Virus record (IMG/VR): IMGVR_UViG_3300037041_001183
Coordinates: 1-24,681 of that record
Length of the DNA: 24,681 bases
DNA from: a virus
Reading direction: 5' to 3' (one strand)
Shown: positions 1 through 24,681 of the stretch, piece after piece
Position numbering within the stretch: the first letter of the stretch is position 1
Layout: the number at the start of each line of letters is the position of its first letter
Translations under genes and position numbers: made by a program
The notes under the pieces: model-generated
Databases searched by the model: none
What the model was told of the DNA's origin: nothing
What the model saw: the letters and a program-made list of their open reading frames with translations, nothing else

Positions 1-548
1 GGTTGTGCTCTATCTTTCCGCACCAATCCTTTCAGCCATGACAGGTCCGCTCCGGTTTCTGATTCAACCCGTGCGAGTGCTACAGTAGTCATAATGCCCC
101 GGTCCACATGAGCAAACTCTACCATAGCATCGGCAATATTGAGATGTGAGCGAACCATTGCCTCAATAGCATCATCGCGGGGAATCGGGATTGTTTCACC
201 CTGCATAATCTTTGAAAGGGTTGTTGCGGCCCATTCTTGGAAGTCTATAATCCGTTGTTTCCTGACCGGATCCTTTACCCGCATGAAATCCACTTTCATC
301 AGGATTGCCATTACTCCATCATGATTAAGGCAGATCGTTTCCTGAATACCTTGAGCTGTTGCTAATTTAGCAACACCTGACCATTTACCGACGATCTCTT
401 CGTTACGGTGAAAGAGTTTGCGGAGTCCCGAACGGTCATGTGTGATACTATCAGCCACATCATTAAGTGGGATCATTGGCTGATCATTGATCGTGACTAC
501 CCGCACTGGTACACCATTGAACGACTCAATCTTTACTATATCGCTCAT
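1..548 (-). CDS. Phage antirepressor-like protein, BRO-N/P22-AR-type N-terminal domain (partial)
   Basis: The frame opens with ATG at 548 and stays open to base 1, so at least 182 residues are present and the C-terminus lies outside the window. The N-terminus (VKIESFNGVPVRVVTIND, then PLNDVADSITHDRSGLRK) has the strand-and-helix pattern of phage antirepressor/BRO-N domains: a short beta start, a 'DVA' helix, and a later stretch with LNHDGVMAILMKV and FQEWAATTLSKIMQGE at about residues 75-123. Family knowledge: such proteins bind DNA or repressors and switch phage programmes; the variable effector domain usually follows this N-terminal domain and would be off the edge. Its ATG overlaps the stop of the 48-residue gene upstream (ATGA), so the two are translationally coupled. 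GGAG lies 9 bases before the ATG. A KilA-N-like or other regulator sharing this N-terminal domain is the main alternative. Confidence 0.72.
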   Translation of the reverse strand, partial: MSDIVKIESFNGVPVRVVTINDQPMIPLNDVADSITHDRSGLRKLFHRNEEIVGKWSGVAKLATAQGIQETICLNHDGVMAILMKVDFMRVKDPVRKQRIIDFQEWAATTLSKIMQGETIPIPRDDAIEAMVRSHLNIADAMVEFAHVDRGIMTTVALARVESETGADLSWLKGLVRKDRAQ

Positions 549-691
549 ACCGGCACTCTCCAGCATACGGCAGTCACATGATAACAAAGGCGTTTCTTCG
601 GGCACTCTGTTTTGTTTAGTGGATGAATCCAAGAGCATTGCGCCACATCATTGAGTTCTTTTAATCCGGGGCATTTCTTTGTTTTTGCCAT
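545..691 (-). CDS. Small Cys-containing hypothetical protein (48 aa)
   Basis: A 48-codon frame from ATG at 691 to TGA at 545-547, whose stop overlaps the antirepressor ATG by the ATGA arrangement seen repeatedly in this operon. It has five cysteines spread through the chain (KKCPGL, AQCSW, TECPKK, RLCYH, AVCW), suggesting metal binding or disulfides, but no named family is recognised. There is no ribosome binding site; instead a TATA-like box sits about 25 bases upstream, which would give a leaderless transcript. The exact overlap and clean frame support a real gene. Function unknown. Confidence 0.6.
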   Translation of the reverse strand: MAKTKKCPGLKELNDVAQCSWIHPLNKTECPKKRLCYHVTAVCWRVPV

Positions 692-710
692 AGATACTAA
701 TTAACTTAAA

Positions 711-720
711 GGTATTTAAG
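711..720 (-). promoter_or_regulatory. TATA-like box, internal promoter before the 48-aa gene
   Basis: On the minus strand the box reads CTTAAATACC, centred about 25 bases before the ATG at 691, the spacing expected between an archaeal TATA box and its start site. Transcription would begin at or next to the ATG. It lies in the 48-base gap after the 56-residue gene, the widest gap in this operon, which fits a separate start for the small protein and the antirepressor. Not proven by sequence alone. Confidence 0.4.
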
Positions 721-739
721 ACTAACGAAAAAAGAGAGA

Positions 740-910
740 TTATTGTTTCATCTGTTCCGTCAATGATAACGGGGTTGTGGTATCCAGATGTTTAAGTTCG
801 CCCGGTTGGTAATTGCCCGCCACATTTTTTCTGGTAATCTCTCTGCGTTTCATTGCCTCAACGTATGGCGGGAATGGCTCTTCTGTGATCGTCCATGAGC
901 GGGCGGGCAT
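740..910 (-). CDS. Hypothetical protein (56 aa)
   Basis: A 56-codon frame from ATG at 910 to TAA at 740-742. The start shares one base with the stop of the ASCH gene (TAATG), a typical coupled junction. The protein is hydrophilic, with a Pro-rich start (EEPFPPYVEAMKRREI) and no Cys, membrane segment or recognised domain. The junction and its fit in the operon are the main evidence that it is real. Function unknown. Confidence 0.62.
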   Translation of the reverse strand: MPARSWTITEEPFPPYVEAMKRREITRKNVAGNYQPGELKHLDTTTPLSLTEQMKQ

Positions 911-1317
911 TATTCCCACCTGATGACCATAAACTTTGTTTGATACATGTCTTTCCCGTATGCAGATTCAAACCAATCCCACATCTCACCTGATGAACCG
1001 AAGCCATCTCTTTTGGCAAACTCTATGAGGAGATCCGGATTGTGTGCCTGTTCTAATGGGGTTACGGTTCTGATATGCGGGGGGAAATCTCCTCCGTGAA
1101 ACGTAATCAGGAATGGTTTTTCTGATGGCACAACATCCTTTATCCGGGTTCCACCATTGCGCGGGTTATGCCAGAACAGATTATACCGGCCTGTCGTTTC
1201 CCGTTTCTTCCAGCAGTTCTGGAGTCTTTGATATTGTCCGGGTGAATATTTGCGGATGGTTTGTTTCTTCTCACCGCTCTCTATTTTCTCCTTAAAAACA
1301 GAGAATGATAGTATCAT
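910..1317 (-). CDS. ASCH-domain protein
   Basis: A 135-residue protein made of a single ASCH (ASC-1 homology) domain, a PUA-like RNA/nucleotide-binding fold common in phages and archaea. Visible family features are the start LSFSVFKEKIESGEKKQTIR (residues 3-22), the central FWHNPRNGG (48-56), the late FAKRDGFGSSGEMWDWF (100-116) with the usual acidic-aromatic 'DGF..EMWDWF' signature, and the closing strand FMVIRW. Known members bind RNA or act on modified nucleosides; the substrate of this one is not known. The start overlaps the stop of the coiled-coil gene (ATGA) and the stop overlaps the next start (TAATG). The family call is fairly secure; the role in the virus is open. Confidence 0.8.
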   Translation of the reverse strand: MILSFSVFKEKIESGEKKQTIRKYSPGQYQRLQNCWKKRETTGRYNLFWHNPRNGGTRIKDVVPSEKPFLITFHGGDFPPHIRTVTPLEQAHNPDLLIEFAKRDGFGSSGEMWDWFESAYGKDMYQTKFMVIRWE

Positions 1318-1961
1318 TTTCTCGGCCTGCCTTTCTTGACCATCATATCAACGTGCTTGTCCATGCTGAACCCGCTTCGCCCGGTGGCATCCTTCGGCGC
1401 ATTGGCATCCATCTTCATTGCGGCAATCTCCTTCTTGTATCCGGGAGTTTTCTTAATCCTGTCATCCAGCTCCCGGTCAAGAATCACCTGCACCTTATCC
1501 AAGAATTTCTTTTGCTGCAGTACCTCTGCAATCAGCCCGTTATAGTGTAGATTGGCGTTGCTGAATTGTATTTTCAGGGTGTCAACGTCCCTTACCAGCG
1601 TTTTGATATTCTCTGCGTATTCTTCCATGACGATTTTGCTGAACGGGGAATTGTAAACGGCTCGCTCCAGTTCTGCAATCCGTTTCAGCATCCCGGCACC
1701 GGCTTCACATTTGCAGGTTGACAGTTGATCTACCGTTTCGGATAGGGCCTCAATGCTCTCATCATGATCTGCAAGGCGTTTGATGTGGTCGTCAACCAGT
1801 GCGGGGATCTTCTCAAGTCTCTCAACTCTTGGAAATAACGAAGCAAAAGAACCTCGTGATGCCTCATTTCCCACGTATAATCTACACCCCTTCTCTTCCA
1901 GCGTGGTTATCCGTTTCAGCAGTGCCCCGTTAAGGAGCCGTTGTTTTATTTTGAATTTCAT
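1314..1961 (-). CDS. Coiled-coil protein with basic C-terminal tail (215 aa)
   Basis: A 215-residue, highly charged protein with several heptad-like stretches (about residues 45-75, 90-105 and 118-175), so probably a helical oligomer. A short TCKCEAG motif sits near residue 83, and the C-terminus is basic (MVKKGRPRK), resembling an AT-hook-like GRP core that could touch nucleic acid. No enzyme motif is seen. A GGAG site lies 10 bases before the ATG and the start overlaps the stop of the 50-residue gene (ATGA). Its position next to a putative single-strand-binding protein suggests DNA metabolism, which is inference from neighbourhood only. Confidence 0.78.
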   Translation of the reverse strand: MKFKIKQRLLNGALLKRITTLEEKGCRLYVGNEASRGSFASLFPRVERLEKIPALVDDHIKRLADHDESIEALSETVDQLSTCKCEAGAGMLKRIAELERAVYNSPFSKIVMEEYAENIKTLVRDVDTLKIQFSNANLHYNGLIAEVLQQKKFLDKVQVILDRELDDRIKKTPGYKKEIAAMKMDANAPKDATGRSGFSMDKHVDMMVKKGRPRK

Positions 1962-2110
1962 GGTTGTGTCTCCTGTATCTCTGCGAGTGTTGATTGTCTA
2001 TTCTTATTCCTTCCCTGATTGCAGGGGGATTGGGCGATTGCCTGCCAGAGTTTCAAGAGGGGGAAACAACCACGCTCATAAACGCACCGGCTGCACTGTT
2101 CTTTCGTCAT
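1958..2110 (-). CDS. Small Cys-rich protein (50 aa), zinc-binding candidate
   Basis: A 50-codon frame from ATG at 2110 to TGA at 1958-1960. Both ends are coupled by ATGA overlaps: its start overlaps the stop of the 288-residue gene and its stop overlaps the start of the 215-residue gene. The N-terminus carries a compact Cys cluster (EQCSRCVYERGC) with a further Cys near residue 30, which could bind zinc. No named family is recognised. Without it the two flanking genes would be separated by about 145 bases in an otherwise gapless operon, which supports it strongly. Confidence 0.65.
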   Translation of the reverse strand: MTKEQCSRCVYERGCFPLLKLWQAIAQSPCNQGRNKNRQSTLAEIQETQP

Positions 2111-2973
2111 TTCATCACCGTATCTTTCATGATCTTTTCAGTCATTGCGAGTGCTGCATCATAAACCAGATCGCAAGCAGCTTCATAGTCCTGTGTGTCA
2201 GGAGTAGCACAATACTGAAAGAGATCGGCACATACTTTCAGGCTGCTCTGCATCACGATGATTTTCTCATTTCTCGGAACAAACGGTTTCCCGCCATACC
2301 CGGACTTCTGCGAGACCGGCCAATTGTCCGGCTTCTTGTAGTATGTCTGGTCAATCACAACCCAGAGATCCCCGGACTTCTCCGCTGAGATTGAGACAAA
2401 GAACCACTGCTTTAGTTTCTCCATCTTCTCGACAAGATTTCCTTTCCACATCATCTCATGGTGCTTGCCGTCAATATCCTTGACTGTGAGAGAGTGCGCC
2501 CCCGCATCAAACGCCGTGATCTGTCCCTGGACTACCTTGATCCCGGATTCAAGCGGTTTATCTTTCGGTTGTTCCTTCGCTTCTTTGCTCTTGGCTGCCA
2601 TCTCTTCAGCGTGTGCTTTCTCCCTTTGCGCTTCATCAGCACGGGCTTTCAGGGCCGCAACCTCTGATTCGGACATTACTTCTTTCGGACTGCTTGAGGA
2701 TTGATTCGGAACGGTGAACCCGGCTTTCTTCATCCGGTCTGCTGTGGTGAATTGTTCCGGCGGTGTGGTGCTCTTCCGTGCCTTTGCGATCTTGGAAATC
2801 GTGCCCTCTTTTGACAGCGTGACATCCACCGTTGCGCCCTTCTCCAGCCTCAACAGATAGACATCCACATGCGCCATCACGGGGTACGGTTTGTCGTCAA
2901 TCCGTGCGCAATACCGTCCCATATGCTCTCCCTCGTCCATGAGAGCATAGTCGTTTAAGATTCCAGTTAGCAT
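2107..2973 (-). CDS. Predicted OB-fold, ssDNA-binding-like protein (288 aa)
   Basis: The protein appears to have three parts. Residues about 15-65 form a beta-rich block (ARIDDKPYPVMAHVDVYLLR). Residues about 80-140 are a charged, low-complexity helical linker. Residues about 143-214 look like an OB fold (VVQGQITAFDAGAHSLTVKD, then LKQWFFVSI and WVVIDQTYYKKP). The end (NEKIIVMQSSLKVCADLF onward) resembles helical tails of phage single-strand DNA-binding or replication accessory proteins. The domain reading comes from pattern recognition, not from a profile search. It lies between a 148-residue coiled-coil protein and small Cys proteins, which fits an early replication/recombination operon. 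Its start lies 7 bases inside the upstream gene. Confidence 0.8.
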   Translation of the reverse strand: MLTGILNDYALMDEGEHMGRYCARIDDKPYPVMAHVDVYLLRLEKGATVDVTLSKEGTISKIAKARKSTTPPEQFTTADRMKKAGFTVPNQSSSSPKEVMSESEVAALKARADEAQREKAHAEEMAAKSKEAKEQPKDKPLESGIKVVQGQITAFDAGAHSLTVKDIDGKHHEMMWKGNLVEKMEKLKQWFFVSISAEKSGDLWVVIDQTYYKKPDNWPVSQKSGYGGKPFVPRNEKIIVMQSSLKVCADLFQYCATPDTQDYEAACDLVYDAALAMTEKIMKDTVMK

Positions 2974-3413
2974 TTTCTCACAACTCCATATGTGATTGTT
3001 TCTTTGACCAGCACAACACCGTGCGCCGCTTCAAGTGCAACCGGCTTGATCAGTTTGTCGATCAGAGTAAGGTTGATCTTCTCTCCAAGGTGTGTCATCC
3101 TCTCTTCTAAGTCCCGGCGCTCTACATCGCAGCACGTCATATAGACTTCGGGAAATACTGCCTTAAATTTATCAATGTTTAAGGTTCTGGATTTGCGGTA
3201 TTTCTCCTCAATCCGATAGTCTCCCTCTTCGTTAATGTTGTTCTTTACGGCATAGTTCAGGGCAACCACTCTCTCCTCTCTAATCCGTGCAAGAGTGCTT
3301 TCCATCTTAGCGATCAGGTTATCGCATTCCCAGACTTTGGTGAGCGGGTCCCTGATGGCTACTTCTGGCAGAGGATTGGCTACCAGATCGCGGGCTTCAT
3401 CAATTGCATTCAT
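2967..3413 (-). CDS. Hypothetical helical early protein (148 aa)
   Basis: A 148-residue, mostly helical protein with a probable coiled coil at about residues 28-58 (CDNLIAKMESTLARIREER) followed by a basic 'YRIEEKYRKSRTLNIDKFK' segment and an 'FPEVY' motif near residue 87, a pattern I have seen in uncharacterised archaeal virus proteins but cannot name. There is no signal peptide or membrane segment. A GGAGAGAGGAAGC site precedes the ATG, and the start overlaps the stop of the 53-residue gene (ATGA). It overlaps the downstream OB-fold gene, so the two are probably made together. Function unknown. Confidence 0.82.
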   Translation of the reverse strand: MNAIDEARDLVANPLPEVAIRDPLTKVWECDNLIAKMESTLARIREERVVALNYAVKNNINEEGDYRIEEKYRKSRTLNIDKFKAVFPEVYMTCCDVERRDLEERMTHLGEKINLTLIDKLIKPVALEAAHGVVLVKETITYGVVRKC

Positions 3414-3571
3414 GCTTCCTCTCTCCTCTGATGGCAGATCAAACAGCCTTTGTTATCCTCATGCTCCTGTTGTGAGTATTCCGGCTCATCGCATATGTCA
3501 TGATACCTGTCCTCATCAGCATCAATCCGGGCCTGCTCCTCCTCAGCTGCGAGTTCAGAAAAATGGCTCAC
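3410..3571 (-). CDS. Small acidic protein with CxxCH motif (53 aa, GTG start)
   Basis: A 53-codon frame from GTG at 3571 to TGA at 3410-3412. The GTG overlaps the stop of the upstream Cys-rich gene (GTGA) and its own stop overlaps the next ATG (ATGA). It is rich in Glu/Asp (ELAAEEEQARIDADEDRYHD) and ends with CLICHQRREEA, a half zinc-knuckle; one more Cys lies mid-chain (HDICDEP). With only three Cys plus His, a single metal site is possible but unproven. There is no strong ribosome binding site, so reinitiation after the upstream stop is the likely route. Function unknown. Confidence 0.6.
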   Translation of the reverse strand: MSHFSELAAEEEQARIDADEDRYHDICDEPEYSQQEHEDNKGCLICHQRREEA

Positions 3572-3816
3572 GGGGAATCACCAAACGGGGTTTTGTTGAT
3601 TGCGTCCATAACACCGGACATCTTGCAGGCTGCCTCGTTAGTCTCCGCGTCAATCAGAGCGCACGGCGCAAACGTTGCACATCCTTTTAGATTGACCCAT
3701 TCCCGCACATCTGGTTTTAGTTTCAGGACAATCCCGTTTGAATTGCACGATCCTGCCGGGAATTGAGGAGAGAACGCCCCGCAGAACCTACACGCGCTGC
3801 ATCTGGAAGTGTGCAT
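3568..3816 (-). CDS. Cys-rich small protein (82 aa), zinc or Fe-S binding candidate
   Basis: This protein has seven cysteines: an N-terminal cluster (SRCSACRFCGAF), then AGSC, then KGCATFAPC and EAAC. The arrangement resembles small phage/archaeal proteins with a 'CxxCxxC...G.C' pattern in which the metal site is completed by later Cys. I chose ATG at 3816 because GGTGA lies 7 bases before it; a GTG one codon upstream (3819) is possible and would overlap the previous stop as GTGA. The next gene starts inside its stop. No enzyme signature is visible. Confidence 0.68.
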   Translation of the reverse strand: MHTSRCSACRFCGAFSPQFPAGSCNSNGIVLKLKPDVREWVNLKGCATFAPCALIDAETNEAACKMSGVMDAINKTPFGDSP

Positions 3817-3944
3817 CACTTCTTCACCCCTACAACACCCTCATACCCGCACAACCTACACCTGATCGTTCCGTCCTTTCGCGTCGTAATCCCATAGGAT
3901 TTCCCGCACTTCGGACAGGGTTTAATTACGGCTTTTGTTGCCAT
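3816..3944 (-). CDS. Zinc-ribbon protein (42 aa), first gene of the early operon
   Basis: A 42-residue protein that is almost entirely a zinc ribbon: CPKCGKSYGITTRKDGT then CRLCGYEG, that is CxxC-15 residues-CxxC with Gly after the knuckles, like the ribbons of archaeal transcription factors and small viral regulators. It begins at ATG 3944, with no ribosome binding site but a strong TATA box centred 26 bases upstream, so its mRNA is probably leaderless. Its stop touches the next start (TGATG). A nucleic-acid or transcription-related role is likely from the fold, but no partner can be named. Confidence 0.75.
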   Translation of the reverse strand: MATKAVIKPCPKCGKSYGITTRKDGTIRCRLCGYEGVVGVKK

Positions 3945-3964
3945 AATTACTAATGTGCGTATGA

Positions 3965-3974
3965 CCATATATAG
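3965..3974 (-). promoter_or_regulatory. Leftward archaeal promoter of the early-type operon
   Basis: The minus strand reads CTATATATGG, a near-ideal archaeal TATA box, centred 26 bases before the ATG at 3944. An A-rich tract lies directly upstream on the same strand (3975-3993), suitable as a TFB recognition region. No ribosome binding site follows, so the transcript would start at or next to the ATG. It drives the overlapping gene chain that runs to the left edge. Confidence 0.6.
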
Positions 3975-4007
3975 TTTTTTATTTTTTTTTATTACCGAAT
4001 GAAAAAG

Positions 4008-4015
4008 TATATTAT
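4008..4015 (+). promoter_or_regulatory. Rightward archaeal promoter of the 55-aa membrane protein
   Basis: TATATTAT on the plus strand lies 29 bases (centre) before the ATG at 4040, preceded directly by GAAAAAG, which fits a purine-rich TFB recognition element. It stands back to back with the leftward TATA box at 3965-3974; a poly-T/A tract lies between. The pair looks like a switch region for divergent transcription. Confidence 0.5.
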
Positions 4016-4039
4016 CTCGTACTGGATATATGGGTAATC

Positions 4040-4207
4040 ATGCAAAACAAAAATAGCAATGGGTTTTATGCCCCGCCACGATATTATATCATGCTGTTCT
4101 GTGGGATCACTCTTATCTTTGCCGGGTTTGGGGCTACTGCGTTTGGGACTTTCTTTTTCATTGCATCTGTAATTACGTTGGGAATACAGATGCGGTTTAC
4201 GGGTTAA
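4040..4207 (+). CDS. Small two-pass membrane protein (55 aa), only plus-strand gene
   Basis: A 55-codon frame from ATG at 4040 to TAA at 4205-4207. After a polar start (MQNKNSNGFYAPPRYY) come two hydrophobic segments, about residues 17-32 and 34-49, rich in Gly, Phe and Ile, ending in a short basic tail. It would sit in the host membrane with both ends on one side. There is no ribosome binding site, and a TATA box upstream suggests a leaderless mRNA. It is transcribed against everything else in the window and its end overlaps the end of the 54-residue gene by 11 bases. Exclusion, lysis or lysogeny roles are possible but unsupported. An antisense frame over the same bases is less convincing. 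Confidence 0.58.
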   Translation: MQNKNSNGFYAPPRYYIMLFCGITLIFAGFGATAFGTFFFIASVITLGIQMRFTG

Positions 4208-4361
4208 CTGGTGCCCCCTCTTCTTTTTTAGGTCGTTCTGCTTGAAATGCAACGATCACAAGCGCCTTTGCCGCCTCATCTAATGGCAGGTTGCCGTTCA
4301 ACGAGTAGTTCACAATTCCGTTCTCGTCGGTTGTTTTGATTAGTGTTAAGGATTCGATCAT
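4197..4361 (-). CDS. Hypothetical protein (54 aa), last gene of the late operon
   Basis: A 54-codon frame from ATG at 4361 to TAA at 4197-4199, with a clear GAGGAGAG ribosome binding site six bases or so before the start. The protein opens with a short beta-like block (ESLTLIKTTDENGIVNYSLN) followed by a helix (LDEAAKALVIVAFQ) and a charged tail. No family is recognised. It follows the stop of the Tal-like gene by 10 bases, so it belongs to the tail operon. Confidence 0.65.
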   Translation of the reverse strand: MIESLTLIKTTDENGIVNYSLNGNLPLDEAAKALVIVAFQAERPKKEEGAPVNP

Positions 4362-4371
4362 GTTTCTCTCC

Positions 4372-6900
4372 TCATGTCATGGATATCGTATGCGATGCTC
4401 CTAAGTAGTCGATAAACTGTAAGGCGTTTCCATCATAATTAATTGCTAAATATCCCGAACGGCTCCCATCGGATCGGGCGAAAAACCGCAACTCTCCTCC
4501 ATATTGTAACTTTAATTTCGACACTTCTATGAATTGCGAGTTTGCATTTATTGTCAGTCCTGATTGGTATTGCACGTAGTTGCTGCTTGTCAAGTTACCA
4601 TAAACTGTGATGGTAGTACCAGACCCAATCGTGCAGGCCCCCAATGTGCCCCTCACTGTAACGTTATTAAATTCGGCGCTGCCATCACCCTTAATCTGCC
4701 AACCTGCAGAGCCCACCGTAAAGGTCGTGCTTTGCATACCCCCATGAACGGTTAAGGTACTTGATGCATCAATATTCGTTACTTTAAGTGTCCCGGTAAA
4801 TTCCCCTGATGTGGCATAGACAGCCCCCCGGATTGTAGCTGAAGCAAAGTATGCAGTGCCATCACCTTTAATCTGCCAACCGGCGGGGGGACTGATAGTA
4901 AAGCCGGCACTCTGCATAGTACCGTTAATAGTGAGTGTCGACCCGGATTCAATATTCGTGGTTTTGAGGGTCCCCGTAAACTCTCCTGAGGTTGCCTTGA
5001 TTGCACCTTCTATGGATAGGGTGCTGCCGTTCCAGCTCAATTTAGGCGCACTGCTACCTCCGAGTTTCAGGGTGCCGTTCGTCAGGTTAATCTGCGACCC
5101 GAGTGTAGTGCTCCAGTTCGTGGATTCGAGGTTCCCCCGGATCTTGATATCGTTAAATTCAACGGACCCGCTACCCTTAATCAACCACCCGGACGTATCC
5201 GCAACGTATGAATCGCTCTGCATATTGCCGTGAACTGATAAGGTGCTGGAGGCATAGATGTTTGATGTCTTGAGAGTCCCGCTAAACTCTCCGGATGTGG
5301 CATAGATAACGCCCTTAATGGTGAGTGTTCCGGCGCTCTTATCCCATTTTACGCCCACATCCCCGGAATAATTGCCGATGATGATATCGCCTACATCAGT
5401 GCCTCCGACAATCGCCTTGAATACATCGTTTGTGCCATCTGTGATCTGGATGCCGGTGTTTACATCCGGGAATATCCGGACCCGCGCTCCCGATGCTGAT
5501 GAGTCATAAGTTCCCCCAACTTTCGCGGTTTTATCTGTGGGATTATATCCTGATGTGAATGTGCAATCCCCATCAATCTGAATATGGTTTGCCGCAATTT
5601 TCAGAGTTCCGGGAGGCGTTCCCTCAGTACTGGCATTTATTGAGGCAATAACAGATCCGCCAGTTACGGGAGTAAAATTAAGAGCCGTTATTTCAATGGT
5701 GTTTGCGGTTATTTCCCCGCCATTAATCGTAGTCTTTCCCGCGCTCTTCCACCCCTCTATAGTTACGGTGCCCTGGATCGTCACCTGCCCAGCACCAATC
5801 TGAACAGCCACATTCTGGGAAAGGCTCTGTTGTGATTTCACATCTGCAAACGAGTCGCTTAAATCCGGGGTGTTTGTGGACAGTTCAATCGTAATATTTT
5901 CCGGAGCGGAGAGATTGGTATCCACTCCGACGACTGATACATCTACGAGCAGGTTGTTTAGATCGCTGTTCACTACCCGGATCATCTGCCCGATCTCAAG
6001 GTTCTCATAATCGAAATCGAAATCAGAATGCTCTGCAAGGTTGACGGCATCCACCGTGTAATAGTAGATCGGGTTTTTGTACTGGGTGAGGACCTGGTTC
6101 GCCCATCTTAACAGGGTTGCAGGGTGCGTGATCCTACCATCCGTCTTGCGTTTCCGGGATATCCCGTAAGCAGTTTGCGAAGTTGTATCTTCGACATACT
6201 CATGCGCTTCGCCTGCATCGGTCAGGTTCAGGAGCCTCGAAACATCAGGGTTCTCAGCACCGTACGCGTACAGGCGATTGATAATCTGCGTGTAGTCTGT
6301 TTTTCTGGACACGCCTTTCATGTTTTTCTGGTATCGGATCTCCCGTATTGGAGAGCCGGATGGGGCATTATACCAGTTCAGCGCACGGTTTGAATCTACC
6401 TCTATATATCCCCCGAGATATTGGACGCACTCAAAGAGGGATTCGAGCATCCCGGCATTTTCAACCCGGAATGCAAATGGCGTTGTGGGCTGGATTGTGC
6501 CGACCGTGATCGCGGGCGTGCGGGCCTGCATTGCGAGGATGGCCGTGATGATCTGCGTGGGCGTCTTGGGGGTGACGGTCGTATCGTAAGTGATGTTATC
6601 TTCCTTCACAAGTTGAGAGATTACCCCGCTATAATTCGCATCGATGTAACTACCAGAAGAGGACCAGTGTTCGGCACAATCATCCAGTGTAAATAGATCT
6701 TCCCATCGCGCTTTGATCGTGTTGTAGATTTTGATATCATACGCAGATGTGAGATAGATCGCTTTCGGATCGCCGGCAGGTAAAGAGAATGATAACCCCG
6801 GGGTTTGGTTGATCTTCTTTGCTCGGCCAATACTGAACGCATTTTCGAGATACGCTGTCTTTGCCCCCGCCTGCGTGAATGCCCAGATTTGATAGGTCAT
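4372..6900 (-). CDS. Tal-like tail tip protein with repetitive C-terminal half (842 aa)
   Basis: The first 340 or so residues look like the N-terminal ring-forming part of prophage tail proteins (Prophage_tail/gp27-like fold), the central hub under the distal tail protein in siphoviruses. From about residue 350 the chain turns into glycine- and threonine-rich beta structure with three clear copies of ATSGEFxGTLK (about residues 532, 634 and 694), each followed by a 'STL.v.G.mqS' and a 'GW.IKGdG.a.f' element. Such repeats form elongated fibres. AAGGAG precedes the ATG at 6900. No peptidase or cell-wall hydrolase motif is visible, consistent with an archaeal S-layer host. In most siphoviruses this gene directly follows dit; here five other genes lie between. 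Confidence 0.82.
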   Translation of the reverse strand: MTYQIWAFTQAGAKTAYLENAFSIGRAKKINQTPGLSFSLPAGDPKAIYLTSAYDIKIYNTIKARWEDLFTLDDCAEHWSSSGSYIDANYSGVISQLVKEDNITYDTTVTPKTPTQIITAILAMQARTPAITVGTIQPTTPFAFRVENAGMLESLFECVQYLGGYIEVDSNRALNWYNAPSGSPIREIRYQKNMKGVSRKTDYTQIINRLYAYGAENPDVSRLLNLTDAGEAHEYVEDTTSQTAYGISRKRKTDGRITHPATLLRWANQVLTQYKNPIYYYTVDAVNLAEHSDFDFDYENLEIGQMIRVVNSDLNNLLVDVSVVGVDTNLSAPENITIELSTNTPDLSDSFADVKSQQSLSQNVAVQIGAGQVTIQGTVTIEGWKSAGKTTINGGEITANTIEITALNFTPVTGGSVIASINASTEGTPPGTLKIAANHIQIDGDCTFTSGYNPTDKTAKVGGTYDSSASGARVRIFPDVNTGIQITDGTNDVFKAIVGGTDVGDIIIGNYSGDVGVKWDKSAGTLTIKGVIYATSGEFSGTLKTSNIYASSTLSVHGNMQSDSYVADTSGWLIKGSGSVEFNDIKIRGNLESTNWSTTLGSQINLTNGTLKLGGSSAPKLSWNGSTLSIEGAIKATSGEFTGTLKTTNIESGSTLTINGTMQSAGFTISPPAGWQIKGDGTAYFASATIRGAVYATSGEFTGTLKVTNIDASSTLTVHGGMQSTTFTVGSAGWQIKGDGSAEFNNVTVRGTLGACTIGSGTTITVYGNLTSSNYVQYQSGLTINANSQFIEVSKLKLQYGGELRFFARSDGSRSGYLAINYDGNALQFIDYLGASHTISMT
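4766..5304 (-). repeat. Three imperfect tandem modules in the Tal-like gene
   Basis: Coding-strand copies of ATSGEF[ST]GTLKxxNI lie at about 5252-5304, 4948-4998 and 4766-4819. The first spacing is about 100 residues and the second about 60. Between them the elements 'STLTVHG.MQS' and 'GWQIKGDGSAEF' also recur. At DNA level the copies are diverged, so these are old protein-domain duplications, not recent DNA repeats. Confidence 0.7.
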
Positions 6901-6919
6901 ATTCTTGCAACTCCTTTTT

Positions 6920-7060
6920 TCATGATCCCCCTCGTTCGTAGAGTACGAACAAAGCGTCTATGGTATTCGACAAAGATCCGGATGCCCCGCAAAATGTGAA
7001 ATGACCTGCTTTGCTTAGTAAAGCGTCGTGCGTGGATTTTCGTATTTTGACTTCTATCAT
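6920..7060 (-). CDS. Small RHH/VapB-like protein (46 aa) inside the tail module
   Basis: A 46-codon frame from ATG at 7060 to TGA at 6920-6922. The sequence starts MIEVKIRKSTHDALLSKAG and ends SLSNTIDALFVLYERGGS. A short beta strand, a helix, and a second helix beginning with 'SLSNTID' follow the ribbon-helix-helix layout of archaeal VapB/CopG-type regulators. It lies in the 192-base gap between the lectin-like gene and the Tal-like gene, with GGGGAA just before the ATG. A perfect inverted repeat lies inside its coding sequence. No toxin partner is adjacent. It may be a stand-alone regulator or just a small structural protein that mimics the pattern. Confidence 0.52.
   Translation of the reverse strand: MIEVKIRKSTHDALLSKAGHFTFCGASGSLSNTIDALFVLYERGGS
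6934..6950. repeat. Perfect inverted repeat, 7-bp arms
   Basis: GTTCGTA-GAG-TACGAAC is a perfect palindrome with a three-base centre. It lies at the end of the RHH-like gene, 34 bases before the Tal start. It could be an operator for a dimeric regulator or an RNA hairpin controlling Tal translation. There is no T-run after it on the minus strand, so it is not a classical terminator. Confidence 0.5.
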
Positions 7061-7092
7061 TTCCCCATCCGGGTCATCTCATTTATTTCTAC

Positions 7093-8226
7093 TTACTTGT
7101 AACAAGCCCGCCCGCCAACAGCCGCATCGACATACGACGCAGCAACATACGCATTCACAAAGAAAGCGCCCGCACCCGCCGCATAACCCCAATGGCCACC
7201 GAATATCACCGCTCTGTTTCCAGTCCACGAGTACCCTGTATCGCAGAGGTAGGTGTTAAAGGAGGCGTTAGTAACCTGCGTTGCCGCGATGAACAGGTAA
7301 TCATACGTGCTGGAATAGATCGGGAGAGCTGCTTCTTCTCCATAGATTGTCGCCATGTTCAATCCGGTGTCAACGTAGGGATGCTCATACGTACCGCTAT
7401 CGTTGAATCCGTGATTGGCGATCCAGACGCGGCGTTCGAGTAGTTTTATACCATCGAACCACTTGTAAATATTCCCCCAGAAGTTCTCAATGCCGAATAT
7501 GCTGAACGACGCCAATCCCGCGCCCTGCGTAGATTCTCCTGACCCGTTGCCGGTATCTACACTCCCCGATCCAACTCCTGCGGTGAATCCGGTATTGCAG
7601 GCAGAGGTAGTATCCACTCGCCCTCGGTATACTGACTGCGAGTTGAGCGTGCAGTTCCTGATGATGAACAGTAACTGGATTGCAGAGACCGTGTTCCAGT
7701 CAATCAACTCCCAACCGGTCCCTCTTGCCCGGGCTCGTGTGCGGAACGTTGGTAGATCCTGCGATACGCCCAGTGCAACCCCTGCAGTTGACAGTAATTT
7801 GTAGGGAGAGCCCGCTTCGAATGCCCCTTCAAACGCCGAGACGTAGATAAAGTTTTTATCAACTCCATCGACCACGAATGCCGGGTGGATTTTATATCCT
7901 GCCCTTGGCGATGGTGAGATCGTATACCGGTACTTGTTTGCCAGCGAGTCGTTCCGATAGTAAAACTTCGGGATCTCGACCATTACCTGATCGGTTGCAT
8001 GAGTGTATGAGAACCCTGCTTTTCCATAATATGCACTCACCACCCCGGCATCTGTCAGGTTACACCTGCTGATTGCTCCGAATAATTTATGCCCTGCCCA
8101 CATGGCAGCCGTCATTGTGATCGCGTTGCCATACTGATCTGTCTGCACGAGAGTGGGGGAGGTGTTGTTTGTCGTCCACTCCACCCCGATGGTGTTGACG
8201 TCGTAATTCGATTTGATTATCCGCAT
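7093..8226 (-). CDS. C-type-lectin-like receptor-binding protein, DGR-target-like C-terminus (377 aa)
   Basis: The chain has the hallmarks of formylglycine-generating-enzyme/C-type-lectin fold proteins used by phages as adhesins. These include an early MVEIPKFYYRND, a central block with WELIDWNTVSAIQLLFIIR (about residues 171-190), GIENFWGNIYKWFDG (about 248-262), and a final RAVIFGGHWGYAAGAG ... VGGRACYK. This last block corresponds to the site that diversity-generating retroelements mutate in related proteins. A strong AAGGAGGT site precedes ATG 8226. It follows the fibre assembly chaperone directly and is probably the tail-tip adhesin contacting the host surface. No reverse transcriptase or template repeat is in the window, so current DGR activity is unproven; a non-diversified lectin domain is the alternative. 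Confidence 0.75.
   Translation of the reverse strand: MRIIKSNYDVNTIGVEWTTNNTSPTLVQTDQYGNAITMTAAMWAGHKLFGAISRCNLTDAGVVSAYYGKAGFSYTHATDQVMVEIPKFYYRNDSLANKYRYTISPSPRAGYKIHPAFVVDGVDKNFIYVSAFEGAFEAGSPYKLLSTAGVALGVSQDLPTFRTRARARGTGWELIDWNTVSAIQLLFIIRNCTLNSQSVYRGRVDTTSACNTGFTAGVGSGSVDTGNGSGESTQGAGLASFSIFGIENFWGNIYKWFDGIKLLERRVWIANHGFNDSGTYEHPYVDTGLNMATIYGEEAALPIYSSTYDYLFIAATQVTNASFNTYLCDTGYSWTGNRAVIFGGHWGYAAGAGAFFVNAYVAASYVDAAVGGRACYK
7096..7200 (-). other. Candidate variable region (VR-like), adenine-poor
   Basis: The last 35 codons of the lectin-like gene encode GGHWGY ... GGRACYK. A hand count gives only 10 adenines in 105 coding-strand bases. Adenine-directed mutagenesis from an A-rich template repeat leaves such depletion in variable regions. 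The layout (GGxW, small and aromatic residues alternating, GGR near the end) matches known target C-termini. The template repeat is not in the window. Confidence 0.4.
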
Positions 8227-8227
8227 A

Positions 8228-8683
8228 TTACCTCCTTGAGATGGAGGGAATTATGACTGCGATTGATGCGGGAATGCTCTCGTTCAGTTTTGCCGTGCCT
8301 TCATCGGAATCGCTGTAGGTTTGTGGAAGGTCTCGCAATGACTGCCGATATGTTGCTATCGTTTTCTTCTCTTCGTCGGATAAGGGAGAGTCTGCCAGTT
8401 GGGTCCAGTCGGTTTCTTTCAGTTGTTCGTTCCTTCTCCCTCGTATGATATCCCATCTCTCTGTCTCAAGGATTTCTGCTTTTTTGGGGTCGATAACGGG
8501 CATTCCGTCTACGATAGAGACGAACCGATCACCGCTTACAACGTCCGGTTCGTTGCCGTTTGCAATCCAGTCCTCGATGTCTTTGCTGTCGTTCGGGACG
8601 ATTCGGGATTCTCCCCCGATATATTGCTGGATCACGCGATAGTTTACCTCGTCCGAATATACAAAAATATACTTGTATGTCAT
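8228..8683 (-). CDS. Tail fibre assembly chaperone-like protein (Phage_tail_APC type, 151 aa)
   Basis: The C-terminal half carries the typical signature of phage tail fibre assembly/APC proteins: RRNEQLKETDWTQLADSPLS (about residues 82-101) followed by a spacer and YRQSLRDLPQTY (about 111-122). Family knowledge: such proteins help fold or attach receptor-binding fibres and sit beside the fibre gene. This one lies between a fibre (upstream) and the lectin-like adhesin (downstream), one base from the latter's start, which fits that role. The N-terminal 75 residues are not recognised. GAGGTGAG precedes the ATG. Confidence 0.75.
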   Translation of the reverse strand: MTYKYIFVYSDEVNYRVIQQYIGGESRIVPNDSKDIEDWIANGNEPDVVSGDRFVSIVDGMPVIDPKKAEILETERWDIIRGRRNEQLKETDWTQLADSPLSDEEKKTIATYRQSLRDLPQTYSDSDEGTAKLNESIPASIAVIIPSISRR

Positions 8684-8692
8684 CTTCTCACC

Positions 8693-10105
8693 TCACGGAT
8701 GTACGAACATAATCGATACTACAAGGTCGTGTGCATCACCAGTGCCGCCTTTCTTGACGGCTATCTCAATTGCCTCTGCTGGATTGATATCATACGCCGC
8801 TGTGGCAATATCGACAACAGTTGAATACCAGGTTGCATCTGCGGCAATCGTGAGACCGTCTGCCGAAGTGTTCAGTTCTGTTGCGTTGATCAGGACCGTG
8901 GCTTTTCCATGGGTGCCGTGCGAGTCGTGGACTTTTGACCAGACTTTATACGCGACTACGTAGGATTTTGATGTTCTCCAGACAACTGCTGCGTTGAGGT
9001 CGCTGCCTATGAGGGCCGTGTTGTCAGCATCCTCGTAGTATCCATTGACCACGATATCCACCTGCTCGATTCTCGATGCATCACCCAGGGATAGTGCCGT
9101 CACATCTCCTCCAAGTGGAGCGCCTGCTACTGTCAGGAGGTTCGATGTGATCGCAGTGACCATGCCGTAATAAACCGTCCCGCCGATAGTATATTTCAGC
9201 GGAGATCCGACCGGGATTGTTGCCGTCTGATCAGTCCCCATTGTGATAGTGCTGGTGCTGGCAGGTGTCGCCGTGAAATTGGCAAGTGCTGTCCAGAATG
9301 TTGCTCCCCCAGCTGCTGTTTCCCACGTGGCGTCTCCATCTGCATCTGAAGTGAGGACTTTTCCCAAGCCAGGGGTGCCTCCTGTTATTTTGACTGCGGG
9401 TGTAGTTACGGTCCCAGTGAATGTCGGACTTGCTATTGGAGCCCGACTTGTATCTGAATCATGAACGTGGTCGCGTCTTGCGGCGACCATTGCGGATCCT
9501 GGGGCTGCCGGGCCATTCATCACGGGATTTGTTGTGTCGAATAGCGCCGCGTTTTTGTATATCGTTTCAGTATTATCAATTGCTACGACGTTTCTAAGAA
9601 GAGTTGCTGCCGGTGCAGTTGCCCGCAATAATAAGCCGTGTACCGACGTGGTCGCATTCAGATCGGTGTTGTTATCCGGCGCACCGAAATCATCGAGTTT
9701 CTGATTGGTTGCCGCTTTACCCGTATCAAGTGCCGTGAAGTTATCGCGGATCTGTTCATACACTCCTGTTGTGAACATCACTGCGATCTTTGTGCCGCTC
9801 ACCCACGCCCGGGCTATGCCTATATTGGTTTCGTGCGTGTCAGATTGCACGCCCCGGGTTATTGTCGTAAGGTTTCCCGGACCCGTTTCCGCAGAGCAAC
9901 CTGTAATCGCGATCTCTTCTGTGTATGTCTCGTCTGCATGATCGAATCCAATCACAATACCTTTTGTGATCAACTGCCCGGATGAGTCATAGAATACGTT
10001 AGTCTCTGCAACCGGGATTGAGGTTGTTTCGGTGCTGAGGATATCTCCCGTCAGCAACGTAGAAACGCTGTTCGTTTTTGCTTTTGTCAGTGTAAGATAT
10101 ACCAT
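8693..10105 (-). CDS. Tail fibre/baseplate protein (470 aa)
   Basis: I place the start at ATG 10105, 9 bases after GGAG; a TTG two codons upstream is possible but too close to that site. The first 120 or so residues form a beta-rich attachment domain (about residues 60-110 include EIAITGCSAETGPGNLTTIT and RGVQSDTH, a motif usual in phage baseplate proteins). Next come a helical link (FTALDTGKAATNQKLDD) and the fibre motif HVHDSDTSRAPIASPTFTGT with AVKITGGTPGLGKVLTSDAD (about residues 217-257), a widespread tail-fibre shaft sequence. The last 190 residues are a probable beta-sandwich tip. No enzymatic motif is seen. Confidence 0.75.
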   Translation of the reverse strand: MVYLTLTKAKTNSVSTLLTGDILSTETTSIPVAETNVFYDSSGQLITKGIVIGFDHADETYTEEIAITGCSAETGPGNLTTITRGVQSDTHETNIGIARAWVSGTKIAVMFTTGVYEQIRDNFTALDTGKAATNQKLDDFGAPDNNTDLNATTSVHGLLLRATAPAATLLRNVVAIDNTETIYKNAALFDTTNPVMNGPAAPGSAMVAARRDHVHDSDTSRAPIASPTFTGTVTTPAVKITGGTPGLGKVLTSDADGDATWETAAGGATFWTALANFTATPASTSTITMGTDQTATIPVGSPLKYTIGGTVYYGMVTAITSNLLTVAGAPLGGDVTALSLGDASRIEQVDIVVNGYYEDADNTALIGSDLNAAVVWRTSKSYVVAYKVWSKVHDSHGTHGKATVLINATELNTSADGLTIAADATWYSTVVDIATAAYDINPAEAIEIAVKKGGTGDAHDLVVSIMFVHP

Positions 10106-10107
10106 TT

Positions 10108-11313
10108 TCAAATGCTCCTGTCCTTTTTAGAGACAACAATTGTTACTGTTCTTGATCCTAATGCGTCAGTGTAGACTACCGTATTCTCTCCGGGCAACAT
10201 TGCAGGGAAATCCCCTGTGAACCCGACCATTGCATTCGCTCCGTCGTTTTTGACAGTGAAATCATTTTTATCAATGCACAAGGTTTTACCCGCCGCTAAA
10301 GTGCCCGAAAATGTGAACGTCCACGAATCAATAGCCCGGAGCACCGCATAGATATCCGCTGCCGTGTCGATCTGGGATGATAACAGATGGGGAATCAGGT
10401 ATTTCGCATAGACATCAGATTTCGTGTCAATGTGAGCGCCAAGAAGCTGAGAGAGTTCAAACCCTGCATGGATGTTTGAAGTTGTGATCAGTGTTGCTTC
10501 TGCTTCCCATGCCGCAGATAATCTCGCAGAAATGTCTGAATCAGTGTCAAGATATGCCGCCAATGCCAGTAGCAGGGCCGTATGAACATCGCTGTTTGTG
10601 TCCTCATATCCCCGTAACAGGTGGTCGAGTCTTAGCCGTGCTTCCTGATCTGTGCCGTTATCCAGAAGTCCCGTCAGGTAACCGGATAGCCGGAGCCGGG
10701 CATAGAGATCTGAAACCGTATCTTCGTGTGAAGAAAGACCGTGGTTGATTCTCAGCCGGGCATATGCATCCGTTTGTGCATCCACATATGCCGAAAATGA
10801 TAATAGTAGTGCTGCGTGGATATCTGCGGTTGTTGCGGAATATGCCGATAGGGAGAGAGTAAGGGCTAATCGTGCACCTACATCTGCATATGTGCCGGAT
10901 TGCGCTTGTGGTGTTGTTCTCGCACTCCTGCGACTGTATCCGGAGCGGCTATATTGCCACTTCCCCCAATCGGAGGGAGTGCCGGTAACCGTTCGGGTTT
11001 TCAGGAGTTGTGTGATTTGCGGGCGGGCATACGTGCTGGATTCAGTATCCACAAACACGGTTAAGTTATCATCAAGCCGGAGCCGGGCATAGATATCTAC
11101 CCCTGAATCTGAATGCGCCGATAGTGTCAGCGGAATTTTGGCATAGATATCCGAGTTCGTGTCAAAGTACGATGCAAGATTGTCGCCAATACGGAGCCGG
11201 GCTGCCTGATCAGAAAAAGAATCAAGATAGGAGGATATATTGACGGGCCATACTAACCCGCCCTGTCGGCTGTATGCTGAGCCGCGATTAAATCCATCCC
11301 TACCCCATCGCAT
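10108..11313 (-). CDS. 18/20-residue repeat protein fused to the second half of a Dit C-terminal domain (401 aa)
   Basis: Residues 1-26 are a basic Arg/Gly start (MRWGRDGFNRGSAYSRQGG). Residues about 27-330 hold some 14 copies of a repeat with the pattern 'DT.SDiyARLRL...L..y', spaced 18 or 20 residues, with one interruption at about 107-135 that resembles the N-terminus (KWQYSRSGYSRRS). Residues 331-401 (WTFTFSGTLAAGKTLCID, then GFTGDFPAMLPGENTVV, then VTIVVSKKDRSI) match the second half of the beta-sandwich C-terminal domain of siphovirus distal tail proteins. That half is missing from the distal tail protein encoded at 11753-12325. The regular Asp/Ala spacing suggests a solenoid or fibre. 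No strong ribosome binding site precedes ATG 11313. Confidence 0.75.
   Translation of the reverse strand: MRWGRDGFNRGSAYSRQGGLVWPVNISSYLDSFSDQAARLRIGDNLASYFDTNSDIYAKIPLTLSAHSDSGVDIYARLRLDDNLTVFVDTESSTYARPQITQLLKTRTVTGTPSDWGKWQYSRSGYSRRSARTTPQAQSGTYADVGARLALTLSLSAYSATTADIHAALLLSFSAYVDAQTDAYARLRINHGLSSHEDTVSDLYARLRLSGYLTGLLDNGTDQEARLRLDHLLRGYEDTNSDVHTALLLALAAYLDTDSDISARLSAAWEAEATLITTSNIHAGFELSQLLGAHIDTKSDVYAKYLIPHLLSSQIDTAADIYAVLRAIDSWTFTFSGTLAAGKTLCIDKNDFTVKNDGANAMVGFTGDFPAMLPGENTVVYTDALGSRTVTIVVSKKDRSI
10330..11235 (-). repeat. About 14 tandem 18/20-residue protein repeats
   Basis: The unit core is SDIYARLRL or a close variant (SDLYARLRLSGYLTG, TDQEARLRLDHLLRG, SDVHTALLLALAAYL, SDVYAKYLIPHLLSS). 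Units of 18 residues lose two positions after the RLRL stretch. Coding-strand DNA copies share a recurrent stretch around 'agccgggcatagatatc' on the plus strand but are diverged. Expansion probably occurred by unequal recombination in the past. Confidence 0.75.
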
Positions 11314-11328
11314 TTTTCAGCCCCGGGG

Positions 11329-11748
11329 TTATACTGTTGCCTGTGTCAATCGAACTTTGAGTTCTCCAATCGGGAACTTCACCGGGTCGTTTAACTGAAC
11401 CGAGCGGCTCACTTCCAGGGGACCACACGCGATCATGTTGCCGCCTGCTGCCAGTTGGTCGAAGATTGCCACATAATCCACTGTGCCCCATGCGGCGCCG
11501 GCAATACCGAAATCGACATCGGCAGAGTTAGCAATTGTGCCGGTTGGGCTGGAGAATGTTGCGGAGCCCCATGTGACGGCCTCCCGGGCATAGTCTGTTG
11601 CCGGGGGTGCGGCGAGTTCTGATCCTGCTCCAAGCGGGTTGCCGTTGTAAAGTGCCACGTAAACCGTGGGGCTGGTGTAGCTTGCTTTTCCCATCAGGTG
11701 ATCAAGTGCTTTCTTGATCGCAAATTCTGTGAATCCTTCATAAACCAT
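11329..11748 (-). CDS. gp80-like phage tail-associated protein (139 aa)
   Basis: The whole chain matches a short structural family common in tailed phages (often labelled gp80-like or tail fibre protein). It has an N-terminal helix (FTEFAIKKALDHLMGKASYT), then 'TVYVALYNGNP', a Gly/Ala loop with 'YAREAVTWGSATF', then 'AAWGTVDYVAIFDQLAAGGN' and 'FPIGELKVRLTQATV'. These proteins are thought to sit at the tail tip or fibre, with roles not well defined. It starts five bases after the stop of the truncated distal tail protein and is followed by the repeat protein that carries the rest of that domain. Length is typical for the family. Confidence 0.75.
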   Translation of the reverse strand: MVYEGFTEFAIKKALDHLMGKASYTSPTVYVALYNGNPLGAGSELAAPPATDYAREAVTWGSATFSSPTGTIANSADVDFGIAGAAWGTVDYVAIFDQLAAGGNMIACGPLEVSRSVQLNDPVKFPIGELKVRLTQATV

Positions 11749-11752
11749 GATT

Positions 11753-12325
11753 TCAAACCTCGTAGTAATTCGTGATAGTGAATCCAGTTATCGGGCTGGC
11801 CCCGTTGTTCTTAACGCAAATCTTAGCAGGTGTCTCGACATTGCCCGAAGAGGCAATGGTCATTGACCCCCCGCTGGTTGTAATCGCTGCACTGGTCGCG
11901 TCTTCCGGCTCGTAAGCATACGGATCGTCGGCGATCAGGTTGAGCGTAAATTCACTGCATCCTACCCATGCACGGTCAAACGGGATTTGACCAGCATATC
12001 TGACCGTATATGTAAGCGTCGGTGCGTCGTCAAAGATTAATGTGAGTTGCCGGGGTCTGCCTTGCACACCCACGAGCACCCGGGCAAACGCTCTGATGAG
12101 CGTGTCCAAGGCAGCGGCATCCGCACAGTTCCGGAAATCGCAGGGTAAGGAGAACGTGCGGGGGCCGATATCAGAGTCAAACCAATAATTGCCCGCCCTG
12201 CCGGGGATCTCTACTGTGCGGTCTCTGGTTTCTGGCAGGAATGGTTGGCCCGGGGCGTATCGTAATGTGACGCCGTAGGTGCTGCAAGGGATTCCATCGA
12301 TGGTAAAGCCTCCATTGTCGGTCAT
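11753..12325 (-). CDS. Distal tail protein (Dit), C-terminal domain cut short (190 aa)
   Basis: Residues 1-130 match the Sipho_tail (Dit N-terminal) domain: ETRDRTVEIPGRAGNYWFD (about 32-50), FSLPCDFRNCADAAALDTLI (about 58-77), FARVLVGVQGRPRQLTLIFDD (80-100), and FTLNLIADDPYAYEPE (126-141). This domain forms the hexameric ring joining tube and tip. From about residue 145 the C-terminal beta-sandwich begins (SGNVETPAKICVKNNGASPI) but the chain stops at TNYYEV, where full-length relatives continue for about 70 more residues. The missing part is found at the end of the 401-residue protein 440 bases downstream. The start overlaps the tape measure stop (ATGA). Dit identity is secure by sequence and position. 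Confidence 0.82.
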   Translation of the reverse strand: MTDNGGFTIDGIPCSTYGVTLRYAPGQPFLPETRDRTVEIPGRAGNYWFDSDIGPRTFSLPCDFRNCADAAALDTLIRAFARVLVGVQGRPRQLTLIFDDAPTLTYTVRYAGQIPFDRAWVGCSEFTLNLIADDPYAYEPEDATSAAITTSGGSMTIASSGNVETPAKICVKNNGASPITGFTITNYYEV

Positions 12326-14799
12326 GATATGCCTCGACCGCGATTGGTGCGTGTTATCAAAGTTTGAAGTTCGATGGCGATTGCCTTTATATCGCCGTCA
12401 TTTCTGACGTTGAACGTGTTTCCTGTGATGGTTACGCCTCCCATAGCGCCAGCACTGCCCCCTGATAATGGAATCACGGCTTCGGGTCCGGCTTCCCCAA
12501 TCATAGCAAGTGTCGGTGATGTGACAATGCCGCCGGATGCAAGGCGCGGGATTGGCGCGATATCGAATCCTATGTGTGTCGGCGGGCCACCGAACAGGTC
12601 CGGGATGTCGAAAGATAGCGCGTTTACGCCTTCGATCATGCTGTTGATGCTGTCGATGGCGATGTTGATCATGCCGGTGATGCTGCCTGTTATCCCGTCC
12701 ACTATACCCATGATGAAATCTGAAGTGGCTGAGATCGTGTCTTCCATACCCCCCCAAAGGTTATCCCATGCGTCTTGTAGGGGGTAGATCAGAGCGTCGA
12801 ACGCCCATTCAATTGCATCTGTGAGCCCCTCGACAATCCCGGTAATAATATTAGAAGCGCTTTCAGTCACCCATGAAACATCATCCCAGAAGGATTCCCA
12901 CTGGTCTGATATTGCGCCAATAGTCCAATCAAACGCCCATTCTATGCCCTCCATCAATGCGTCAATCAGTCCGGTGATGAGATCGGCTGATTCCTGTGCA
13001 ACCCACGTGATGGCATTCCAGACATCTTCCCAATCATACCCGAGCGCCTGTAAGGTCATTGAGACAAGGCCGATGGGGCCGAGCAGGACCGTGAACGCAA
13101 CCCCGATCACATCTATGCCCGCAGTAGCTTCTGTGAGCCAGCCGATGAACGGGGCGATCACACTGTCCGAGAGCCATTGCCAAGCAACACCGAGAGCGTC
13201 TGCACATGCACTGACGACTCCGAACTCTGTTTCAAGCAGGATTATAACTGCTACAAGTCCGACGATAGCTGCAACGACTAACACAATGGGATTTGCAGCG
13301 AGGAATAATAGTGAGGTATTTACTAATCCTATCAGCGCTGGCAATCCGGTAATACCGATAATGAGCGGTCCTGAAATTGACATCGCCGCTGCCAATCCAT
13401 CAAGGGGTTCAAGGGTTGTCCCGGCGGATAGCGCAAACTCATCGAAGGCGGATTTCATCTTATCGGTTGATCCGATGCTCGTTTCAGCCGCATCCGCATA
13501 CGCCTTTGTGGACCCGCCAGCGCCCTCGATTTTAACTTTATATGCATCTACTTGATCTTTTGTGAGCCCCAACGCATCATAAAACGCCTCCGTTTTGTTC
13601 GTCGAATCGCCCATTAAAAATACAAGTTCTTTTTGAGATAACCCGTTTAAGACAATCGCCGCCTCGTTATCGGTTTGCGCCTTCGTATTATCTTTTTGCG
13701 CTTGAGTGTTATCTGTGGTTTTGGTTTTCAAGTCTGTTTGTCTGGCGATTAAATCGTCGTGTGAATACGTGAGACTTTCAATCCGCAGTTTTTGCTCTTC
13801 CAGACGGATGTTAAACTCCTGTGCGGTTTCGTTTTCGCCTTTCCCCTCGGTCTGCATTTTTTGCAGATCAATTTGGGCGGATTGCATCGCGAGTGAGTTT
13901 TCTTTAAGTCCGAGCGTCGTATCTCTGGTTGCAGTCGATAGGTCTTTTTGGGTTTGGGCGAGGTCTTTTTCGGCACGGTCAAGATCTTTTGATGTTTGTT
14001 CGAGGTCTTTGGATTGCGTGATTGCATCTGATAATGCTGTCTGATAATCCCCGAACTGCGTATCCATTTCGCCGACTGCAAGGCGCAGCGCCTTTGTTGC
14101 CGCCGTGCCCTGCAAGCCCGCGTCAGACATAGCCAATAACAGCGCTTCGGTATCTTCCATCGACAGCCCCATCGCATCAAGTTTCGGGGCCAGCACACCT
14201 ACCGTTCCGGCGAAATCTTCAAACGAGATCGTGCTGTTTTTAGTCAGGTATGTGATACCGTCAACATGATCCCCCACTTCTGTGAGCGGGATGTCGAACG
14301 CATTAAACGCAGGAATTAATGATTCAGTAACGGTTGCAGCACTTGTCCCGGTTGCGTCTCCTAAATCATCAAATGCTGCAGCGGTTGCTGCCAGCTGATC
14401 TTCGGTCAATCCAGATCTTGCCAACAAATCAAACGTCGCAACTACATCATCGAGTGGGAATCCCGCATCTGAACTGGCAAGAGCGAGGTCCCGCAGTTCC
14501 TCAGTAGTACTTCCAAGAGTGATCGCTGTGCCTGCCAACTGGGAATTAATTTCTCTGGCGTTATCAGTGAGTGCCAGAACCGCAACTCCTGCGGTGGTCA
14601 TGCCCGCCCCCAACGCAGTAATCTCGGTTTTATTGTCTTTAATCGTCTGCGTGAATCCCTTGAACGTGCTATCGGATTTTGCAGCGGCATCGTCGGTTTC
14701 GGTTAATCCTTTTTTGACTTCCGATACTCCCGCCGTAAATCCGGTTGTATCCGCGAGAAAATTGACAATTAGACTTTCAGCAGATTCCATTAACCCCAT
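12322..14799 (-). CDS. Tail tape measure protein (825 aa)
   Basis: This protein sets tail length and fills the tube before DNA ejection. The N-terminal 240 residues resemble the conserved tape-measure core (FPLDDVVATFDLLARSG, SFEDFAGTVGVLAPKLDAMG, GLQGTAATKALRLAVGEM). Residues about 250-380 are a long charged coiled coil. Residues about 470-525 are hydrophobic and membrane-like (LIIGITGLPALIGLVNTSLL onward). Residues 590-715 hold three Trp-rich 44-residue repeats. Residues about 750-775 carry the family motif LASGGIVTSPTLAMIGEAGP. GGAGGAGGT lies before ATG 14799, whose first base overlaps the stop of the GT frame (TAATG). By the usual 1.5 angstrom per residue rule the tail would be about 120 nm. 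Confidence 0.9.
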   Translation of the reverse strand: MGLMESAESLIVNFLADTTGFTAGVSEVKKGLTETDDAAAKSDSTFKGFTQTIKDNKTEITALGAGMTTAGVAVLALTDNAREINSQLAGTAITLGSTTEELRDLALASSDAGFPLDDVVATFDLLARSGLTEDQLAATAAAFDDLGDATGTSAATVTESLIPAFNAFDIPLTEVGDHVDGITYLTKNSTISFEDFAGTVGVLAPKLDAMGLSMEDTEALLLAMSDAGLQGTAATKALRLAVGEMDTQFGDYQTALSDAITQSKDLEQTSKDLDRAEKDLAQTQKDLSTATRDTTLGLKENSLAMQSAQIDLQKMQTEGKGENETAQEFNIRLEEQKLRIESLTYSHDDLIARQTDLKTKTTDNTQAQKDNTKAQTDNEAAIVLNGLSQKELVFLMGDSTNKTEAFYDALGLTKDQVDAYKVKIEGAGGSTKAYADAAETSIGSTDKMKSAFDEFALSAGTTLEPLDGLAAAMSISGPLIIGITGLPALIGLVNTSLLFLAANPIVLVVAAIVGLVAVIILLETEFGVVSACADALGVAWQWLSDSVIAPFIGWLTEATAGIDVIGVAFTVLLGPIGLVSMTLQALGYDWEDVWNAITWVAQESADLITGLIDALMEGIEWAFDWTIGAISDQWESFWDDVSWVTESASNIITGIVEGLTDAIEWAFDALIYPLQDAWDNLWGGMEDTISATSDFIMGIVDGITGSITGMINIAIDSINSMIEGVNALSFDIPDLFGGPPTHIGFDIAPIPRLASGGIVTSPTLAMIGEAGPEAVIPLSGGSAGAMGGVTITGNTFNVRNDGDIKAIAIELQTLITRTNRGRGIS
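12700..13032 (-). repeat. 44-residue Trp repeats in the tape measure protein
   Basis: Units begin with W at residues 590, 634 and 678 (coding positions 13032, 12900 and 12768). Each reads W[ED]xxWxxxxW...ESA..IITG[IL]...L...IEWAFD, with the third copy partial. Regular Trp spacing is common in tape measures and matches the helical symmetry of the tube. Confidence 0.8.
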
Positions 14800-15496
14800 T
14801 ATTTCTTACCTCCTCCTTTACACCAGAGTTTCAGCGTATCAAAGATCTTCTGGGCGTCGTTCTTTTTCTTAATGGGTGTTTCAGAGTCAACCTTCCCGCA
14901 GTTCACGAAATCGGACGGTTTATACGGAGTAGATTTCTTTTTCGGGTTGCGGTTGGCATTCGCTATTACCGAACATATCAATCCTACCCGCTCGTTTTCT
15001 GCATACATTTCTTTTGTCCTCCGTTCGTCTTGTGCTGCAATATAGGGGTGAAATTCGCCGGGAGTGAGATCCCAGAACTCAGCAGGCGTTAACCCGCTGA
15101 CCCGGTACGCGACGGCTTGGCAGTCTTTGAGGTATGCTCCGAGGCTGCGGGGATGATCGGGGTCTGGCTCGGGTTTTTTCCTTTGTCATCACCGAGTTTC
15201 CCGAGCCAGTCTTGTGCGGTTTCCATGATATCTTTCATAACAGAAATAAACATTTTCTGCCCTTTTTCACGGATGAAATCTTCACAAAGATCTCCTGCTT
15301 GGTCAAGCGTGATACTGGTGCTTCCGTACGCGTTTATGCCCGCACACAAGATCCCCCGATACGCAGAAAGGGGGGCTTTTTGGAAATCCTCTAAGTTCCC
15401 TCCCTGCCGGTTGAAATCTGCAAGTGCGTTGAATGAGATCCGCACGTTGTAGACTTTCCCGTTTACCTCGAAAGTTGAATGTCTCCTGCCGTCCAT
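14799..15496 (-). CDS. Tail assembly chaperone GT fusion, made by -1 frameshift (about 232 aa)
   Basis: The G frame runs from ATG 15496; a slippery A AAA AAC at 15179-15173 lies exactly in the X XXY YYZ register of that frame. Slipping back one base gives a further 124 codons ending with TAA at 14799-14801. The added part has the T-domain features of lambda-like gpGT: SGLTPAEFWDLTPGEFHPYI, then RRTKEMYAENERVGLI and KSTPYKPSDFV. The region of this second frame between 15173 and 15008 has no start codon yet is well conserved in type, which only makes sense as a fusion. In lambda the GT product recruits the tube protein to the tape measure. A 69-residue internal start at 15008 is possible but has no good ribosome binding site. 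Confidence 0.78.
15089..15496 (-). CDS. Tail assembly chaperone G-like protein (135 aa)
   Basis: This is the unshifted product. Residues about 8-95 match the G-type tail chaperone fold: FEVNGKVYNVRISFNALADF, then SAYRGILCAGINAYGSTSIT and LDQAGDLCEDFIREKG. The last 27 residues after the slippery site are Pro/Ser/Thr-rich and look unstructured, as expected of the short product. AGGTGAG precedes ATG 15496. It lies between the tube protein and tape measure genes, the classical location. G and GT together coat the tape measure during tail assembly. Confidence 0.85.
   Translation of the reverse strand: MDGRRHSTFEVNGKVYNVRISFNALADFNRQGGNLEDFQKAPLSAYRGILCAGINAYGSTSITLDQAGDLCEDFIREKGQKMFISVMKDIMETAQDWLGKLGDDKGKNPSQTPIIPAASEHTSKTAKPSRTGSAG
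15173..15179 (-). promoter_or_regulatory. Programmed -1 ribosomal frameshift site, A AAA AAC
   Basis: The zero-frame codons are GGA AAA AAC, so the heptamer A AAA AAC is in the exact register for simultaneous P- and A-site slippage. The following -1 frame is open for 124 codons and encodes the T domain. I did not find an obvious strong hairpin directly downstream, but the following 60 bases are GC-rich (CCCGAGCC and CCCGCAGCCTCGG). Confidence 0.8.
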
Positions 15497-15507
15497 GTCT
15501 CACCTGA

Positions 15508-16260
15508 TTATGGGTGTGCTGTGTTTCCGCCGCATACACGTATCCAGTAGATCTTCGGGGTCTTGCTGTTTTCCGTGACAGCGATTGATACATACGTCAC
15601 CTGCCCAGATCCCACATTCGTTGTTAAATTCCCGGATGCAACCCCTGTTGCAACGGAGGTCCCATTGATATAACAGGTTCCTGCGGTGAATACCGGGGTG
15701 ATTTTGATGTATGCCGTATCCGAGTAAGATTCGAGATCATACTCATAGACTACCGCAGCTGCTGCCGGAACGGGGGTCAATGGGTTTGCGTCGTCATCGA
15801 CAATACCAAAGAACGTCGTGGTTAATCCCGTTGCCCATGTGGTGACCGGATCGGAGAGTCTGCCGTTTACCGTGACTTCCATTTCGATGAATGCCGGGCC
15901 GTCTCCGTCGATGTTGAGTTTGCATTTGGCAATCTGCCCGCTGAAATTGAACGAGATCCCGCCGGGGGTTGGGCCGAATGTTGGGGGCAATACGATAGTC
16001 CATGTATCGAAATGACGGTCGTAAATGTCATCCAGTAGGGAGTTCTGGGCGGTTGAGCCGATGTAATACACCTTGAATGCAAGGTTCTCATTATCGATCC
16101 ACGTTACGCATTTTGTTCGCACTCCGCCGATGTTGTTCTGTGCGGAAGTGTCCTTTACATCTGCGCTCTGTCCGGGGGTGCTTGGCTCATACATTTCGCC
16201 AATGACCAGCCCGTTTTGCATTATAAACGTTCCGAGTGTTGATTTCGCTTCTTCAGTCAT
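15508..16260 (-). CDS. Major tail (tube) protein with extra C-terminal beta-sandwich (250 aa)
   Basis: Residues 1-135 resemble the lambda-V-like tube subunit: a loop-rich start (NGLVIGEMYEPSTPGQSADV), then DRHFDTWTIVLPP and ISFNFSGQIAKCKLNIDGDG with FIEMEVTVNGRLSDP, the end of the tube fold. Residues about 165-245 form a separate domain with the pattern of cadherin-like/Ig-like beta-sandwiches (SDTAYIKITPVFTAGTCYIN, then VSIAVTENSKTPKIYWIRV). Such domains decorate the outside of many phage tails. GGAG lies 9 bases before ATG 16260. Position next to the G/GT genes confirms the role. Confidence 0.85.
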   Translation of the reverse strand: MTEEAKSTLGTFIMQNGLVIGEMYEPSTPGQSADVKDTSAQNNIGGVRTKCVTWIDNENLAFKVYYIGSTAQNSLLDDIYDRHFDTWTIVLPPTFGPTPGGISFNFSGQIAKCKLNIDGDGPAFIEMEVTVNGRLSDPVTTWATGLTTTFFGIVDDDANPLTPVPAAAAVVYEYDLESYSDTAYIKITPVFTAGTCYINGTSVATGVASGNLTTNVGSGQVTYVSIAVTENSKTPKIYWIRVCGGNTAHP

Positions 16261-16274
16261 TTGTTTGCTCCTTG

Positions 16275-16700
16275 TTACAGTCTGTAATCATACAATACGA
16301 TGACATCCCGATGCCGCATGTAAAGCACCGGAATAAGGTCTGTGTTCGCGTCCGGGCGTGAGCCTCCATCCGTGATTTTCTGGATGAAAACTTTCCCGGT
16401 TCCTGCCGTTAACAGGGTGTTCACCGTGCGATGCAATGCGTCACGGACGATCCGCGAGATTTTCCCCGCTTCACCGCCGCCCGTGCCGGTTGATAAGATT
16501 GTGCATTGTATCCGGGTTGATACCCAGCCGCCTGTGCTGTGGTCTACCGGGGTTGAATCGCTGATTTCTGATACGATGATGGCCGGGTATGTGGGATTTG
16601 ATGGCAGAGTGTTTCGATATATGCGAGTGCTAACCAACGTCGTTAATGGCGTATATGCCAGTAATTTCGTGATAATTGCATACTCTACGTCGTCACTCAT
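16275..16700 (-). CDS. Tail terminator-like protein (DUF3168/gp17-like, 141 aa)
   Basis: The features are an N-terminal helix (EYAIITKLLAYTPLTTLVST), 'RIYRNTLPSNPTYPAIIVSE', then a beta hairpin with RIQCTILSTGTGGGEAG, a helix (KISRIVRDALHRTVNTL), and a closing strand pair ending VIVLYDYRL. This is the layout of tail completion/terminator proteins that cap the tube at the neck. It lies directly before the tube gene and its start overlaps the stop of the gp10-like gene (ATGA), the standard order in siphoviruses. Confidence 0.8.
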   Translation of the reverse strand: MSDDVEYAIITKLLAYTPLTTLVSTRIYRNTLPSNPTYPAIIVSEISDSTPVDHSTGGWVSTRIQCTILSTGTGGGEAGKISRIVRDALHRTVNTLLTAGTGKVFIQKITDGGSRPDANTDLIPVLYMRHRDVIVLYDYRL

Positions 16701-17083
16701 TCGGTCATCTTCTCCAAGAACATTGTTTTATATTTCTCACGGTGCTGGTCCATCGCCGCCCGGATATACGGTTTCGGGGCTTGGTGGTATGACCTGCCGA
16801 GTTTGTCCTTACCGACGAATCCATACTCTACCCTGCGGGCGTATTCGACATTAGTCCCAACAACCACATACTGCGCTCCTTTCCCCTGCTGAAATGTCCC
16901 GGAAGTGGGTTCGATATGAATCGAGTGCAGGAGCGTGTGTGTAATCCACGGCGTTATGGCTTTCGCATCGTTTTCGTATTCTTGTGCAATCAGCCGAAGT
17001 GCAATTGATTGGTTTTTATCAGTTTTTTTCTCGGAGTCGTCAAGCGCCTTCATGAGTTCCGGGAGACCCTTGATTGTGGCCAT
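16697..17083 (-). CDS. HK97 gp10-like tail completion protein (128 aa)
   Basis: The motifs IKGLPELMKALDD (residues 3-15), a long helix with 'QEYENDAKAITPWITHTLLHS', then YVVVGTNVEYARRVEYGFVG and KPYIRAAMDQHREKY are the signature of HK97 gp10-like neck/tail proteins ('EYA..vEyG...P.Py.r.A'). I prefer ATG 17083; a GTG one codon upstream overlaps the previous stop as GTGA, but the AGGTG site leaves almost no spacing for it. It works at the head-tail junction together with the terminator encoded next. Confidence 0.85.
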   Translation of the reverse strand: MATIKGLPELMKALDDSEKKTDKNQSIALRLIAQEYENDAKAITPWITHTLLHSIHIEPTSGTFQQGKGAQYVVVGTNVEYARRVEYGFVGKDKLGRSYHQAPKPYIRAAMDQHREKYKTMFLEKMTE

Positions 17084-17376
17084 CACGCACCTATCCAGAA
17101 CTTATCCACAACCCAGAGCAGTAATCCCCATGCTGCAACCAGCCCCGTGCCTCCAATGGCGAAGTATGTGTCGTGGTTTTTTACTTTGTCCATTGCAGTT
17201 GATACGGATTCGGGAGAGGGGTATTTCGCAGAGTTCAACCGTACCGCCTCGATCTGTTCTGCGTAGTTTGTTTGGAATGCCTCGATTTTCGTAATTACTT
17301 TCTCGATATTTTCCAGTTTTATGCAGATCGTGTTCAGTGTAATCCGCTGGCTGCATTCGTGTTCTTCATCGTTCAT
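17083..17376 (-). CDS. Small coiled-coil protein with one C-terminal membrane segment (97 aa)
   Basis: Residues about 10-70 form a charged coiled coil (ICIKLENIEKVITKIEAFQ), followed by one hydrophobic segment at about 73-91 (FAIGGTGLVAAWGLLLWVVD) and a short tail. The topology resembles XhlA-type membrane proteins and some phage holin-associated proteins. No sequence family is recognised. It sits between neck genes, with ATGA/GTGA overlaps on both sides, so it is made together with them. A lysis, membrane anchoring or ejection role is possible; the sequence does not decide. Confidence 0.75.
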   Translation of the reverse strand: MNDEEHECSQRITLNTICIKLENIEKVITKIEAFQTNYAEQIEAVRLNSAKYPSPESVSTAMDKVKNHDTYFAIGGTGLVAAWGLLLWVVDKFWIGA

Positions 17377-17930
17377 GATGCTCTCGCAAGTGTGCAGGTA
17401 TAATTAAACGGTGCTGTCGTGCTCCAGGCATACGCTGGAGTGACAGAGTTAATCCCGAATGTTCCGACGTATCCTACCGCTGTGCATGTGATAGTATCCC
17501 CTTCGGCAACCGTCACCGCCCCGTCAAGCAATACCTTAAGAGTAGTTTCCCCATAGAGAGATACCCCTCCCACCGTCCTTACCATATCCTGCGATGAGAA
17601 GAACCGGCATGTTACAGTTGAATTAACGCTTGTAGTGGTTGGCTGCCCGTATTCGTCAAGGGTTTGCGTGATAACACCGTTAACAACCGCCGCTCCTGGG
17701 ACCGTGCCGTTGTCCCTGATTACCTCATCATTTTGAAAGGTGCCGGTAATGGTATGCAGCGTTAAACTGCCGGATGCGATACTGCCAATGGATACAATTA
17801 CAGCGGTTGCGTGGGATGTTGCGCCGGTTAGCGTTTTTCCCACAGTGAATACTGCTGTTCCCCCGTCATATCCGAGCGTATAAACCTGCTTTGTGCTGTG
17901 CAGGGTTGCGGTGTGAACCATCCCTTTCAT
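17373..17930 (-). CDS. Neck/head-tail joining protein with inserted 'GATS' module (185 aa)
   Basis: The second half (VTCRFFSSQDMVRTVGGVSL, ETTLKVLLDGAVTVAEGDTI, then GFINSV-like GTFGINSVTPAY) has the look of small beta-barrel head-tail joining proteins. Residues about 28-75 form a different short module (FTVGKTLTGATSHATAVIVS, then GSLTLHTITGTFQNDEVI). This module recurs in many phage virion proteins as 'F..GetvtGatSgAta...GtLtL..vsGtFq.gE.I'. It lies just after the connector gene and its start overlaps that gene's stop (ATGA). The specific neck role is inferred from position. Confidence 0.7.
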   Translation of the reverse strand: MKGMVHTATLHSTKQVYTLGYDGGTAVFTVGKTLTGATSHATAVIVSIGSIASGSLTLHTITGTFQNDEVIRDNGTVPGAAVVNGVITQTLDEYGQPTTTSVNSTVTCRFFSSQDMVRTVGGVSLYGETTLKVLLDGAVTVAEGDTITCTAVGYVGTFGINSVTPAYAWSTTAPFNYTCTLARAS

Positions 17931-18370
17931 TCGATCAACTCTGAGAAGAATACCGGCGGGGTTGATTGGTCTAACCGGAAGTCTTTCATATCAGCATCAG
18001 AACGGGTGATTTCAGAGGTTTCAGTATAGTTGGTCTGTTGCCGTCCGAGTTCTTCGGCCATTCGTGCATATGCCTGTTCTCGCAGATACTTTGCCGCCCC
18101 GAAATGATCGGATACTCCGCTCTGGGAATAATCCCCGGCTGAATATGCGGTTGGGTTTTCCCCGGTGACGTTGAACCGTTCAGCTACTCGTGCACGGGTG
18201 AGAAACACAGATATGATCTTTGCTGCCGTCGTTGTTGGGGAATATGATCCCCGCGCTGCAAAGTATTGGGTAATCTCACTGTCCGAATCCGCGATCATGT
18301 ATCCCAGATCGGCATCGGATACCACTGTGCCAACATAGACTTTTACATCCGCTGCTACGCAATACGCCAT
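17927..18370 (-). CDS. Head-tail connector/adaptor (gp6/gp36-like, 147 aa)
   Basis: An all-helical protein starting YCVAADVKVYVGTVVSDADL and continuing through AADSDSEITQYFA-like helix (MIADSDSEITQYFAARGSYS), a long helix ISVFLTRARVAERFNVTG, and KYLREQAYARMAEELGRQQ. This is the layout of adaptor proteins that bind under the portal (DUF1320/gp36-like). Its tail is acidic (SELIE). ATG 18370 abuts the previous stop with no gap. Together with the next three genes it makes the neck. Confidence 0.75.
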   Translation of the reverse strand: MAYCVAADVKVYVGTVVSDADLGYMIADSDSEITQYFAARGSYSPTTTAAKIISVFLTRARVAERFNVTGENPTAYSAGDYSQSGVSDHFGAAKYLREQAYARMAEELGRQQTNYTETSEITRSDADMKDFRLDQSTPPVFFSELIE

Positions 18371-19729
18371 TTAGACCGCCTCCAGCCAACCACGATACGT
18401 ACATGTGCAAATCGCATCTGCACTCGTAGCATCCCCGATCACCGACATTTTAATGTCGGTTCCTGTGGGAAATTTTATCGGGAAATCCAGATGCATGTTA
18501 TACGCTGAATCCTGAATTCCGATCTCGTAATAGGGATATAGCAGGCCGGATGTGGCTTGTGCCTGGTCATCATAGGTCGCTCGCAGCGTGAAACGTGCAT
18601 ATCGCCCGCCCGCTGAATTGCCAACAGAACACGATAATTGAGAAATGTATAGCGTTTTGTCAACAGGAACGGTATAGATGCTATTCCGAGCGCGGGTATT
18701 CCCGATTGCGATCCTCGAATAGATAGTTCCTAATGTGATGTGCCGAATGTCGATGGTTCCGGCTGCCGATCCTCCCGTGCCTGCCGTCAGAACCCGGAAC
18801 GCATTAATCCGGTAGATATCTGTGGCAACGGTTGGAACTGGCGTAACTCCTGTGAGCGTAACAACTTCAGTTTTTTCAACGAATGTGTTTGTGAGATACC
18901 AGATTTTAATCGTTAATGCTCCGGTTCCCGCAGCCGCGTCTGCTGTACTTGAAGAGACAACTTCCATCCTCTGTGATGCTGCGGGGAATACATACATTCC
19001 ACCAACAACCCACATATCCTCTTCCGCCGCATCTACATCGGCGTTATAGCCCGTTTTAAAGAACGGAGTATGCCCGGTGATGTTGCCTTCAACAATATCA
19101 TAGCCATACGGCATGGACGAAACGCGAAGTTTGCTATCTGCAAGCGGATTGTCTTTAATGGTTACGGATTTGAGGTCCGCCGCTTGTAGTGCTGGCAGAA
19201 CAACGGGAATTGATGATGCTGCGAGTGCCTGGCCTTGTGCGGGGATCTTATCAGTGTTCGTTTTAACGCTTGCAAGATTCCCGCCCGTTTCTTCAGCGTA
19301 ATTGGTGATGGCCGGAATCGGGGTTAATGTGGTCATCTGTGCTGCCGGAAGCACAACAGGAATTGAACCCGCTGCAAGTGCTTGACCTTGAGCCGGTATC
19401 TTATCAGTGCTTGTTTTAATCGCTGCAAGATTAACATCGTCAGTGGCAATGCACATCCGCTGCGTTCCCGCGCTGTTATTCCCTGCATTTACTGCCGTAG
19501 CAGTTCCCGCCACTTTCTCAATATCAGAGGTAAACGTGCTGCCCGAAACTGATACCGATAAAACGCCCACATCAACAGGCAATTTAACACCCGGAGATAT
19601 AACCGCGAACTTCTGCAACCCGCTTTCCATGAACGGGATGATCTGCGAGTAAACATCGTTTGCTATGGCTTCCTGTGCTGTTTGCGCCGCTGCGAATGTT
19701 AGATACGGGGTTACAGTCCAGTTTACCAT
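18371..19729 (-). CDS. Head-fibre/decoration-like structural protein (452 aa)
   Basis: There are three parts. Residues 1-50 share a module with the neighbouring 48-residue protein (QKFAVI, PFMESG). Residues about 95-185 hold two near-identical copies of a 'NLAAIKTSTDKIPAQGQALA...SIPVVLPA' element, a stretch common in virion fibre proteins ('IPAQGQALA'). Residues about 235-450 form a beta-rich C-terminal domain (MWVVGGMYVFPAASQRMEVV, then TVATDIYRINAFRVLTAG, and YTVPVDKTLYISQLSCSVG), known from uncharacterised virion proteins of diverse phages. It lies in the head-neck module, so it probably decorates the capsid or neck. No catalytic motif is seen. Confidence 0.75.
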   Translation of the reverse strand: MVNWTVTPYLTFAAAQTAQEAIANDVYSQIIPFMESGLQKFAVISPGVKLPVDVGVLSVSVSGSTFTSDIEKVAGTATAVNAGNNSAGTQRMCIATDDVNLAAIKTSTDKIPAQGQALAAGSIPVVLPAAQMTTLTPIPAITNYAEETGGNLASVKTNTDKIPAQGQALAASSIPVVLPALQAADLKSVTIKDNPLADSKLRVSSMPYGYDIVEGNITGHTPFFKTGYNADVDAAEEDMWVVGGMYVFPAASQRMEVVSSSTADAAAGTGALTIKIWYLTNTFVEKTEVVTLTGVTPVPTVATDIYRINAFRVLTAGTGGSAAGTIDIRHITLGTIYSRIAIGNTRARNSIYTVPVDKTLYISQLSCSVGNSAGGRYARFTLRATYDDQAQATSGLLYPYYEIGIQDSAYNMHLDFPIKFPTGTDIKMSVIGDATSADAICTCTYRGWLEAV

Positions 19730-19733
19730 TTAC

Positions 19734-19880
19734 TCACGCCTTGACGATTACAATAAATTTCTGCTTTCCGGATTCCATGAACGGGACGACCTGAACGAGT
19801 TTGTCAGTAACTGCCGCGTTAGCTGCTGCTTGTGCTGTTGCTGCTGTTGCATAGATTGTTGACACGTAAGCGTCTGGCAT
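19734..19880 (-). CDS. Small protein paralogous to the N-terminus of the head-fibre-like protein (48 aa)
   Basis: A 48-codon frame from ATG 19880 to TGA 19734-19736, with GAGGCGG before the start. The chain reads like the first 48 residues of the next protein. Both have an Ala/Thr/Gln-rich helix (ATAATAQAAANAAV here; FAAAQTAQEAIANDV there) and then a shared PFMESGxQKFxVI. The frames are adjacent, with the next ATG three bases beyond the stop. The gene therefore arose by duplication of this module, or the larger gene captured a domain. It may be an attachment or trimerisation partner. Confidence 0.7.
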   Translation of the reverse strand: MPDAYVSTIYATAATAQAAANAAVTDKLVQVVPFMESGKQKFIVIVKA

Positions 19881-19890
19881 TCAGACCGCC

Positions 19891-20721
19891 TCACGTCGAA
19901 TATGCGTCCGCGAGCTCGGAATAGACACCCGCGTCTGTCCGGTACGCACACCCGCGATAGGTGAGCACCTGCGCGGCGTCGACGGTTAGCCCGGACGCCA
20001 GCACAACGGTGTGCAGCAGGGTCACCTCTGAGGCTATCGCTCCGGTTACCGTCAGACCTCCTATCAGAGTGCTGTTGCGGAAGCGCGCCCGGTCGTCTGC
20101 GGTTGCCGTGGTGAAGCCGACAAGTCCTTCAATCTCGTCGCAGTCTTCCGCATAGAGACGGATGGCCTGACCGGCGGTGGTGTGGGCCACAGTGATTGAA
20201 TTACCCGTGCTCACCTGACTCATGGAGACGCTCTTCAGGTGAATGATGAGTTTGCGCGTGCCCATGCCTGCATTGTCGACCTTGAGCCCGATCTGTGCGG
20301 AATGCTCGATGCAGACATTCTCAAGGAACGCCTCAAAGGATGCTGTGGTGAACGCCGGATCGATGGTGATCACGGCTGCTGCTGCGTTTGCATTGCTGAT
20401 GACAACATTTCCATTGCCGTCCATACCCTTGACGATAACGCCGTTGACGCTCGGCCATGTGATCATCGCGGCCTCTGCGTAGTCACCGGGCATTATGTAG
20501 ATTGCTTTCCGTGCCGTGGTGACAGCGGTCATCGCCTTTGTCAGCGTCGCGTATGGGTTCTGCCACGATCCGGTACCGGTGGTGTCGCTGCCGCTGGTAC
20601 TCACGACAATATACGTCGGGTCGTTGCCGTCCTGGATACTGGCGAGTTCGGTTGCGAGTTTTTCAAGAAGAGATCCTTTTTCTTCCCGCAGTTCCTTTGC
20701 GGTTTTTGCTGTATAAGTCAT
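19891..20721 (-). CDS. Beta-helix (pectate-lyase-like fold) virion protein (276 aa)
   Basis: An N-terminal helix of about 30 residues (ELREEKGSLLEKLATELAS) is followed by the opening of a right-handed beta-helix: VVSTSGSDTTGTGSWQNPYA, then AIYIMPGDYAE (about residues 73-83) and repeated short strands with Asn/Gly turns (KGMDGNGNVVISNANA). This fold is used by phage tailspikes and by capsid-bound proteins. No catalytic Asp/Glu pair can be named, so enzyme activity is unproven. It follows the major capsid gene, so it may be a capsid-bound protein. GGAG precedes ATG 20721. Sampled lines are 55-63% GC, above its neighbours. Confidence 0.72.
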   Translation of the reverse strand: MTYTAKTAKELREEKGSLLEKLATELASIQDGNDPTYIVVSTSGSDTTGTGSWQNPYATLTKAMTAVTTARKAIYIMPGDYAEAAMITWPSVNGVIVKGMDGNGNVVISNANAAAAVITIDPAFTTASFEAFLENVCIEHSAQIGLKVDNAGMGTRKLIIHLKSVSMSQVSTGNSITVAHTTAGQAIRLYAEDCDEIEGLVGFTTATADDRARFRNSTLIGGLTVTGAIASEVTLLHTVVLASGLTVDAAQVLTYRGCAYRTDAGVYSELADAYST

Positions 20722-20799
20722 TTTTTGTTATCTCCTGAAGTTTTTATTTCACTCTATTCTGCCGGGTGCGGGAGAAGCCCCCGGAAAAAAGAGGGGTGA

Positions 20800-21750
20800 T
20801 TAGAGGCCGTTGTCGTAGAGATACCCGTAAGCATCCTTGACAACAACAACCGAATCCATCCAGAGCTGTATAACGGTGTCGTGGGTGTCGTCCTCGAAAA
20901 ACTGATGGGTATTGAGGCCGAAGTTCGGCACGGTCTTTACAACCGGAGCGCCGTTGACGACGGTTTCATACTGGATCTCCTGCGTTGAGAACTGCGGGTC
21001 GTTGTTATAGAACATCGCGCCCGCCGGGTGGTTCCGGTCAAGCATGAAGATATCGCCGTGAGTGATTCCACTGGAGAGACCATGTAGAATGGGTTTGCCC
21101 TCAATCGGCATGGTGAATGCATCAGTGAGAGGCACATTGATCGCCGCATCCCGATACTGTGGGATCTCGGATGCAATCAGGTATCCTTCCATCTCTCCAA
21201 GGTTCGTCTGGTCAACGAATGCATCAGTAAGCCGATATGGATATCCTTCCCGCTTCATTGCATTCTTGAAATTCTTCATGTCTGCAATCGGGGTTGCGGT
21301 TGCTGCTGACCATACCGCTGTTGGTGTGATACCCGCATCTGTGCCGCCAGCACGCAGAACAGTATAAATCTGCGTGTTGAGGTATTCCGCCAGCCAGTAT
21401 CCGACAGTCTGATAACCGTCCATGATCATGTCACGGCCTGCCGGGAGTTTGATCGCGTCCTTATCCAGCCGGATTGCCAGCCCCTCCGCCTTGGTGATGG
21501 CGGTTGACTTGGTGATCCTCGAAATCTGCACTTCGGGGAATTTGCTGGATGGGGTGGTTAACCGGGGAGTCTGCTTTTTGGTATCCGCCGATGCACTACC
21601 TTTCTTTCCATAGACAACCGGCATCCCTTCGGAGTTCACGAACGGTAAAAGGTCCATGAACTTCATATCGGGTTCCATTACCCGCAGAATTTCCGAGAGG
21701 ACAACGGGCTGCTGAAGGAATCTGTCATTTACGCCTGAAATTTGTACCAT
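20800..21750 (-). CDS. Major capsid protein, HK97-type (316 aa)
   Basis: Length, position after a protease-scaffold and decoration gene, and the layout point to an HK97-fold coat protein. The features are an N-terminal arm (QPVVLSEILRVMEPDMKFMD), a Lys-rich loop (VVYGKKGSASADTKKQ), a long helix (MDGYQTVGYWLAEYLNTQIY, about residues 107-126) like the spine helix, and a beta-rich C-terminal part (PILHGLSSGITHGDIFMLDR and FSTQEIQYETVVNG). The family call is structural, by pattern; I do not recognise a specific named family. A strong AAGGAGGG site 9 bases before ATG 21750 fits high expression. Confidence 0.85.
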   Translation of the reverse strand: MVQISGVNDRFLQQPVVLSEILRVMEPDMKFMDLLPFVNSEGMPVVYGKKGSASADTKKQTPRLTTPSSKFPEVQISRITKSTAITKAEGLAIRLDKDAIKLPAGRDMIMDGYQTVGYWLAEYLNTQIYTVLRAGGTDAGITPTAVWSAATATPIADMKNFKNAMKREGYPYRLTDAFVDQTNLGEMEGYLIASEIPQYRDAAINVPLTDAFTMPIEGKPILHGLSSGITHGDIFMLDRNHPAGAMFYNNDPQFSTQEIQYETVVNGAPVVKTVPNFGLNTHQFFEDDTHDTVIQLWMDSVVVVKDAYGYLYDNGL

Positions 21751-21763
21751 TTCTTTTCCCTCC

Positions 21764-22381
21764 TTAAGCCTGGATTACCACAGTGCTGCCTGTGAATCCT
21801 ACGAGTAAGGACACGGTTGCTGAACCGGATGCTGCGTAGTGGAATGAAACGAGCCCCGCGCCGCCTGATGCTGCGTCTGCACATGAGAGCGTAACAACGC
21901 CGCCCTGTAAGGCAACGGAAGCCGAAGCGTCGATCTTGAGGGTTGCTGCAACACCTGGAACGATGTTTCCAGCGGATGCACCGACAAGAACGGCCTTCAT
22001 TACGCCAGAAAGACCGAACCATTCAACGGTTGCAACACGGTAATACTGCCCTGCGAGCTGCTTTGCCCATGAGTTACCGGCTGCGGTATTCGGGGGTGCA
22101 ACTACGAGTTTTGGGGTGCTCCTGATGATACCGACAATCAGGGTTCCCGCTGCAACTGCTTTGGCTGCTGGGAGTCCTTTGGTTGCGTCGTAGGTGTTCT
22201 CTGTCTGAACGTCCATAACGACGATATCATCCTTTTTCATCTGAGATGCAAAGATGATCCCTACCTCTTCATACCCGTCCGGGCCGGTTGTGATATCCGT
22301 CACGGTGGGTGCGCCTTCATAGAGAATGCTCGGGAGTTTGATACCGCCGCCACTCTCGCCTGCAATTGTAGATACTGCCAT
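21764..22381 (-). CDS. Predicted capsid decoration protein (205 aa)
   Basis: A beta-rich protein with no membrane segment or enzyme motif: an N-terminal tail (STIAGESGGGIKLPSILYEG), then strand-rich stretches such as VVMDVQTENTYDATKGLPAA, GTLIVGIIRSTPKLVVAPP and KAVLVGASAGNIVPGVAATL. The 'G.IVPG..A' element with a downstream beta sandwich resembles head decoration/stabilisation proteins encoded just upstream of coat genes, as lambda D is. Its place between the protease-scaffold and coat genes is the main support. GGAGGT lies 8 bases before ATG 22381. Confidence 0.65.
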   Translation of the reverse strand: MAVSTIAGESGGGIKLPSILYEGAPTVTDITTGPDGYEEVGIIFASQMKKDDIVVMDVQTENTYDATKGLPAAKAVAAGTLIVGIIRSTPKLVVAPPNTAAGNSWAKQLAGQYYRVATVEWFGLSGVMKAVLVGASAGNIVPGVAATLKIDASASVALQGGVVTLSCADAASGGAGLVSFHYAASGSATVSLLVGFTGSTVVIQA

Positions 22382-22387
22382 TTTCTC

Positions 22388-23704
22388 TTACCTCCGGGTT
22401 ATTCTGCCGGTTGATTGCCGAAGTTCGCGGGATGCTGCCAGATGATCGGTTCCATCGCCGCCTTTGTTCGTGTGTGCTGAACCCTCTTCTCCCATCTTCG
22501 GGGCGCTCTTCCATCCGGCAACCTTTACCGCAAATGCGAGCGGGTCTTCGGTGCTCATCTTCTGAAGATGTGCCTTGTCAGCCGGGTCTTTGATTTCGCC
22601 GGGCGGGATAACTGTCTTTTCGAGGTTCGCCCAATCGGCATCGAACTTCGCTTTCTGCAGCTGTGCTTTTGCGTCCTCGTGAGCCTTGAGCGCCGCGTTC
22701 GCAGTCTCAATCTCCTTATTGAGTTTCGCAACCTGATCCGACAGTTCTTTTACTTTCGGATCTTCAACAATAGGTTTTTCTTCGGTCATTTTCTGAACCT
22801 TCTCTTCCCGCCGAGCGTCGATTGTCTGGTCAGTAAGAGGCTCGCCGCCCGGCATGTTCATTTCCCCTTCTGTTTTGTTCGTCTGTGCTTCTGATTTCGA
22901 TTCCGGGATTTCGGGTGTCCCGCCCATCATATCCTCAAAGAACGTCGCAATACCGTCTAATATCCCTTTCAAACGAGCGGCATTCTTACCGGACATGACC
23001 TTTCCGGCATTGATATGTGCTGCCGGTTCCTGTGATTGTAATGTCACATTCTCAGTCTCCTTTTTGTTCAATACAACAGCCATCCTATCAACCGGCTGAT
23101 CGCGTTCCGTTTCCTCAAATTCCAGTATGTGATTCGGGATTACAGTTCCGGTTAATTTCTCCCCGTCATCAGGGCATATGAACGCTGATGAATGTGAGAG
23201 TTTCCCCTCTGCCAGAAGTTTAAGCGCAATTGGAACAGCCGCTTGTGACTTTTTGAGTTGCTCTTCCGTGATGAGTCCCTTCTCATACATCCGAAGCGCC
23301 GTTGCATCCGTGTAGTTTTTGGTGATCATCAATTTTGGATGACCGGTGCCTTCGATAAAAGCATCTGAAGATTCTCCAATAATAGAGCCGTTAATCCGGT
23401 CAAGTTCAGAATCGGGGTCTTTGGTGAAATCCCGGGGTTCCGGGTGCGATTGTGCGAATACTAACGGCGTGCCATTCCATGCGTCAATGGTTGAGGTAAA
23501 CGGATCAGTGCCGAAATAGAGCCTGCCAACTTTGCGGTCAAGCCCGTGAAGAATAGCGCTGTGGGATTCGGTAGCCGTTTTTGAGAGGTGAACAGTAGGA
23601 CCCAGCCGGCATTTCCCGTTCGGGCATGGCGGTTTTGTCGTCTTGTGTAAGTGGACCTTTCCCCCTGCAAGATCCGATTGATAATAAGCGCGGGTTTGGG
23701 GCAT
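22388..23704 (-). CDS. Prohead protease (DUF2213-like) fused to scaffold (438 aa)
   Basis: Residues about 60-215 match phage DUF2213 protease features. DAWNGTPLVFAQSHPEPRDF holds the probable catalytic His 87. EGKLSHSSAF holds the probable nucleophile Ser (170-173), in the place of the family's 'ELSxGY'. IPNHILEFEET lies at 189-199 in the place of 'NHlA.V'. An N-terminal CPNGKC (27-32) is unusual. Residues about 225-300 are a linker; residues about 305-355 are a coiled coil (KVKELSDQVAKLNKEIETAN), and the basic end (REL...GRITRR) would bind coat protein, as scaffolds do. The protease would cleave this part off during maturation. ATG 23704 has no ribosome binding site but a TATA box 26 bases upstream. 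Confidence 0.77.
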   Translation of the reverse strand: MPQTRAYYQSDLAGGKVHLHKTTKPPCPNGKCRLGPTVHLSKTATESHSAILHGLDRKVGRLYFGTDPFTSTIDAWNGTPLVFAQSHPEPRDFTKDPDSELDRINGSIIGESSDAFIEGTGHPKLMITKNYTDATALRMYEKGLITEEQLKKSQAAVPIALKLLAEGKLSHSSAFICPDDGEKLTGTVIPNHILEFEETERDQPVDRMAVVLNKKETENVTLQSQEPAAHINAGKVMSGKNAARLKGILDGIATFFEDMMGGTPEIPESKSEAQTNKTEGEMNMPGGEPLTDQTIDARREEKVQKMTEEKPIVEDPKVKELSDQVAKLNKEIETANAALKAHEDAKAQLQKAKFDADWANLEKTVIPPGEIKDPADKAHLQKMSTEDPLAFAVKVAGWKSAPKMGEEGSAHTNKGGDGTDHLAASRELRQSTGRITRR

Positions 23705-23725
23705 TAAGTATATTGGTGTGTTTCA

Positions 23726-23735
23726 TAAATAAATA
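23726..23735 (-). promoter_or_regulatory. Late promoter before the protease-scaffold gene
   Basis: The minus strand reads TATTTATTTA, centred about 26 bases before ATG 23704, with no ribosome binding site, so a leaderless transcript is likely. A second, longer AT-rich block (23741-23769, with TATATATAAAATATAC on the minus strand) lies just upstream and could hold a TFB element, another TATA box or regulator sites. This is the only wide gap (86 bases) at the head-module entrance, so it probably drives the whole structural operon. Confidence 0.5.
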
Positions 23736-23790
23736 GCATCGGGCTATATTTTGTATATTTTATATATGATGTGATGGAAAAAGAGGGAGG

Positions 23791-24105
23791 TTATTCCGTT
23801 ACTTCAGGGCATGGGTCTTTGTGATTGTTAATAATTCTCTTCATGAAATCGGTGGATAACCGTTCTGGATCGCCCTTTAAGGCAGTATGATGAGTTTCCA
23901 ATATGGCACAGGTATTTTTACCTGTTATCATCTCTGGGAGTATCAATAGCTTCTTTTTTGAGATGGTAGAGATGTGTTTATACTTTTGTGGCAAATTGTT
24001 TTTATCTTCCCACATATGTTTTCCGCATTTCAAACATCGATAATACCCGGCAAGTGTTCCGTTTGGATTAAATTGCCCGCAATACTGGCAAAATACTCCA
24101 GTCAT
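23791..24105 (-). CDS. Zinc-ribbon protein (104 aa)
   Basis: I start it at ATG 24105, two bases after the stop of the previous gene; a longer reading from 24147 would overlap that gene. The N-terminus is a zinc ribbon, VFCQYCGQFNPNG ... YRCLKCGKHMWED, with CxxC pairs 15 residues apart. The rest is basic and helical (LPQKYKHISTISKKKLLI) with one further Cys pair region (NTCAILETHH, DPCPEV). A DNA-associated or regulatory role is possible. It closes a small accessory operon before the late promoter. Confidence 0.7.
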   Translation of the reverse strand: MTGVFCQYCGQFNPNGTLAGYYRCLKCGKHMWEDKNNLPQKYKHISTISKKKLLILPEMITGKNTCAILETHHTALKGDPERLSTDFMKRIINNHKDPCPEVTE

Positions 24106-24107
24106 TT

Positions 24108-24362
24108 TTATCCCGTGCAATCTTCTATATATTCCATCACCTCGCAACTACCATTTAGATTGCCCCCTGCAAATATCATGCACATCCCGATGATCACACC
24201 AATGGGGGATAGTCCGGGTTTTACGATGCACAATCCTATCAACCCGGCCCCGGTTGCTGTGAGGATGAGCGCAAACACGCGCCTCCTTATCCGATTCTGT
24301 TTGTTAATTTCATTCGCCCCTGAAATCTCCCCGCATTCGGTGCACAGTTTTGTTTCTTCCAT
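24108..24362 (-). CDS. Zinc-ribbon-tagged two-pass membrane protein (84 aa)
   Basis: I start it at ATG 24362, preceded by AGGTGA; a GTG three codons upstream overlaps that site. The N-terminus has a half zinc knuckle (KLCTECGEISG), then a basic patch (KQNRIRRRVF), then two hydrophobic segments at about residues 30-47 (VFALILTATGAGLIGLCIV) and 53-66 (IGVIIGMCMIFAGG), ending with a short Cys-containing tail (SCEVMEYIEDC). Zinc-ribbon membrane proteins of this build are common in archaea and mostly uncharacterised. It precedes a soluble zinc-ribbon gene with a two-base gap. Confidence 0.68.
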   Translation of the reverse strand: MEETKLCTECGEISGANEINKQNRIRRRVFALILTATGAGLIGLCIVKPGLSPIGVIIGMCMIFAGGNLNGSCEVMEYIEDCTG

Positions 24363-24394
24363 ACCAATCACCTAATACTTAAAAAAGGCTATTC

Positions 24395-24541
24395 CTATCC
24401 GCACGTCCTCCGGTACTCCCGCAACTCTTTCAAGATCCTGATTAGCAGGTCATCGCTCGTTTCCCCTTTACACCCTTCAGCATTAAAATCATTAAGGGTG
24501 CTTGACGATACACGGATCGTAGTGTGCTTCTTTTCTACCAT
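24395..24541 (-). CDS. Ribbon-helix-helix (CopG-like) protein (48 aa)
   Basis: A 48-codon frame from ATG 24541 to TAG 24395-24397. It reads KKHTTIRVSSSTLNDFNAEG at residues 4-23, a beta strand and first helix of RHH regulators, then GETSDDLLIRILKELREYRR, the second helix with the usual 'TSDDLI..LL' start. It is leaderless by its TATA box. Such proteins bind short operator repeats as dimers, and two GTATAT repeats sit in its promoter. It could regulate itself and the following genes. No toxin gene is adjacent. Confidence 0.68.
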   Translation of the reverse strand: MVEKKHTTIRVSSSTLNDFNAEGCKGETSDDLLIRILKELREYRRTCG

Positions 24542-24554
24542 ACACTTATATTGC

Positions 24555-24571
24555 GTATATCTGGTATATTA
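24555..24571 (-). promoter_or_regulatory. Promoter with tandem GTATAT repeats before the RHH gene
   Basis: On the plus strand GTATAT occurs at 24555-24560 and 24564-24569, nine bases apart. On the minus strand the second copy forms the TATA-like TAATATACC, centred 26 bases before ATG 24541. Direct repeats overlapping a TATA box are a typical autoregulatory operator for RHH proteins. Confidence 0.45.
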
Positions 24572-24579
24572 ATATGCCC

Positions 24580-24681
24580 CTATCGCCGTGAAAGGTAGCC
24601 ATAAATCCCCCTTCCCGTTCTTGTCCCTCCATTGTATTCCCCGAAAAAAGTATTCAGCGCTTCAGCAATATCCCGGTAACT
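24580..24681 (-). CDS. C-terminal end of an unidentified gene (33 codons), HTH-like
   Basis: The frame is open from the right edge to TAG at 24580-24582 and ends SYRDIAEALNTFFG ... RGIYGYLSRR. The 'YRDIAEALN' helix followed by a second helix resembles a helix-turn-helix of recombinases, resolvases or small terminase-like proteins. Too little is left to name it. The 38 bases between its stop and the next ATG hold the RHH promoter. Confidence 0.5.
   Translation of the reverse strand, partial: SYRDIAEALNTFFGEYNGGTRTGRGIYGYLSRR

Follow-up and report, generated by a model that had tools for sequence, protein, structure and literature searches.

A Virus Family in Which the C-Terminal Domain of Dit Is Divided Over Two Genes

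Gene Content of the Locus

The window, meaning the whole stretch of DNA that was analysed, covers 24,681 nt of the IMG/VR virus record IMGVR_UViG_3300037041_001183. The tail genes and features discussed below all lie on the minus strand:

12322..14799, minus strand: tape measure protein (TMP), 825 aa (PF10145 E 3e-19; PHROG_58 E 7e-29)
11753..12325, minus strand: truncated Dit, 190 aa (PF05709 E 4e-13; PHROG_33/202 Dit E 3e-19)
11756..11860, minus strand: stub of the Dit (residues 156-190), comprising C-terminal-domain strands 1 and 2 (alignment to intact Dits)
11757..11761, minus strand: GAGGT, likely Shine-Dalgarno site for the gp80-like gene (upstream sequences of 13 loci)
11329..11748, minus strand: gp80-like tail/fibre protein, 139 aa, separating the Dit pieces (PF23140 Gp80 E 4e-31)
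10108..11313, minus strand: repeat protein with the Dit C-half, 401 aa, consisting of an R/D-rich N-terminal motif, 20-residue repeats and the C-half
11254..11313, minus strand: N-terminal motif MRWGRDGFNRG... of the repeat protein (N-termini compared by eye)
10324..11253, minus strand: variable spacer of about 20-residue repeats of the LLsaylDTdSDiyArLrI type (autocorrelation)
10111..10323, minus strand: C-half of Dit (residues 331-401), galectin-like domain from strand 3 on (PF22768, hhalign)
8693..10111, minus strand: next gene of the adhesion cassette, 472 aa, overlapping the preceding stop
4372..6900, minus strand: Tal / prophage endopeptidase tail protein, 842 aa (PF06605 E 6e-35)

The dit gene directly follows the tape measure gene, with which it overlaps by 4 bases. 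It does not directly precede tal; several genes of an adhesion cassette lie between the two in the window. Within this cassette, the 472-aa protein (8693..10111) belongs to a family with a conserved N-terminus and a variable C-terminal part. A PHROG_5302 tail protein encoded at 7093-8226 of the window has a C-terminus resembling the variable domain of diversity-generating retroelements, and a reverse-transcriptase-like gene lies close by in the relatives L020 (11705-12709) and L021 (11812-12885); none was seen in the window.

The Two Pieces of the C-Terminal Domain

The window Dit, whose sequence ends with ...GFTITNYYEV, is composed of a complete ring/belt domain and the first part of a C-terminal galectin-like domain. 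An earlier note on this DNA had claimed that the 190-residue Dit stops partway through its C-terminal domain, that the missing part forms the last 71 residues of a protein encoded two genes downstream, and that both blocks lie in one chain in ordinary Dits, and all three claims are borne out. In Pfam, the ring domain PF05709 matches the Dit and the C-terminal domain PF22768 has no match in it, while residues 331-401 of the repeat protein (WTFTFSGTL...KKDRSI) match positions 30-91 of the 97 positions of PF22768 (E 5e-4, under the curated cut-off). The Dit family PHROG_33 is covered at positions 33-219 by the Dit and at positions 211-271 by the repeat protein.

The expectation that a profile comparison would place the two pieces in consecutive, non-overlapping ranges of the same domain was confirmed with hhalign, using profiles of the 13 split Dits and the 13 C-halves of the family against a profile of 14 intact Dits. 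On the 247 positions of the intact-Dit profile, the split Dit corresponds to positions 2-169 (probability 99.9%) and the C-half to positions 179-245 (probability 96.7%). The nine uncovered positions between the pieces represent strand 2, which in a plain alignment is supplied by the end of the stub, GFTITNYYEV. Against the intact profile the stub alone reaches a probability of 4%, being too short to score by itself, and its assignment therefore rests on the alignment of the whole Dit. Two strands of the stub are predicted at residues 167-173 and 181-189 (DSSP on the AF2 model). Since strand 2 is supplied by the stub and the C-half begins with strand 3, the break maps to the strand 2-3 turn.

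The split is confirmed as real and as a conserved trait of the family. It is not a chance event, because it is common to all 13 independent loci described below and because a standalone copy of the C-half in locus L003, which has the best PF22768 score in the family, passes the Pfam cut-off (28.3 vs 25 bits).

Breadth of the Split Family

Searching IMG/VR with the Dit yielded 12 further independent loci besides the window, apart from duplicates and fragments (L022, from the genome_contigs set, L030, L031 and L011). In all 13 loci the gene order is the same, comprising TMP (where covered), the truncated Dit of 176-194 aa, the gp80-like gene encoding 134-145 aa and a protein ending in the C-half. 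The shortest Dit, with 176 aa (L009:7617-8147), has an in-frame deletion of 17 residues in its ring domain, which is otherwise highly conserved. Each record searched contains one Dit ring domain; in G008 a single gene gives two weak partial matches to it. None of the 13 loci was found to contain an intact Dit, PF22768 positions 1-16 are absent from every split-family record, and the C-half lacks the first two strands of the domain in every member. Using the N-terminal domain of Tal as an independent anchor retrieved nine contigs, each of which already belonged to the split set. Thus, the search for an unsplit dit among relatives, which the earlier note had called for, uncovered none among the 13 loci or the Tal-anchored matches. 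Neither a C-half without a truncated Dit nor a C-half beside an intact Dit was ever encountered in these genomes.

In contrast to the split family, the 15 Dits of other phages and viral contigs that were found by similarity are all single-chain proteins, and the profile alignment places both blocks within such a chain. Where the flanks of intact Dits are annotated, TMP lies on one side of the gene and the next tail gene on the other. Among intact proteins, the one most clearly related to the C-half is the 240-aa Dit of L019, in which the C-half profile matches residues 175-239 with an E-value of 2.5e-26 that is inflated by L019 being a row of that profile; the profile without L019 gives E 7e-9. 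A tblastn search of reference phages with the C-half proteins gave no sign of a split and weak matches only, several of which fall in the C-terminal parts of intact Dits; for the match in Bacillus phage vB_BboS-125, the record has no Dit annotated beside it. In a sequence search of the PDB, the family profiles retrieved no Dit, the single weak link being that of L019 to 2x8k. One of the duplicates, L022 (JAFDAI010000065.1), is a 7937-base contig that matches the viral contig L010 and is contained in a MAG (G013) labelled Deltaproteobacteria, where it is probably misbinned virus DNA. Fifty genomes of the class of this MAG contained no match, a search in which no control matched either.

The C-Half Protein and Its Variable N-Terminal Part

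The protein carrying the C-half varies in length from 135 to 1014 aa across the family, with an N-part of 64 to 943 residues. These N-parts mostly consist of 20-residue repeats, which are clear in 10 of the 13 loci even where the repeat sequences are unrelated; repeat types include the LDTDSDIYARL type and the LSGTGNVNVSGYGHL type. In the window, the spacer shows an autocorrelation peak at 20 residues (0.36 vs a null maximum of -0.53 +/- 0.05), the DNA of the spacer (10324..11253) contains no tandem repeat, and its repeats match no Pfam domain. An N-terminal motif rich in R/D or FNR was recognised by eye in similar form in 12 of the 13 loci and is absent from L002. There, a 943-residue N-part precedes the C-half in a protein of 1014 aa, with a few of the same repeats ahead of the C-half and no convincing match in Pfam, PHROG or PDB. 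L002 also encodes an extra 115-aa protein with CxxC pairs (zinc-ribbon-like; L002:9016-9363) between the gp80-like gene and the gene of the 1014-aa protein.

The C-half is portable, as it ends proteins with unrelated N-parts and also occurs alone. In L003, a 195-aa C-half protein is accompanied by a second, bare C-half gene of 75 aa (L003:12603-12830) directly upstream of tal, whose product offers hardly any further residues that could stand in for the missing strands. This bare C-half could be a remnant of the end of an ancestral dit, as its site matches that of the end of an intact dit, or it could possibly be a second plug. The repeat array is one of several interchangeable N-parts and is not essential. 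A PHROG of 173 aa whose function is unannotated, phrog_31951, was matched by the C-half protein of each of the eight loci that were scanned (the window, L002, L003, L008, L010 with E 0.014 only, L020, L021 and L029). It can be re-read as the Dit C-half protein, which would suggest a role for that PHROG.

Selection, Translation Signals and Co-Variation

The ring domain, the stub and the C-half are all under purifying selection, with pN/pS values of 0.29, 0.42 and 0.34, respectively, and pN below pS in 78 of 78 pairs. The stub is kept in all 13 viruses, with T165, P166, A167, N173, G175, G181 and Y188 invariant. In most of the loci, plausible Shine-Dalgarno sequences precede the downstream genes. 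The codons of the final Dit residues, Y-E-V, contain the likely ribosome-binding site GAGGT of the gp80-like gene, an overlap that alone would keep these residues conserved; their conservation is therefore at least partly translational. The truncation of Dit is hence a settled gene boundary.

Two conserved cysteines, Cys170 in strand 1 of the stub and Cys346 (Cys16 of the C-half) in the strand GKTLCID, are both present in 12 of the 13 viruses and both missing in the remaining one (L020), and none of the 15 intact Dits has the pair. This pattern hints at a possible inter-chain disulfide, for which the covariation amounts to one evolutionary event, the single loss in L020; both cysteines may also face outward. 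In Mantel tests, stub and C-half correlate weakly once ring and gp80 are accounted for (partial r 0.31, p 0.026), less strongly than gp80 and C-half do (0.64), and sequence co-variation therefore looks like co-inheritance of the whole cassette. A specific co-evolution of stub and C-half, as judged by distance correlation, is unsupported beyond this co-inheritance.

Structure Models

The AF2 model of the Dit is of low confidence (pLDDT 58.5), and its ring domain matches known Dits, namely that of SPP1 (2x8k) with a Z-score of 9.4 over residues 3-134 and those of TP901-1 and p2 with Z-scores of about 8-9. For the C-half alone, AF2 gave a pLDDT of 50.6 and a pTM of 0.36 with no PDB match, and a Foldseek search with this low-confidence model returned nothing meaningful. 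The low confidence may stem from the shallow alignments of 13-14 sequences. For the C-half, a poor model is also what would be expected of an incomplete domain, which we take as weak evidence.

A Proposed Two-Piece Dit

The reading that we favour, with a probability of roughly 70%, is that these viruses possess a two-piece Dit and that completion of its split galectin-like domain docks a fibre on the tail ring. In this scheme, dit would encode the ring domain plus strands 1 and 2 of the galectin-like domain at the periphery, and the other strands would come from the last 71 residues of a distinct, modular adhesin/spacer protein from the same gene cluster. Six Dit stubs at the ring periphery would each take up one C-half, presumably in a 6:6 arrangement, and thereby dock a fibre-like protein that would project from the strand 2-3 turn, its free N-terminus pointing outward, and would be expected to have a receptor role. 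Because adhesin and ring lie on two chains, the adhesin could be swapped or lengthened with the ring gene left untouched, and in L003 two different C-half proteins could share one ring. Judged from the sequences, it is plausible that stub and C-half rebuild one domain by strand complementation: the two co-occur perfectly in all 13 loci, the stub is conserved yet too short for a domain, and the break lies near the insertion sites of evolved Dits and of the p2 arm. A further-reaching version, in which the tail tip would present six incomplete ring domains as sockets for any protein ending in a C-half and a Cys170-Cys16 disulfide would lock the plug, is tentative and in our view rather doubtful; if true, the rings of viruses with two C-half genes, such as L003, would be mixed and carry fibres of two kinds.

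It could instead be that the ring domain suffices for Dit function, as in lambda, and that the stub is a leftover on the ring. The C-half would then be a self-folding captured module whose missing strands come from another chain or from the spacer, and its docking site would lie elsewhere, such as on Tal or the gp80-like protein. Some Dits do lack a galectin domain (PMC7291167, PMC9437275), the strongest sequence co-variation of the C-half is with gp80, and in G004, G005, G011 and G000 the PF22768 matches start at positions 17-26, slightly upstream of the C-half, so that the spacer could supply one strand. However, a leftover would not be expected to show the invariant positions and purifying selection seen in the stub of all 13 viruses, the 75-aa C-half of L003 has almost nothing with which to complete itself, and the strict association of the C-half with a truncated Dit in these genomes speaks against a freely captured module. 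We therefore regard such an arrangement as unlikely.

Considerably less probable still is that the C-half self-associates, by domain swapping or in a fibre trimer, and that the fibre is attached through its N-terminal R/D motif. Trimerisation is common among phage fibres, and the similar form of the motif in 12 of the 13 loci would fit such an attachment; yet L002 keeps the C-half without having the motif, and L003 has a C-half without any N-part. That the break is an artefact or is mended ahead of protein production (assembly error, frameshift, intron or intein) found no support and is hardly credible, as the same break recurs in 13 independent contigs, a complete gp80-like gene with its own ribosome-binding site separates the halves, L002 has a further gene between them, and the C-half is in frame with its upstream ORF in all loci. 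The lack of any Rfam match at E<=1 means that no known intron family is involved, and on this ground, together with the 13 contigs and the separate ribosome-binding sites, an intron, a frameshift and an assembly artefact were rejected.

Comparison with Known Systems

The Dit of the SPP1 gp19.1 type (PF05709 and PF22768; 2x8k) shares with the split Dit a ring domain, a galectin-like domain that is whole when the two pieces are taken jointly, and a gene position after the tape measure gene. In the split family, however, the C-terminal domain is divided over two genes and tal is not the next gene. By these features the window Dit does not belong to the standard Dits, since part of its C-terminal domain lies on another chain and tal does not follow; it would nevertheless work like one.

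Evolved Dits carry carbohydrate-binding modules in loops of the galectin domain, and in the Dit of phage p2 an arm inserted after strand 1 holds the receptor-binding protein (PMC7291167, PMC9437275, PMC8540738, PMC9692632). Like the split family, the evolved Dits of Lactobacillus phage J-1 and of streptococcal and lactococcal phages have extra material at a galectin loop near the strand 2-4 region. In those proteins the insert remains within one chain, whereas the chain of the split Dit is interrupted and the added material starts independently, with a free N-terminus. The best explanation is that the split family represents a "trans" version of the evolved Dit that is made of two chains. Apparently the same plan in one chain is seen in the 522-aa Dit of Listeria phage A006, assigned to the evolved class by its length, which by eye consists of an N-part, an insert of ~270 residues and an end of ~60 residues. 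The arm-and-hand of the p2 Dit (2wzp) likewise uses the periphery of the galectin domain as docking site for the receptor-binding protein, but there the arm holds that protein, whereas in the split family the fibre itself would be expected to contribute part of the domain.

A precedent for sharing one beta-sandwich between two baseplate proteins is found in Tuc2009, where domain 2 of BppA and an extension of BppU jointly form a titin-like domain (PMC7291167), although these are other proteins with another fold and do not belong to the Dit ring. The proposed principle, an incomplete beta domain completed in trans, corresponds to the donor-strand complementation of chaperone-usher pili. Those show no homology to the split Dit, and here a small stub would be completed by most of a domain. 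No report of a split Dit or a strand-complemented baseplate was found in the open-access literature, a scope that most subscription papers lie outside.

Origin and Exchange

The earlier note had suggested that a gp80-like gene and a repeat array were inserted into dit. Judged by gene order, the insertion of a receptor-binding cassette between two dit halves would indeed be the simplest history, because TMP, Dit and Tal are adjacent in intact relatives and because L003 has its bare C-half directly before tal. The searches found no intermediate between intact and split dit, and the direction and steps of the insertion are deduced from gene order. As to what was inserted, the gp80-like gene and the repeat array do both lie between the halves, but the array is just one of the interchangeable N-parts. 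In comparison with the L004 contig (IMGVR_UViG_3300037487_001088), the window is 91-95% identical in the head genes and 75-96% identical over much of the other side, while its tail module, from about 17.3 kb to 4.3 kb (4300-17370), is only ~66-68% identical. Since the identity of the tail is below that of its flanks, the tail module with both Dit pieces has probably been exchanged as a unit, in keeping with the joint inheritance of the cassette suggested by the distance correlations.

Significance and Hosts

Dit is a hub in the tails of siphoviruses, and placing receptor-binding modules within its galectin domain is an established theme. A stable family in which this domain is shared out between a ring gene and a fibre gene would reveal another means by which exchangeable fibres are attached. 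Moreover, the split Dit would represent a natural split domain whose assembly is testable by simple co-expression.

The sequences also point to archaea, perhaps methanogens, as the hosts of the split-Dit viruses, because the L007 contig encodes a PCNA-family sliding clamp (PF02747, E 1e-6) and the adhesion cassettes of L005 and L007 encode PKD-domain proteins. The latter (L005:7594-9198 and L007:10700-12013) combine a signal-peptide-like N-terminus with PKD domains and resemble archaeal surface proteins, that of L005 being glycine-rich as well.

Follow-up and report, generated by a model that had tools for sequence, protein, structure and literature searches.

Probable -1 frameshifting at a conserved A AAA AAC heptamer between two probable tail chaperone frames of a virus with a probable methanogen host

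The DNA analysed here, called the window, is a linear IMG/VR virus record of 24,681 bases, and all of its genes with family matches lie on the minus strand. Directly upstream of the tape measure gene it holds two overlapping open reading frames, the second of which is in the -1 frame, which raises the question of how the second frame is reached by ribosomes. The sequence-only reading of this DNA answered it with a canonical slippery heptamer that joins the tail chaperone frames G and T as in lambda-like phages. We consider it very probable that the locus encodes a tail assembly chaperone pair, G and GT, of a siphovirus-like tailed virus with a probable Methanomicrobiales host, and that GT is made by a -1 slip at A AAA AAC. 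Here 'G' refers to the zero-frame product, 'T' to the extension in the -1 frame, and 'GT' to their predicted fusion.

Anatomy of the site and probable identity of the two frames

All features given for the window are on the minus strand. Family matches mark a major head protein (20800-21750), tail completion proteins (16275-17086), a distal tail protein (11753-12325) and a tail endopeptidase/tip protein (4372-6900). The tape measure protein (825 aa, 12322..14799) matches PHROG 58 at 6.8e-29 and PhageMin_Tail at 3.4e-19. Adjoining G upstream, a 250-aa gene (15508..16260) has no PHROG or Pfam match, its top three relatives are 66-82% identical, and from its position it is probably the major tail protein, or tail tube protein.

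The G frame (15089..15496) encodes 135 aa. The heptamer A AAA AAC stands at 15173..15179 in exact register, as had been noticed, its AAA and AAC being codons 107 (K107) and 108 (N108) of the 135-codon frame. The -1 frame is open from 15185, two codons upstream of the heptamer, to a stop ending at 14799. Counted after the slip (15170-14799), it has the 124 codons that had been claimed for it, stop included. Its opening is free of start codons, as also claimed; no ATG, GTG or TTG occurs ahead of the ATG at 15008, which is codon 57 when counting begins at the heptamer. T (14799..15172) would be the C-terminal extension of a predicted GT fusion of 232 aa. The T stop and the tape measure ATG share one base (TAATG), the last of the stop being the first of the ATG.

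In the mechanism that we propose, most ribosomes would read G through to its stop and yield the 135-aa chaperone. In a minority, the tRNAs on AAA and AAC of A AAA AAC would re-pair one base back on AAA AAA, a tandem -1 re-pairing taken as in lambda, and these ribosomes would continue in the -1 frame to complete the GT fusion. By the same analogy with lambda, G would coat the tape measure protein, the T part would recruit the tail tube protein, and the slip rate would set the G:GT ratio.

The family matches of G are consistent with a gpG-like chaperone. PHROG 2115 'tail protein' is matched by G at 2.7e-7 in the window and in 16/16 members of the family described below, and PHROG 183 'tail chaperone protein' is matched in 3/16. 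T of the window matches Pfam TAC_6 at 8.6e-5 (residues 19-51 of the -1 frame, upstream of ATG 15008) and Phage_tail_T at 6.1e-5 (residues 57-114), both slightly under the curated cut-offs. At E ≤ 0.01, TAC_6 is matched by T in 10/16 members and Phage_tail_T in 7/16. In the structure that AlphaFold predicts for G, with a mean pLDDT of 70.7, two strands are followed by helices, and confidence is low from residue 102 on, where the heptamer lies; T is predicted to be helical. The first PDB match of the G model is the HK97 tail assembly chaperone 2ob9, a weak match (Foldseek E 0.21) for which VIA-align gives Z 4.2 and an rmsd of 4.6 over 83 residues, tied with 3fgx; it is suggestive of a chaperone fold, not proof of one.

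Conservation of the heptamer and coding signal in the -1 frame

AAAAAAC alone is not rare, because a second in-frame copy lies at 17182 in an unrelated ORF of the window. The window's 24 zero-frame ORFs, with 6,978 codons in all, have 10 in-frame X XXY YYZ sites (Y = A or T), and 0.047 in-frame heptamers are expected by chance per 33-codon overlap.

A heptamer not kept in relatives had been named beforehand as evidence against the frameshift; loci taken from IMG/VR show that it is kept. The 19 rows, 18 loci plus the window, comprise 16 non-redundant members, window included, when L021, L034 and L035, near-identical to L020 and L033, are left out. The other 15 members are 39-54% identical to the window in G and 34-54% in T. 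X XXA AAY is kept at the homologous place in 16/16, as AAAAAAC in nine, GGGAAAC in five, AAAAAAT in one and CCCAAAC in one, which makes chance untenable. Because the -1 frame opens just 0-9 nt before the heptamer in 11/16 members, the slip could hardly take place upstream of it.

More widely, the T profile detects 47 loci, and 44 of them combine an in-phase heptamer with a zero-frame ORF extending at least 60 codons upstream. These 47 include near-duplicates as well as contigs 3300005936_000162 and 3300002220_000582, which are outside the 16, and the scanned stretch is long in L114, L120 and L123. The three without an in-phase heptamer are L111, L113 and L123. Among ten distant loci, L023 has no heptamer and L015 and L016 have G/C ones only, none of these being in the 16. 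L015 (Rhodobacteraceae), L016 (Dehalococcoidia) and L017 (Oscillospiraceae) are three weak bacterial loci from a genome-contig scan. In the phages collection, G and the major capsid protein have no match, and T has one, at 40% over 64% of the query, in a Syntrophomonadaceae phage, from which it follows that viruses assigned to bacteria can carry this T family too. The locus of this phage (L056) has CCCAAAC at 3947.

Judged by its substitutions, the stretch from the G stop to the first T-frame ATG (15009..15088), which contains GLTPAEFWDLTPGEF, shows purifying selection in the -1 frame alone. Over these 26 codons, pN/pS (mean over 120 pairs from 16 sequences) and the number of stops in the 16 sequences are 0.305 and 0 for the -1 frame, 0.92 and 21 for the zero frame, and 1.71 and 23 for the +1 frame. 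From the heptamer to the end of the LTPxEF motif, 11/16 members have no ATG, GTG or TTG. Being selected in the -1 frame only and free of stops there, the stretch before the ATG must be reached by frameshifting.

It is very unlikely that initiation at the ATG at 15008, giving a separate 69-aa protein, is the sole source of T and that no frameshift occurs. This ATG has GGAGG nine bases upstream and an anti-SD duplex energy of -9.5, like the gene starts of the window, and 14/16 relatives are similar. However, initiation at 15008 cannot yield what precedes it, namely the most conserved T motif, which lies in the selected stop-free stretch, and the TAC_6 match, and it leaves the heptamer in 16/16 unexplained.

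We give just as little credence to a fusion that arises because RNA polymerase, and not the ribosome, slips on the A run. Polymerase slippage on A runs occurs elsewhere, and a run of at least six A is found at the site in 10/16 members, window included. On the other hand, GGGAAAC in 5/16 and CCCAAAC in 1/16 have no homopolymer longer than three within the heptamer, and the feature that is kept is the tandem re-pairing pattern.

It is next to impossible that one fused gene was split into the two frames by faulty sequencing or assembly, as a homopolymer in a metagenomic contig could suggest, given the identical two-frame layout in 16/16 non-redundant records and a heptamer that joins a chaperone-position ORF pair in the isolate Blf4 as well.

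The reading of the pair as G/GT tail chaperones joined by ribosomal -1 slippage is supported by the gene order, the family matches on both halves, the heptamer in 16/16 members and the -1 frame coding signal before any start. As for stimulators of the slip, no conserved structure was found downstream of the heptamer in the 16 sequences, where 70 nt from 5 nt past the heptamer were tested and the folds compared by eye; z values against codon shuffles ranged from -4.2 (L037) to +1.5. Upstream, an SD-like stimulator showed no significant excess over synonymous shuffles (mean z -0.49 over 16). The upstream segment is G-rich in most members, with -9.1 at about -11 in the window, and synonymous shuffles are nearly equal. 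Because no conserved stimulator was found downstream or upstream, the site would rest on the heptamer. Incidentally, two observations weaken the queuosine idea for AAC in the A site: distant T loci whose hosts are unknown have AAC as well, and psiM2, a phage described below, has AAG.

A possible free T from the internal ATG

The ATG at 15008 sits at the start of the Phage_tail_T match, at its boundary with TAC_6, and a candidate free T of 69 aa (14799..15008) would cover the Phage_tail_T match. The energy of this ATG has a z of -2.5 against synonymous shuffles and is comparable to those of the window's gene starts (n = 16), which range from -0.3 to -11.5.

In each of the 16 members we took the first ATG that lies more than 10 codons past the LTPxEF motif, a definition chosen after the first-pass result was known. 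Its energy is -6.3 or lower in 14/16 and its z is below 0 in 16/16 (mean z -1.22), where the -6.3 threshold was set after the data and the members are related, not 16 independent cases. In the first pass, the start codon nearest upstream of the NxR motif gave a mean z of -0.90 over 16, with L003 and L037 positive. The sole post-motif ATG of L037 is codon 108, which would leave 12 aa, so a plausible start is present in 15/16.

As controls, 113 internal ATGs of the 24 window ORFs have a mean z of 0.03 and a fraction of 0.08 (9 of about 113) at or below -6.3. Internal ATGs in the 16 G frames (n = 52) have a mean z of 0.24 and a fraction of 0.096, and those further along the 16 T frames (n = 31) have a mean z of -0.47, with 8 at or below -6.3. 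The distant T loci show no excess of SD-preceded ATGs, 21 of 27 having an ATG, with a mean z of -0.01 and 5 at or below -6.3.

These energies point to a possible free C-terminal T, made besides GT and not instead of the frameshift, which we take as a lead. The sequence-only reading had held that an independently initiated 69-residue product would count against frameshifting; such a product need not exclude it, and the sequence suggests that both may be made. We tentatively conceive, with slightly more doubt than belief, that the clade makes three products, namely G, GT, for which methanogen ribosomes would slip by -1 at a bare heptamer, and a free T, some 60-76 aa long, started at a conserved SD-ATG. 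If so, frameshifting and internal initiation together would set the G:GT:T balance. The internal start also offers a simple way to test whether T acts as a free protein too.

Probable host and comparison with known systems

The host is probably a methanogen of Methanomicrobiales, because of kinship with Methanoculleus virus Blf4. The major capsid protein of the relative G012 is 100% identical to the window's over 316 aa, and the best of 1,526 phage records matching the G012 TerL is Blf4 (50.1%), followed by Rhizobium phages (46.6%). The primase/helicase of another relative, G018, is 54.4% identical to that of Blf4, the others among the matches listed being at 38.2% or less. A rough TATA-box count, based on crude gene starts, gave 1/15 heads in the window against a shuffle mean of 0.57, no better than the shuffles, and was mixed elsewhere.

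Lambda makes gpG and gpGT by a -1 frameshift at G GGA AAG, whereas the heptamer here is A AAA AAC; the sequence likeness to lambda is distant, and the host here is probably archaeal. We know of no conserved internal start in T for lambda like the candidate one here. According to PMC5009743, the lambda frameshift has counterparts in long-tailed phages.

For haloviruses, PMC8211752 and PMC5009743 give G-T frameshift heptamers of G GGA AAC in HVTV-1 and HCTV-1, A AAA AAC in HCTV-2 and G GGA AAG in HCTV-5. For Hardycor1, the heptamer is given as G GGA AAT. Like the window, these are archaeal tailed viruses with a G-T pair, and among their heptamers A AAA AAC and G GGA AAC are also found in the window's family. 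They differ in having haloarchaeal hosts as against the methanogen that we infer here, and the likeness compared is that of gene pair and heptamer. By 2021, according to PMC8211752, one cellular -1 frameshift had been reported in archaea, and the viral cases named were those of haloviruses. The G-T frameshift of the window would be another case of this mechanism already in print, and the internal T start is a possible extra. The earlier suggestion of a clear case on archaeal ribosomes therefore keeps its archaeal host, probable by kinship, but the case would not be the first.

For methanogen viruses, literature searches of open-licence papers found no report of a tail frameshift. Blf4 (MZ171369), an isolate on a Methanomicrobiales host whose TerL, primase and other genes are related to those of the window's group, carries A AAA AAC in phase (13354-13360) close to the 3' end of an ORF of 119 aa. 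Its -1 frame is open at 13336-13620, immediately before the tape measure gene, and the annotated T part begins at an internal start codon (13459) that has no SD-like sequence. The Blf4 pair is undetected by profiles of the window family's G and T. Drs3 lacks a -1 heptamer ahead of its tape measure gene and has an open +1 frame at that place.

The Methanobacterium phage psiM2 (NC_001902) has an in-phase A AAA AAG at 13712-13718 in ORF19, with an unannotated -1 frame open at 13712-13948. It differs in having AAG in the A site and a host of another order, and also in that some 700 nt intervene ahead of the tape measure gene, the last point making this case less secure. The Blf4 and psiM2 records annotate no frameshift. 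The conserved family in probable methanogen viruses, together with the candidate sites in the two isolates Blf4 and psiM2, would make it possible to measure -1 slippage on methanogen ribosomes.

Heptamers and open frames in Blf4, psiM2 and Drs3

In the isolate Blf4, a Methanoculleus virus, a 119-aa ORF is joined to the −1 frame by an in-phase A AAA AAC (L053 13007-13620), and the annotation of that frame in the record begins only at an internal start. In ORF19 of Methanobacterium phage psiM2 (L054 13209-13948), A AAA AAG opens a −1 frame of 78 codons, which is unannotated in the record. When the region ahead of the Drs3 tape measure gene (L055 23208-23909) was examined, no −1 heptamer was found. 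There the +1 frame stays open beyond the end of ORF30, and a +1 frameshift is possible.

Within the window itself, another in-frame AAAAAAC is present at 17182 on the minus strand, inside a 97-aa ORF (17083-17376), where it probably occurs by chance.

Mosaic relation to G012

Compared with the related virus record G012 (L043, L044), the matched head-side genes at 17373-23704 are 89-100% identical, with 100% for the major capsid, and the part at 19891-20721 has no match in this comparison. Downstream tail genes, including G and T, are only ~40-72% identical. This drop in sequence identity marks a sharp mosaic boundary near 17,100-17,400 of the window.

Other proteins of the window

A 377-aa protein (7093-8226, minus strand) has a W/G-rich C-terminus reminiscent of variable proteins of the C-type-lectin kind, as found in diversity-generating retroelements; a Pfam search of this protein gave no match. 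Numerous 'SDIYARLRLDDNL'-type repeats are contained in a 401-aa protein (10108-11313, minus strand), to which relatives match at several overlapping, scattered stretches.
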